DNA of 64,000 nt from Gari tellinella (taxonomy: Eukaryota > Mollusca > Bivalvia > Cardiida > Psammobiidae). The notes under the pieces were generated by a model. That model searched no databases, was not told the origin of the DNA, and was given only the letters and a program-made list of their open reading frames with translations. Every line of letters begins with the position of its first letter. The stretch's first letter is position 1. Made by a program: the position numbers and the translations under genes. Positions 1 to 64,000 of this stretch are shown piece after piece. The stretch lies in NCBI GenBank assembly GCA_922989275.2, contig OV277871.1:63075848-63139847 (forward strand). Direction: 5' to 3'.

Positions 1-330
1 ACCTGTTTTCAAAACTAGAAACATGCTGTGGGGTAATGGGTTGAAGCAGGCTGAATGTAAAGCAGAATGTGCTTTTAACTTAAATTAAGTGATCCCGGGG
101 ATTCCCCTGTCTTCAAAACTAGAAAGCCTAAGTGGTAAAGGGTTAAAACAGACTGAAAGTAAAACAGATTGTGTCTTAAGTTATGATGCATTATTCTTTA
201 CTTTCAGCTTCTTTAAGGTACCGTCTGCTAGGATAAAAAAATATATTCTTACAGTATATATTTATAAATGTATGAAGTAGAACCGTTTCCTCAGTGGAGG
301 AATGATTTAAAGGCTTAAAAAGGCTTATTT
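1..330. repeat. Decayed TTAA-type MITE sequence
   Basis: Pieces of the GGTTGAAAGTAAAGCAGAAT palindrome family appear (ACTAGAAACATGCTGTGG..., GACTGAAAGTAAAACAGA, TATATTCTTACAG) without intact ends. No gene is visible. Confidence 0.5.
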
Positions 331-396
331 CTTGAGTAATGAGTTAAGACTTTGCAATGTCTAAGAGATCTGTCACTTCGATTGTTTGTTTTTCAG

Positions 397-531
397 ACGC
401 ATTACCTGATGTTTGGTAAAGGGTTTCAGACGTGGGAATATTCACCAGTGTATGCCATCAGGTCGTACGCCTACATTCTCCTACACACGCTGCCTATGAG
501 GCTATATGCAGCAATATTCACTCCTAACCCT
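397..531 (+). CDS. ALG9: ALG9 exon a (THYLMFG...FTPNP)
   Basis: Acceptor TTTCAG at 391-396 and donor GTAAGT at 532. The exon is 45 codons, phase 0 at both ends. It encodes the highly conserved GFQTWEYSP block just after the expected first luminal motif. No coding exon is visible between 1 and 396, so the amino-terminal exons are upstream. Confidence 0.95.
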
Positions 532-3500
532 GTAAGTATTATGTGTCCCCTCTAAACCGGACATGTGTGTGGGGACAACATAAACTTAGAGCGGTTTCCA
601 ACTTTTCAGTTTAGACAGATTTTCTAGTATGGAAGATAGCTGACCACTTAAAGCAGGTTTAAAGTAAAGACACATTCTGCTTTAATTTTAACCTACTTTA
701 AGCTATCATCTACTAGAATAAAGAAAATATTTCTGATGATACATATTCATGAATGTATAAAGGGCGTATTTATGGTGTAATTTAAAATAAAGAAGGGATG
801 GAAACAGGACCAAATGTATAACACTTAAAGCGGGTTGAAAGTGAAGCAGAATGCACATCAAGGGATTTTATGGCATTTAACTTGTGATCTGTTTGTAAAT
901 TTTGAATACTGTTATCAGTATTAGGGTTGTGTGATATTATGATTGTGTGCTTTAAGGTGATGCTGTTTTTCTTCACAAGATGTGTGCTAGCCTTTGTCTG
1001 TACCCTGTGTGAAGTCTACCTCTATAAGTGAGTAATACAAAGTACTACAGTAAAACCTCTCTCTATCCACCACTACATTGTGTGAATTATTAGGTTTCAA
1101 TGACAGGTGACTGCTTAACCCTTTACCTTATAGAAGCCCCTTTTAGCGAATATTATTTATTCCTCTGCTGAAGAAAATAGTTCCAATTTAAGCAGTCATT
1201 AATATATATTATAGAGAATATTTTCTATATTCTAGCACATGATAGCTTAAAGCAGGCTGAAAGTTAAGCAGAATTCACCTTAAGGCGCGTTCTGCTTTAC
1301 TTTCAGCCTGCTTTAAGTGGTCACCTATCTTCAATACTAGAAATAGGCTATCAGCTCCTTTATGTTTTACTGTCACCTTGCCTTAACCCTTTGAACCCTA
1401 GTCCCGCATATTGGCGTTGTTTTCAAACAGTGTACATGTGAAAAGTACACTTGTCCTGTGCAAACAGTGAAGACCCAGATCAGAGGGTTCCGAAAGGAGC
1501 TCTCTGATCAGGGTCTTCACTGTTTGTCATAATTCAAAACATTGACGAAAACAACCCTTAAAAGTCAGAAATGGACCAGACTAAAATGGAAACTGGAATT
1601 TTCCATTTAAATCTTCAGGGAGGAAAGAGTTAAGCTGTCACCTGTCTTTTATAAGTCAATTAGTGTTATTTTATTGGTCGTAGTAGAGAGGTTTTACTGT
1701 AGTTTCATCAGTATAGTTTCTCAGCCCTTTCCTGCATCAATTGTGTTTACGGTTTTACCCTTGACCCAATAGCCTTTTTCTAGGCCCGCATATTGAAGGT
1801 TGAAAGTAAAGCAGAATGTTCACAATGATCTGAGTATTTTGCTTTCCTTTCAGTGTGCTTTAAGCTACCCTTTTCTAGGATATAGGAATATTTCTTTTGG
1901 TGCTTATTCTTGACTTCATGAAGTGGAACTTCTTTCTACAGTGGAGGAATATATCAAATGTGTAAAAATGTGTATTTTTATTGGGGTAATGGGTTAAACC
2001 TTTAGCAATCTACAGACACTCTTGTGGTAAAATGATCCGAATCTTTTGACATTCTTACAGTATTTTAGGATTTATTACTTAATCTACAGGAACTTCGAGT
2101 CTTCCTCAAAGGATTATTTCTGCAGGGAAAAATTGCTCTCAGCTCGTTCCTTCATAACAACTTATACAGTTCATTGACCCCATTTGTACACTGCATATTT
2201 GCAGACAGTTTGGATCATGATCAGATATCAAGTATACCAGCTTCCGGTCAGGATCCAAACTGTTTGACACTCATTTCAATATTTTTTTACTCCATAGCTT
2301 ATTTCTAGTTTTGTCGACAGGTGACTGTTTAAAGCAGGTTGAAAGTAAAGCAGAATGTGCCTCAAAGCACATTCTGCTTTACTTTCAGCCTGATTTTAAT
2401 TTCTTATGATACATTCTGTTTACTTTCAACCTGCTTTAAGTGGTCATCTATCTTCAATACTAGACACAGACTATTTAGTAAAGGGTCAAGAAAGGTTAAG
2501 GATATACATGTATGTACTTTTCTTTTCACTGTTGTCAGGGGTGTATGTCGACAGTATGGTAACAATGTGGGGCGGATCATGATAGCCTTCCAGCTGTTCA
2601 GTACAGGCATGTTTATATCATCTACCGCCTTCCTACCTAGCAGTTTCTGTATGTACATGACAGCACTCAGTCTGGGAGGTTGGTTCCTGGCCAAGTATGA
2701 GGTGAGTTGTACTGGGTACCAGCACACTATTTTTATGCCACGACACCAACAGATACAGAGGGCCAGAGGCATACACAGGGCTCCAGATAAGAGGGAGTAA
2801 ACTGCACAAATCTAACATTTTTTAGCATCAAATCCTATGGTGTTACTACTCATTAGAATTGTCTCTTGGAGACGATTCTAATGAGTAGTGACGCAGCGTT
2901 TTTTTTCACCCAATTGGGAACGGGTCCGGTACCCCTCAGATTGGGAATTTTTCAAGTCAAATTGGGAAAAACGAGTTTTGAAATGATGACAACGCAGAAA
3001 TTGGGAATTTAAGTTACTAAACCGTTAGAACTGTTTATGATGGTAAACATGGTGTAAAAACTAAATCTACGCTGGGTGTGTTACTCACAGTAGACGCTGT
3101 TGCGGCCGAGACAGAGTTGGTGACTTGGTAAAATCCAAAATCTTATCTTATCTATCTCTGAATACTGCCAATCAAGCTCGCGAGTGTTAAGGCAGTGATC
3201 TAGATTCAAGTTCTTCATTATCGTGTTTCTCAAAACAATTCTGTAATACTTGGAATTATGGCTCATGATTGTTTTAATTGTAGGTTTTCTATTTTATAAA
3301 TGATGGTAAACAGAGTCAGACTGGGTTTGTAAACTCTTATCAATTTCAGCGGATTTTGCGATCACGCAACATTAACCAGTCTGGATTAAGGGGCATGTAT
3401 AAATCTTCGCCCGGACCGTTTCCGATATTCGGCCGTAATCACTGGTATTGTTTTATACATACTCCCAAAAATGTCAATGGAGTTGCGTAACTTTGTTTAC

Positions 3501-4643
3501 ACTTCATGAGACCACGGAATTATAAACTTCTGTATATTTCCTTGACGAGACATTCATTGTAGCAAAAGATAAGTTGAAATATGGATGGTTTGCTATGATT
3601 TAAAGGGAAAAAGTAATTTGACAATTGGGAAATATGTTTATTTTGATTGGGAACGGGTCCGATATTTGATTTCTTTTGATTGGGACGGGTCCGGTCGTCA
3701 AATTGGGACGGGTCCGTCTCCAATTGGGAACGGGTCCGTTCCCCGGACCCGTTCAAAGAAGGAAAAAAAACGCTGTGACGCCATAGGTTTTAAAGCAGAA
3801 ATAAAGATTTTTTTGAAATACCCACCTTGTCTGGAGCCCTGCATTCAACGATTGTACTGTCAGTCTGTCCATGCATTTTCCCTTTTCTTCTAACATCAAC
3901 ATCACTTACAAGAATGCTTTGATATTGATACAGATGTTGCCTTAGACCACTCCCAATCCTACCATATCATCCAACCTCAATTTGACTTTGACCTATTTTG
4001 GACTTAGAATATGTCTTGGTTAATTTCACATGACATCAACACTGTTTACTAGAATGCTTTGGTTGTTGCCTTGGATCATTCCCAATACACCCATATCACC
4101 CAACCTTTATTTCATCTTGACCATTAATTACCTACTTTGGGGTTAGAAATGATTCTGAATATATTTGCAAGGATGCCAACGTGGGCATACGGGGTTATTG
4201 AACGCAGCCTTGTTACATTCTGAAGGTACTGGTACTGGTATCTTGGTTCAGTAAGTGATACAAACCTGAAATTTTTGTTGTGAAACAAAATGCAAATGCA
4301 ATGCAGTAAAAAGTAAAAAAGTTAATTTTATATTTCAGTCTAAATACCCAGGCACTCAGATTTCCTTACATTTAAATGACTCCCCCAACCTGCATTTTGA
4401 GCCGTCAAAAGTGAAGTGTGTCAGTTGTTAGTTTAAACATATTTTTATTCCCTCAAATATACATGGAATTGGGGTTGGGTCACAAGTTATAACAACATTA
4501 GATCCGACCCTCCCCCTACAATGTAAATATACAGTACAGGAACAATGGCATATAGATGAAATATGACGAAATTACTTAACTTTTTTGTTGAAGAAAAAGA
4601 CTACAGAAGGAAAGAAGAAGGAAAGAGAAAGACTGTCAGAGAA

Positions 4644-4674
<31 letters not shown>

Positions 4675-7600
4675 GAGGTGTAGCTAGATATACATTCAAT
4701 TCATTCATGGTGATCAAGGGACAATCATGGTTTTAATGCTTCAGACCAAATAAATGTGTATTTAGTCATATGGTGTAAGTAATAGATAAAGAATACATGT
4801 AAGTGGCATCATGCATATATCCGGTATAAGAGAGACAACTGTAACTGAAAAAGGTTTACTTAAACATTTGAATTGTCTCCCTTTACTTAAAATATGCTTG
4901 CAGAAATCAAATCTTTTCAATCCCAAGTTGCCAAATCTATAAATCCAGGGCTCCAGACAAGATAAAGCAAACTAGACAAATTCAACATTTTGTTCCTCAC
5001 TTCAGCACCAAATCCCATGATGCGACTACTTGTCAGAATCGTCTCAAAGAGACGATTCTAACGAGCAATGATCCCACAGGGCCCAATGCCGAAATAAAGT
5101 TTAAGTTTTGACTATTACCTTTATCTGGAGCTCTGTAAATTACTTATAATTTCAGATAGTTTCAGACAGTTGGGATCCTGATCGGATGTCATGAAGCTTG
5201 GCATCTGATCAGGACCCAAACTGCTTGACACTCATGTAAACCTTTTAGATCCTCTAATAAATTCATGCACTGCACTGAAAATATTGAGATTTTCTTTGTC
5301 ATTTAAATATCTTTTCCCAAATAATAATGTATCTAAGTTCAGAGGTTGAAATTTACTAATTGAATGAAATAAAGTTAGTCTTGGCTGTGTATAATTCTTA
5401 CAGGTAAAGAAGAAATGTTCTGCATCTTCAATAGCTTCAGTACATGTCAGTTGTTTCATAACCCTTGTACAATAGATAAGGCTTAACCCCTTCACTGCTT
5501 TACTCTGAATACAATGGTTCATTGCAAACAGTTTGGGTCCTGATCAGACATTGCTTAAAACAGATTCTATGATCAGGATCCAAACTGTTTGACACTCATT
5601 CAGTATTTCTTACTAAGTCGAAATACCTAAACCTAATATTAATTTAAATGTAGACAACATTAATTATTGTTTAACCCATTACTCGTAATATGCCTGTAAT
5701 TGAATGCTGAACTGTTCAGGATACTTTATCTTGAACCCTCTTCTGTGTCTTATGTTCAGAACTTCCTACAGTGGAGAATCTGTTATTCTTTCCCGTTTAA
5801 ACGCAAACGTACACAAACGCAAAACACTAAAACGTAGAAAAGAACAACTTTTGGACAATTCTGATATTTCATGTTTATCTTGGTGGCAAAAAGTTTGGAG
5901 CCTGATCAGACGCCGGGTTACCCGGCGTCTGATCTGGCTCCAAACTGTTTGTTTTGGAAATAATAGTTTTAGCGTAAACGCGTTTATTGGGAAAGAATAA
6001 CACATTCTCCACTGTATATTGGGACTAGTTAACATAGAGTAAAAAATATTCAGAGGATAAAAAGTCAGATTTATGGAGTAATAGGTTAACCCATTACGCC
6101 ATAAACTTGCTTTTTACGCCTTTAATTTATTCCTCCCCTGAAGAAAACTATACAATCATGAGTATGTATCAGAGGAAAAAGTTCTGCTTTACTTTAAACC
6201 TGCTTTATGTGGTCACCTGTCTTCAAAATTACAAATATGTTGTGGTGTAATAGGTTAAGAGAGCATGATTCTCAGAGATCATTACTGAACACAGGTTTTA
6301 TTGTACTCTACCATTGTTTGCCAGGCTCTGACATGGAACACATTTCTTTCTAGGTTGCTATTATGGCCACAGCAGCCAGCGCTATACTGGGGTGGCCTTT
6401 CGCTGGTGTTTTAGGGTGAGCATCTTTGGTTTTCATTTTATTTTAACACTATAACTGCGATGGTTTTACAATTTAGCGTGAACATTTCTTCACATGGTCC
6501 TGATATTTCAGCATAGTTATTTTGTGTTTCAGAGTACCAATAGCGTTTGACATAGTGATACGGAAGAAGAGGTTTCAGCTGTTCACATTGTGGTGTGCTA
6601 TAGCCTTCGTCACATTTCTGGTGAGATACACATATCTGCATTTTAACACTTTACCAATACTATTTCAATGCCTTTTATTCATCCACTGAAGAAAATAGTT
6701 ACAATGTATACAGTCATGAATATGTGCCATAAGAATTATTAACTTTATCCCAGCAGATTGTAGCTAAAAGCGGTTTAAAGTTAAGCTTAAGGCACTTTCT
6801 GCTTTACTTTCAACCAACATGTAATTGGTTTAAACAGTATTAATTTCAAAATACCATAAAAATTCATGTATGGATTAGAAAACAAGTTACTGAAAACTTA
6901 TGTACATTCTTCAACCTACTTTAAGTGAGTGCCTATCTTTAACATATCAGAAACAGGCTTTGGGGTAAAGGGTTAAGGAGCTTGATACACTGATGTTTAC
7001 ATATTTGAGTTGTGTGTTACAGATACCATTGGTTCAGATAGACCAGTATTACTATGGCCGACTGATAGTCACTGATGTTAACATATTTGAGTTGTTTGTT
7101 TTACACATACCATTGGTTAAGATAGACCAGTATTACTATGGCCGACTGATGTTTACATATTTGAGTTGTGTGTTACAGATACCGTTGGTTCAGATAGACC
7201 AGTATTACTATGGCCGACTGATAGTCACTGATGTTTACATATTTGAGTTGTGTGTTACAGATACCATTGGTTCAGATAGACCAGTATTACTATGGCCTAC
7301 TGATGTTTACATATTTGAGTTGTGTGTTACAGATACCGTTGGTTCAGATAGACCAGTATTACTATGGCCGACTGATGTTTACATATTTGAGTTGTGTGTT
7401 ACAGATACAGTTGGTTCAGATAGACCAGTATTACTATGGCCGACTGATGTTTACATATTTGAGTTGTGTGTTACAGATACCATTGGTTCAGATAGACCAG
7501 TATTACTATGGCCCACTGATGTTTACATATTTGAGTTGTGTGTTACAGATACCGTTGGTTCAGATAGACCAGTATTACTATGGCCGACTGATGTTTACAT

Positions 7601-10600
7601 ATTTGAGTTGTGTGTTACAGATACAGTTGGTTCAGATAGACCAGTATTACTATGGCCGACTGATAGTCACTGATGTTAACATATTTGAGTTGTTTGTTTT
7701 ACACATATCATTGGTTCAGATAGACCAGTATTACTATGGCCGACTGATGTTTACATATTTGAGTTGTGTGTTACAGATACCGTTGGTTCAGATAGACCAG
7801 TATTACTATGGCCGACTGATGTTTACATATTTGAGTTGTGTGTTACAGATACAGTTGGTTCAGATAGACCAGTATTACTATGGCCTACTGATGTTTACAT
7901 ATTTGAGTTGTGTTTTACAGATACCATTGGTTCAGATAGACCAGTATTACTATGGCCGACTGATAGTCACTGATGTTTACATATTTGAGATGTGTGTTAC
8001 AGATACCATTGGTTCAGATAGACCAGTATTACTATGGCCGACTGATAGTCTCTGATGTTAACATATTTGAGTTGTTTGTTTTACACATATCATTGGTTCA
8101 GATAGACCAGTATTACTATGGCCGACTGATGTTTACATATTTGAGTTGTGTGTTACAGATACCATTGGTTCAGATAGACCAGTATTACTATGGCCTACTG
8201 ATGTTTACATATTTGAGTTGTTTGTTACAGATACCATTGGTTCAGATAGACCAGTATTACTATGGCCTACTGATGTTTACATATTTGAGTTGTGTGTTAC
8301 AGATACCGTTGGTTCAGATAGACCAGTATTACTATGGCCGACTGATGTTTACATATTTGAGTTGTGTGTTACAGATACCGTTGGTTCAGATAGACCAGTA
8401 TTACTATGGCGAACTGATAGTTACTGATGTTTACATATTTGAGATGTGTGTTACAGATACCATTGGTTCAGATAGACCAGTATTACTATGGCCTACTGAT
8501 GTTTACATATTTGAGTTGTTTGTTACAGATACCATTGGTTCAGATAGACCAGTATTACTATGGCCTACTGATGTTTACATATTTGAGTTGTGTGTTACAG
8601 ATACCGTTGGTTCAGATAGACCAGTATTACTATGGCCGACTGATAGTCTCTGATGTTAACATATTTGAGTTGTTTGTTTTACACATATCATTGGTTCAGA
8701 TAGACCAGTATTACTATGGCCGACTGATGTTTACATATTTGAGTTGTGTGTTACAGATACCATTGGTTCAGATAGACCAGTATTACTATGGCCTACTGAT
8801 GTTTACATATTTGAGTTGTTTGTTACAGATACCATTGGTTCAGATAGACCAGTATTACTATGGCCTACTGATGTTTACATATTTGAGTTGTGTGTTACAG
8901 ATACCGTTGGTTCAGATAGACCAGTATTACTATGGCCGACTGATGTTTACATATTTGAGTTGTGTGTTACAGATACCGTTGGTTCAGATAGACCAGTATT
9001 ACTATGGCCGACTGATGTTTACATATTTGAGTTGTGTGTTACAGATACCGTTGGTTCAGATAGACCAGTATTACTATGGCGGACTGATAGTTACTGATGT
9101 TAAAGACATACATGTGCAAATGAAATTTCCATAAAAATGTCTTTATACTTTGTTAACATATACACTCAACCATTTTAAGAAAGAAAATAAAAAGAAAGTA
9201 TTGGGTTATGGTGCTTAATTTTCAAATATAGGCTTTTACAAATATGACCCTTGATCATTTTTGAACACCGCTGAGAAATAATTTTTAAAACTGCAGCTGA
9301 TTATCTTTAAGTTTCTCTCTTTGCTAATTTGGTAATATTTTATGTTGAGTCAAGTGTTATTTCATCAAATTGATATAAATAAAGTATATCAAAGTGATTC
9401 TACTGGTAAAATGTAACAATTTAAAGAATAACTAGGAAACAAAATTTACACTGGCACTCTCTTTTATACGAACTTTTTCCATTTTCGAAATAAAAATGTT
9501 CAAAAAATTACTAAATTTTTATAATCACCCATAATAATTTGTTTTTACTTGGCAGAAACAATGATTACTCATACCCATCAGAAAATGTAAAGAAACCTAG
9601 GTGTCATCATGCTTATTTATGGAATATGGTCAAAATTCTAACCCTACCCCCTAGATTTTATGCAGAAAAATTACCCCCCCCCGCAAGCCAATTTAGGTCT
9701 CTGTTGACCTTAAAATGAGAAATATTCATCCAATATTTGCTTAAATTGGTTAATATATGAGTGTATGTTAGTACAACAGCATTTAATAATGTTTTAGTTA
9801 CTTCAAGGATTACAGTGCTGCTGATAAAAACAAAAACATGTTTTCTACAAAATATGCCACTCGGGACAGTTTTTTTCAATTCTTGAAACAGTGCCTGTAC
9901 AGAAAAGCCTATAATTCACATAATTTACATACATGAACTTTTCAAAATTCATTTTTGTGGTTATAAATGCATTGCAGACCAGAAAATATATAGTAATCAA
10001 GGTATTTAAGAAGTTTATTTTTCAACATTTTTTATTTGCAAGCGTATGTCTTTAACATGTTTGAGTTGTGTGTTACAGATACCATTGGTTCAGATAGACC
10101 AGTATTACTATGGCCGACTGATAGTCACTCCTCTCAACATAGTGCTGTACAATGTGTTCACTCCCCATGGACCAGACCTCTATGGTAAGACACTCCTTCA
10201 TGTGTGGATGATGAATAACGTTTGTCTTCTAAAACTGTTGATTTAGCTTTCTGCATTACTTTCGTCCTGTATTGTGCTCTGGCCTTGATGTAACATTCCA
10301 TGCTAATTCATCTTCTGAATGGTTGCCTAGCATAGGATTTGTAACTAATTCAATAGTTAGTACCGTCTTTTGCCAGGTATTGTGCGCATCCATGTCTAGT
10401 ACGCACCTGTATTTTAGGGTTAAATGTCTGGAAAAAACTTTTTCCCGAGGATTCTTGTCAGTTCTCGTACGCATGTTTTCTCCTGCTGAACGCATGTTTT
10501 TTTTAAATGAAGAGAGTTCCGTAGGCATGTTTTTTGACCATGAAAATCTGTTAAATATGTGATAATCACAAGTATTCTGATAGTCAGGGGTGAAATCCGC

Positions 10601-13600
10601 CCGTCGAAGTTCCCAAAAATAAGGTGCGACCGTGTTTCAAAAACTGGAAACGAATCAAGAAATTTTTATATGGGCATAATTAATTGTCATTTCTAGCATC
10701 ACATTAGAACAGGAATGTAATATACGTTCCTGATTAGAATCACCCCACATTATTCTGTGTAAGTTTGTAGATCCGTTTATAAGGATTAAAATATATAAAT
10801 ACTAAACATTTATTGTATCAAATTATTTCATCACTAGTATTTATTGAATTAAAAAAAAATATGATAGAATACGGATGTTCCTAAAAAGGTACAAAAAGTT
10901 TCGCTCTGAAAATCGAGTGCCGCAAATCCAATGAATAATCCGGAAATCATAAATTCAATTATGCGCTGTTGGGGCCCAGAAATGGCGGGTGTTTTTATAC
11001 AGTGACACTTTGTTTCTACGATGCAACCAGAGCTAAGTTTACTTCCATTGCACGCAATAAATATGAATAACAACTCGTTTATTTACTTTCTTTCTCTCTC
11101 AGTTCAAAATGCCTACCGATTTTGATTGCATAATATGCTCCCTCGAAAGAAGCTTCGAATAATGAGGGCTTGCATTCTCAGATCGGGGACTAATTTAAAT
11201 AACTTATAAGCAATCAAGTGTAACAACATCAACAGTTTAAATCCAAACAATCAATACTGATTATAAATGGGGTCACAAGTGTGTCATCTCCAATAAACAG
11301 CCCTAATCCCCAACTCTGGGAGGTGTCAATAAAAGCCCTACAGCATATTGCGCAATCTTAACACATATGCCTACGATCGCTAACGTAGGCTGGAGAGGCT
11401 TGTTCCCATCTATTGTACGCACCCCCAGATTGCAGAAAAAAATATTTTATGTTAAAAGCGTGCACAATACATGGCAAAAGACGGTAGTAAGTAAATCAAT
11501 TGACACTGTGATTTTATACTTACAGGTGTGGAGCCGTTATCTTACTACTTCATCAATGGCTTCCTCAATTTTAACATTGTCTTCCTGCTGGCTCTGGTCT
11601 CCCTCCCCTTTGCGGTAAACACTTGTTTCCCTTAGCACATTGATATCTAGAGTTATGTTAATGATTGTATTGTAGACCTGGGCCTGTATTCACAAAATGC
11701 CAATGTGAGCTATTAGGATTGATTGAGGTCCGTCCTCTGTCTGTCTTTAATAATGTCCAGTCAAAAACTAGGTCACCTAGGTCAAATCATAGAAATATCT
11801 TGTTAACATTCTAGAAATACAAACCTCATTTGATCTTTATGAAACTTGCTCAAAATGTTTGCCTCACTGAAATCTAGACTACAGTGAAATGTGGGTCATA
11901 TCGGTTCAAAATCTAGGTCACTATAGGTCAAGCATATAGTGTTCTATATAATTATGTACATCCAAAGGTTATGTTTTATACCTTCTTTCTCAGCAAAAAA
12001 ACTGAGCTTTTTTCAAAAGTTTAATTGTGCATTTGAACAATTCAGTATAAAAGGGATTATCTTTTTCAACACTTAAAACTGTTGTGGATTATTACGTTCC
12101 TTTGTGGATCTTTTTAGTTACCAAAACATGAATCAGTCTACATGGAATTCTGCGTAGTTTTAACATATACTGACCAGTCTGAATTAGAAAAACAGTGCAT
12201 ACCCTGATCAGAGGGCTCCTTTAGGAGCCCTTTGAACTGGGTCTACACTGTTTTCAAATGTAATGAGTATATTTAAAACAGATTCATGGTGTTGCAAGAG
12301 TTACTGTCACCTACACCATTGTGTATTTCAGATTCTTACAAGATGGAAGCTAAAGGAGAGAGGTGGAGGTAACTTTATCCGATCATTACATTCTTAACTC
12401 CTTCATTACACACTGTTATTGGTAGACAGTTTGGATCCTGATCAGACACCAAGCTTAGACGCAGTGTCCAGTCAATGTTTCACCCAGTACTCCATAAATA
12501 CATATTTTACGCTTTTAATCTATTCCTCCATTGAAGAAAATAGCTCTGCTTTATAGCCATGCATATGCACCACAAGAAATACTTTGGATAACCTTGGTAT
12601 ACCAGCTCTTGTTTGTTTTAGGTATACCAGCTCTTGTTTGTTAGCTCATCTGAGCCAAAGGCTCAAGGTGAGCTATTGGAATGGCCCTGTGTCCGTCGTG
12701 GTGCGTTGTCCGTCATCGTTAACAATTGCTTCAAATGACATCTCCTTCTCTACCGCTTGACAGATTTCAACCAAACTTTACAGGAATGTTCCTTGGGTGA
12801 AGCTCTTTCAAATTTGTTCAAAGAATTTAAAACAATGTAGAACTCTGGTTGCCATGGCAACCAAAGTGAAAAAATAAGGAAATCTTAAAAAATCTTCTTG
12901 TCTGAAACTGCAAGGGCAAGAGCTTAGATATTTGGCACATAGCATCATCTACAGGTCCTCTATCAAGTTTGTTCAAATTATGCCCCTGGGGTCAAAATTG
13001 GCCCCGCCCCGGGGGGTCACAGTTTTACATAGAGTTATATAGTGAAATTTTCAAACATCTTCTCCTCTGAAACTAATATGACCAGAGCTTTGATATTCGG
13101 TATGGTGACACTTCTAAATACCCTTTACTTGTTTTGTTCAAATGGTTCCGGTCTGTTGCATATCTAGGTCACAGGAGCTAAAAATAAATTTTTTCAATGG
13201 AAACTTAAAAAATCTTCTGGTCTAAAACCCTAGTACCCTGATCTTAGATATTTGGCACATAACATCATCTACATGTCCTCTATCAAGATTGTTCAAATTA
13301 TGCCCCTTGGGTAAAAAATGACCCCGTCCTGGACATAAATCATTATCTCCATTTTGTCAGCTATTCTCAGGTGAGCAAAATATGCCCCATGGGGCTCTTG
13401 TTTCAGGTATACCAGCTGTTGTTTGTTTTAGGTATACCAGCTGTTGTTTGTTTTAGGTATACCAGCTGTTGTTTGTTTTAGGTATACCAGCTCTTGTTTG
13501 TTTTAGGTATACCAGCTCTCATTGTGATGTCTCCAATGTATATATGGATTCTGATCTTCTTTACAAGACCACATAAGGTATGTGTACTTTCATCAGATCT

Positions 13601-16600
13601 CTGTAGTCTATCTTGGTAATGGCACTCATTTACCCTTTTACTCCATAGATACTCTTTTTTACGCATTTCATTTATTCCTTCAATGAAGAAAATAAGTCCA
13701 TTTTAAACAATAATGAATGTGTAACATATATAAGGAATATTTTCAATATTCTTGCAGATGGTAACTTAAAGCAGGTTAAAAGTAAGTAAAGCAGAATTCA
13801 CCTAAAGGCACATTAAGCCTTTTTACGTCTATTCAAACCCTGAAGAAAATACTTCCAATTTACACAGTAATGAATATATACCACAAGAAATATTTTCTAT
13901 ATCCTAGCAAATCATTGCTTAAAGCAGGCTGAAAGTAAAGCAGAATGTGTCTTAAGGTGCATTCTGCTTTACTTTCAACCTGCTTTAAGTGAACTCCTTT
14001 CTTTAAAACTAGAAACAGGCGCTATGGTGTAGTGGGTTAAGTCCCCTGCTGGAGAAACCATAGGGGGCTAAAGCATTTTGTCTGTCTGTCTGGATGTAAG
14101 TTAGTTTCCAGAGAATTTCTTTAATAAGAGATGACAAATTTGATTGAAACTTGGCATCATGTTGGCTTATGACAATATCTAGTGTGGGAAAACCTCAAGC
14201 CTATGTCATTGTTATTAAATATAAGACATTCACGGTCATATTGTCAATTTGAGCTGATAATTACAGATAGAAATGCTTATTACAAAACAAAATGAAGCAT
14301 ATGAATGCAAGTTGACAATATGATATCTAATGAAAAATTATAGTTGAAATTCAATACTTACTTACCTTATTTCTAAGCCACGTTTTAACTTTGAAATTAT
14401 TATTAGTTTGACTTCAGCAAGTTTGTATTATTGAGTCTTGACTGTATATGCATGTAGTGCAATCATCTAGGTGAAATATCAATAGCAATATTGAAATCCA
14501 GGTCGAATTTTCTTGACAAATACAGATGTTGGCAGAGGACAAAAGTTGTGTGCAGAACTGACTGTAAGCTTGCTTTGTGTCACTCATGTTTTATTTCTTG
14601 AAAATGTTTGTGTGAATACATGTATATGATGTGTATGATATGTATTATTTCTGCTGTTTGTTATTTGCACCAGGAGGAGAGGTTTCTGTTTCCTATCTAC
14701 CCATTCTTCATTGTGTGTGGTGCAGTGACTGTAGATAATATACAGGTAGGCGTACAAGTTGTTACATAAACATATAGTTTCTCACCCTTCTCCTGCTAAA
14801 CATTCATATACAAAACTCAGCCCACTATGAATATCTACATTTATTATATAAAGCTTATTGTTGGGCTTTCTGCGATACTTATACAGTGGAGAATCTGTTA
14901 TTCTTTCCCGTTTAAACGCAAACGTAAAGCACTAAAACGTAGAAAATAACAACTTTTGGACAATTCTGATATTTCATGTTTATCTTGGTGGCAAACAATT
15001 TGGAGCCTGATCAGATGCCGGGTTTGCACTGGAAATAATAGTTTTAGCGTAAACGCGTTTATTGGGAAAGAATAACAGATTCTCCACTGTATATGATGGA
15101 TTGAAAATACCGTATTACCCATGTACCTTGTGTAATGGGGGGAAGTTCGGAACTACTTTCACGCGTCATCCCCCGAAGTGTGACGTATGGGAAATCCCGT
15201 TTATTTATAGTAACGTTTTTGTTTGCTGACCGTGACATTGTGTAGATTCTATGCAAATCTATTATCTTTTAAAGAATATTGTAACTATATTGGGTAGATC
15301 TAGATCTAAATTAACGATCATCAATGCTCATAAGACTCTGAGAGAGCACCACATCTCCTGACAATAAGCTGCGAAGAGTAAGAGCGATGAGAAATAAACA
15401 TACAAATAAATAAAACAAACCCTACAATGAATGTGACAATAATACAGTGGTTGCTGTGTGTGACACTGACACTACAACAAGAGTGAATACCGCTCTGGCA
15501 ACTATAGCCGGTTAAGTTGGATCCTCTTACAGGATTCTCCATACTGTCCATTTGGTAAGCATGTGGGTCTGAATACACGAGCTAGTTACTACCGGGGTAG
15601 ACAGATATTTGTTCCTTGTACATCTGTTGCATTTATGGTGTTTCCAAGCTGTGCAAGAGGCATTATCGTTGGGTTGAAATGTTGGGTAATAACAGCCCCA
15701 TATCAATGAAACACTGTCCAATAAAACAGCATTTACCAGAGACATGAGACCACCTAAAGCCCTGCTAATCACTGCATTCAGTTGTCCTCAGCACAGCACT
15801 AAATTTGCTGTCAACAATAAATGTAGATCTAGATCAATCACTTGAGAGTTGTTCACTTGGTCATGGTCTCATAAATTGATCATCATCCCTTTCATTCGCT
15901 AGTCCCATGTTTTTAGTATCGGGAAAAACTGTTTACTGCCTGAATTAGCAAACAAAACGTTGTGCACTCTATATCTATGAGTGAATCTGTCAATCAATAT
16001 TTTCTGTCAAGGTAGGTGACGTCATGGATTGTTGAATTACATCATAATTTTCTACACCCAAATAAATTTATTTCAGGTCAATGACTCGGTTTACGGACGT
16101 TTAAAATGATATTAACCTATTTTTTTTGGTTAAATAAGATATGGTGATATATTACTAACCTAAAATGTGTATTACAAACTTGTTTTAAATGAATAATTGA
16201 AAAGATGATCGATTTATTGACAAAAATCGTGTAAGTTAGACAAATAGATGATTCTATATTTTATGTATAAATATAATACTTTGCTAGCGTAATTTCTACA
16301 TTAGGCTCATAAATTCATAATTATACAAATGGATTGGATCCAGACGAGACGCCTTGTTAAAGGGCTTTTAGAAATGAATTATAGTTATTAGAAGAAAAAC
16401 AAACTTTTTACGGCGAAATATGTGAACAGTCGTTACACATACAACTTATTGATGCGAGTTGACCCTTAAAATGCACTGCAGCAGGGTATAGAGCGTGACA
16501 TGAATGTGGTTTGAATGATATCATCATCAGGTCGTCCGCAGACGGACACGTTGCCGGCACCTCCAATCTTTCCTTTCTGTCATGCATTGTGCCAGTTCCT

Positions 16601-19600
16601 CTGGGGTTGCTGCTCCTGCATCCTGCATCGGGACATTAACCATGGTTAAGCCTGGATGCCCTCGCTTCCGTTTCCCATGTTTAGGGGTCCACAGCACCAC
16701 ATTACTAGCTGGCAGCTCCTTGTGTCTGTAGCAGTGGCCGGCTTGCCCCATTCTTCGGCAGCCAATCTTGTCTGTCACTCTAGGAATGTCCTGATAGAGG
16801 GTGTCATTCTTGATGTGCTGGCCTGGGTTGATGCTCAGAACTTGTCTTAGCATCTTGGTGTAGCAGCCATCAAGGGACTTCTGGAGTTGAGAAGTGACTG
16901 TCCAGCATTCAGAGCCATATAGAAATACAGACTCGACTTTTGCGAAGAAGAAGCTAAGCTTTGTATTGCGAGACATTTGTGAGCTTCAAACTGCTTTCAT
17001 CCCATTTAGAGCTCTCCATGCAAGGGCTTTCCTAACCTTGATGTCTTTCTCAGAGGTATTTACCCATGAACCCAAGTATTTAAAGTCATGAACCTCTTTG
17101 AGAGTTGAACCTCCAATGGTGGTCAAGGGGGCGTGATCTTGTGGTTGGCAGAAGGTAATTACTTCAGTCTTCTTGGCATTGAGTGTCAGGCCAACTTTTG
17201 CACACTCTGTCTCTACCCTGGTTAAAAGCTCCTGTGCTTGGTGTGTGCTATTTGAGAGAAGACCTATGTCATCTGCAAAGTCTAGATCTGTAAGGACGAC
17301 CTCAGGTGTTCTTGATGATCTGCGGGGTGTAATAGTCAGTCATAGGTCCACTTCTCTTCCTTGGATTGCTTGTCTAAGAGCATAATCAAGCACAATGATG
17401 AAAAGGTAGGGTGCTAGGGTGTCTCCTTGTAGCACTCCTGCTGTGACCTCAAATTCATTGCTGTCGCTGTCTGGTGTTACGACCTTGGCTCTTGTATTGG
17501 AGTACATTGACTCCATAGCACACAGCAGGTTCGGTGGAATGTCATACGCCCTAAGTATTTTCATCATTTTGCCTCGATGAATGGAGTCAAAGGCCTTTTT
17601 AAAGTCTATGAAACACAGTACAGCTGGTAAGTTGTTTCTTTTTTAGCTCGCCTATTCGGAGAATGGGGGGGCTTATGGAATCACCCCGGCGTCGGCGTTG
17701 GTTTTTCATGGTTAAAGTTTTGGGGTAAGTGTTGTTATGCACGAATACATCATGAAATATTTGCATTAGGAAGCTGATATTTGGATTGGAGGTGTCCTGT
17801 GGGTTGGACATTGATTTTGTGTAGTTAAAATTAAAAAAAAAGTTTAAATTTAGTCAAAATTTCACCTTTTGTGGACTTAGGTTTTTCGGCTGATTTCTCA
17901 TGGTTAAAGTTTTGGGGTAAGTGTTGTTATGCACTAATACTACATGAAATATTTGTATTAGGAAGCTGATATTTGGAATGGAGGTGCCCTGTGGGTTGAA
18001 CATTGATGTTATGTAGTTAGAATTAAAAAAAAAGTTTAAATTTAGTCAAAATTTTACCTTTTGTGGACTTAGGTTTTTCGCCTGATTTCTCATGGTTAAA
18101 GTTTTGGGGTAAGTGTTGTTATGCACTAATACTACATGAAATATTTGTATTAGAAAGCTGATATTTGGATTGGAGGTGCCCTGTGGGTTGAACATTGATG
18201 TTTCGTAGTTTGAATTTAAAAAAAAGTTTAAATTTAGTCAAAATTTTACATATTGTGGACTTAGGTTTTTCGGCTGATTTCTCATGGTTAAAGATTTGGG
18301 GTAAGTGTTGTGATGCTCTAATACTACTTGAAATAATTGTATTAAGAAGCTGATATTGGGAATCAAGGTGCTCTGTGGGTTGAACATTGATGTTACGTAG
18401 TTAAAATTTAAAAAAAAGTTAAAATTTAGTCAAAATTTCACCTGTTTATGACTTAGGTTTTTCGGCTGATTTCTCATGGTTAAAGTTTTGGGGTAAGAGT
18501 TCTAATACTACATGAAATATTTGTATTAGGAAGCTGATATTTGGAATGGAGGTGCCCTTGGGTTGAACATTGAAGTTGCGTAGTTATTTTTTTTTAAAAA
18601 GTTTAAATTTAGTCAAAATTACACCTTTTGTGGACTTTGGGGCTGAAATTTCAAAGTTAGTTAAGGAGTAAGTGTTGGAATGCACTTATACTACATGTCA
18701 TATTTGCATTAGGAAGTTGATATTTTGAATGGAGGTTCCCTGTGGCTTGAATATCAATGTACTGATACACTTTTCTTTTGATAGTTACCTATTTAAGAAA
18801 GGTTTAATTAGGCGAGCTTTGCTGTTCTCCGACAGCTCTTGTTCTTCTTCTATGATCCGCCTCAGTGCTAGGATCTGGGCAGCTGTAGTGCGTTTCTCCC
18901 GAAAGCCGTTCTGATTCTCCCTCAAGTGGGGGTCTATGGCTGTCTGTATTCTGTTCAGGATCATTTTGTTTCTCATCTTTGCTGTTACACAAGATAGGCT
19001 GATACCCCTGTAGTTGTCTGACTTTGAGAGATCTCCTTGAGAAATAAGTAGCAAACCGATTGGATCCATGTTAGACGCCGAGTTCCTCAGTCGCTGTTCT
19101 GGGTCTAATCTGTCTGCATAAGCCTAACAGTCGTGAAAAGTAAGTCAGTATTAATTCTAGTGAAAAGATCTTTACATATGAATCAAGCAAGATTTAAATA
19201 TGTGAATGGATTTTTAATTTAATAATTATACGTGTGTTAACCCATTTAACACTAGTGTCTACTAAAGTGTATACCCTCCGTGGTGAGACGTCGCGTTACA
19301 CGGTGTCACATTATGGTCTGCACTGTTTGCTATGTAATCTTGATATGAATTTCGAACATCCAAACAGTTAGGATCCTGATCAGACGCTGATTTTCTCGGC
19401 GTCGGGGTATTATCCAGGCTGTCTGTAACTTTTTAGCTCAACTGAGCACAAAGTGCTCAAGGTGAGTTATTGTGATCGGTTGCCGTCCGTCGTACGTCCG
19501 TGTCAGTGTCCGTGTCGTCTGTTCACAATTTGTTTCAAATAACTTCTTCTCTGAAACAAATGGCCCAATTTTAACCAAACTTGGTCAGATACAATCTGTA

Positions 19601-22600
19601 GTTGTGAGCTTCAAAAAGTGTTAAAAAAAGGTGGGTGGGGCAATCGGTCTTGTTGCCATATGGCAACCATGCACAATATCTAAAAAAATCTTCTACTCAA
19701 AAACGACTGGTCCGATTTCAATTTGGTTTTCACCAAAATGTTTCTCAATTGATATACTTTCAAAAGTGTTCAAAGAATTTTGATCCGTCAAAAAACATGG
19801 CCGCCAGAGGGCGTGGTCATTTTCCGTATTTACGTAATATTGACAACTAAAGTCAAAATTTTAAACATCTTCTTGTCAATAACGATAAGTCCTAGGACAA
19901 CCAAATTTCACATGTAGCATCATGTTGTGAACCTTTAGCAAGATTGTTCAGATAATGACCCCCGGGTCAAAAATGGCTCCGCCCCGGGGCTTATCAGCTT
20001 TTCATAGGAAAACCTTTAAAAATCTTCTTCTCTAAAACTGTATGGCCTAGACCTTTTATATTTGGCATGTAGTTTTGCCTTATGGACCTCTACTAAGATT
20101 GTTCAAATCATGACCCCAGGGTAAAAAATGGCCCCGCCCCGGGGCTTATCAGTTTTACATAGACTTATATAGGAAAAATCTTCTTCTCTGAAACCTTAGG
20201 GCCCATACCTTTTATATTTGGCATCTAGCTTTGCCTTATGGTCCTCTACCAAGATTGTTCAAATCATGACCCCAGGGTAAAAAATGGCCCCGCCCCGGGG
20301 CTTATCAGTTTTACATAGACTTATATAGGAATAAATCTTTAAAACTCTTCTTCTCTAAAATCCTAATTCCAGACCTTTTATATTTGGCATCTAGCTTTGC
20401 CTTATGGTCCTCTACCAAGATTGTTCAAATCATGATCCCTGGATAAAAAATGGCCCCGTCCCGGGGCTTATAAGTTTAACAAAGACTAATGTAGTAAAAC
20501 CTTTAAAAATCTTCTTCTATGAAACTGTAAGGCCCATACCTTTTATATTTGGCATCTAGCTTTGCCTTTTGGTCCTCTACCAAGATTGTTCAAATCATGA
20601 CCCCAGGGTCAAAAATGGCGCCGCCCCGGGGCTTATCAGTTTTACATAGACTTCTACAGGAAAATCTAATTCCGAGTTGTTTCAGTTTCATGCAACAGTC
20701 CACATACATGCAATTACAAACTTCATTATGCATCGAGTATAACACAATAGTTCCTCAGGTGAGCGATTTAGGGCCACATGCGGCTCTTGTATTTCATCCT
20801 GGGTACCTAACGCAGTGAAGTGGTTAAATATCATATATATATATATACGTGCTAAAACATTCATACAGTGAGGTTACACGGAATAATATATATAACTATA
20901 TTTGAGATAATATATAGCTATGGTATTGTTGGCTTCTTATGTTTGATGCGAAGTAAATATATTTAGCGATATTGGATACACAAAGGTATACGGTATATTA
21001 ACACCATTATCTACCATATGCGCACGTGCAAAGTGTGTCGCCAGTGATTGACACGCGAAACATTGTTTGATCGCATTAAAGGTGTGATTCATCTTTGGCT
21101 TGTTGCAATAGCCCCTTGAAGCCGTACGGCCAATCACACTTTACTTTCACGACAATGTATATATATCTGCTTTATGCATGGCAAAAGTAATGCAAAAACT
21201 CTACGTTACATGTTTCAAGCATTAAGCAATACATGTGTATATTTAATCGGCACGTGCCTGTATACGACACAGCAGGAGAGTTTGATCTGATCAGGATGCA
21301 TAAAGGAGCGTCAAACAGTTTGAAACCTGATCAGATGCCGAGTTACACAATAATGACACATTTTTATTCAAGGGGGTTTATTCATTCCTTAAAGAAAATT
21401 TCATTCTAAAGTTAGGAAATCATCAGGAATGCAATAAATTCGATTGCTGGTGCTGTTTTAATCGATCGTTGACTCGGCACGTGCCGGTATACAGAACAGA
21501 ACAGAACATTATTCACTCAGTCATACAAAGTACGAAACAAGAGGTTGATACAGTACGGTCACCCAATGATAATGTACGGTGATCTTGAAAGACAATGTAT
21601 ATCTGCTTTTAAAATGCAGGGCAAAAGTATTGCAAACATTCTCCTAGGAGTTTTCAATGTTACATTTGTCATGCGTTAAGCAGTACACTTCTATAGGCAT
21701 GTCGATTTATTATGTGGGTGCTTTAATTAGTCGCTTATTTTAACACAGATTTTACTGTTTCGGCACGTGCCTGCATATGGCACTGCAGGAGAGTCTGATC
21801 AGGATGCAAAAAACCTTTCTACCCGATCTAAGGCAGCGATTGGGTTGTTGAACAGTTTGTAACCTGATCAGATGCAGAGTTACACAATGATGACAAACAC
21901 ATTTTATTCAAGGGGGAGGGGGTTAATTCATTCCTTAAAGCGACTCGCAACCAGATGGTGCATTAAAAAAAGTAATTTGTAAATATGTGTCAAACGCTTA
22001 TATAAATGGTAAAGAATTAGTTTAGGATAAGAAATTCTGTTTAAAAAAAATGTATTTCAATAAAAAAAAATATTAGTCTCTGGTGGGATTCGAACCCGGG
22101 GCCCCGGCATTGGCGGACAGAAGGCAAAATAGGGGAAACCGCTTAGACCAATGGACCACGGAACTATCCGTTTATCTCGGATCGATTTAACGTATTTCAA
22201 TGTGTAGCTATCGAAAGTGCATACAACTTCGTAATTCGGCTCGTGTTTATGTCTAAGCCCGTGTAGAGAAGCAACAACAACAACTATACCGTCTACTAGT
22301 CGGTATAGAAAAACGATGGAAAATATCTAAAAAAATGATAAATATATCTTAAATATATCCATAAACTCATAATATAATACTTATAAATTGATATAAATGC
22401 CTACATGTAGTAGATTCAACTCGTTTTGCGACGTGACCACATCTCAAAAGTTTTGTTGGGTGAATAGTCGATTTTGAGCGGTATGGTTATGATCGGTATT
22501 AATGTATATTTGGTCGATTTTTTTTACTCCAAATGATAAATATAACTTAAATATATCCATAAACTCATAATATAATACTTATAAATTGATATAAATGCCT

Positions 22601-25600
22601 ATATGTAGTAGATTTAACTCATATTTGGTTTTATTGGTATATGTTGGTTACTATTGGTGTCTATTGGGTTTTGTGGGGTGAATCGACGGACCCAAAAGGT
22701 GCGGGGTAGCGAAACGTCTGGTAACCAATGACTCAATGTCAACACACACGAATGGCTATCAAAAATCTATATCTAACCCATTACCCAATAGCTTGTTTCT
22801 AGTTTTCTAGCAACAAAACCTGGCAATGCGTCATTAATTATGCAGCCGCCTATCTCTGCGAACAGCACCCTGACAAACTCCAACCAACCTCATCTCAATA
22901 GTTTTCAAAGAAAATCTCACAAAATATTTCTAAATCACATTTCAACATTTGGTCCAAACGTCTGATTTATATTTCAAAGAAGAACCAATTCTGTCAGTTA
23001 GATCAGAGGTTTTCAAAACGTTCACAAATTCACAAAACTGCACCTTAGATCTAGATCTAGTACAGTAGACTAATCTACTGTTGATATTAAAAGCTAATCC
23101 AGCTAGCCGAGTTGATAGCTCTCCAAATCGAGAAACGTTGCAGGATCTTACCTATTACTGTCACATATCTATAATGAAATCGATTAGAGTCCATGGCATA
23201 CGCTCCAATCAAATGTTACTGTTATTCCAAACACTTTAATTCCCCGTTGTTTTGCTGAATCGATACAATAAGCCTGCCGCCATTTAAAAAATTCCGTTGA
23301 TTTTTCTATGCAGTTTTATATGCACATATTCATGCGCATTGTGTAAAGGACTGTTTTCACTACAGGGGCATAGAAAATAGCTCGAAACATTTCTATCGTT
23401 TTTAATTTTATTATTATTAGAAGAGGTATTATAATAAAAGGAACATTACTATACTTTGCATATCTTATGCACCGGATCACTTGAGTTGTGTGTGTAAAGG
23501 CTATATCCAACTCGACCTTCGGTCTAGTTGGATATAGCCTTTACACACACAACTCCAGTGATCCGTTCCATAAGATATGCAAAGTATAGTAATATTCCGT
23601 TTGTATTATCTAAACTATTACATTTGCTAATGCAACATGGAAAATTTCCCAAGAAATAATGCACTCATGTCAGACAGATCCTAAGTCACATTTTATCAAT
23701 AATGATAATGATAACAAGAGTCAGGGTTCCAGATAAGGGGAGTATTTCAAAAACTAAGATCATTATTTCTGCTTTAAACCCTATGGTGTCACTACTCATT
23801 AGAATCATCTCGAAGAGACGATTCCAATGAGTAGTGACCCCATAGGATTTGGTGCTGTAATGTTGGAATTTGTTCAGATACTCCCTCTTATCTGTGAGAC
23901 TACTTATTAAGGCAAGCCCAATCATCCATGTAGGTCTCATTGTCCTCCATAATCTGTTTCTAGTATTGAAGATAGGAGAATGCCCTCTTAGGCCTGCTTT
24001 AAGCTTCCATCTGTTAGAATCTAGTAATGTTTCTTATGATACATGTACATATTCATGACTGTATAAATTGGAACTTGAGTAGAGGAATAAATTAAAAGTG
24101 TAAAAATGTGTATCTTTGGGGTAATGGGTTAAGACAGATGGCTGCTTTATATAGCTACTGAAAAGATGTAAGACATTTTTACAGCGTATTTTATCTTGGC
24201 AGAGCAGTCATTTCTATGAGGAAAACATCAATGACATTTCCAGCAGGGTTCAAGATAAAGAGAGTATTTCAAAAACTAAAATCTTCATGTCTGCATCAAA
24301 CGCTATGGTGTCACTGCTCCTTAGAATTGTCTCAATGAGACGGTTCTAATGAGTAGTAACACCATAGGGTTGGTGCAGACATGGAGGAGAAAATGTTTGG
24401 AAACAAAATCTAGTTTACTACCTCTTATTTGGAGCCTTGCTCTTGGAAGGAAGTGATTTTAGCATTACCCATTGACCGCTAGTGCACCTGTGGAGATTTC
24501 ATTTTACCTATGTGTTCATTTCCCCTATGTATTCATTTCCCCTATGCAAACAGTATAGACTCACTATAGGGGTCCTAAAGGGTCCCTCTATGTCAGGATC
24601 TGCATTGTTTGTATCTTTGCAAGATATTGCGAAAAACCCATAAATGGTAAAAGTGGACTAGACTTATTAACCCATTTCCCCATAGATACACCATTTTATC
24701 ACATAATTTGGAGTCTGGGAGTTGCATAAAGCGGTTACAAGTATAAATATCGTAATCCACTAGTGGAATATCGTTTTTTGGGCTCCGGCCTAACTTGTTC
24801 GTCCATAAGCGCTGCATGTAGCGGGGTGCCAAATGACGTCATTTACCATGACGTTAACGTAAACAACGTAACGTTTGGCGGAAAATCTATATAGCGGAGG
24901 GTCTACAAACGGTTTATGGTCTCAACGTCCCAATACCTCAACGTACCAGACGGAACGTCCCTATTATCTGGATGGAACGTCCCACTTTATTGAAATTATA
25001 GAAAATCAGTTTTATTTATACTATTTTTGTATAATTTATTGTTTTTGAGATTATTCACGATATATAATCTGATTGATTTAGGATATCTGTTATTACAAAA
25101 ATGAACACCCGATCGTAGAAAAAATTGCAAACAGTACACTCCGACGGCCGTGACGGCAGCTAAAGCTAATCTCCTGATAATTTTTTCAAACAGTTTCATC
25201 CAGATTAGAGACCAACTCAATTCTCATCATATATTCCAAACTGTTTGTAAATTGGATATTAATAAAGTCACATATAGAGGATATATTGATTTAAGCAGGC
25301 GTCATATTTAGCAGAATTCATTTTCTTTGTTTTCATCGACGGGCGACTCGAAATGCAGAGAACACCACAGGAAAAGGGTTTTATGTTGTAATAGCGTATT
25401 TAAAGGTATCTGTGCACCAGTTTATAAGTCATATATGAATTCCCGCTCAAAAAGATACTTTTATTGTCCAAAAATCGGCGACGATATGAAAAATGCCGAT
25501 CCTACCTAACCTTCGTAAACACCAACTAAAATAAGTTTGATGTACTAATATCGTATTTAAAGGCATATATATATTGTTTAAATAACTGTGTCGACACCCC

Positions 25601-28600
25601 TGTTAAAAAAGGTGACTTTTCTTGGTTTACCGTGAATCGCCGATAATTTGAAAATACCCACCTTCCTTAACCTATTCATCCTTGAATGGACAATTCCAGT
25701 TTCCAGCTAAGTTTTGTCCATTAATGACTATTTAGGATTGAATAAGACAATATATTGCAAACTGACATACGAGCAGACATTGGGCAGAGGAGCCCTCTGA
25801 TCAGGTACCTCACTGTATTCGTATGACATGTGTACTCTTCATATGTACATTATTTGTTAATGACGAGTATACTCGTCGTTAGGGCTGAATGTATAAACCT
25901 ACGAAAAACGCCCCGAGTTCCCCATTTAAAATAGGGGTTATGCATTAATTCTATTTTTGGACTTTTTGCGACACTCCGATACCGAATACAACATTTAAAA
26001 TAGGTTTAAGATATAGTCTTGAAACTTATTATATCAATTAAAATTTATAGTATGAACTATGGTCGAACATTGACGACCATATAAAAGTGCCGAGTATCCC
26101 GGACATACGAAAACAAAAGCCGAAATCATCATTTAATATGTACATAATATGAGCCCGTTCCCTTGTGAATATTCTTTCCAGACTCCACCCACTATGAATA
26201 ATTAACTAAATTTCCACTCTGTTATAATTAACAATCGTTTTTGCTAAACAGTTGTGACAACTCTGATCTATGATAACTCTATAGACATGTATAGTATGCC
26301 CTGACCTGTCTGCTCTGTTTGCAGAGGCGTTAAAAGGCTCATTTGGGAAAGGGGTAAAAGACCTACAAATTGGTGTTAAAACAAAAATCCCATTCAAAAT
26401 GATTCTTTTATTTGATTAAATGCGGCTACACTTAAAACTGAATTCTCAATCTGCCGTTAAATTCGAAAAATATCATTTATGAAATTTAACTTGGTACTTT
26501 TATATTGACACCGATTTTAACAGTCCACAAAGGCATCTTTTTGAAACTTGACTGAAATTAGTCGCAGGTTCGAAAACACATGTACTTTCAAAGAAATCGT
26601 AATATCAGTAAAACTTACACATACAGTGAAGAAGACGTTATTCTTTCACGTTTAAACGCAAACGAAATGCAATTGCAATAAAATGTAGGAAATGACAACT
26701 AGTGGTCAATTCTGAATATTTATTTTAATCTGAGTGGCAAACATTAAGGAGCCTGATCAGACGCCGGGTTACTCTCCAAAATGTTTGCAATTTCAATAAT
26801 AAGTTTTAGCAAAAATGCGTTTATTTGGAAAGAATAATATGTTCTCCACTATAATTACCTAACAAATCAATAGTCCAGTCAATATTATCTGTAACAAAAC
26901 TGATTCGACTCATGCACACAAACACGTTTGGGACGGGTGATTGACAGGACCAGGTCTTTTGAAGTTATAACGACACAGCTTCTTACAGGTTAACCGCTTT
27001 CTGATGACATGTACTGTTTCATCTGTTTCTGCAGACTTTATTTTCGGCAGTCGGCTCCACTTCAAAGTCTTTGATGTTGCCGCGCAGAGGGCGATTTTTT
27101 TTGTTTTTAAAAAGGGACCACCTGATGAGAAGAATCACCAGTCAAATTATCAGAACACACTGTTTAAATGTTATTTAAAAAAAATTGTAATAGTTATGCA
27201 ACCATGCAAACCTGGCCTATTAAACTACCGCTGTACCCAGACCATTTAGCCTTATCTATTTTGTTAAGTAAACAGTGTAGACACTGCTCAGATGAATCCT
27301 TCACGAGTTCTTTGACCAGAATCTGCACTATTTGATGCCCCCGGTATCTATAAATGCGAATGCGTATAGCGTTGTCCTGTCCGTGTGTCCGTCCGTTAAG
27401 TAGACTTTACCGTTTCCTCCAGCATCAATACCACTTACTCAAATCCCTAGATACTTATACAGTTGTTCAGGGCTCCAGATAAGGGGGTATTTCAAAAACT
27501 AAAATCTTTATTTCTCAATTAAACCCTATCGTTTCACTACTCATTAGAATCGTCTCCATAGGATTTGGTGGTAAAATGAGTAAGAAAGTGCTGGATTTGT
27601 TCAATTTACCCCCTCTTATCTGGAGTCCTGGTTGTTGTCTTTAAGTTGTTTTACGGGTAAAATATTTAACCCTCATCATGTTTTAAAGTGCGACTTATCT
27701 AATAATTACAAACAGGTTGTTTCCAGATCTGGATCCAAACTATTTGTCACTCATTTCAACTTTTCTTCTTTTTCAAATGCATGAAAACTAGTTTTCAGCT
27801 TATCAGACAATATGTTTAAAAAAGACGACAATTCAGCATGAACACGTTAAAAACTCTTTGATCAAATCTTCAAAGTTAGCCGACTTCGCTTCCCCGCTCA
27901 AAATATTCAACTCTCAAGTAGAGTTTGTTGTTTTCTAAAAGTGATTGACAGCGGATTTTACTAATAATTACACCTTTTGGGAGCATGAAACTTTTTAGGG
28001 TCCAGATGTGAAATTAACAAATGGATAACGTTTCTAAATCTTCGAGTTACGATGTTCGTATGTATGTAATGAGTTTACACGCAGTGATCTGTGAATGATT
28101 TTCTGGAATTTTACGAAAAATGCTGAAGATAAAAAATAAACTTGGCGAAAACAAAACACTTTTCATGGGAGTATAATTATAAGGTAAATCGTTAATTTCA
28201 TTCAACTGTCATATATAAACCAATAATTTGCTGTCTAATTATGATCTATTATGATATCAATATCTTTTTTTTTATAATGGCAATTTCGAATTGGAATTGA
28301 ACGTTTGCTAATAAATGAAACAAGTTGGAAGTTGGTTTCTGTGTGAATCAATCAGACATTTAAAAACGTTAAGAAAAGTTAAGAAAGTCGCAAACATTTG
28401 AACAATTTATCAAAGCGTGCCGATGTTCACACCCTCGCGAAAAATATGCTATGCGATTATCAGCGCGTGCCGAATACACAGTCAGTGGCATATTAGATTT
28501 GACACGTGTATTTGTTACGCCTCTCGTCTGCAACTTTTCCCTTTCATGTATGCCGACATTTCAAAGAGTATAATCGTAGACATGAAACATATACACAGTG

Positions 28601-31600
28601 AAAAATGGTAGCTACTTGGGTGTGGCATTAGCGAAAGGAAACTTATCTTCTACGAAATACGAAGATTAATGCGATTCTATAAGTGGATAAAACAACCCCG
28701 ACTAACGGAGGATAATACTCACATAGGAACATCGTATGTACACAGTATGTAAGCAAAAAATATTTCATTTAATCCCAGTTACTCATTTAAATCACTATTT
28801 CACGTTTGCATCAATTAATAATTGTCAAATACGAGTGATATATATAATTTTTTAAAAATGGCACGTTGGATCCACAAATGGTACGTTGATGTAGTGGGGC
28901 GTTGATGCGGTGGGGCGTTGAGACCAGACACCCTACAAACTACGGCTTCAAATCAATTTAATAGGTGCTTGAACTTGTAATGTGATAAATAGAATATCAC
29001 ATTCGTGTTCATTATTCATCATTTTTAATAAACTCGTTGACTAAAATGAATATGACGCTCGCCAAGGCTCGCGTCATATTATTTTAGTCAACTCGTTTAT
29101 TAAAAATGATAAATAATGAACACTCATACAATATCCTCTATTTACGCATTAAATTCATTCCTTCACTGAAAAAAGTTACTTGTTATACAGTTTGAATATG
29201 AAACGCAAGAAATATTTCCTGTATCCTAGTCGATGATTGTTTAAAGCATGCTGAAAGTAAAGCAGAATATGCCTTTTGTTTCATTCTGCTTTACTCTCAA
29301 CCTGCTTTAACCCATTACCCAATAGCCTGTTTCTAGTTTTGAAAACAGGTGACCACTTAAAGCAGGTTGAAAGTAAAGCAGAATGCGCCTTAAGGCGCAT
29401 TCTGTTTTACTTTCAGCCTGCTTTAAGCTAAAATCTGCTAGGAAAAGGAGATTTTTCTTATGATACATACTCCTTAATGTATAAAGTGGAAATATTTTCT
29501 TTAGATGAAGAATAAATTAAAGGTGTAGAAAGGCGTATTTATGGGGTAATGGGTTAAATGGTCATCTGACTTCAGTATGGGACTATGGGCTAAGAATTGT
29601 TAGTTTGAAGTTTCAGTGATCAATGAGTTTGTTTGTATTTCAGAAATGGTGGCAGCGTCTGTTCCCAGGCAAGAGAAAGCAACACTACACAGACTCCGCT
29701 GGCTGGATAGCTGTGTTCTTTGGTATCTTCTTCACGTTGCTGTCTGTCTCTAGAATGGTGGCCTTGTACCAGGGTTAGTTCACAACTTACTTCCCTTTTA
29801 TTACATTGTTACAACGTGGTTCAAAGAGTTACATGTATAACTTCAATATAATAAGTGCAAAATGTATGTGTGATATATCATTTTAAAGAGCAATTCTTTA
29901 CCAACACTCTGGTATAATGCATGATAACATCACATAAGTCGATAAGGTGTTGAGGTCGTCTGTTTTTAGCTCTGCTGTTCTAAATGTATATACAGATGTT
30001 TTACATCTTAATGTTTAGATTGATGGGTAAAGCAGGGACAGACGAGACATTATGTAACAAGGAGTTGTTGTTTAGGAATTAAAATCAGTCTAGATAACTG
30101 TGTAACTTGATGATGCAGCTGGACATCAAACTGTTTGCAACAGTTTTCACAATTTTGTCAATAACCCTTTACTCCATAGCCTGTTTCTAGTATTGAAGAT
30201 AGGTAACTACTTAAAGCAGGTTGAAACTAATGCAGAATGTGCCTTAATGTACATTCTGCTTTACATTCAGCCTGCTTGAAGCTACATTCTGCTAAAATAT
30301 AGAAAATATTTCTTATGGTACATGTTTTATGATTTGTAATTTGAACTATTTTTCTTCAGTGGAGGAATGAATTAAGGACTTTTTTCATTGAGTAATATAT
30401 TTCTGACGGTACATGTGCATGACTGTATAAAGTGGAACTATTTTCTACAATGAGCATTTTGAGATCAAAACAGGTGTGTACTGATAAGTTTTGTATTGAT
30501 AGGCACCTATTTAAAAACAGGGCTGCCATTTCTTCGCAGGCTGAAAGCAATTGAGCTTGAAAAACAGAAAATTTCGAAATCTTAGGATTTTTAGCTCACC
30601 TGGCACGAAGTGCCAAGGTGAGCTTTTAGGATCGCTGGATGTCAGTCGTCCGTCGTCTGTCTGTCTGTCTGTCCGTCCACAATTGGTTGTGAACACTCTA
30701 GCGGCTACAAATGTCATCCGATCTTCATGAAACTTGATGACAATGTTTGTCTTGATAAAATCTAGGCCAAGTTCGAATGTGGGTCATGTCGGGTCAAAAA
30801 CTAGGTCACTAGGTCAAATCATAGGAAAACCTTGTGAACACTCTAGAGGCTACAAATCTCATTGGATCTTAATGAAACTTGGTCAGAATGTTTGCCTCAT
30901 TGATATCTAGGTCAAGTTTGAATGTGGGTCATGTCAGGTCAAAAACTAGGTCACTAGGTCAAATCATAGAAAAACCTTGTGAACACTCTTGAGGCTACAA
31001 ATCTCATTGGATCTTGATGAAACTTGGTCAGAATGTTTGTCTCATTGATATATAGGTCAAGTTCGAATGTGGGTCATGTCCGGTCAAAAACTAGGTCACT
31101 AGGTCAAATCATAGAAAAACCTTGTGAACACTCTAGAGGCTACAAATCTCATTGGATCTTGATGAAACTTGGTCAGAATGTTTGTCTCATTGATATCTAG
31201 GTCAAGTTCGAATGTGGGTCATGTCCGGTCAAAAACTAGGTCACTAGGTCAAATCATAGAAAAACCTTGTTAACACTCTAGAGGCTACAAATCTCATTGG
31301 ATCTTGATGAAACTTTATCAGAATGTTTGTTTCATTGATTTAGGTCAAGTTTGAATATGGGTCATGTCCGGTCAAAAACTAGGTCACTAGGTCAAATCAT
31401 AGAAAAACCTTGTTAACACTCTAGAGGCTTCAAATCTCATTGGATCTTAGTGAAATTTGGTCAGAATGTTTGTCGCATTATATCTAGGTCAAGTTTGAAT
31501 ATGGGTCATGTCCGGTCAAAAACTAGGTCACTAGGTCAAATCATTGGAAAATCTTGTTTACACTCTAGAGGTTGATTGTGGGTATACATGTCCAGTCATA

Positions 31601-34600
31601 ATCTAGGTCACTATAGGTCAAGTTTGCCAATGTGTACCAGGTGAGAAATTTAGGGCCATAGTGGCCCTTGTTCATGATGAACTTCACCTCATTAACCCTT
31701 TCCCACATAGCATATCTCTAGTATTGAATATAGGTGTCCACTTAAAGCAGGTTGAAAGTAAAGCAGAATGCGCTTTAAGCGCATTCTGCTTTACTTTCAG
31801 CCTGCTTTAAGCTATCATCTGCTAGAATATAGAAAATATTTTGTGTTATACATATTTATGAATGTATAAATTGGAACTATTTTCTTCAGGGCAAGAATAA
31901 ACTGAATGCGCTAAAAGGCGCTTCTATGGCGGAAAGGGTTAATATTGAAAAAGTGTTTGTGATAGACCATCTATGCAGTTCTCTAGCAGCTCCTGTTACT
32001 TCACAGGTTATCATGCACCACTGGATATTTATGTAGAGCTTAATAAAATAGCAGATGATCCTAAAGTTCACACACTGGGACCTGATCGGCCTGTCAATGT
32101 CTGTGTGGGTAAGGAATGGTATAGATTTCCCAGCAGTTTCTTCCTGCCTGCCAACAAGTAAGTCTTCTTTTATACAGTTATTAAACGGCCAAGGCGGGCC
32201 GTCGTTGCTTATTAGCACAAGTTAGCCATATTGGCACGAGGGCCTTGGTTGTTTAATGACTTGTTTATTGTATACCTGGTTCAAAATCAACAAATATGTA
32301 GGTTGTTTGAATGTTTACATAAGTGCGGCCATTATAGAAACCAAATGACGTCATCTTCATCAAATGTTGGCCAAATTGAACGTTACGTTGCTAACGTTTT
32401 CACGTGCATAAGATCTGTTGCCCCTGGCCAATAACCGCCGGATATTGGACTGCATCCGGTTATTGGCCTGCTCAGCAAGGGTGTATTACATTCTAATCAA
32501 AGTAAATCTATTACTATTTATAGTAAGGTATACAATAATGTGTTTTATTGTCTAAACCTAAAATATATCGTCTGAATATAGATGTTACAGTGGGGAAGAC
32601 GTTATCAACACAATGCAGTTAAACATAGAAAATGACTTGTTGACAATTCTGACTAATTTTTAGCTCACCTGAGCCAAAGGCTCAAGGTGAGCTATTGTGA
32701 CCGCTATTGTGACCGCTCACCGTCCGTAGTACGTCCGTCCGTCTGTCCGTTCACTTTTACTTCAAACTACATCTCCTCTGAACCCGCGGATTGTAGGGCG
32801 GATTCGAACTGCTCATGATGTTCCTTGGATGCTTCTCTACAGAAGTTGTTCAAATGAAAGAGAAAAAGCAAAAACTCTGCTTGAAAAAGCAAAAAAGCAA
32901 AAAACTTTAAAAAATCTTCTTGCTAAAAACTACTAGGCCCTAAGCTTTGATATTTTTACAGTAGAATCTCCTGGTCGATCCCTCTATAGTTTGTTAAAAT
33001 GAAATCCCTAGGGTCACACTTGACACCACCCTGCGCAGTTTAAGTGCTGCTCTAGGCAGGTTTCACAGTATTTTTGATGAAGCAGAAGCAGAACTGTATT
33101 TTACCTGAGTTACTCTTAATATACTAAGGGCAAATAGCCAATATTTGCAAACATTTTGGATCCAGATCAGATGCAACATAATCATAATGCTACATCTAAT
33201 CTGGATCCAACCTATTTGCCACTCATTTACCAACTTAACATTTTCTAAATTGTTTTTTTGTACACTTTTCACATACAGTAGGTTTTAAGCAGACATCATT
33301 TCAGTCTGGTAAGGGTAAGCCCCAGAGCTCTAGCCACTGAGGTCAAATATTATGCAACTCTGAACTGGTAGGGAGTATCACAGAACTGGTCATGATCAGC
33401 TGAACATGTTGTCTGCTAAAGTTTAGATATGGTTCAGTCTGCTTCATACTTAGAGAAACAGGATCTGGAAGTGATCCACTGACAGTTATGTAATTATGTC
33501 TTATGCCATATTTATACATATGTTTAATATTGGTTTTGTCAGAGTTATCTGTATGTCTTTTCATTTTTTCTTGTCCAGGATTCAACCCTTTCTCCCATAT
33601 ACTGACGTTTGTTAACCCATTACCCCATAAATGTGCATTTTTAGGCCTTTGATTTATTCCTCTACTTAAGAAAATAATTCCACTTTAAACAGTCATGAAA
33701 ATGTAAGATGCGAAAGTAAAGCAAAGTGTGCATTAACCCTTAGCCCGCCAAATAAATTGTCGTCTGCTATATTTCTCGTCTGCTTCAAGTTTCAAAGTGC
33801 TTCAAAGTTGCTCAAAATTGCTGAAAATGTTGTCCGAGTGTCAAACAGCTTGGATCCGGATGAGACGCCGAGTTACTCGGCGTCTAATCCGGATCCAAGC
33901 TGTTTGCATATAAAGCTATAGTCGTGAGTGGCAGGCTAAGGGTTAAGACACATTCTGCTTTACTTTCAACCTGCTTTAGGTGGCCACCTATTTTCAAAAC
34001 TAGAAACATGCTATGGGGTAATGGGTAAAATGAAATTGCCTATTTGGAAAGAGCCTGATGAGAGGAAGTGCCATTTGCAAAGGCCATAACTCTGACATCA
34101 TTGTTTTTTGAGTTATTTCCCTTTGTGATATTTTCTTGTCAAGAAGACAACTTCAGTTCTACTGATGCTATTGTAATGAAATTTTATGTATGGAAAGAAA
34201 CTGATGAGAGAAAATGCCATGCACAAGGGCAGCAATATTTAGTTTTTCCCATTTGTCAAATTTTATTGTCAGGAAAATAATTCCAGTTCTGCTGACGCTA
34301 GTGAAATAATTATCATTTATTGGAAATGGAAATAGCTTGATAAGAGGATGTGTCATGGATAAGGGTCATAAGCTTGGCAACAAAATTCACTTTTGTCATG
34401 TTTTCTTGTCTGGAAGATAACTTCATTTATAGTTATATTAAAATGTTGTCTTGCCCAGTCAACTTAGGTACAAACTTCAATGACCTCAGGTGAGCGAATT
34501 TAGGACCATGGCCCTCTTGTTATCTGAGTTGCATACAGTTTGGAGCCTGATCAGACGCCGGGTAAGTAACTGGCTCTGATCTGACTCCAAATTGTTTACA

Positions 34601-37600
34601 ATGGAAATAATAATTTTAGTGCAAACAAGTTTATTGGGGAAAGAATAATGTCTTCTCCACTGTATCAGTTTGAATGAGAATGTAGGGAAATAACCCTTTG
34701 CCAATGATACTTGCCAGGCAGAGTCAGTAAAATACTACATACTTTGTGATATGTAATTGATTTTGTATATCATTCATAACATTTGAACAGATTGTGCATG
34801 GGCCTTCTGAGAATTTTGGATGATTTTTTATTCTCAAAGCAGTTTCAACCCATTATGGCAAAGTCTGTTTCTATTATTGAAGTCAGATGACCACTTAAAT
34901 AAAAGACGCATTCCACTTTACTCTCAGCCTGGGTTTAGATACAATCTGCTTGGATAAAAGAAATTTACTGGTATTTCTTATAGTGCATATTCATGATTGT
35001 AAAAAGGGGAACTATATTCTTCAGTGAAGGATTGAATTAAATTCTTAGATGACTGCTTAAAGCAAGGTGACAGTAAAACAGAAAGCTCCCTAAGGAGCTC
35101 TCTGTTTTTCTGTCACCTTGTTAACTCTTTCCTCCCTGAAACTTAAAATGGACAATTCCAGTTTCCATTTTAGTCTAGTCCATTTATGACTTTTAAGGGT
35201 TGTTTTTGTCAATGTTTAGCCTTGTGACAAACAGTGAAGACCCTGATCAGAGGGATCCTTTCGGAGCCCTCTGATCTGGGTCTTCACTGTTTGCATATGA
35301 CATGTATACTATTCACATGTACATGTTTGAAAAGGATGCCTATATGCGGGACTAGGGTTCACCTTGTTAAGCAGTCACGGGTTTTAAGCACCTTATAATT
35401 AACACCATTTAGTGGTCATATTCAGTGATTAATTCACAAATTAGAAAAACGAGTCCCCAGGATGCACATTCTCTAAAACAATGAGTCCTTGAGACAAACA
35501 TTGAGTCCATGAGTTGAGAATTACCCTATTTCTAGTTAAAGCAGGTTAAAAGTAAAGCAGAATGTGCCTTAAGGCGCATTCTGCTTTAATTTCAACTTGC
35601 TTTAAGCTACCTTCTTTTAGGATATAGAAACTATAGACACTGTACAAAGTGGAAGTATTCTCTTCAGTGGAACAATAAATACATAACTATTGAGTAGTGA
35701 GTTAATAAAGGCCAGGAAAGTTATGGGCCTTTAGGACTCGCAACTTTTCAACAAATGAGTCCCTGGCAAATTTAATGAGTATTGGACTTTGGATGAACAG
35801 GTAAAATGATCACTGCATAATAGAGGGGTTTATAGCTTAAAGCTGTCACCTGTCTTTTATACAATCAATTAACCGTGATTTTAGTGGTTGTAATAGATGG
35901 GTTTGACAGTTTAAAGCTGTCACCTGTCTTTTATACAATCAATTAACCGTGATTTTAGTGGTCATAATAGAGCGGTTTTACAGTATTTATTTGTTGTTTC
36001 AGCTGGAACCTTCAGTTTTTAAAGTCAGAGTTCAAAGGTCAGCTACCCAAGCCTTACTCCAGTGACCCTGATTCTACGCGACTGATCCCTATGGATATGA
36101 ACGACATGAATCAAGAGGAAACCTCCCGATATGTAAGTGGATAAAAACACTCAGTACTTGTGGCATGTGACATAAGATGTTGTTTACTTGAATACAGTCC
36201 ATGTCTCATATATACTCATCCACTAAGTCATTGATTGTGTTGAAGACATGACTGCCAATCCCTTAACCCTTACCTCAAAGCCTGTTTTCAGAATCGAAGA
36301 GAAGTGACAACTTAAAGTAGGTTGAAAGTAAAGCAGAATGTGCCTTAAGGCATATTCTGCTTTACTTTCAGCCTGCTTTAAGCTATCATCTGCTACAATA
36401 TTGAAAATATTTCTTATGCTACATATTCATGATTCTATAATGTGGAACTATTTTCTTCGTTGGAATAAAAAAAAAAGGCATAAAAGGCGTATTTATGGAG
36501 TAATGGGTTAAAGCAAAATGAAAAATGAAAGCAAAGCAGAACATTCAGGAGCATTGTGTTTCTCCTTGTGTCCTTCATTCAGCTATCATAAGTAAGTTTA
36601 GCTCACCTAGCACATAGTGTCAAGATTTGCTATTTTGATGGCTCTGATCTGCCGTAGTTTGTCCATCCTTAAAACAACATCTCTTTCTACACTACTTATT
36701 GGATTAAATCATGTTTACCAAACCTAGGGAGAATGTTTCTATTTGTGATCCTCTTTTTACCGTTTCCCCCATAAATACACCTTTTGATGTTTCAAACGTC
36801 TTCCTCTCAGAAACCACAATGTCAAACCTGCTTAAGCTAACAGCTGCTAGGATATAGAAAATGTTTCTTGTGGTATATTCTTTATGACTTTTAAATTGGA
36901 ACTATTTTCTTCAATGTGGGAATAAATTAAAATATGTAAAAAGGCATATTTATGGGGTAATGGGTTAACCTAATCTCCTAACTGGTATTCTTAACAAATG
37001 TATGATCTCCTGTACAGGTACACATATCCAAGTGCCACTATCTGGTGGATTTAGACCTGCCTAGGGAGACGGAATTTGAACCAAGATATGCAGACAAAAC
37101 AGATGAATGGAAAGTTTTAGCATCTATACCATTCTTAGATGCTTCTAGGTAGATAAACTTAAGGAGAAAAACCAAATTAGCTTTTTGCTTTCATTCTCAG
37201 CCTAATGTATATCCATGTTTTGTTTACAAAAGTTGTATCTAATATAAAATAAATTTGTTAAAACTTAACTTAACTTATAGAGCTATAAACTTAATACAGC
37301 GCTCCCTCTCTACAACGGCCCTCCCAACAACGATTCCCTCCTCACAACGACGCTTGTCGCTGATCCCGAAACAAGGAATGATGTCCAACCTTTTTACGTC
37401 TGCAATATCTTCTGCTAAAGTTGTCGTCTGCTGTTTTTCTCAAAATTACATATTGGGCATTTTGACATAACAAACCTTAGTGACTAGTGACAAACAGCTT
37501 GAATCCAGATCAGACGCCGCGTCTGATCTGGATTCAAGCTGTTTGCAAATGTAAGCCAACTTCCCTCTCTATAACGACTCCCTCCAAACAACGCACACAT

Positions 37601-38436
37601 TTTTTGTCTCCCATTGGATGTCGTTGTAGAGAGGGAACGCTGTACTGTTGAAGTAATTTGATGAGTATTATTAATAAGGCAATAATATACTCGGTGAAGA
37701 AACATTATGTTCTCTAAATGTAAGACAGAAGTAAGCAAAATGTACCTTGCATGTAAGAATGTCTGCTTAATGCAAGATAGAAATAATACAGAAACCTATT
37801 ACATGTAATTCTTGTAAACAATTTTTATGCCCCCAGCATCGACAGATGCGGGGCATATAAATGTAGTAATCGTCCCGTCCTTCCGTCCGTGCGTGCGTCC
37901 GTAACAAGGCTATTAAGTAGATTTTACCGTTTCGTCTAGCATCAACACCGCTTACCCAAATGCTTGGATACTTATACAGTTGTTGCCTTGGACCATTCCC
38001 TATCCACCAATATCACCAAACTTTGATTTTGACCTTGACCGTGACCTAATTTGGACTTAGAAAACTATAAATAGGCTAATTCTTTGTTAGCTAGATTTTA
38101 CCGTTTCGTCTAGCATCAACACAACTGACTACAATGCTTTGATAAATACAGTTGTTGCCTTGGACCATTACCAACTCACCAATAATACCCAAGCTCAGTT
38201 TGACCCTGACCTTGACCTAATTTGGACTTAGAAAAGATTCAGAATATATTGTCAAGGATGCCACTGGGGGCATAAGCGTTTATTGAACGCGCAGTCTTGT
38301 TATTAATTTCTTTTTCAGATCACACCGAGTTTTCAGGGCATTCTACATTCCATTTGTGTCAAGCAGATACTGTAAATATGAAAGTTACAATCTACTGAAA
38401 ACCACACGGACTAAAAAACAGAAGGGCACCAGCTAA
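397..38436 (+). CDS. ALG9: ALG9 mannosyltransferase gene, 15 coding exons, 5' end missing
   Basis: Family knowledge: ALG9 (glycosyltransferase family 22) is a multi-pass ER membrane enzyme. It uses dolichol-phosphate-mannose to add alpha-1,2-linked mannose to the lipid-linked N-glycan precursor in the ER lumen. Seen here: 15 exons (397-531, 957-1027, 2539-2701, 6354-6415, 6533-6620, 10079-10184, 11526-11614, 12332-12368, 13507-13577, 14674-14745, 29644-29773, 32007-32157, 36003-36132, 37018-37148, 38319-38436). All have GT donors and AG acceptors and compatible phases, and they total 1554 nt, or 517 codons plus TAA. The translation follows animal ALG9 from GFQTWEYSP through FTPHGPDLYG, SPMYIWILIFF, VCVGKEWYRFPSSF and SKCHYLVDLD to a basic carboxy terminus. 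The first ~90 residues, which would carry the acidic first-loop motif, are encoded outside the window. The introns are packed with transposons, and two 3' splice sites have been tandemly amplified. Confidence 0.95.
595..790. repeat. Partial TTAA-type MITE with hairpin core
   Basis: It contains AAAGCAGGTTTAAAGTAAAG, ATTCTGCTTTAATTTTAACC and the family's right half (TCTACTAGAATAAAGAAAAT). The terminal TTAACCC and GGGTTAA are degraded. It lies in the intron between exons a and b. Confidence 0.55.
957..1027 (+). CDS. ALG9: ALG9 exon b (membrane segment)
   Basis: Acceptor TTTAAG ends at 956 and donor GTGAGT starts at 1028. The 71 nt encode VMLFFFTRCVLAFVCTLCEV followed by YLY and two bases of a Lys codon. 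It corresponds to the hydrophobic stretch of ALG9 before the STGMF block. Confidence 0.92.
1046..1701. mobile_element. TA-flanked MITE (TACAGTAAAACCTCTCT) carrying nested TTAA elements
   Basis: The terminal inverted repeats TACAGTAAAACCTCTCT and AGAGAGGTTTTACTGTA end in TA, as in Tc1/mariner-type elements. The undisturbed relative at 45176-45366 shows that the extra sequence here is inserted: a damaged TTAA MITE from 1115, and a complete TTAA element at 1383-1633. No transposase is present. Confidence 0.8.
1383..1633. mobile_element. TTAA-flanked MITE with GTGAAGACCC hairpin
   Basis: It starts TTAACCCTTTGAACCC and ends GGAAAGAGTTAA, with TTAA duplicated at 1383-1386 and 1630-1633, the piggyBac-type target. 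The core is a hairpin of CAAACAGTGAAGACCC, GATCAGAG and their inverse. It is nested in the TA-flanked MITE, whose undisturbed copy has a single TTAA at this point. Confidence 0.8.
1735..2010. repeat. Partial TTAA-type MITE
   Basis: Fragments of the common MITE are present: TTGACCCAATAGCCTTTTTCTAG, GGTTGAAAGTAAAGCAGAAT, GTGGAGGAATATATCAAATG, and GGGGTAATGGGTTAA at the right end. Confidence 0.6.
2202..2268. repeat. Free-standing CAGTTTGGATCC hairpin
   Basis: GACAGTTTGGATCATGATCAG is followed by a loop and then GTCAGGATCCAAACTGTTTG. This is the hairpin module found inside several unrelated MITEs in this window, here without recognisable terminal repeats. Confidence 0.65.
2539..2701 (+). CDS. 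ALG9: ALG9 exon c (STGMF...SSFCMY block)
   Basis: Acceptor TGTCAG ends at 2538 and donor GTGAGT starts at 2702. One base completes the split Lys codon and 54 codons follow. Conserved segments are STGMFISSTAFLPSSFCMYM and GGWFLAKYE. A MITE fragment ends shortly upstream and a MITE starts at 2776, so this exon is tightly bracketed by transposons. Confidence 0.95.
2776..3841. mobile_element. CAGGGCTCCAGATAA MITE interrupted by an 880 bp element
   Basis: Terminal inverted repeats CAGGGCTCCAGATAAG and TTGTCTGGAGCCCTG flank the family's palindromic core (CATTAGAATTGTCTC, GAGACGATTCTAATGAG). The core is split at 2895-3774 by another transposon. Other copies: 4946-5135, 23722-23895, 24244-24439, 27478-27630, 43772-43964, 47310-47417. 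Confidence 0.8.
2895..3774. mobile_element. 880 bp non-coding element with ACGGGTCCG repeats and 7 bp target duplication
   Basis: The ends are AGCGTTTTTTTTC and GAAAAAAAACGCT. GTGACGC is duplicated at 2888-2894 and 3775-3781. Uninterrupted host copies read GTGACCCCATAGG across the site, so the boundaries are well fixed. ATTGGGA(A)CGGGTCCG motifs are clustered at both ends: two near the left (2911-2945), four or more on the right (3645-3755). No credible coding region is present. The superfamily is not recognised. Confidence 0.8.
4643..4678. repeat. AG-rich microsatellite
   Basis: An imperfect (GA)n tract, the last ~24 nt nearly pure AG. Nothing else is recognised between 4217 and 4940. Confidence 0.85.
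4946..5135. mobile_element. CAGGGCTCC MITE, near-complete copy
   Basis: Ends CAGGGCTCCAGACAAG and TTATCTGGAGCTCTG. The core hairpin is CAGAATCGTCTCAAAGAG, ACGATTCTAACGAG. No coding capacity. Confidence 0.8.
5158..5592. repeat. Two free-standing CAGTTTGGATCC hairpins
   Basis: Hairpins at 5158-5228 (CAGTTGGGATCCTGATCAG with its inverse) and 5525-5592 (AACAGTTTGGGTCCTGATCAG with ATCAGGATCCAAACTGTTTG). The sequence between them (5232-5522) can be read as 96 codons on the minus strand, but I recognise no domain and treat it as unassigned. Confidence 0.6.
5671..6089. mobile_element. TTAA MITE hosting a nested TA-flanked MITE
   Basis: TTAACCCATTACTCGTAATA at the left and TTATGGAGTAATAGGTTAA at the right are the common MITE's ends. 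Its middle is replaced by the complete element at 5767-6016. The right TTAA (6086-6089) is shared with the next MITE. Confidence 0.7.
5767..6016. mobile_element. TA-flanked MITE (TACAGTGGAGAATCTGTTAT) with palindrome core
   Basis: The inverted repeats TACAGTGGAGAATCTGTTAT and its inverse are ~45 bp long with few mismatches and contain TTTAAACGCAAACG and CGTAAACGCG. The core is the hairpin AGTTTGGAGCCTGATCAG, ACGCCGGG, CCCGGCGT. Because of the palindrome both strands read as similar short open frames. Relatives: 14882-15091, 26622-26853, fragments at 32585-32658, 34525-34665 and ~39185. Confidence 0.85.
6086..6258. mobile_element. TTAA MITE, short copy
   Basis: TTAACCCATTACGCCATAAA at the left, GTGGTGTAATAGGTTAA at the right, with TTAA at both ends. 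The left arm of the palindrome has been lost. Confidence 0.75.
6354..6415 (+). CDS. ALG9: ALG9 exon d (ASAILGWPFAG)
   Basis: Acceptor TTTCTAG ends at 6353 and donor GTGAGC starts at 6416. The 62 nt are 20 codons plus two bases of Gly. It encodes the conserved ILGWPF motif of the family. Confidence 0.95.
6533..6620 (+). CDS. ALG9: ALG9 exon e (PIAFDIVIRKKRF)
   Basis: Acceptor GTTTCAG ends at 6532 and donor GTGAGA starts at 6621. One base completes Gly and 29 codons follow, ending in phase 0. The next in-phase exon is at 10079, but the intervening intron holds 28 copies of that exon's own 5' junction. Confidence 0.94.
6643..6976. mobile_element. TTAA MITE filling the start of the exon e-f intron
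   Basis: TTAACACTTTACCAATAC at the left and GGGGTAAAGGGTTAA at the right, with the palindrome arms TAAAGCGGTTTAAAG and TTCTGCTTTACTTTCAACC partly lost. It occupies most of the sequence between the exon e donor and the first array copy. Confidence 0.75.
6989..9100 (+). repeat. 28-copy tandem array of the ALG9 exon f intron/exon junction
   Basis: Each unit consists of ~30 nt of intron end (ATGTTTACATATTTGAG, TTGTGTGTTACAG) joined to ~40 nt of exon f (ATACCATTGGTTCAGATAG and onward to ACTATGGCCG). I count 28 copies. The common period is 72 bp (24 codons). Copies with an extra AGTCACTGAT-type insert are 82 bp, and some are 84 bp. About 24 copies keep the TTACAG acceptor. Four variant copies (near 7090, 7690, 8060 and 8660) read TTTTACACATA and have lost the AG. 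A higher-order repeat is visible: copies from ~8042 recur in the same order from ~8639, a 598 bp offset. Because 72 is divisible by three and the unit has no in-frame stop, long artificial open frames result. No unit has a splice donor. Confidence 0.95.
9101..10078 (+). other. AT-rich intron spacer between the array and exon f
   Basis: About 980 nt with no transposon or gene that I recognise. It separates the 28 tandem copies from the genuine exon f, so the true exon is not contiguous with the array. Confidence 0.6.
10079..10184 (+). CDS. ALG9: ALG9 exon f (QIDQYYYGRL...HGPDLYG)
   Basis: Acceptor TGTTACAG ends at 10078 and donor GTAAGA starts at 10185. The exon is 35 codons plus one base. 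It encodes IDQYYYGRLIVTPLNIVLYN and VFTPHGPDLYG, a hallmark block of ALG9. Its first ~52 nt and the ~30 nt of intron before it are the source of the tandem array at 6989-9100. Only this copy has the downstream exon sequence and a donor, so it is the only one that can join to exon g. Confidence 0.96.
10185..11525 (+). other. ALG9 intron, nothing recognised
   Basis: 1.3 kb of unique-looking intron between exons f and g. Open frames occur on both strands around 10256-10562, but none shows a known domain or codon bias that I can see. Confidence 0.5.
11526..11614 (+). CDS. ALG9: ALG9 exon g (INGFLNFNIVFLLAL)
   Basis: Acceptor TTACAG ends at 11525 and donor GTAAAC starts at 11615. Two bases complete Gly and 29 codons follow (VEPLSYYFINGFLNFNIVFL and onward), matching the ING-FLNFN block and the membrane segment after it. 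Confidence 0.95.
12190..12256. repeat. GTGAAGACCC-type hairpin
   Basis: AACAGTGCATACCCTGATCAG, AGGGCTCC and the inverse GGAGCCCTTTGAACTGGG form a hairpin related to the core at 1461-1530. Confidence 0.6.
12332..12368 (+). CDS. ALG9: ALG9 micro-exon h (loop)
   Basis: Acceptor ATTTCAG ends at 12331 and donor GTAACT starts at 12369. The 37 nt encode ILTRWKLKERGG plus one base, a poorly conserved charged loop. It is called because it keeps the phase between exons g and i and has good splice sites. Confidence 0.85.
12597..13506 (+). repeat. Tandem 25 bp copies of the exon i 3' splice site
   Basis: GTATACCAGCT(C/G)TTGTT followed by TGTTTTAG begins at 12597, 12622, 13407, 13432, 13457 and 13482, and the exon itself starts at 13507. 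Six of the seven starts, counting the true one, are preceded by AG (TTTTAG or TTTCAG), so each could act as a 3' splice site. The copies at 12597/12622 and 13407 were separated by a transposon at 12643-13402. Use of an upstream acceptor would add multiples of 25 nt and shift the frame. Confidence 0.9.
12643..13402 (+). mobile_element. AGCTC-hairpin element in the exon i splice-site repeats
   Basis: It starts AGCTCATCTGAGCC, a hairpin with GGCTCAAGGTGAGCT, and ends GGTGAGCAAAATATGCCC, CATGGGGCTCTTGTT. The uninterrupted 25 bp copies give the empty site GTTTGTT|TTAG. The element sits between GTTTGTT and TTCAG/TTTCAG, so at most 2 bp were duplicated. Terminal hairpins, no terminal inverted repeats, a 3' CTTGT end and T-T insertion are compatible with a Helentron-like non-autonomous element (inference). 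Confidence 0.75.
13507..13577 (+). CDS. ALG9: ALG9 exon i (SPMYIWILIFFTRPHK)
   Basis: Acceptor TTTTAG ends at 13506 and donor GTATGT starts at 13578. Two bases complete Gly and 23 codons follow. Its 3' splice site plus the first ~20 nt occur as tandem 25 bp copies at 13407, 13432, 13457 and 13482, with two more at 12597 and 12622. Only the copy at 13507 runs into the exon. Confidence 0.94.
13629..14040. mobile_element. Two overlapping TTAA-type MITE copies
   Basis: Left end TTACCCTTTTACTCCATAG, a first partial palindrome at ~13768, then a second copy with the intact hairpin TTAAAGCAGGCTGAAAGTAA (13919-13990) and the right end GCTATGGTGTAGTGGGTTAA. Confidence 0.7.
14674..14745 (+). CDS. ALG9: ALG9 exon j (EERFLFPIYPFF)
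   Basis: Acceptor GCACCAG ends at 14673 and donor GTAGGC starts at 14746. It is 24 codons, phase 0 at both ends. EERFLFPIYP is the strongly conserved HKEERFLFP-type motif shared with other family 22 mannosyltransferases. Confidence 0.96.
14882..15091. mobile_element. TA-flanked MITE, copy with shortened core
   Basis: Same terminal repeats as 5767-6016 (TACAGTGGAGAATCTGTTAT and inverse), with TA at both ends. Only one arm of the CAGTTTGGAGCC hairpin remains (AATTTGGAGCCTGATCAG). Confidence 0.85.
15321..15772 (-). other. Possible small minus-strand gene or exons, unrecognised
   Basis: Two overlapping minus-strand frames. The upstream one (15772-15527) has a hydrophobic start (MSLVNAVLLDSVSLIWG) followed by a cysteine-containing stretch (CTAWKHHKCNRCTRN). 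It contains a potential donor (CCT then GTAAGA) just before its end. The downstream one (15578-15321) has a clear membrane-like run, CIIVTFIVGFVLFICMFI. Together they could be a secreted or membrane protein nested in an ALG9 intron, but I recognise no family and the frames do not join simply. Confidence 0.2.
15773..16500. other. Unassigned intron sequence
   Basis: AT-rich sequence between the possible minus-strand gene and the LINE 3' end. I see no repeat ends or coding signal. Confidence 0.4.
16527..19125 (-). pseudogene. 5'-truncated non-LTR retrotransposon (LINE) reverse transcriptase, inactivated
   Basis: The minus strand encodes a LINE-type reverse transcriptase. The 5' part (19115-18840) has SDNYRGISLSC and ENQNGFREKRTTAAQI. 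After an inserted element the frame resumes with CFIDFKKAFDSIHRGKM (motif A), VLQGDTLAPYLFIIVLD (motif B) and LDFADD (motif C, 17269-17280), and continues to LYGSECWTV and the carboxy end CRQRVRLRTT. Damage seen: an in-frame TGA at ~17340, another at ~16983 (where related copies have Trp), no endonuclease domain, and a 1.2 kb insertion at 17645-18842. The clade cannot be assigned by eye. It is a dead copy in the ALG9 intron, antisense to ALG9. Confidence 0.88.
17645..18842 (+). mobile_element. AGCTCG-hairpin tandem-repeat element inside the LINE
   Basis: It starts AGCTCGCCTATTCGGAG and ends TTAGGCGAGCTTTGC, GACAGCTCTTGTT. The core has about five ~195 bp tandem units (TTTCTCATGGTTAAAG, TTTGGGGTAAGTGTTG, AAGTTTAAATTTAGTC). 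The LINE frame is interrupted between GTTTCTT and CTTCTTC, so insertion followed LINE decay or caused it. Terminal architecture matches the other AGCTC elements. Confidence 0.8.
19435..20790 (+). mobile_element. AGCTC-hairpin element with ~150 bp tandem core
   Basis: Start AGCTCAACTGAGCACAAAG with the hairpin partner GTGCTCAAGGTGAG. End GGTGAGCGATTTAGGGCCAC, ATGCGGCTCTTGT. At least four internal units repeat TTTTATATTTGGCATCTAGC, AAGATTGTTCAAATCATGAC and GGCCCCGCCCCGGGGC. No coding capacity. Confidence 0.8.
21130..21945. repeat. Duplicated palindrome-bearing segment (two copies)
   Basis: Segments ~21130-21420 and ~21590-21945 repeat the same order: TATATCTGCTTT, GGGCAAAAGTA(A/T)TGCAAA, CGGCACGTGCCTG, CAGGAGAGT(T)TGATC, AAACCTGATCAGATGC, TTTTATTCAAGGGGG. 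They diverge moderately and include one arm of the CAGTTTGGATCC-type hairpin. Confidence 0.65.
22078..22175 (-). other. tRNA-like sequence, probably a SINE head
   Basis: On the minus strand, a B-box-like GGTTCGAATCCC follows an A-box-like TGGTCCATTGG at about the right spacing. The stems do not pair cleanly and the anticodon arm is replaced by GC-rich sequence, so this is read as a tRNA-derived repeat or pseudogene, not a working tRNA. Confidence 0.4.
22341..22621. repeat. ~90 bp direct repeat, two copies 189 bp apart
   Basis: The sequence with TTAAATATATCCATAAACTC and AATACTTATAAATTGATATA occurs at 22341-22432 and 22530-22621 with few differences. Its nature is unknown. Confidence 0.8.
23420..23621. 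repeat. ~200 nt hairpin with ~97 bp arms
   Basis: The left arm ends at 23517 (ATATCCAACTCGACC), the loop is TTC, and the right arm starts at 23521 (GGTCTAGTTGGATAT). The arms stay paired through TGTGTAAAGGC, CGGATCAC, GCATATCTTATG and CAAAGTATAGTAAT with few mismatches. There is no coding signal. It could be a fold-back MITE or a hairpin RNA source. Confidence 0.85.
23722..23895. mobile_element. CAGGGTTCC MITE copy
   Basis: Left end CAGGGTTCCAGATAAGGG and palindrome CATTAGAATCATCTCGAAG, GACGATTCCAATGAG. The right terminus is degraded (CTCCCTCTTATCTGTGAG). Confidence 0.75.
24244..24439. mobile_element. CAGGGTTCA MITE copy
   Basis: Left end CAGGGTTCAAGATAAAGAG, core CTTAGAATTGTCTCAATGAG, right end CCTCTTATTTGGAGCCTTG. 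Confidence 0.75.
26622..26853. mobile_element. TA-flanked MITE, diverged copy
   Basis: TACAGTGAAGAAGACGTTAT at the left, AATAATATGTTCTCCACTATA at the right. The core keeps TAAGGAGCCTGATCAGACG and GGGTTACTC. Nested in the 4.0 kb element. Confidence 0.75.
27478..27630. mobile_element. CAGGGCTCC MITE copy inside an ATGCCCCC-type repeat
   Basis: Ends CAGGGCTCCAGATAAGGGG and CCTCTTATCTGGAGTCCTG. The flanking ATACTTATACAGTTGTT and GTTGTTGTCTTT belong to the ATGCCCCC family, whose other copy reads ACAGTTGTTGCCTTGG. This suggests a short GTTGTT duplication. Confidence 0.75.
29005..29123. repeat. Hairpin with ~53 bp near-perfect arms
   Basis: GTGTTCATTATTCATC, TTTTTAATAAACTCGTTGAC and AATATGACGC at the left pair with their inverse at 29071-29123 around a 12 nt loop (29059-29070). 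Non-coding; possibly a fold-back element. Confidence 0.85.
29307..29557. mobile_element. Complete TTAA MITE, reference copy
   Basis: TTAACCCATTACCCAATAGC at the left, TTATGGGGTAATGGGTTAA at the right, TTAA at both ends (piggyBac-type). The core 29357-29428 is a near-perfect hairpin with arms TTAAAGCAGGTTGAAAGTAA and AGCAGAATGCGCC. No coding capacity. A partial copy precedes it (29125-29306). Confidence 0.85.
29644..29773 (+). CDS. ALG9: ALG9 exon k (membrane segment)
   Basis: Acceptor TTTCAG ends at 29643 and donor GTTAGT starts at 29774. The exon is 43 codons plus one base: a basic start (KWWQRLFPGKRKQ), then the hydrophobic run WIAVFFGIFFTLLSVSRMVA. It is the expected position of the last membrane span of ALG9. 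Confidence 0.93.
30165..30400. mobile_element. TTAA-type MITE copy, right end lost
   Basis: AACCCTTTACTCCATAGCC at the left, hairpin TTAAAGCAGGTTGAAACTAA, ATTCTGCTTTACATTCAGC, then the typical TGGAGGAATGAATTAAGGAC. The terminal GGGTTAA is missing. Confidence 0.7.
30593..31672 (+). mobile_element. AGCTC-hairpin element with ~145 bp tandem core
   Basis: It starts AGCTCACCTGGCACGAAG with the hairpin partner GTGCCAAGGTGAGCT and ends GGTGAGAAATTTAGGGCC, ATAGTGGCCCTTGTT. Six core units of about 145 bp repeat AAAAACTAGGTCACTAGGTC, CTTGTGAACACTCTAGAGGC and GAAACTTGGTCAGAATG. No coding capacity. A minus-strand relative is at 39537-41624. Confidence 0.85.
31692..31942. mobile_element. Complete TTAA MITE immediately upstream of exon l
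   Basis: TTAACCCTTTCCCACATAG at the left, CTATGGCGGAAAGGGTTAA at the right. The core 31740-31810 is a nearly perfect hairpin with arms CTTAAAGCAGGTTGAAAGTA and AAGCAGAATGCGC. It ends 64 nt before exon l. Confidence 0.85.
32007..32157 (+). CDS. ALG9: ALG9 exon l (VCVGKEWYRFPSSF)
   Basis: Acceptor TTCACAG ends at 32006 and donor GTAAGT starts at 32158. Two bases complete Gly, 49 codons follow, and two bases of Asn end the exon. RPVNVCVGKEWYRFPSSFFL is the signature of the luminal carboxy-terminal region. Confidence 0.96.
32662..33060 (+). mobile_element. Truncated AGCTC-hairpin element
   Basis: The start AGCTCACCTGAGCCAAAGG and its hairpin partner are present, followed by the GTCCGTCCGTCTGTCC stretch typical of the family. 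The 3' hairpin end is not seen. It is inserted in a fragment of the TACAGTGG MITE (32585-32658). Confidence 0.65.
33151..33222. repeat. Free-standing TTTGGATCC hairpin
   Basis: AACATTTTGGATCCAGATCAG, then a short loop, then CTAATCTGGATCCAACCT. Same module as inside the MITEs. Confidence 0.6.
33612..34026. mobile_element. TTAA MITE hosting a second TTAA element
   Basis: TTAACCCATTACCCCATAAA at the left and CTATGGGGTAATGGGT at the right. The hairpin core is interrupted after AAAGTGTGCATTAA by the element at 33733-33946, and resumes with AAGACACATTCTGCTTTAC. Confidence 0.8.
33733..33946. mobile_element. TTAA element (CCCTTAGCCCGCC) with GGATCC hairpin core
   Basis: TTAACCCTTAGCCCGCC at the left and GGCAGGCTAAGGGTTAA at the right, TTAA duplicated. 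The core hairpin is CAAACAGCTTGGATCCGGAT, GAGACGCCGAG and its inverse (~33848-33907). It is clearly different in its ends from the host MITE but uses the same target. Confidence 0.85.
34480..34519 (+). mobile_element. 3' end of an AGCTC-type element
   Basis: CAGGTGAGCGAATTTAGGAC, CATGGCCCTCTTGTT is the standard 3' terminus. Sequence from ~34035 upstream looks like its body, but the 5' hairpin start is missing. A fragment of the TACAGTGG MITE follows to 34665. Confidence 0.6.
34845..35050. repeat. Decayed TTAA-type MITE
   Basis: TTTCAACCCATTATGGC, ACTTTACTCTCAGCCTGGG and CAGTGAAGGATTGAATTAAA mark a diverged copy with an incomplete palindrome. Confidence 0.6.
35121..35370. mobile_element. TTAA element with GTGAAGACCC hairpin, inverted relative of 1383-1633
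   Basis: TTAACTCTTTCCTCCCTGAA at the left and GACTAGGGTTCACCTTGTTAA at the right, with the core CAAACAGTGAAGACCCTGAT and its inverse (35229-35295). It sits in a TA-flanked MITE hairpin (AACAGAAAGCTCC) at 35050-35120. Confidence 0.75.
35505..35705. mobile_element. TTAA-type MITE copy, ends decayed
   Basis: Hairpin AAAGCAGGTTAAAAGTAAAG, AATGTGCCTTAAGGCGCATT is intact at its centre. The outer ends are diverged (ACCCTATTTCTAG, TATTGAGTAGTGAGTTAA). Confidence 0.7.
35831..35987. repeat. 77 bp tandem duplication of a MITE end
   Basis: TTAAAGCTGTCACCTGTC, TTTTATACAATCAATTAACC and GTGATTTTAGTGGT occur twice in a row, the second copy ending AGAGCGGTTTTACAGTA, the right end of the TACAGTAAAACC MITE. 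It lies just upstream of exon m. Confidence 0.8.
36003..36132 (+). CDS. ALG9: ALG9 exon m (NWNLQFLKSEFKGQLPKPY)
   Basis: Acceptor TTTCAG ends at 36002 and donor GTAAGT starts at 36133. One base completes Asn and 43 codons follow, with FLKSEFKGQLPKP and PMDMNDMNQEETSRY. Both blocks are recognisable in animal ALG9. Confidence 0.95.
36263..36511. mobile_element. Complete TTAA MITE between exons m and n
   Basis: TTAACCCTTACCTCAAAGCC at the left and TTATGGAGTAATGGGTTAA at the right. The core hairpin is CTTAAAGTAGGTTGAAAGTA, AATGTGCCTTAAGGCATATT. A degraded copy follows at 36765-36970, and a truncated AGCTC-element start lies at 36599. Confidence 0.85.
37018..37148 (+). CDS. ALG9: ALG9 exon n (SKCHYLVDLD)
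   Basis: Acceptor GTACAG ends at 37017 and donor GTAGAT starts at 37149. The exon is 43 codons plus two bases. ISKCHYLVDLDLPRETEFEP and IPFLDAS match the carboxy-terminal domain. Confidence 0.95.
37295..37644. mobile_element. TA-flanked element (TACAGCGCTCCCTCTCTAC) with GATCAGACGCC hairpin
   Basis: TACAGCGCTCCCTCTCTAC at the left and GTAGAGAGGGAACGCTGTA at the right, ending in TA. The core hairpin is CAAACAGCTTGAATCCAGAT, CAGACGC and its inverse (37493-37546). This is a third terminal-repeat family carrying the same hairpin module. Confidence 0.85.
37827..38300 (+). mobile_element. ATGCCCCC-hairpin element abutting the last ALG9 acceptor
   Basis: Start ATGCCCCCAGCATCGACAG with the partner GATGCGGGGCAT. 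End GCCACTGGGGGCATAAGCG, ACGCGCAGTCTTGT. The internal unit (TAGATTTTACCGTTTCGTC, GCATCAACAC, TTGTTGCCTTGGACCATT) occurs twice. It ends 18 nt before exon o. Relatives: 43221-43490, 47430-47637 (minus strand), ~3900-4217. Confidence 0.8.
38319..38436 (+). CDS. ALG9: ALG9 terminal coding exon o and stop
   Basis: Acceptor TTTTTCAG ends at 38318. One base completes Arg and 38 codons follow (SHRVFRAFYIPFVSSRYCKY, then ESYNLLKTTRTKKQKGTS), then TAA at 38434-38436. The basic tail resembles the usual cytosolic carboxy terminus. A transposon ends only 18 nt upstream of the exon. Confidence 0.95.
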
Positions 38437-39013
38437 CACAGAGCCAAGAGTTAGGCTACACAAGCAGAAAGTACCGAAAATAACCCATGTCATCCAACGT
38501 AGAGAACCATTAGTCATAGACTGTTGTGATATGTTTAAATGTAATATTTATATCATCATCGTACCTGTAACATAAATACTTATTGTACTGCAAAGTAAAT
38601 TTCTTACTTTTGATTGGGTACCGAGCTCTAGACGTGATTCCATGTACCCTGTGAGCTGACAGGGTACTTAGAAATGCAACTGTTTTCATTTGCTGACAGG
38701 TCCATGAGTCTTGCTTTGCATAAAATAAGATGGCCGACTGCTCGACAGGATTGAATGCATTCAATGGTGCATCCTCCGTTTTAAGTCCATTTCGGCTAAG
38801 AACCAATTGATGTTGGATCTTTCAACAGTTGCATTATTTCTGGGAAAGTTTGACGCCGAAGTCTACGAGTATGGCCATTTTTCTTATGAATAACAACTGT
38901 CATTTACGCTCAACGTTATCTGCTTTGGCGATTTTTTTTTTATAGTTTACTATGAGTGCTGTACACGACAAATTCCGAAATATTTCGTTTGAGCAGTGAA
39001 AACATTGCAGTAC

Positions 39014-39019
39014 AATAAA
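39014..39019 (+). terminator. Candidate ALG9 polyadenylation signal AATAAA
   Basis: AATAAA lies 578 nt after the ALG9 stop codon and is the first canonical hexamer I see there. A long hairpin (39023-39163) follows at once. The 3' UTR would therefore run about 600 nt. Transcript data are needed to confirm it. Confidence 0.4.
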
Positions 39020-39022
39020 TTC

Positions 39023-39163
39023 GTTATACAGTTTCTTCACAGTGTACATGAGGATTTCTTCCAGGCTGGTAAAATCATGTAACCCTTGCCTAACGGCTCG
39101 GGCAACATGATTTACCTCAGCTGGGAAGATATCCTCATGTACACTGTGAAGAAATTGTATAAC
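39023..39163. repeat. Long hairpin downstream of ALG9
   Basis: CGTTATACAGTTTCTTCACAG, TGTACATGAGGAT and AAATCATGT at the left pair with ACATGATTT, ATCCTCATGTACA and CTGTGAAGAAATTGTATAAC at the right. Arms ~57 bp with few mismatches. It follows the candidate polyadenylation signal directly. Confidence 0.8.
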
Positions 39164-39536
39164 TAATAATGTTCTAGTGTTTCAGGGGAGAAGACATTAT
39201 GCTTTCCCATTTAAAGAAACTGAAAATCAAATGGTGTATTTGCAGAAAAAAAAAAGAGAATACTCAATAAAAGCAAATTTGTAGTATAATCCTGCATATG
39301 GCACTAAACAAATCTGATCGACGTGTCAAGAAATATCACTTACTGCATCGCAAAGAAATGTGGAAAATGAGAGCTTCTTGACTATGTTGTTTAATTTAAT
39401 CTAAGTTGCAAACAGTCTGGAGCCTGATCAATCATTGATATACCTGGCATTTAAACTGGCTCCAAACTATTTGCAATGTATTGAACTCCATAGATTCACC
39501 CTTTTATGCATTAAATTAGTTCCTCCTCTGAAGAAA

Positions 39537-41624
39537 CAAGGGCCACCATGGCCCTAAATCGCTCACCTGGTACACAATGTAAAACTTGTCCTATAGTGAC
39601 TTAGATTACGACTGGATCAACATGACCCACTATCAACCTTTAGAGTGTTAACAAAATGTTTCTATAATTTGACCTAGTGACAAAGTTTTTGACCAGACAC
39701 AATCAACATTTGATTTTGACCTAGATTTGATGTAGGCAAATATTCTGACAATATTTATACCCCCACAAACAGAGTTTGAGGGGGGTATACTGGAATCAGC
39801 CTGTCGGTCGGTTGGCCGTTGGTCGGTCGGTCTGTCTGCAAAATCTTGTACTTTCAACTCCTCCTTCAGTTTCAACCCGATTCATTTGATACTTGACATA
39901 GATGTTACTCAGGTGTAGTAGATTTGCAAGACACAAATTTCAGGTCTCTGTGACCTTGACCTTTGGCCTTGAAATTGGCAGGCAAAATCTTGTACTTTCA
40001 ACTCCTCTTTCAGTTTCAACCCGATTCATTTGATACTTGGCATAAATGTTACTCAGGTGTACTAGATGTGCAAGACACAAATTTCAGGTCTCTGTGACCT
40101 TGACCTTTGGCCTTAAATTTGGTCTTGAAATTGGCAGGCAAAATCTTGTACTTTCAACTCCTCCTTCAGTTTCAACCCGATTCATTTGATACTTGGCATA
40201 GATGTTACTCAGGTGTAGTAGATGTGCAAGACACAAATTTCAGGTCTCTGTGACCTTGACCTTTGGCCTTGAAATTGGTAGGCAAAATCTTGTACTTTCA
40301 ACTCCTCTTTCAGTTTCAACCCGATTCATTTGATACTTGGCATAAATGTTACTCAGGTGTACTAGATGTGCAAGACACAAATTTCAGGTCTCTGTGATCT
40401 TGACCTTTGGCCTTAAATTTGGTCTTGAAATTGGCAGGCAAAATCTTGTACTTTCAACTCCTCTTTCAGTTTCAACCCGATTCATTTGATACTTGGCATA
40501 GATGTTACTCAGGTGTAGTAGATGTGCAAGACACAAATTTCAGGTCTCTGTGACCTTGACCTTTGTCATTTAAAATGGTCTTGAAATTGGCAGGCAAAAT
40601 CTTGTACTTAACTCCTCCTTCACTTTCACCCTTATTCACTTGATACTTTCCATAAATGTTACTAAGGAGTAGTAGATGTGCAAGACACACATTTATAATC
40701 TCTGTGACCTTGATCTTTGGCCTTGAAATTGGCAGGCAAAATCTTGTACGGCGAACTCCTTCACTTTCAACCTGATATACTTGATACTTGCCATAAATTT
40801 TCCAAGTTTTTATGATGGTGGCAGCACCCTGCCATTGTCAAACCTCATTGAAAACGTCTGCAGAGTGTGACAGAGTGCTGCATAGTGGGGGTATTTATCA
40901 CCTTTAGTGATAGCCGTTCTAGTTCATTCAGATCTAGTGAGATTTGTAGCTTCATGAATGTTAAGCTGTTTTTCTATGATTTGACCTAGTGACCTAGTTT
41001 TTTACCAGACATGACCCACATTCAAACTTGACCTAGATATCAATGAGGCAAACATTTTGACCAAGTTTCATTAAGATCCAATGAAATTTGTAGCTTCTAG
41101 AGTGTTAACAAGGTTTTTTGATGATTTGACCTAGTGACCTAGTTTTTAACCAGACATGACCCACATTCGAACTTGACCTAGATATCAATTAGACAAACAT
41201 TCTGACCAAGTTACATGAAGATCCATGAGATTTGTATAGCCTCTAGAGTGTTAACAAGGTTTTTTGATGATTTGACCTAGTGACCTAGTTTTTGACTGGA
41301 CATGACCCACATTCGAACTTGACCTAGATATCAATGAGGCAAACATTGTGACCAAGTTTCATGAAGATCAAATGAAATTTGTAGCCGCTAGAGTGTTAAC
41401 AAGGTTTTTTCGATGATTTGACCTAGTGACCTAGTTTTTGACCTGACATGACCAATATTCGAACTTGACGTAGATTTCATGGAGGCAAACATTGTGACCA
41501 AGTTTCATTAAGATCAAATGAAATTTGTAGAGGCTAGAGTGTTAATGAACAATTGTGGACGTACGACGGACATCCAGCGATCCTAATAGCTCACCTTGGC
41601 ACTTCGTGCCAGGTGAGCTAAAAA
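39537..41624 (-). mobile_element. Minus-strand AGCTC-hairpin element, split by a second element
   Basis: Read on the minus strand it starts AGCTCACCTGGCACGAAG and ends AGCGATTTAGGGCCATGG, TGGCCCTTGTT, like 30593-31672. Its ~144 bp core units (GACCTAGTGACCTAGTTTTT in plus reading) are at 40940-41560. The other element occupies 39772-40923. The whole insertion splits a TTAA MITE between GAAGAAA and TTCCATT. Confidence 0.8.
39772..40923 (+). mobile_element. TACCCCC-hairpin element with ~150 bp tandem units, nested
   Basis: Start TACCCCCACAAACAGAG with the partner TTTGAGGGGGGTA. End GGGGGTATTTATCACC, TTTAGTGATAGCCGTTCTAG. Seven core units repeat AAAATCTTGTACTTTCAACT, CGATTCATTTGATACTTGGC and CTGTGACCTTGACCTTTGGC. 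The CTAG end is Helitron-like (inference). Confidence 0.75.
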
Positions 41625-41884
41625 GTTCCATTTCTGCTTACTTTTAACCTGCTTCAAGACGTCACCTGTCTTCAAAACTAGAAACAGGATAATGGAATAA
41701 AGGATTGTTTTAGCATTCGTAAGTGCATTATTATTACTACAATCTGTAATAGGTACAATACTTTCTGGGAAAAGAATAGTGTGTTCTCCACAGAATCAAT
41801 ATCCTCTAACAGCTGAATTAGTCTAGCTGTTGAGGACCTGATGCTGTCTCTTCCTTTCTTTCTCTTTTTCTCTATATACTGCTA

Positions 41885-42095
41885 CACGCCCCTTTCGGAT
41901 ATTGCGAGCAGGGACACTTTTTAGGTGCACCAATGGGACTGTACCCGGCCGGTCACTTTATCCTGACACCGACGAACCAGTTGTAATGCTAACCCGAAAT
42001 CCTGAGTGCCAAGGAGGGAAGCCATTACTACCAATTTTTAAGTCTTTGGTTTGACCCGGCCGGGGATTGAACCCACAACCTTCCGCTCTACAATG
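41885..42095 (-). mobile_element. tRNA-derived SINE-like sequence
   Basis: The plus strand has CCGGGGATTGAACCCACAAC, the complement of a tRNA B-box, next to GACCCGGCCGG and a body with CACTTTTTAGGTGCACC and GACTGTACCCGGCC. Orientation is read as minus. Exact family not assigned. Confidence 0.5.
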
Positions 42096-42724
42096 TTCTT
42101 CCACCTCCATGTTGAAGAGCATCCTCACATGTCTACATATTTCTCATGGACATGCATTGTTATGCTCTTACAAAGAGCCATTTGTTACATAACCTTTCTC
42201 AAACTATTAGCATATTTTGGTTACGTGCATGGTGTACATGTATATGGAAACAGGGAAGACCCAGATCAGAAAGCTCCTGAAGTAGCTGTATGTATGATCA
42301 GGGTCTGCATTGTTTTCTGTCCGACAGGAGTCTGCACTCCTTCCTGGGGGAACTTATCCTAATTTTATTTGCCAATATTGTAGCTCATTTTATTTGCCAA
42401 TATTGTAGCTCAGATGATACATTTTCTTGGTTGACCTTTACTCTTTAGTGTGTTTCGCCTGAAATTAGTTAAAACATTAGAAAATGTATGGAATTTCTTG
42501 CTGTTTAGACATTTGCATGACATAAATAAAAGGTCCAGCAACCGAAAATAACCAGGGAAGCAAATATAGAAGGTCAGTGTAATTATTTTAGTTTACAATT
42601 ACACCTGTAATAGGAAGCAGAAGCATATGATTATGCCTTTACAATCCTAATGTGTTTTATTTTCTGGCTCAGATAGTTTAAAATAAGATAATGTTTGAAC
42701 CTATATCCATGGTTATAAAGAGTT

Positions 42725-42836
42725 TGAGTGGAGTCTGAGATCGTTCTCAACCATTCGATTGTTCAGATTTGTTTTGCTCAAATCTGACTAACCAAATGCT
42801 TGAGAACAAATCTCAGATTCAACTCAAGTTGTTTAT
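42725..42836. repeat. Imperfect hairpin
   Basis: TGAGTGGAGTCTGAGATCG, TTCTCAA and CAGATTTGTTTTGCTCAAAT fold with TTGAGAACAAATCTCAGATT. Arms ~50 nt with mismatches. Confidence 0.6.
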
Positions 42837-43030
42837 TATTAATATAACATTGGACCCGGGTAAAAAGCATAAATATTATGTAAAATAAGACTTTATAATT
42901 ATGAGAGTGAGCAAAATAATCGTTTTTAACATTTTCTGCTTTATTTCTCACCAAACCATAAGTTGGGTCTACATGTTGACATTGAGACAATTCTAATAAG
43001 TTTTCACATGATAGATTTTTTGCACATGAC

Positions 43031-43215
43031 ATGAGGAAGTTTGGATTTGATTTACTGGACTGCTATACTAGGAGTTGCGAGTTCAATCCCGTGCCAGCCC
43101 AAGTCCTTCGGATGAGACTTTATAAACTGAGGACTGATGTAACAGCGTTTTACACTGAGCATCTAAAAGAACAAGAGAGTTCTTTTGATAATTGTAGTAG
43201 GGCAGCACGCCCGGG
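43031..43215 (+). mobile_element. tRNA-derived SINE-like sequence
   Basis: AGGAGTTGCGAGTTCAATCCC resembles a B-box region, followed by a body (GGATGAGACTTTATAAACTG, CAGCGTTTTACACTGAGC) and AGTAGGGCAGCACGCCCGGG. The ATGCCCCC element (43221-43490) starts directly after it. Confidence 0.5.
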
Positions 43216-43220
43216 TTTTT

Positions 43221-43490
43221 ATGCCCCCGGCATCGACAGATGCGGGAGCATATAGTAATCGTCCTGTCCGTCCGTTCGTAACCAGGTTAAGTAGATTTTA
43301 CCATTTCGTCTAGCATCAACACTACTTACTACAATGCTTCAATACTTAAACAGTTATTGCCACTGACCATTACCAACTGACCCATATTACCCAAGCTCAG
43401 GTTGACCTAATTTGGTCTTAGAAAAAAATCAAAATATACTGTCAAGGATGCCACCGGGGGCATAAGCGTTTATTGAACACGCAGTCTTGT
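43221..43490 (+). mobile_element. ATGCCCCC-hairpin element, single-unit copy
   Basis: Start ATGCCCCCGGCATCGACAG, end GGGGGCATAAGCGTTTATTG, ACACGCAGTCTTGT. One internal unit only. Confidence 0.8.
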
Positions 43491-43771
43491 TTGTATTTGC
43501 TCCCCTCTCTCTGGGGCATCCAATTAGCGCATAGATGGCTGGAAAGGATGTTAACAAATTAAATCGATTTACCCGTCTTATTTAGAACTATTGTAGTAAT
43601 TTTAATATGTTGTAATATGATATGTTGGTTTTACAGCACTACCACACGGTACTTGTCATATGGTGACAAAGTATATGTATGTAGTGACTGGGGGCTGAAG
43701 TACATGATTTTGATCCAGAGTGTCCATGTGAATGAATGTGGGGTATGGTTGCACTCTGCTTGCAATTTCAT

Positions 43772-43964
43772 GAGGGCTTCAGACAAGAGGAGTATAATTT
43801 CAAAAAACTAAAATCTGAATGTCAGATTGTCTGCATTCAATCCTACGGCGTGAATACTCATTTGAATTGTCTCTTTGAGACGATTCTAATGTGTAGTTAC
43901 ACCATAGGATTTGATGCGGAAATGACAGATTAGTTCAATTTTCTTCCTCTTATCTGGAGCTCTG
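43772..43964. mobile_element. CAGGGCTCC MITE, diverged ends
   Basis: GAGGGCTTCAGACAAGAGG at the left and CTCTTATCTGGAGCTCTG at the right. The palindrome TTTGAATTGTCTCTTTGAG, ACGATTCTAATG is kept. Confidence 0.7.
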
Positions 43965-43982
43965 TAATAATTATGCAATATC

Positions 43983-44184
43983 TTAACCCATTACCCCATA
44001 AATACGCCTTTAATTTATTCCTCTACAGAAGAATATAGTTCCAATTTATACAGTCATGAATAGGTACCATAAGAAATAGTTTCTGTATCTTAACAAATTG
44101 TAGCTTAAAGCAGGTTGAAAGTAACCTGTTATAAGTGGTCATCTGTCTTCAAAACAAGAAACTGGCTATGGGGAAATGAGTTAA
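43983..44184. mobile_element. TTAA MITE lacking its hairpin centre
   Basis: TTAACCCATTACCCCATAAA at the left, CTATGGGGAAATGAGTTAA at the right, TTAA at both ends. The hairpin is reduced to AAGCAGGTTGAAAGTAACCT. Confidence 0.8.
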
Positions 44185-44251
44185 ACGTAATGTTTGAAAA
44201 CTCTCATACAAACTTGTATTAGTAAACAATCTGTATTCAAGATACATTGGT

Positions 44252-44477
44252 CACTGGGGGCCCCAAACTACGTCTTATCATCAAATGTTTTGCTACGACA
44301 ACTTATAAAAGGTTTTATAATAGATTTGTATTCCTACAAAGTCAGTGTATATACCGTGAAATGTTTTGCTACGAAAACAAAGTTGCCTTCATAGGAATAC
44401 AAATCTGTTATAATACCCATGTAAGTTGTCGTAGCAAAGCATTTGACGATAATACCTAAAGTAGCTGGCCCCCAGTG
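44252..44477. mobile_element. Fold-back MITE with CACTGGGGGCC ends
   Basis: CACTGGGGGCC at the left and GGCCCCCAGTG at the right, with ~90 bp arms (TTTTGCTACGACAACTTA, TAATAGATTTGTATTCCT and inverses). TTGGT flanks both sides (44247-44251, 44478-44482), a probable 5 bp target duplication. No coding capacity. Confidence 0.85.
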
Positions 44478-44648
44478 TTGGTAGTCCTTAGCACAGATGA
44501 CTGCTAAATGCCAAACAAAAATAAATGTAGAAAGCTCATATAGGAGCTTTTTCTGATGACTTTTGTCCTGCATTAAGCAGTAACCTGCATTAAAACTACC
44601 AATGTTTTTATTCAGCGATTACAAAAATGTATTTCTTGTTGTACAGCA

Positions 44649-44845
44649 TTAACTCATTCACCCCTGAAACTTTAATGAACTATTCCAATTTGAGTCTAGC
44701 CCACATTTGACTATTTAGGGTTGATTTTAATATATTTCAAAAATAACAAACAGTGCAGACCCTGTAGGACATGTGTACCCTTTACAGGTACACTGTTTGC
44801 TAATGACTAGTATACTTGTCGCTAGGGTTGAATGTGTTGAAGCAT
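44649..44845. mobile_element. Decayed TTAA element of the GTGAAGACCC type
   Basis: TTAACTCATTCACCCCTGAA at the left, AACAGTGCAGACCCTG remaining from the hairpin, TACTTGTCGCTAGGGTTGAA at the right. Confidence 0.6.
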
Positions 44846-44996
44846 TGAACCCTAGCAACATGTATACTCATCATTTACAAAATAATATACCTGTGAAGAA
44901 TACACTTGTCCAATCATCTAATCAGGTTTTACACTCTTTACCATTTTGCAATAAAGTTAAAATGAAACATACAATTGGAATTATGCATTAAAAGTT

Positions 44997-45084
44997 TCAG
45001 AGGTGAATGAGTTGATATATTTGTGTATGTATTTGCCACCATCAGAGGTGAATGAGTTGATATATTTGTGTATGTATTTGCCAC
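44997..45084. repeat. 44 bp tandem duplication
   Basis: CAGAGGTGAATGAGTTGATA and TTTGTGTATGTATTTGCCAC occur twice in a row. Confidence 0.85.
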
Positions 45085-45175
45085 CATGGCATTAAATGTA
45101 ACATTAGTAACTGGAGTAACCAATAAAATGAGCTGCATCAGTACAGAGACTACTTTAAATTGTAAACAGTTTCGA

Positions 45176-45366
45176 TACAGTAAATCCTCTCTGGTATGGC
45201 CATTAAAAAAGAATGCTAGGATAGCTTAAAGCAGTCAACCTAAAACAGAAAGCTCCTAAAGTTAGGAGCTTTCTGTTTTACATTCACCTTGCTTTAAGCA
45301 GTCATCTGCCTTTAAACACAAGCTAATTAACACAATTTAGTGGTTGTAATAGTCGGTTTTACTGTA
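45176..45366. mobile_element. Complete TA-flanked MITE (TACAGTAAATCCTCTCT)
   Basis: TACAGTAAATCCTCTCT at the left, GTCGGTTTTACTGTA at the right, with the core hairpin AAACAGAAAGCTCCTAAAG, TTAGGAGCTTTCTGTTTTAC. It is the undisturbed reference for 1046-1701. Confidence 0.85.
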
Positions 45367-45650
45367 CATCTTTCCAAATCAGTTCTACCATGAACCTAAA
45401 ATGCCAGAATAGTAGTTCAATGTGCTGCTATGCAGGCTACACTGTTTGCAACATGTAAACTATATTCTTGTGATGAGGCTCAAGTATATACCTGTATTTA
45501 ACGTGTTCATTCCTTTATTTCAACACCTTTACATCCTGCAATTCAGTCTAACTTTGCCCTCTACCGACCATATTATTGGGCGGATCAAAATTGAAATCTG
45601 ACTGGTTGGTTTCTTCTAGATATTGGGCATAGTTCATGTTGCCATCAAAA

Positions 45651-46856
45651 CAAGAGGCCCATGCGGGCCTAAATATCGCTCACCTGGAAAAACCAGCACA
45701 AGGGTCACATGACCCATGGGGTGGGATCATTTTTTACCCCAGAGACAAAAATCTTGTTGATGAACTTGAAAATTAAGTGTGCTGTCAAATATTTTCTACA
45801 TGGATGGTTTCAGACAGGAAGACTTTTCATTGAAAAAAAAAAATATTTTTAGCTAATATGACCCAGATATATGCAACAGACCCAACCATTTCAGCAATAT
45901 TGGTAAAGAACATCTAAAAGTGTCACTATGCTAAATATCAAAGCTCTTGCCATAGTAGTTTCAGAGAAGAATATTTCACTACATAACTCTATGTAAAACT
46001 GCGACCCCTTGGCAGTTTTAACCCAAGGGGCATCATTTGAACAAACTTGATAGAGGACCTGTAGATGATGCTTTGTGCCAAATATGTAAGCTCAGGGTAC
46101 TGTGGTTTCAGACAAGAAGATTTCTTTAAAAGATTTCATTGAAAAAAATCTATTTTTAGCTCCTGTGACCTAGATATGCAATGGACCGGAACCATATTTA
46201 CAATATTGTTTAAGGGCTTCTAGAAGTGTCATCATGCCAAATATCAAAGCTCTGGTCATATTGGTTTCAGAGATAAAGATGTTTGAAGATTTCACTATAT
46301 AACTATATGTAAAATTACGACCCCCAGGGCGGGTTCGTTTTTTAACCCAGGGACATAATTTGAACAATCTTGATAGAGGACCTTAAGACAATGCTTTGTG
46401 CCAAATATCTAAGCTCAGGGTTCTACGGTTTCAGACAAGAAGATTTTTTAAGTTTTCATTGAAAAAATCTATTTTTAGCTCGTGTGACCTAGATATGCAA
46501 CGGACCGAAAATGTTTGAACAACTTTGAAAGAGGACCATATAAGGATCATACAGGCCAAGTTTGGTAAAAATCCATCCAGTAGTTTCGTCGGAGATGTCG
46601 TTTAAAGAAATTGTTGACGACGAACGGACGTTCTCACAGTTGGGACTTTTGTTGGGTATTTTTTTTGTTTAAAAGTACACAACAGTACACAAAAATACCC
46701 AAGAATAACAATAGGGCAATCACGGAATGAATCGAATCTATTGTTCTCCCTAAACAACAAAGGACCTTTCGTGCGCTCGCACTGACGGACGAACGACGAC
46801 GGACAGAGGACGATCAAAATAGCTCACCTTGGCACTACGTGCCAGGTGAGCTTAAA
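45651..46856 (-). mobile_element. Minus-strand AGCTC-hairpin element
   Basis: Read on the minus strand: start AGCTCACCTGGCACGTAG with its hairpin, end GGTGAGCGATATTTAGGC, CGCATGGGCCTCTTGTT. About two to three internal units (TGCCAAATATCAAAGCTC, GTTTCAGACAAGAAGATT in plus reading). Confidence 0.8.
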
Positions 46857-46992
46857 ACCATTCCCCACCACACACTTCTTCGGACGCCTTTTTAAGCTCA
46901 ACTCAACAGTATGTATCAGATCAAGTTTTGTACCGTACATTGATTTCAGAGAAGTTTGCATTTGATGATAGACAGAGGGACGAGCAGATTTG

Positions 46993-47290
46993 ATTTATGA
47001 TTTTACGTTGCTTTTACAGTATTTCAGTCATATCGCTGCGATGTCCAGCTTATTACAGGTGGTGGATAAAGACCCCAGAAGCCTTTTATGTACTGTTGCT
47101 GAAACAAATCGGCAACTGGGTAGAACCACCGACCTTCCGCAAGCCAGCTGGAAGGCTTACCCACATGAAAAATCCGAATGACCCTAGGGGTATCACAAAA
47201 GATCACCTCGAGTTCTTGCTGGCTAAAGATACAGATGCCTGTGTGCCAAATCTACAGTATTGGAATGGAAATCCTAAAATAAGACCGTAT
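46993..47290 (+). mobile_element. SINE-like repeat (GGGTAGAACCACC module)
   Basis: TTTCAGTCATATCGCTGCG, ATCGGCAACTGGGTAGAACC and CCGACCTTCCGCAAGCCAGC recur at 56392-56672, where a tRNA-like end is also present. Here the tRNA-like part is absent or truncated. It gives a 98-codon open frame that I do not regard as a gene. Confidence 0.6.
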
Positions 47291-47309
47291 TAAATAAACA
47301 CTTACTATG

Positions 47310-47417
47310 CAGGGCTCCAGATAAAGTGAGTACTTCAAGTGGCACCATAGGATTTGGTGCCGATATGAGTGAGAAAATGTTGGATTTGATCAATTTACTA
47401 CCTCTTATTTGAAGCCA
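47310..47417. mobile_element. CAGGGCTCC MITE, internally deleted
   Basis: CAGGGCTCCAGATAAAGTG at the left, CTACCTCTTATTTGAAGCC at the right. Only one side of the palindrome remains. Confidence 0.7.
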
Positions 47418-47429
47418 CGACTTATACCT

Positions 47430-47637
47430 CCGGTGGCATTCTTGGCAATATATTCTGAATATTTTTAAAGCCCAAATTAGTTCTAGGTTAAATTGAGGTT
47501 GGGTAATATGCATAAATTGGGTTATGATTTGAGTGAGCCGTGTTGATGGTAGGCAAAACAGTAAATCTATTTAACCTATTACAGACAGAAGGACTATCAC
47601 TATATGCCTCTGCATCTACAGATGCTGGGGGCATAAA
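47430..47637 (-). mobile_element. Minus-strand ATGCCCCC-hairpin element fragment
   Basis: The minus strand starts ATGCCCCCAGCATCTGTAG with a short hairpin. The body is degraded. It abuts the AGCTC element starting at 47639. Confidence 0.6.
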
Positions 47638-48238
47638 ACAAGAGGGCCAGAATGGCCCTTGATCGCTCACCTGACCATGGTGACACTAGGATGGGTCGCG
47701 TGATTTCGGAAAAGATTTTTAAAAGGTGACCCCCAGGGCGGGGCCAATTTTGACCCCAGGGGCAAAATTTGAACAACTAAGATAGAGGACCTGTAGACGA
47801 TGATATGTGCAAAATATCTAAACGCAGTGTACTATGGTTTCAGACAAGAAGATTTTTGAAATTTTAATTGGAAAAAATCTATTTTAAGCTTCGGTGACCC
47901 AGATATGCAACAGACCAGAACCAATTCATCCATATATGTGAAGGACCTCTAAAAGTTACATCATGCCAAATATCAAAGCTCTGGCCATATTGGTTTCTGA
48001 GTAAAAGATGTTTGACCATATCCCTATGCAACTCTATGTAAAACGGTGACCTCCGGGGCGGGGCCAATTTTGACCCCAGGGACAAAATTTGAACAACTTT
48101 GATAGAGGGCCTGTAGACTATGCTATGTGCAAAATATCTAAACTCAGTGTACTATGGTTTCAGACAAGAAGATTTTTTAAGTTTTCATTGAAAAAATCTA
48201 TTTTTAGCTCCGGTGACCCAGATATGCAACAGACCATA

Positions 48239-51200
48239 GGCCTGCTGCACAGTAAAATGCCCAATTGAGTTAGCATCAATGTCAAAAATTAAAGTTGCTT
48301 ATTTCTAATATGTTTCTGCAGATTATTGTAGCATCATATGTCCTCTACATTGGACAACATTCAGATATATAAGTTTATTTCGGGTTTTCTAGAAATTCAA
48401 TGTTTTGTTCGGCTTTTAGGCAGTGTGACGGACATTACATAAACATGTTCATCATGCTTTAATGAGCTAATGCCTTTAAAACATAACATTGTTTTGTCAT
48501 TTAATCATTTTGTAGGCCTAGTCCTTTAAGCACAACTCAATATAAGTGGTGTATTGTGATATTTGAGAAAAATATTTCATCAACATTCTCAATTATTCTA
48601 GAATTTCGAAGGAATATTTTGTGTCAAATAATCTATACATGAGATTATTTGATTTTCTTTCAAATTCTTTCTTTCTGTGAGTCAGACATATATGATAGAT
48701 AAATGAATAATATATAAAACTGAATTTTATTCATTATATCCTTATACTAAGCCATACAAGCAAGTACATTTCAGTTGTGACGGACATTACATAAACATTG
48801 CTGTTATTGAATAACACATGAATATGAAGGAAAACTACCTAAAAAGCTATATTTTCTAAATTAAATGCATGTCCTTGTTTAACTGATCTGGTCTATAATA
48901 TCATTTGCATATATTGTACATAAAAACAATATACTCTGAGGTATTAAATTGTCTTAAATGCAAAAGAAATTGTTGTTGAAATTAATTTACACTTATAATC
49001 TTTAATCTTAGTACACTGACTCATTATTTAAACTTTAGTAGAAACTTTCTCTATTAGAAACCCCCTCTGTGGAAAGGGGACCCAGGGTATGTTATGCAAT
49101 CACCATCATAAATCAATTAATCCCTTTATCTGGCCAATTAATGGTGTCAGCCTGAGGCATTGTTATTGAAAATCTCCTTTGTGGGGACCTGGGTTAGGAC
49201 AGGAAGTCAGACTCCCCAGGGTGCCAGATTATGCTATCTTCATCATAAGGCACAGATCAAAGTTATTCATTTAAATGAGATAGGCATAAAGATCAGTAAA
49301 TTTGTCAATCTGGAAACAGTCATGACTTAGTAGATCCAGTGCTAAATATGTACATGAAGGTCTATTTACAATAAAACCATTTCATCCAACTATAACATTT
49401 TCATGAAAAGTGGTTGATACATCAGACAGAATCTGACAGGTGGATGCTTAGTGCAGTGGAAAGTAATGCAGCAAGCTCCTGTTGGAGCTTTCCTTGTCAC
49501 TTTCATACTGCAATAAGCTGCCACCTGCTTTAAAAGGAGTAATGTGCTTTTTGTGAATGCTCAGATGAAAAAATTTATGATGTTTGCGAAAGCATTTACT
49601 CAGGGGGCTTGAGCCTTGATGTTCCTGTAATGTCCCCCCCCCCCCCCCCCCCCCCCCCCCACCCTTCTATCAAATAATAGACCTTTTTTGTCAAAAAGGC
49701 CACAGTCAGTTAGGGTTTGTTAATAATTTTACATGTGATTTTATGTTTGTGAGATTCTATTTATCTTCAAGACTATTTTTTCTGACCAGAATGATGTTAT
49801 CACTGGATTTTGCATATCTTCAGAAACGTCCATGTAAATTATGAAAAAATCTTCAAAGTTACTTAAAATGAGAAAAAACTACGAAAAGGTGTTTATGGAC
49901 TGCAGTGTACATAACTTGCTTTGAAAGACTACAAAAACCAACAGAAAAATAAAAAACTATTTAGTAAAATAAAAGATTTTAATATATGTCTTTTGCGTAA
50001 TGTCCGTCCCCTTTATAGTGTAATGTCCGTCCCCTGTTATATGTGACTATAAAAAATCATCATGAGTGTCTTAGATTAGAACAAAACATATGATTTCAAT
50101 AAACCTGCAAGAGTTGGCATTTTAAATCAACTTTAGTTGCAGTTTCAGTGATTTCCAACTAGTTTTATATCATATACAACGAAAATGATTGAACACTTTT
50201 TGCCAACTCTGAGTTTCGAAATTCTTCAACAACGTTACAACAACAACAAAAAAGTTTATCACTGGTAATAAGCTTGGGTTTACTTTAAAGATAACTGTTT
50301 GTAGTGTATGTATGAAAAAACATATAAGTAAATAGACATTCTATCTTGTTATAAACTATTATTTATAAACATGTAATGCATAAGTTGTAATGTCCGCCCC
50401 CTGCTAGGCCTATCAATGAAAATTTGTTAAAAAAATATTTTTTTACAAAAAGGTAGTTTTAAAGGTTTTTTTTATCTTTTTACTTACTGAACATGATTCT
50501 ATACCCATGTATGCTTCCAAAAAGCCATAAATTAAACAAATATAAGAAACTTCATTTTTTTCACCTAGATGCAAACTGAATTTGCCCATTTACTGTGCAC
50601 AAGGCACCAGAGTGATAATATATAATATTTTGACTCTTTTTTTTATTTTTGATATATTTTACAATAATTCTTGTTAGAGGAATGCTAAATAGTGTGTACA
50701 GTAACACAAATGTAATTAGATAGCATTTTATTCAATGCACAAAATGTGACAAATTTTAGGGTGTGACGGACATTACATAAACATTACATTTTTGCTCATT
50801 TAAAGAAAAGTACTGCATTGTTGCTTTTGATACTTTGCTGTTTTAATATGATAGGTATACACATTCAGAATGTAAAGTCATAAATAATTTGATACATCCT
50901 TTCTAACTTTTACAGGGTGTGACGGACATTACGGAATTTCGACACAGACAAAAAATCAAAATTTCAATTTATCATAAAATTATCAAAAACTTGTATATCT
51001 TTCTAAATAGAAGTAATTTACTAAGTACTATAATATTGAGTGTGTTTAAAGCTTAAAAGCATTTTCTATGACACTATTATCTAAATATAATGATCATTGT
51101 CAAGCACAAAGGGTATGTCAAAATTCTGACCATTACATAGGGTGCTTTCTACATATTCGATAAAAACCATAATGAAAAATTGAATTCAACCTTATGTATC

Positions 51201-51529
51201 ATACATCAATTTAAAGGAAACAGAATTCTCTGTAAGTACAAATCCAAATAATAAAGGTATTGTTTCATATAATCAATAGGGACATGTTTAAAAAACATGA
51301 AAAATGTGATGCTAATGCATTACAGGTAAAAAATGTCATTTTTTGACCAATTATTTTGACCAAAATTTTTTTTGGGGAAAATTATCAATAGAATTTCATA
51401 TATAACCACTTGCAATATGTCATATCTATCAGGAAAACATAACTTTGTGTAATTATATGCATGTTAAAAGAGAATATGACCTAAAACATACATATTTTGT
51501 GAAATGGGCACATTACTGTGCAGCAGGCC
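48239..51529. mobile_element. 3.3 kb TIR element with repeated GACGGACATTAC motif
   Basis: The ends GGCCTGCTGCACAGTAA and TTACTGTGCAGCAGGCC are inverted repeats of ~25 bp with two mismatches. ACCATA is duplicated at 48233-48238 and 51530-51535, and the parallel units of the host element show the site without insert. GACGGACATTAC occurs forward at ~48428, 48781, 50765 and 50920, and inverted (GTAATGTCCGTCCCC) at 49997 and 50019, with variants at 49626 (GTAATGTCC plus a C tract) and 50387 (GTAATGTCCGCCCCC). No coding region of any length is present. A 6 bp duplication and these ends match no family that I can name with confidence. Confidence 0.85.
49634..49670. repeat. 37 bp poly-C tract
   Basis: An uninterrupted run of 37 C. 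It directly follows GTAATGTCC, so it looks like expansion of the C run that follows that motif elsewhere. The other strand is G-quadruplex-prone. Length is likely to vary or be assembly-sensitive. Confidence 0.9.
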
Positions 51530-52307
51530 ACCATAACCAATTCAACAATATATGTGAAGGACTTCTAGAAGTTATACCATGCCAAATATCAAAGCTCTGG
51601 TCATATTGGTTCCAGAGAAAAAGATGTTTGAACATTTCACTAAATAACTATGTAAAACTGTGATCCCCGGGGCAGGGCCATAATTTGAACAAATTTGATA
51701 GAGGATCTGTAGATGATGCTATGTGCAAAATATCTAAGCTTAGTGTACTATGGTTTCAGACAAGAAGATTGTTTTAAGTTCTCATGGAAAAAATCTATTT
51801 TTAGCTCCGGTGACCCAGATATGCAACGGACCGGAACCAATTCAACAATATATGTCAAATACCTCTAGAAGTTATACCATGCCAAACATCAAAGCTCTGG
51901 TCATATTGGTTTCAGAGAAAAAGATGTTTGAACATTTCACTATATAACTCTATGTAAAATGGTGACCCCCGGGGCGGGGCCAATTTTGACCCCAGGGGCA
52001 AAATTTGAACAACTTTGATAGAGGACCTATAGATGATGCTATGTGCCAAATATCTAAGCTCTGGCCCTTGTGGTTTCAGACGAAGATTTTTTAAGATTTC
52101 CTTATTTTTTCACTTGTTTCAAATTCTTTGAACAACTTTGAAAGAGCTTGACCCAAGGAACATTCCTGTGAAGTTTGGTTGCAATCAGACCAGTAGTTTT
52201 GAAGAAGAAGATGTTTGAAGAAATTGTAGACACACGACGAACGACGCCGGACAAAGACCGACCACAAAAGCTCACCTTGAGCTCTTTGTGCTCAGGTGAG
52301 CTAAAAA

Positions 52308-52730
52308 TATTGCTCAGTCATGAACAAGTGTTGTCACAGAGACAACAAAGCTCGCCAAAAGCACATTTTGAAATTTGAAGCAAAGTCTCAGGTCAGGGTC
52401 AGAGTGGTAAAATTTTTGTGTGCATGGAAAGGTCTTGTCCATATACACATCATGACATGCATACACAGCAATACCTTGGGGGCAAAGGAGCTAGAAACCT
52501 TAACACTGATTTCGTAACCTAAACATAGGCCCTTAGTTCAAGGTCACTGGGGTCAATTTTGTGCATGTATGGAAAGGTCTCATCTACTTACAAAACAAAT
52601 ATAAAAGCAATACCTAAATGGACAAAGAAATTGTGATTCCTTAAAATGGTTTACGCCGTTCATGCTGACAACACCAGGAGTATAGCATAAGCTTGTCTTG
52701 TACTTTGTACAGGCAAGCTAAAATCTCATC
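52308..52730. repeat. Fragment of another AGCTCGCC-type element
   Basis: AAGCTCGCCAAAAGCAC at the left and GTACAGGCAAGCTAAAATC at the right suggest hairpin-type ends. The body (GGTCAGGGTCAGAG, GCATGGAAAGGTCTTGTCC, GTATGGAAAGGTCTCATC) holds two loose units. Confidence 0.4.
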
Positions 52731-53099
52731 AAAATTCAATCCTGAGCTTGAAAACAACCTATTTTAGTGTTTTAGCTAATGCGGAATGGCGGGGCGGCCC
52801 GCCCTTCTGCCCTTATTCCGGTGTAAGGATCCGCCCTAGTGCCCCTATCCATTTGATATAGACCGCCCCGCTGCCTGGAGCGATACCACTTACTGTCGCT
52901 AATCCCATTATTGCCAATCAGTGCAATGCGACACGCGCGTGTCATAGACAATCAACAGTTATAGTGTGTAATCGACCGATACACATATGTACCTGGTGTG
53001 GTACCCCGCATAGCGAGAGTGCACGACTGAAGCCGGATTAAATCGAAACCGCATGTTGGCCTCGTTGAAAAACAGAATATACGACACCCTTTTACCTAA

Positions 53100-53885
53100 A
53101 TTTAAACATTCATATGATTATTATCCATTATGAAGACTGAAAAAAAAATCACAGATTAAAACGCAAACGCGAGTCGGATCTTGGAAAAATATGCTCGATA
53201 CAGGGCCAATAAAGAATGCTCGACAAACGAACATTTTAGGTGAATATAGATCTAAAACCGAAATTAATTTTCTTAGAAGGAAATACTTTCCATACTTTTC
53301 CAAATTTCGGAATTTTCAAACGCGCACCGTGCTTCGAACTTTTACACAAGTTGTCTTTACTCGTTTTATTGGCTATAAGAAAGGTAATTCCCCGCATCTT
53401 TTTTTTAAACATCCAATGAATGTAGACGTTATATACACCCATTTAGAAAGACAGTATTGATGATTGACGTGAAATTAACAAATTACATCTTACAGGTGTA
53501 TATTTCGCTGGAGTTTCGGGAAATAAGTTACGACTGAGAGAGGGTTGGCTGGTTTGATAACGTCCCGTTTCTGCCATCAAATACTACATACGCGCGAGAA
53601 TCGAAGAATGGGATATTTCTATTTCTAAAAGTATCGGTTCTGTGCTGTTGTTTTTATTTTGGTAAGTTCATATTGAATGATCTATTTGAAACCGAACATC
53701 AGCGTGACAACACATATCTAAGTAGATCCTGTTTAATTTTTCCCGTGATGCAGTCTAATTAATTGTATTCTGTTTTATGACAGGTGGTTGCTTAGGGAAG
53801 GCTGAATTTTATTAATAGGAAAATCCTTAAGACACCCACTTGCCTGGATACAGCAAAATTCCAATGCCAATAATTATTGAACTTT
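53100..53885. other. Unassigned sequence with an 89-codon open frame
   Basis: An open frame on the plus strand (53191-53460) and an antisense one overlap. Neither shows a known domain, signal peptide or splice context that I can support. The region otherwise shows no repeat ends. Confidence 0.3.
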
Positions 53886-53889
53886 ATAG

Positions 53890-54477
53890 TACACTCAGTG
53901 CAAAAAGAAACGCACACTTTTATTACAATATTATCTGTATGTAGAAGGAACGTATTTGTGAAATAATCTTTTCATTACAGTCAGTAGTTCCGTCTTGGGC
54001 TATCAATGTTGAAAATGGGAGGTTTATCATTGAATTGGTATCATCACAACCTGTACAAATCGGTGCGGTGTTTTCAACAGGCACTAGTTAACTCTTTCGC
54101 TGCCAAATTAATCGTGAGATTTTTATCCCATTACCGTTTCATTGTCGTCTGCTTCAATTTTGTTGTTTGCAAGATCGTTTCAAAGTAAGATTCAAAGTAG
54201 TATGACTTAAAGTATATCTATACGAGTGTCAAACAGTTTGGATCCTGATCAGACGCCACGGTACGCGGCGTCTGATCAGGATCCAAACTGTTTGAAAATG
54301 CGCCTTTTGACGTCATTAAGAGTGAAAGGGTTAAAATACAGCACAGTAATTTTAAGTATATGTTTTTCTAAACTTGTGGCAGAATTAAATTGATCTTGAG
54401 ATATGGTCTTAGTATCTTAAAAAAGTCTCTTAATCTGCGCCTGAGCACAATGTGCGTTTCTTTTTGTACTGAGTGTA
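53890..54477. mobile_element. TA-flanked element (TACACTCAGTGCAAAAAG) hosting a TTAA element
   Basis: TACACTCAGTGCAAAAAGAA and TTCTTTTTGTACTGAGTGTA form ~27 bp inverted repeats that continue with ACGCACA/TGTGCGT and end in TA, as in Tc1/mariner-type elements. The element at 54088-54334 is nested inside. No transposase. Confidence 0.85.
54088..54334. mobile_element. TTAA element with a perfect 28 bp-arm GATCAGACGCC hairpin
   Basis: TTAACTCTTTCGCTGCC at the left and AGAGTGAAAGGGTTAA at the right. The core at 54230-54294 has 28 bp arms (CAAACAGTTTGGATCCTGAT then CAGACGCC) that pair without mismatch around a 9 nt loop. The rest of the element is much less symmetrical. Confidence 0.85.
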
Positions 54478-55389
54478 GATCTATTTGTTTGTGTGCATGT
54501 ATAACTGTGTGCGATATTAGAAAAAATCTCAAAATAATTTTAAATCAGACAAACAGGTAATACACCCTATACAAAGGACTTACCCAGGGCACTCTGATCT
54601 GGGTCTATACTATTTGCATAAAGGTAAAGACACTCCATAACCTAGTTTCTTGCTCTTTTTTTTTTAAAGAATTAAGTAAGAGAATTGATATTTTCTAGTA
54701 TTGATCGTTTTGGGGCTTTTACACCCCTGTTTTACAAAATACATTGTTGCAAAAGAATGGAATACTAGTTTAAATGCCAACCTCAATCAACAGCTGTAAT
54801 GGGAAATCATCAGGTGCTGGAGTAAAATTTAGTTGTGCAACTTTAAATATTAATAATGTGCGATTTAAAGAAAAAAAATCTGATCTGTTAATATTCTATT
54901 TGCAAACATTGGCTGATTTCATCCATTTTCCATAATACTTGTATGCATCTGTATAATGTACATGTATAGCTAAAATCCACTACATGTGCATACATGTTTA
55001 TTATATATCTCTGTATAGCAAAATTGCACTATTTCATCATTTAAAGTCCCAAAAAATTCCGCCGCAGCGCAGGAGGGGACGCCCCTCCCCATTGTTCTAT
55101 TGCCACATGTATAACCTTTATCTTTACAGACTTATATGCTGAATACATTAAAAGTGCTTATGGACCTATAAGACTTCGAATATGATGAAAAGACACCTAG
55201 AAATGTTAACAATCCCCTCGCCGAAGTTGCTGGTCCGCACTTTGTTTGCACCCTGCCCTTTTTTGTTGCCCCCCTGCCCTTTTTGAGAGTCTGGCTAAAA
55301 CACTACTATTTAGTTGTATCTGTAAGAAGCTTTTACTAGCAGGATTAGAGAAGGAAGGGAAATAACTTCATTTGTGTTTTTTTTGTGGG

Positions 55390-55395
55390 TTTATT
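55390..55395 (-). terminator. RPL8 polyadenylation signal AATAAA
   Basis: The minus strand reads AATAAA (plus strand TTTATT) 44 nt after the RPL8 stop codon. A short 3' UTR is typical of ribosomal protein genes. Confidence 0.6.
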
Positions 55396-55438
55396 TTTTT
55401 CTTTACAGGGCCAACATTTGACTGCAGATAAAAATTGT

Positions 55439-55513
55439 CTATTCCTTGTCCTTTGCCTTGATCACACTTGTACCACGTAGACGACCAGTTCTTCTGGCAG
55501 CAATAAGACCGAC
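55439..55513 (-). CDS. RPL8: RPL8 last coding exon
   Basis: In minus-strand reading, TTCCAG precedes GTC GGT CTT ATT GCT GCC. 24 codons follow, then TAG at 55441-55439. The tail SVIKAKDKE differs from the vertebrate tail, as is usual for this variable end. Confidence 0.94.
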   Translation of the reverse strand, partial: VGLIAARRTGRLRGTSVIKAKDKE

Positions 55514-57026
55514 CTGGAAAACACACAAACATAGTTTAGTCTTTACCTTAACCATCAATTCAAACCATCTACAGTCTAAACTTGATACTTCGAACTTGCG
55601 TTAGTTTGAACATACTCATATTTCAAAGTTAAAACGTGGCTTAGCCACGTTTTAACTTTGAAATATGTGTATGTAAATACATACTATGTTTCGCTAGATT
55701 GACCAAAATTCATATTGTGAAATACTGGTACAATCGATTAAAGCGAGTTCTAATTCATGAGTGTGGACTGTATATCCAACTGTTAGTAAGGCAGATTACT
55801 GCTTAACCCTTTAAGGGTTATAGAATAAAAGGTGAAAGGCTTAATTTAAAGAAGATAAAGAAATATTTGTAATTAATATGAGTGTAAACAAGTTTGGTTC
55901 TGAGACAGAGGAAAGGCTCAATTTAAAGAAGATAAAGAAATATTTGTAATTAATATGAGTGTAAACTAGTTTGGTTCTGATCAGAAAACTACTAGCCATC
56001 TGATCCGGATCCAAATTATTTTCAATATTTCAAAGACAACATTTTTTTCTCTGCATTTAATTGATTTGCAAACTATTTGCAAATGCCAGTAGTCAAGTTT
56101 TTCTAGGCATGGTAATAACTGAAACAAATTGAGACAAGCTCATCAAACAATTCATGGATTACTTAGGAAAACTAGTAGTATTTGTATCAGACTGACATAA
56201 AACTATCAAAATCATTTGTATTAATTTCACTGAAGAAAGATAAAAATAAAAGAGTCATTAAATGCCATCTATTTTCAAGACTATCTTTATGTATCTTACT
56301 TTTTATCCCATTACCCTATAAATGCATTTTACGCCTTTTATTCCTCAATTATAGAAAATAGTTTCAATTTCAACAGTGCAGCGTAAGTGTTATTTATTTA
56401 TTTGTTTTGATTTTATGTCGCTTTCAACAGTATTTCAGTCATATCGCGACGTCCAGCTAATTATAGGTGGAGGAAGACCCCTGAAGTCCTTTATGAACTT
56501 TTTCAGTCACAAATCGGCAACTGGGTAGAACCACCAACCTTCCGCAAGCCAGCAGGAAGGCGTCCCCACATGCAAAATCCAAATAACCCTACTGGGATTC
56601 GAACTCACAGCGGTGAGGAGCGCAGTAATGTGAGTCGCAGTGACTATACCAATAGGCCACGGAGGCCCCCTGCAGCATTAGAAATAATTTTTATATTCTA
56701 ACAGACGGTAGCATAAAACTGGCTGAAAGTAAAGTAGAATGTGCCTCAACGTACATTCTACTTTACTTTCAACCTGCTGTATGTAAGCAGTCACCTGATT
56801 TCAAAACTAGACATGAGGTAAAGGGTTAAATTCAGTGTCTGAATGCCTGATATCAGGACTAGCGATAAGAAAATAGGCCTGCAGTAAAATAAAAGTCAAA
56901 ATATACAAGTAATTGTGGACAAACTCCGACAAGGCTTACCTTTTTACCAGCTGGGCAGTCGCGTCTGACTGTGGAGGCTTTACCGATATGCTGATGGTTA
57001 CCACCACCATGGGGATGTTCAACGGG
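55439..57026 (-). CDS. RPL8: Ribosomal protein L8, last two coding exons
   Basis: Family knowledge: RPL8 (uL2) is a core protein of the large cytosolic ribosomal subunit, near the peptidyl-transferase centre. Seen here on the minus strand: exon 57026-56940 encodes [20 protein letters not shown] and then RRDCPAGKK. Exon 55513-55439 encodes [20 protein letters not shown], then KDKE and TAG. The junction is in phase 0 with acceptors TTTTCAG and TTCCAG and donor GTAAGC. The [10 protein letters not shown] block is near-universal in uL2. The upstream exons, which would end in WPRVRGVAMN in the family, were searched for by eye to 64000 and not found, so the preceding intron is long or the locus is partial. 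No premature stop is seen. The frame is intact, and the retained intron argues against a processed pseudogene. Confidence 0.93.
55617..55667. repeat. Perfect 24 bp-arm palindrome
   Basis: CATATTTCAAAGTTAAAACG, TGGC, loop TTA, then the exact inverse. The right arm sequence GCCACGTTTTAACTTTGAAAT also occurs at ~14378. It lies in the RPL8 intron. Confidence 0.9.
55835..56010. repeat. ~70 bp tandem duplication ending in a GATCC hairpin
   Basis: GGCT(C/T)AATTTAAAGAAGATA, AATTAATATGAGTGTAAAC and AGTTTGGTTCTGA occur twice. The second copy continues into the hairpin partner TCTGATCCGGATCCAAATT. Confidence 0.75.
56295..56828. mobile_element. TTAA-type MITE hosting a SINE, in the RPL8 intron
   Basis: ATCCCATTACCCTATAAATG at the left and GACATGAGGTAAAGGGTTAA at the right. 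The hairpin AACTGGCTGAAAGTAAAGTA, ACTTTACTTTCAACCTGCTG is kept. The left half is interrupted by the SINE at ~56392-56672. Confidence 0.75.
56392..56672 (-). mobile_element. tRNA-derived SINE
   Basis: The plus strand carries CTGGGATTCGAACTCACAGC, the complement of a tRNA B-box, and TATACCAATAGGCCACGGAG, the complement of an A-box region. It is joined to a conserved body ATCGGCAACTGGGTAGAACC, CCAACCTTCCGCAAGCC. Mollusc SINEs have comparable conserved domains (family knowledge); exact family not assigned. Confidence 0.65.
56940..57026 (-). CDS. RPL8: RPL8 penultimate exon ([10 protein letters not shown])
   Basis: It is 29 codons, phase 0 at both ends. In minus-strand reading, TTTTCAG precedes CCC GTT GAA CAT, and AAA AAG is followed by GTAAGC. 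It carries the conserved histidine-rich loop of uL2. Confidence 0.94.
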
Positions 57027-57856
57027 CTGAAAATATATAGATCATCTGGTAAAGCAAACAGCATTTGTTACCTTTTCTTTGCTGTAATCCAATATGATTA
57101 TGTATAATTTGTGTAGATAGGAGGGCTCTTTAGCGGCCTCGGATCAGGTAATACAGTTTGTTCTACTTTTCTTTCTGCATACTGCCCAAAACAAAAAGAT
57201 TTGGTAATTTTTTAAAAACTGAAATAGTCTACATAAACTCCGTACATAATGGGTTAAATATCAACTAGACTAATGTGGAGAAGGGGCCTATTCAGATGCT
57301 ATGGCATGGATATACAATTATGTTTGTGGTCATAAGATCACAATTTTTGTATTCGAAATATCAGACAGGATTCAAACAGAAATTTTGACTTTCCTTACAA
57401 ATTTCCCTCCTCACAGAGGGTAAGCAGATATCTCACTACACATAACATGTTTATGGGCTCAATTTTCAGGACTAGCAGACAATACTATTGTAGATTTTTG
57501 AACCACAATCTTCTCATGACACCTGTCATTAAAGTGAGTTTGTGTGTCTTCCCAAACAAAAATTTGAAATTCAGGATTAAAAATAAGGAATTTTTAGGCC
57601 TTTTATTACGAAATTCCTTGACCATTTCCTTACACACCCATTTCCCCTGACAATTTCCGAACTCCCTGACAAATCCCCGACCTTTAGAAAATGTCTTATT
57701 TCCCTGACCATTCTGAACCCTGCCATAACTCACTGAACACACTAAAGCTCTTTTGTATATGAGATGACAAACTATGTTGGATAGAAATTCAAGTCCTACA
57801 ACTCTTACAAATATTGACATATTTCACTTGTTAACTCATGAGAGGTTTCATAAATA
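57027..57856. other. RPL8 upstream intron, nothing recognised
   Basis: AT-rich sequence upstream (on the minus strand) of the RPL8 penultimate exon. No further RPL8 coding sequence was found. Short open frames on both strands at 57447-57820 show no domain. Confidence 0.5.
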
Positions 57857-59820
57857 CAAGACAGCCATGATGGCCCTGATTTCCCCAACTGAAAGAACTT
57901 TGACCACATGCCCAGATATCAAAGTAAACATTTTGACCCAATTTTGAGAAAGAAAGGCCAATAGATCTGACTGGAAGAGTGTAAAGGAGTGAAAAATTAG
58001 GATAAAAGAAATTACTCCCTAGAGTGTAAACAAGAATGCTACGATTTGACTTAGTGATCTATGTAAGGCAAACATTATATTTAACTCTAGGGCAGACAGT
58101 AGACACAGCTTGATGCTAGGCCATAACAAGTATATACTCTAAGTCTTTACAACGAGAGCACCGCAAACGGGTGCTGGACGCTCGACTTTCATATACTTGA
58201 GACGGCTATATTTTTCAAACTTAAAGAATGTGTATGGGTGTTTAATGCCCTATTGATCATAGAAGTTTGTAAGCAACAACAACTTAAACATACTTGGACA
58301 GTCTACATTCCACTTAAAGTAAACTATAAGTCAAAAGAAGGACAATATCTTTGCCTGCTTTACCTGCCTTGTTGTAATGCGTTGCCCTTTTGAAACTAAT
58401 CAAGTATTCAAATATATTGGAAGTTTGAAATTAATAACTTTCTACGGTTACTGAATAATTTCATATACAAATTCTTAGTCAAACAAGGGCAATAACTCTG
58501 CAATGACAAATCTCATGGTTATCTGCTGTGTTGAAAGGTGATGCCCTTTTGAAACTGAACAAGCATTAAAAGTTTCAAGTTAATACCTATTGTAATTATT
58601 GAGAAATTTCAATTTACAAGTTTTATGTAAATAAAAACAAGGGCAATAACTCTAGAATGGCAAATCCCGGTCACCTCTCTTGTTTGAATGAGTTGCCCTT
58701 TTGTTATAACACAAGTATTTAAAGTTTCAAGTTAAAACCTTTGACAGTTATTAAGATATTTCAATTTACAAGTTTTAAGTAAATAAATCAAGGGCAATTA
58801 CTCTGGAATCACAAATCACAGAGTAACCTACCTTGTTGTAATGAGTTGTCCTTTTGATACTTAACAGGTATTTAAAGTTTCAAGTTAATATCTTTCATAG
58901 TTATTTAGATATGTTAATTTACAATTTTTAAGTAAATAAAACATGGGCAATAACTCTGAAATGACAAATCCCTGGATTACCTGCCTTGTTGTAATGAGTT
59001 GCCCTTTGATACTAAACAAGTATTCAAAGTTTCAAATGGATACCTTTGATAGTTATTGAGATATGTTAATTTGATAGTTATTGAGATATGTTAATTTATA
59101 ATTTTTAAGTAAATAAAACAGGGGCAATAACTCTGGAATGGCAAATCCTAGGGTTACCTGTCTTGTTGTAATGAGTTGCTCTTTTGATACTTAATAACTA
59201 TTCAAAGTTTCAAATGGATACCCCTGATAGTTATTGAGATATGTTAATTTATAATATTTAAGTAAATAAAACAAGGGCAATAACTCTGAAATGACAAAAT
59301 ACAGGGTCACCTGCCTTGTTGTAATGAGTTGCCCTTTTGATACTAAACAAGTATTCCAAGTTTCAAATGGATACCTTTGATAGTTATTGAGATATGTTAG
59401 TTTATAATTTTTAAGTAAATAAAATAGGGGCAATAACTCTGAAATGACAAATCCCAGGGTTACCTGCCTTGTTGTAATGAGTTGCCCTTTTGATACTGAA
59501 CAACTATTCAAAGTTTCAAATGGATACCTTTGATAGTTATTGAGATATGTTAATTTATAATTTTTAAGTAAATAAAACAAGGGCAATAACTCTGAAATGA
59601 CAAATCCCAGGGTTACCTGTCTTATTGTAATGAGTTGCCCTTTTAATACTGAACAACTATTCCAAGTTTCAAATGGATACCTTTGATAGTTATTGAGAAA
59701 TGGACTCTTACAAAAACCTTAAGCAAAAAACTTAACCGACACAGACGCAGACGCTGACGCAGACGCAGACGACAGGGTGACGACAATAGCTCGACTTTTT
59801 GAAAAAGTCGAGCTAAAAAT
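57857..59820 (-). mobile_element. Minus-strand AGCTCGAC-hairpin element with ~152 bp tandem core
   Basis: The minus strand starts AGCTCGACTTTTTCAAAAAG, TCGAGCT (a perfect hairpin), followed by a GTCTGCGTCTGCGTCAGCGT tract, and ends AATCAGGGCCATCATGGCTG, TCTTG. At least eight core units share GGGCAATAACTCTG at 58486, 58639, 58790, 58943, 59113, 59274, 59426 and 59578. Open frames across the units are by-products of the repetition. Confidence 0.8.
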
Positions 59821-60494
59821 GTCATGTTTTGTCTATTACAAAGGTTTTCAATATTCAAGTGTTAATAGGTAAGTGCATATTTTATAAACACAAAGTTCTG
59901 TTAAGCAACAGCTTCAAAGGACTCGATGGTTGCTTCATTAAAATTTAACCAGACTAATTGTATTTTTATTTTTTTGCAGCAAAATAGATGGATGGATGAG
60001 TTTGGTTTTGCAGCACTGTGACACATAATAGGTCATATGGCTCCAAAGGTGATTTCTGCTAATCTCATATGATGCTTGGCTTTGCATGTGATCAAAACAC
60101 TGACCAGCCTTCCTTTAAGTACTTGGTAGAGGGGATAATCTCGGTGGAATAAACAGAAACTTTCCCTATGATAATTATGCCTCAGACAAAATAGTAGTCT
60201 GCCTACGGATCGAAAATAAGGCTCTGGAAAATGGGTCTCATGGCATGTCGTGTAGACGGGCAACATCCACTTGATTTATATTCAGCATATGTATACGAAC
60301 AATTCTAGGGGGGATGTAAAGTTCTTAGGCGCGTATTAAGGTCAGAAATAGGTCAAAGGTCATTGGGTGCAGATTTTTGCATACCATCATATAAACCTAA
60401 CTTTATTTACATTTCAAATATATCAAATGAACTATTATTGGTTACAATTAGTTCACAAATGTCTGTACTTGCTAAATATTATCAAAAAAGTAAA

Positions 60495-60895
60495 ATATTA
60501 CTGTCAATGTCCTTTTCCAGGGGCAATAACTCTGATTTTCCTCATTCTTTTTTATATTTTTTATAGTTATTCTTTCGTTATTTTTGTCTGTGTTCTTATA
60601 ACATCAAATTATTTTTATGTTTCTTTACACCTTTGACATAAAGTAACAATTCTAAATGCAAATGGAAGTAAATATTACAGCCAATGTCCTTTTCCAGGGG
60701 CAATAACTCTGATTTTTCTCTTTCTATTTTATTTTTTATGGGAATTTGTTTTCGTTATATTTTGACTGTTTTCTTATAACATCAAACTTTTGTATGTTTC
60801 TTTACACCTTTGACATAAAGCAACGATTCAATATGCAAATAAAAGTAAAAATTACAGTCAATGCTCTATTCCAGGGGCAATAAATCTGTTTTTTC
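60495..60895. repeat. ~177 bp tandem repeat, 2.3 copies
   Basis: TCAATGTCCTTTTCCAGGGG, CAATAACTCTGATTTT and TTTCTTTACACCTTTGACAT recur at ~60500, ~60677 and ~60852. GGGCAATAACTCTG is shared with the core of the preceding element, which suggests a related repeat. Confidence 0.8.
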
Positions 60896-61602
60896 TGTTC
60901 CATATCTTCTTTTTAATAGGAATTATGATAATTAATTGTTATGCTATTTGCAATCACTCATAGATAACCTAAAAAACTTTAATTTATTGAATGTATAATT
61001 GGTCGAAAAATCTAGAAATAGAATTTTCGTGACAGAATTTTTTTTATAAGTCACAAACAAGGGCGATAACTCTTAAAATAAGCCAGTAAATCACGTATTC
61101 TGTTCATTTCTGCTATAATAGCTGGACACATTAGAGAAAAAAAATCATAAACTTGATATACAATCATCAAAGTAGGTTTACATAATATACTGATATGGCC
61201 TTTCTTTCAACAAAAAGCCCTTTTGCACCGTAAACATTCAAAATGGCCGCCATTTTTCAAGATGGCCGCCATTTTCGGTTCTCATATACCATTTCTCTTC
61301 TAACATTTGACATGTATGACCAAATTTTATACTTTTGGTGTTGAAATATATGTTTTTAAGCATTGGCAAGGTAATCAAGAAAATTTTTAATTGATTTGAA
61401 GCTTACTTTAATGCATAATGACCAATGTTTGAAAAAGAAACGTGTTTGCTTTAAGATGACCGTTACCTTTTGCACTAATGATTAATTTCGTTTCTTAAAT
61501 TTTCTCATACATGACAATTAGTCAAACTTTCGGAGTCAAAGGTAGTGTTAAAAATCACTAATTTTGTGATTGTATATTTATTAAAGAAATTGTTTAATTG
61601 GG

Positions 61603-61675
61603 TATTGACTTACTTTTGGCAAATACATATATATATATATACAATGTATATGTATTTGCCAAAAGTAAGTCAATA
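61603..61675. repeat. Perfect 27 bp-arm hairpin with (TA)n loop
   Basis: TATTGACTTACTTTTGGCAA, ATACATA at the left pairs exactly with its inverse at the right around an (AT)n stretch. No gene nearby. Confidence 0.9.
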
Positions 61676-62699
61676 CTAATTCTATATATATATATGGTTT
61701 ATGAATAGTAAAGTAGTAAGTCATGTTTGTTGTTGTATTATTGCTTATGATGTGTGTATATATTCATTGTCATATTCACAAATTTATTAATCTGAACAAA
61801 AGCGGCAACATCGAAAATACAGGCATCTGTCACTGCAATCAGTTTTCTTTAGCGCATAAGCTTAATCTTCGCAACTATATGTATATCTATATCCAATAAA
61901 TAGCAGCCTAGTCTAATGTATCAGCAATATATTTCCTTCATTCACACTCTACTGGACACTTTTATTATTTTGCGTAATGCCACAAAACATAAGCTATTTA
62001 GTATGCAAATAATTTCGTGTGTTTAAACAAAGCTGCTTGGCTTGTAGGAATTGCGAAGTAAGGTTTTTTCCACTATCAGGCAAATAAATACGAAAGACTC
62101 AAGCAGGAAACGTAACACAAACAATACACCCACCTCTAAAGCAGAACACACACACACAGTCATACCACGTCCAGTCCAACATAAGAATTGCATTAAATAC
62201 AACTTATCTAATGGCTTGTCATACATAGCAATCGCAATGTTTTCAAGACTTTACTGTTTCTACATTTTAACTAATAGTAAATAAACAATAAATTGTAAAT
62301 GTAAAATATTTTCCATGAAATGCATTCGATGTGGTCCATGCAGCCTTTTCTCTTTCCATATGAAAACCATCTAATACGAATTAACAGAACACGAAATATA
62401 ATGCGTTGATTGTGTATGTTCAGATCTCACAGGGTCAATTAACAAAAATATTAACTTCATTACGGGAAAACAGCTCAAGTTTGATTGTTGTACAAAGGAA
62501 ACCAACTCTTTCTGTATACCAAGATCTTTTAGCAAAGGTAATTCTAAGCCTTTGCTGCACTGGGCGGTTTGTTAGATGTATTTTGTATTTCGACAAGTGA
62601 AAAATCGAAAGACGCATCCAATGCTGTAGACCAATTTGTTGAGACAGCGTTAAAGGATGCTGAAACAAAAGACATTAGCCATATTTTGTTGGACGCGAT
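61676..62699. other. Unassigned sequence
   Basis: AT-rich sequence with an (AC)n tract near 62145. The part from ~62580 (ACAAGTGAAAAATCG...) may be the start of the decayed coding fragment that follows, but frames are broken. No promoter or exon is supported. Confidence 0.4.
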
Positions 62700-63480
62700 G
62701 TGATTGCAGAACCCTCTCATTGGTTTAGGACTGTTCAAATTATTGATTCAAGGAGTGCAACACCGACTATTTGCTCCACCCAAATAACAAAGTCAAAGAC
62801 ATTAGCAAGTATTTATAGAGACATGAGATCAGACAAGCAACAAGTATCGAAACAGATAAGACCTGACCTTATTAACGCTCGAGAAAGATCTCAAGGATGT
62901 CAGACATTCGGAGAGTATGCTCAAGAATTTGTTCAGTCGGTATATTCCCATTTCACAGGCACACCTACTCGCATTGATGTCACATTTGATACCTTGGGAG
63001 CAGGTCTACCAAAGAAGCTGCCACTGGAAAAAATCACAGGTCCAGAAGACCCACTACCTGGACCCACTACCGCATGTCAGAGAGCCATACCTTGTGCTCG
63101 ACGAGAAGTAGAAATACATGTACATTGCCGAGTTTCTATCATCTGAATGACACATTATTACCACAAGGGTTGCTTGTTGTAGCAGATGGAACGTTCGTAG
63201 GCGTTATAAATGCAAAGTCATATAGCTTCCATGCTGATAAGTTGTCGGTCGATAATAAAGAAGCTGACAATAGAATGATATTCCATGCTAAGGATGCTGT
63301 TGCAAGCGGGTTTGATCGTCTGATTGTTATATGCAGAGACACAGACGTAATACTGTTGATGCTTTGTAGGAAATGACGTGTTAATATGGATGTTATCCGG
63401 TACAGCAAAGCAAAGGGGATGATTCCTTGTTAACAAAATATATGAGGCACTCAAGGTCGACAAAACATCATAGGTTTCCA
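62700..63480 (+). pseudogene. Decayed fragment of an EADTR/DTDV-motif protein family
   Basis: Plus-strand frames 62700-63146 and 63074-63376 contain TRIDVTFD, KEADNRMIFHAKDAVASGFD and RLIVICRDTDVILLML. I know this order of motifs (RIDVxFD, EADTRxxxHAK, DTDVxxLxL) from large multi-copy proteins of unknown function in marine invertebrate genomes. The spaced acidic residues suggest a nuclease-like (PIN-type) fold, which is inference. Here the frame shifts between ~63074 and ~63146 and ends in a stop at ~63376. Residual frame continues to ~63480. The copy is probably not functional. Confidence 0.4.
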
Positions 63481-64000
63481 TACCTTAACTGGTATATACA
63501 CACTTGCTGGTATAGGCAACTCATGAAAGTCAAGACAGCCTTGGACCCCATACACACACACTAATTATGTATCACCCCCAATTGGATAAGAAATCCCTCT
63601 ATCCCAATGGCATACATGCAACTCGCGTTTTGCTATTGCAAGACAAAGTGCAGCTCGGTAAAATGTGCTTGCTATAAAAGCCAACAAGTATGCATGTATG
63701 AATGTGGTTGTGAGGCAACACACTGTGTAACTCAGATTAATTGGTAGCATGCGTCTTTATAAGAATCCCCACATTCTCACTTTTGCTAGACGCGTCATTG
63801 TAAACTGAATGTATGTAGATCGATGATCTGATTGTTTCATAACGAAGCATAACGCATGTCTTAGTACATCCAATTGGTGATGAAAGTTCTGTAAAGTTAT
63901 TCGCAACTTTGGTCAAATGATACCACGAGTGTATGGTTTGTGATTGTTCTTCTTCGTTCAAATATCTCTAAAAGGATATTGATATTGTAAATGTTCATTT
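63481..64000. other. Unassigned sequence at the window end
   Basis: No repeat end, exon or RPL8 sequence is recognised. Short minus-strand frames at 63565-63961 have no supporting features. Confidence 0.4.

Follow-up and report, generated by a model that had tools for sequence, protein, structure and literature searches.

The ALG9 gene of this bivalve carries two minisatellites, each of which repeats the end of an intron together with the start of the following exon. Judging from the sequence, we consider it likely (a probability of about 80%) that both are "mirage" arrays, tolerated since the last copy works, and that the large one arose from a founder duplication and is a near-neutral by-product, burdening splicing weakly if at all. 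In classic minigene experiments, one or two splice sites were duplicated to probe the choice made by the spliceosome. ALG9 provides a natural test of that choice, in which 24 near-identical decoys face a real site 1 kb downstream, and the second array adds four decoys 25–100 nt upstream of its real site, giving two distance regimes per transcript. The arrays also appear to extend the mirage phenomenon from lancelets to molluscs. A putative founder event can be read from the large one, and the two bear on the origin and tolerance of splice-site duplications, which may seed new introns or isoforms.

The window is the whole 64-kb stretch of DNA analyzed. A sequence-only reading of it had named the host gene as ALG9, and this was borne out: the translated product matched Pfam Glyco_transf_22 and was 74% identical to the bivalve ALG9 of Mactra and Mya. 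The top four ALG9 protein matches were all from bivalves (71–74% identity), a Branchiostoma entry showed 57%, and the predicted product was 56% identical to what we take to be the human ALG9 sequence. Within the window, the reading frame was intact, with 517 codons in 15 exons (2–16) and a stop codon. Our gene model agreed with that reading on the donor (6621) and on the start of the real exon (10079); exon 7 starts in phase 0, its acceptor lies directly before 10079, and its donor is at 10185.

Structure and history of the large array

The gene and the features around its intron 6 are as follows.

397..38436, + strand: ALG9 exons 2–16 (gene model; first exon or exons outside the window)
6533..6620, + strand: exon 6 (numbering within the window; gene model), followed by the donor GT at 6621
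6988..6991, + strand: CACT, intron-side tetramer of the putative founder duplication (read from the sequence)
6990..9093, + strand: 28-copy acceptor minisatellite with 72-, 74- and 82-bp units (repeat finding and unit parsing)
9100..9103, + strand: TTAA, left target-site duplication (sequence)
9104..10051, no strand assigned: 948-bp element with terminal inverted repeats, inside the 29th unit (repeat analysis)
10052..10055, + strand: TTAA, right target-site duplication, where the remainder of the 29th unit begins (sequence)
10079..10184, + strand: genuine exon 7, whose acceptor is the 29th copy of the unit (gene model)

The large array is a real tandem repeat of 28 copies, with the genuine junction as the 29th, and its unit spans the intron-6/exon-7 junction. 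Tandem Repeats Finder placed it at 7071–9088 (period 72, 27.1 copies) and detected a higher-order period of 454 at 6989–9088 (4.7 copies, score 3307). Parsing of the 28 units yielded 16 of 72 bp, eight of 82 bp and four of 74 bp, among which there were 17 distinct sequences. The sequence-only reading was thus right about the 28 copies but not about a uniform 72-bp unit, as the lengths are mixed and 82 bp is likely that of the founder. An acceptor AG, reading TTACAG/ATA (ACAG/ATA), was kept in 24 of the 28 copies, and all four 74-bp copies (2, 10, 15 and 23) read ACAC in place of ACAG. This matches the roughly 24 AG copies counted earlier; the correct first codons that had been attributed to them do not extend to copies 6, 9 and 12, in which codon 2 changes from P to Q. 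Between positions −20 and +3, 18 of the 24 decoys differ from the real acceptor at −20 alone and the remaining six at one further position, which confirms their claimed near-identity. In the exon parts of the decoys, seven of the eight distinct substitutions were non-synonymous, a share about equal to the chance expectation of some three in four, and hence the copies are not evolving as coding sequence.

The array had been described as lying apart from the real exon. However, when the 948-bp element between copy 28 and exon 7 was removed in an empty-site reconstruction, the 29th unit was restored, and the genuine exon 7 junction is that unit; the array is detached from its exon because of the inserted element. 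The arms of this element are 42 nt each and 76% complementary. Terminal inverted repeats and a duplicated TTAA target site are piggyBac-like traits, and typical piggyBac termini begin CCY. In place of CCY termini and a transposase, 9104–10051 has ends reading AGACATA and a longest stop-to-stop frame of 85 aa, so we did not assign it to piggyBac and call it a TTAA-flanked element. No second copy was found within the 64-kb window, and it is therefore a putative mobile element, judged by its ends.

The array probably began when 82 bp were duplicated between a pair of CACT tetramers, the one in the intron and its partner in exon 7 (10126–10129). The founder unit would have comprised 33 nt of intron end and 49 nt of exon 7, and the 72-bp unit may have arisen from it through a 10-bp deletion between CTGAT repeats. 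Multi-unit blocks would subsequently have been re-copied within the array, and the later insertion of the TTAA-flanked element would have parted the last copy, the working exon, from the other units.

A second array at exon 10

ALG9 contains a second acceptor array at exon 10, with a 25-bp unit, which is split by an interspersed repeat.

12332..12368, + strand: exon 9 (gene model)
12596..12640 (right end approximate, 12637–12642), + strand: left part of the second array, two units, with one AG at 12620–12621
12641..13399 (ends approximate), no strand assigned: interspersed repeat splitting the second array
13400..13517 (left end approximate), + strand: right part of the second array, with acceptors before 13407, 13432, 13457 and 13482, then the genuine acceptor (before 13507)
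13507..13577, + strand: genuine exon 10 (gene model)

The interspersed repeat has a relative, 81% identical, at 51674–52307 on the minus strand. Five acceptors precede the genuine one, and four of the five sit just 25–100 nt upstream, a distance at which decoys are beyond rejection by exon definition. Tandem arrays make up about one seventh of the ALG9 gene span, as estimated from Tandem Repeats Finder, so that arrays at two of the 15 acceptors are unremarkable by length alone, and we claim no enrichment of arrays on acceptors.

Predicted splicing and alternative readings

Entry in silico at each upstream acceptor led to a premature stop, in 24 of 24 cases in the large array and five of five in the second. 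From 7023, the frame remained open until a stop at 7671–7673, the stop already noted by the sequence-only reading, and the truncated product that it expected from mis-splicing is predicted for all 24 large-array decoys. Using a donor matrix built from 14 true donors, the weakest of which scores 6.5, we found no unannotated GT scoring at least 6.5 between 6925 and 10184; donor-like sites below this value scored 5.6 (9405) and 5.5 (7991, 8445 and 9766). There were 67 unannotated donor sites of true-donor strength in 38 kb and none in the large array, an absence that is weak evidence, given a matrix derived from 14 donors and an array in which a single sequence of ~72 nt recurs. The closest good donor for any large-array decoy is that of exon 7 itself, 1.1–3.2 kb distant. 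Branch-point motifs do not favor the real site: the decoys (three examined) have CTGAT and TTTAC, whereas TTAAC is all that the real site has kept since the element landed. The motif is a poor guide, being missing at eight of the 15 true acceptors.

Splicing from 6620 would go mostly to 10079. Under exon definition, this acceptor is paired with the donor at 10185, just 106 nt downstream of it, whereas the donor available to the decoys is 1.1–3.2 kb away. Rare use of a decoy would lead to a premature stop and probably to nonsense-mediated decay. A duplication across an acceptor may be tolerated because the downstream-most copy retains the entire exon and its donor. Given the premature stops and the favored site at 10079, the most likely reading of the large array is that of a nearly neutral by-product, with a splicing burden that is weak at most.

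The sequence-only reading had instead proposed a tunable switch, in which decoys compete with the real site, the transcripts they yield undergo decay, and ALG9 output is set by the number of copies. The 24 near-identical acceptors, a premature stop after every one of the 29 upstream acceptors and the two acceptor arrays in one gene would fit such a switch. However, uniform stops are expected whenever intron sequence is read, the decoys show no coding constraint, a donor of true-donor quality is missing within 1.1 kb of those in the large array, and amphioxus arrays are reported as harmless to splicing in the available passages of PMC3087553 and PMC3902484. With no sign of regulation, we regard a switch as improbable. 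We give equally little credence to a delay in the removal of intron 6, whereby the array would bind U2AF and U2 snRNP non-productively and increase intron retention; all 24 AG units have a U-rich stretch before the AG and the branch-point-like CTGAT and TTTAC (three in the motif scan), but the copies show no sign of constraint. An error of assembly in the array or its copy number is the least probable, since, although long near-identical tandem repeats are prone to it and one amphioxus array appeared aberrantly assembled in a draft (PMC3087553, available passages), the 17 distinct units, the ordered higher-order pattern, the clean founder junction and an insert with target-site duplications argue against it; the exact copy number could be wrong even if the array is genuine.

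Comparison with lancelet mirages and other ALG9 proteins

The mirages of amphioxus, as described in the available passages, are minisatellites that span an exon–intron boundary in Adh3, the globins BflGb6 and BflGb9 and troponin C, with similar repeats in PGBD5, and RT-PCR indicated that splicing is not disturbed (PMC3087553; PMC3902484). The ALG9 arrays resemble them, as far as those passages go, in having a boundary-spanning tandem unit, a working host gene (here, an intact 517-codon frame over exons 2–16 in the window) and splice signals in many but not all copies (24 of 28). BflGb6 has the same layout, an intron 3′ end plus an exon 5′ part, and cluster homogenisation; its two haplotypes are given six and three copies, compared with 28 in the large ALG9 array. 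ALG9 differs in its mollusc host, in having two arrays per gene and in that both are split by inserts. The printed cases considered here come from cephalochordates, a trait outside the definition, and the present host is a bivalve. We read the ALG9 arrays, on their sequence features, as a mollusc example of the mirage, a rare named repeat type known from lancelets; the matches listed from the open-licence literature (titles and abstract starts) included no boundary-spanning minisatellite in a mollusc.

Local tandem duplication in a gene also underlies one route of intron gain, tandem genomic duplication, as listed for example for potato RdRp (PMC4974935). In ALG9, in contrast, the copies stay in an existing intron, the exon is unchanged and there is no new intron. 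Two candidate parallels were rejected from the passages available: the prawn lectin repeats lie within one exon (PMC7536079), and earthworm metallothionein has intron 1 minisatellites and exon-4 duplications absent from transcripts, with no boundary-spanning unit in those passages (PMC12783039).

In the gastropod Gigantopelta aegis, the annotated ALG9 isoforms X1 (P0018) and X2 (P0016) are distinguished solely by a run of seven repeats, 17 residues each, where an exon begins, and each extra unit of X1 begins at the residue where exon 8 of the window's ALG9 starts. These units, known from the protein alone, concern a different exon from the arrays here, are in frame and belong to an annotated isoform. 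Judging from the protein, the unit end VCFT-G could be encoded by a U-rich acceptor, tgttttacag/g, and X1 hints that splicing can make use of upstream acceptors. We regard it as improbable that acceptor mirages recur in lophotrochozoan genes and that their upstream copies are used, out of frame in this bivalve as a decay-coupled brake scaling with copy number, and in frame in Gigantopelta as variable peptide repeats in an essential ER enzyme.

The translated array (275 codons, 7228–8052) gave no match at E 0.001 among 7994 scored candidates in the protein database. Repeated 10-mers were present in three of the 120 ALG9 proteins listed (of 3100 matches), namely P0012 (Owenia), P0018 (Gigantopelta) and P0058, the last with an N-terminal repeat that does not belong to the ALG9 part. 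When these 120 of 3100 were scanned by alignment for insertions of at least 8 aa, P0012, P0018 and P0063 (Priapulus) emerged; the insertion in P0063 is 12 aa long, is not a repeat and does not lie at an exon start. As two cases are relevant, we claim no taxon enrichment. The first 37 aligned proteins had no repeat at exon 9/10, and at exon 6/7 an insert of more than 3 aa occurred in P0012 only.

Structure of the splice-acceptor array in ALG9

The forward strand of the window holds ALG9, the alpha-1,2-mannosyltransferase of N-glycan assembly, whose exons were found by tblastn with a human ALG9 query. Spliced exons 2–16 (397-38436) form a single open frame of 517 codons plus stop, a count that excludes the first exon(s), outside the window; identity to the human query was 56%. 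Exon 7 was assigned to Glyco_transf_22 by Pfam (E 6.3e-08). The closest database matches were the heterodonts Mactra antiquata (74%), Mya arenaria (74%), and Dreissena polymorpha (72%), followed by Potamilus streckersoni (71%); all four are bivalves. The host is therefore a bivalve, probably a heterodont, and its own ALG9 did not appear in the matches listed. The relevant features are as follows.

6621: donor of exon 6
6990-9093: large array, its unit spanning the intron 6/exon 7 junction
9104-10051: 948-bp element separating copy 28 from exon 7
10079-10184: genuine exon 7
12596-12640 and 13400-13517: second array, 25-bp unit, independent of the large array
About 12641-13399: interspersed repeat splitting the second array; relative 81% identical at 51674-52307
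Before 12622, 13407, 13432, 13457, and 13482: upstream acceptors of the second array; real exon 10 acceptor before 13507
16989-17642 and 18788-19123, minus strand: inside an ALG9 intron, disrupted reading frames matching the reverse-transcriptase family RVT_1 of Pfam, the third of them slightly under the cut-off
30687-31571: another tandem array, 145-156-bp units, in an ALG9 intron, stopping short of any exon
40923-41545, 39838-40798, and 58481-59702: other tandem arrays, 145-156-bp units

Tandem Repeats Finder reported period 72 at 7071-9088 and period 454 at 6989-9088. Parsing by unit start bore out the sequence-only reading of a tandem splice-acceptor array, with 28 copies comprising 17 distinct sequences; the proposed 72-bp unit held for 16 copies, the others being of 82 bp (8 copies) or 74 bp (4 copies). 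The estimate of about 24 copies with an AG acceptor was also borne out: TTACAG|ATA was retained in 24 of 28, and all four 74-bp copies (2, 10, 15, and 23) had ACAC at the acceptor. Over positions -20 to +3, 18 of these 24 decoy acceptors differed from the real one solely at -20, and the remaining six at -20 and one more position. In a matrix built from only 13 other ALG9 acceptors, the decoys scored 8.1-9.9, at or above the 97.5th percentile of the 2104 AG sites across the gene span (decoys included), against 10.4 for the real exon 7 site; left-out true acceptors spanned -0.4 to 12.6.

The start of exon 10 also lies in a tandem repeat, TTGTTTTAG|GTATACCAGCTSTTGT. When 14 of the 15 acceptors were scanned (exon 9 left out, some positions off by one base), only those of exons 7 and 10 had relatives elsewhere in the window (≤6 mismatches in 32 nt).

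Origin of the array and the inserted element

The intron upstream of copy 1 reads ...GATA-CACT-GATG, exon 7 reads ...ATAGT-CACT-CCTC, and the internal junction of the 82-bp copies reads ...ATAGT-CACT-GATG. Based on these sequences, we infer that one tandem duplication between the CACT tetramers at 6988-6991 and 10126-10129 produced an 82-bp founder unit (33 nt of intron, 49 nt of exon); the 72-bp unit is this unit less 10 bp between two CTGAT repeats. All 49 exon bases are identical between copy 1 and the real exon, and inner copy 13 matches the real exon equally; agreement between the ends of tandem arrays is frequent. Copies 15-19 and 23-28 share variants in the same order, the second block having one additional copy; unequal exchange between minisatellite units, or their slippage, could account for this pattern.

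The 948-bp element has 42-nt inverted terminal arms (76% complementary) and TTAA on either flank. When its flanks are joined, ...ACTGATG-TTAA-CATGTTTGAGTTGTGTGTTACAG|ATACC is an ordinary array unit, and the 74-bp units also have TTAA at the insertion position; the genuine exon 7 is copy 29 of the array. The longest stop-to-stop frame within the element was 85 aa. Because no second copy was found within the window and the AGACATA ends are unlike typical piggyBac ends, we did not file the element as piggyBac. Its inverted repeats (9097-9138 with 10017-10058) gave a computed duplex of -31.4 kcal/mol, whereas 300 letter-shuffled controls averaged -8.4. Such pairing in the pre-mRNA could draw copy 28 near exon 7 and mask the one branch-point-like motif detected upstream of the real acceptor.

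Predicted splicing outcome

Reading frames from all 24 decoys stop, at 7673, 8055, 8653, or 9134, in agreement with the truncated product that had been proposed for decoy entry, and those from all five upstream acceptors of the second array also stop; thus, all 29 upstream acceptors lead to premature stops. With the element removed in silico, none of the 24 decoys read through in frame into exon 7. No unannotated GT between 6925 and 10184 reached 6.5, the score of the weakest of 14 true ALG9 donors; the strongest weaker sites scored 5.6 (9405) and 5.5 (7991, 8445, and 9766). Decoy exons would therefore be 1,140-3,162 nt long, versus 106 nt for the real exon 7. Exon definition is an established splicing principle, and by it the real acceptor should win, even though its sequence is barely better than those of the decoys. 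Branch-point-like motifs (CTGAT and TTTAC in three decoys checked, only TTAAC at the real site) do not favour the real site, and this test is weak because 8 of 15 true ALG9 acceptors have no such motif. Four second-array decoys lie only 25-100 nt from the real exon 10 acceptor, a distance at which exon definition gives no protection and leakage becomes more likely than at the large array. The decoy exon parts (39-nt core) carry eight distinct substitutions, seven non-synonymous and one synonymous; nothing in this indicates constraint on coding.

Comparison with amphioxus mirages and other ALG9 proteins

The suggestion that copy number tunes ALG9 output through splicing was not confirmed; most likely, the large array is a near-neutral "mirage" minisatellite, a type known from amphioxus whose unit crosses an exon-intron boundary. 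According to PMC3087553, the unit in the globin BflGb6 consists, as in the ALG9 arrays, of an intron 3' end and an exon 5' part; two haplotypes have 6 and 3 units, splice signals occur in many but not all copies, RT-PCR suggests that splicing is not interfered with, and how the arrays were generated is stated as unclear. Troponin C and PGBD5 are further cases in PMC3902484. Judging by titles and the beginnings of abstracts, none of the literature matches listed was a mollusc case; as far as these searches reach, a mirage minisatellite in molluscs is new.

Among the best 120 of 3100 matches, two proteins had internal repeats within the ALG9 part, both known from gene models alone, with exon positions borrowed from the window's ALG9. 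Gigantopelta aegis isoforms X1 (P0018) and X2 (P0016) are identical save for 119 residues inserted in X1, seven 17-residue units (GTEPVSFYLVNGF[V/I]CFT) located where exon 8 starts. In Owenia fusiformis (P0012), repeated segments begin at positions corresponding to exon starts, those of exon 7 (by alignment) and of exons 13 and 15 (both by eye). Since PMC3087553 also reports a donor-side array, we claim no acceptor-only rule; with the two ALG9 arrays of the window included, all six such repeats start on the acceptor side.
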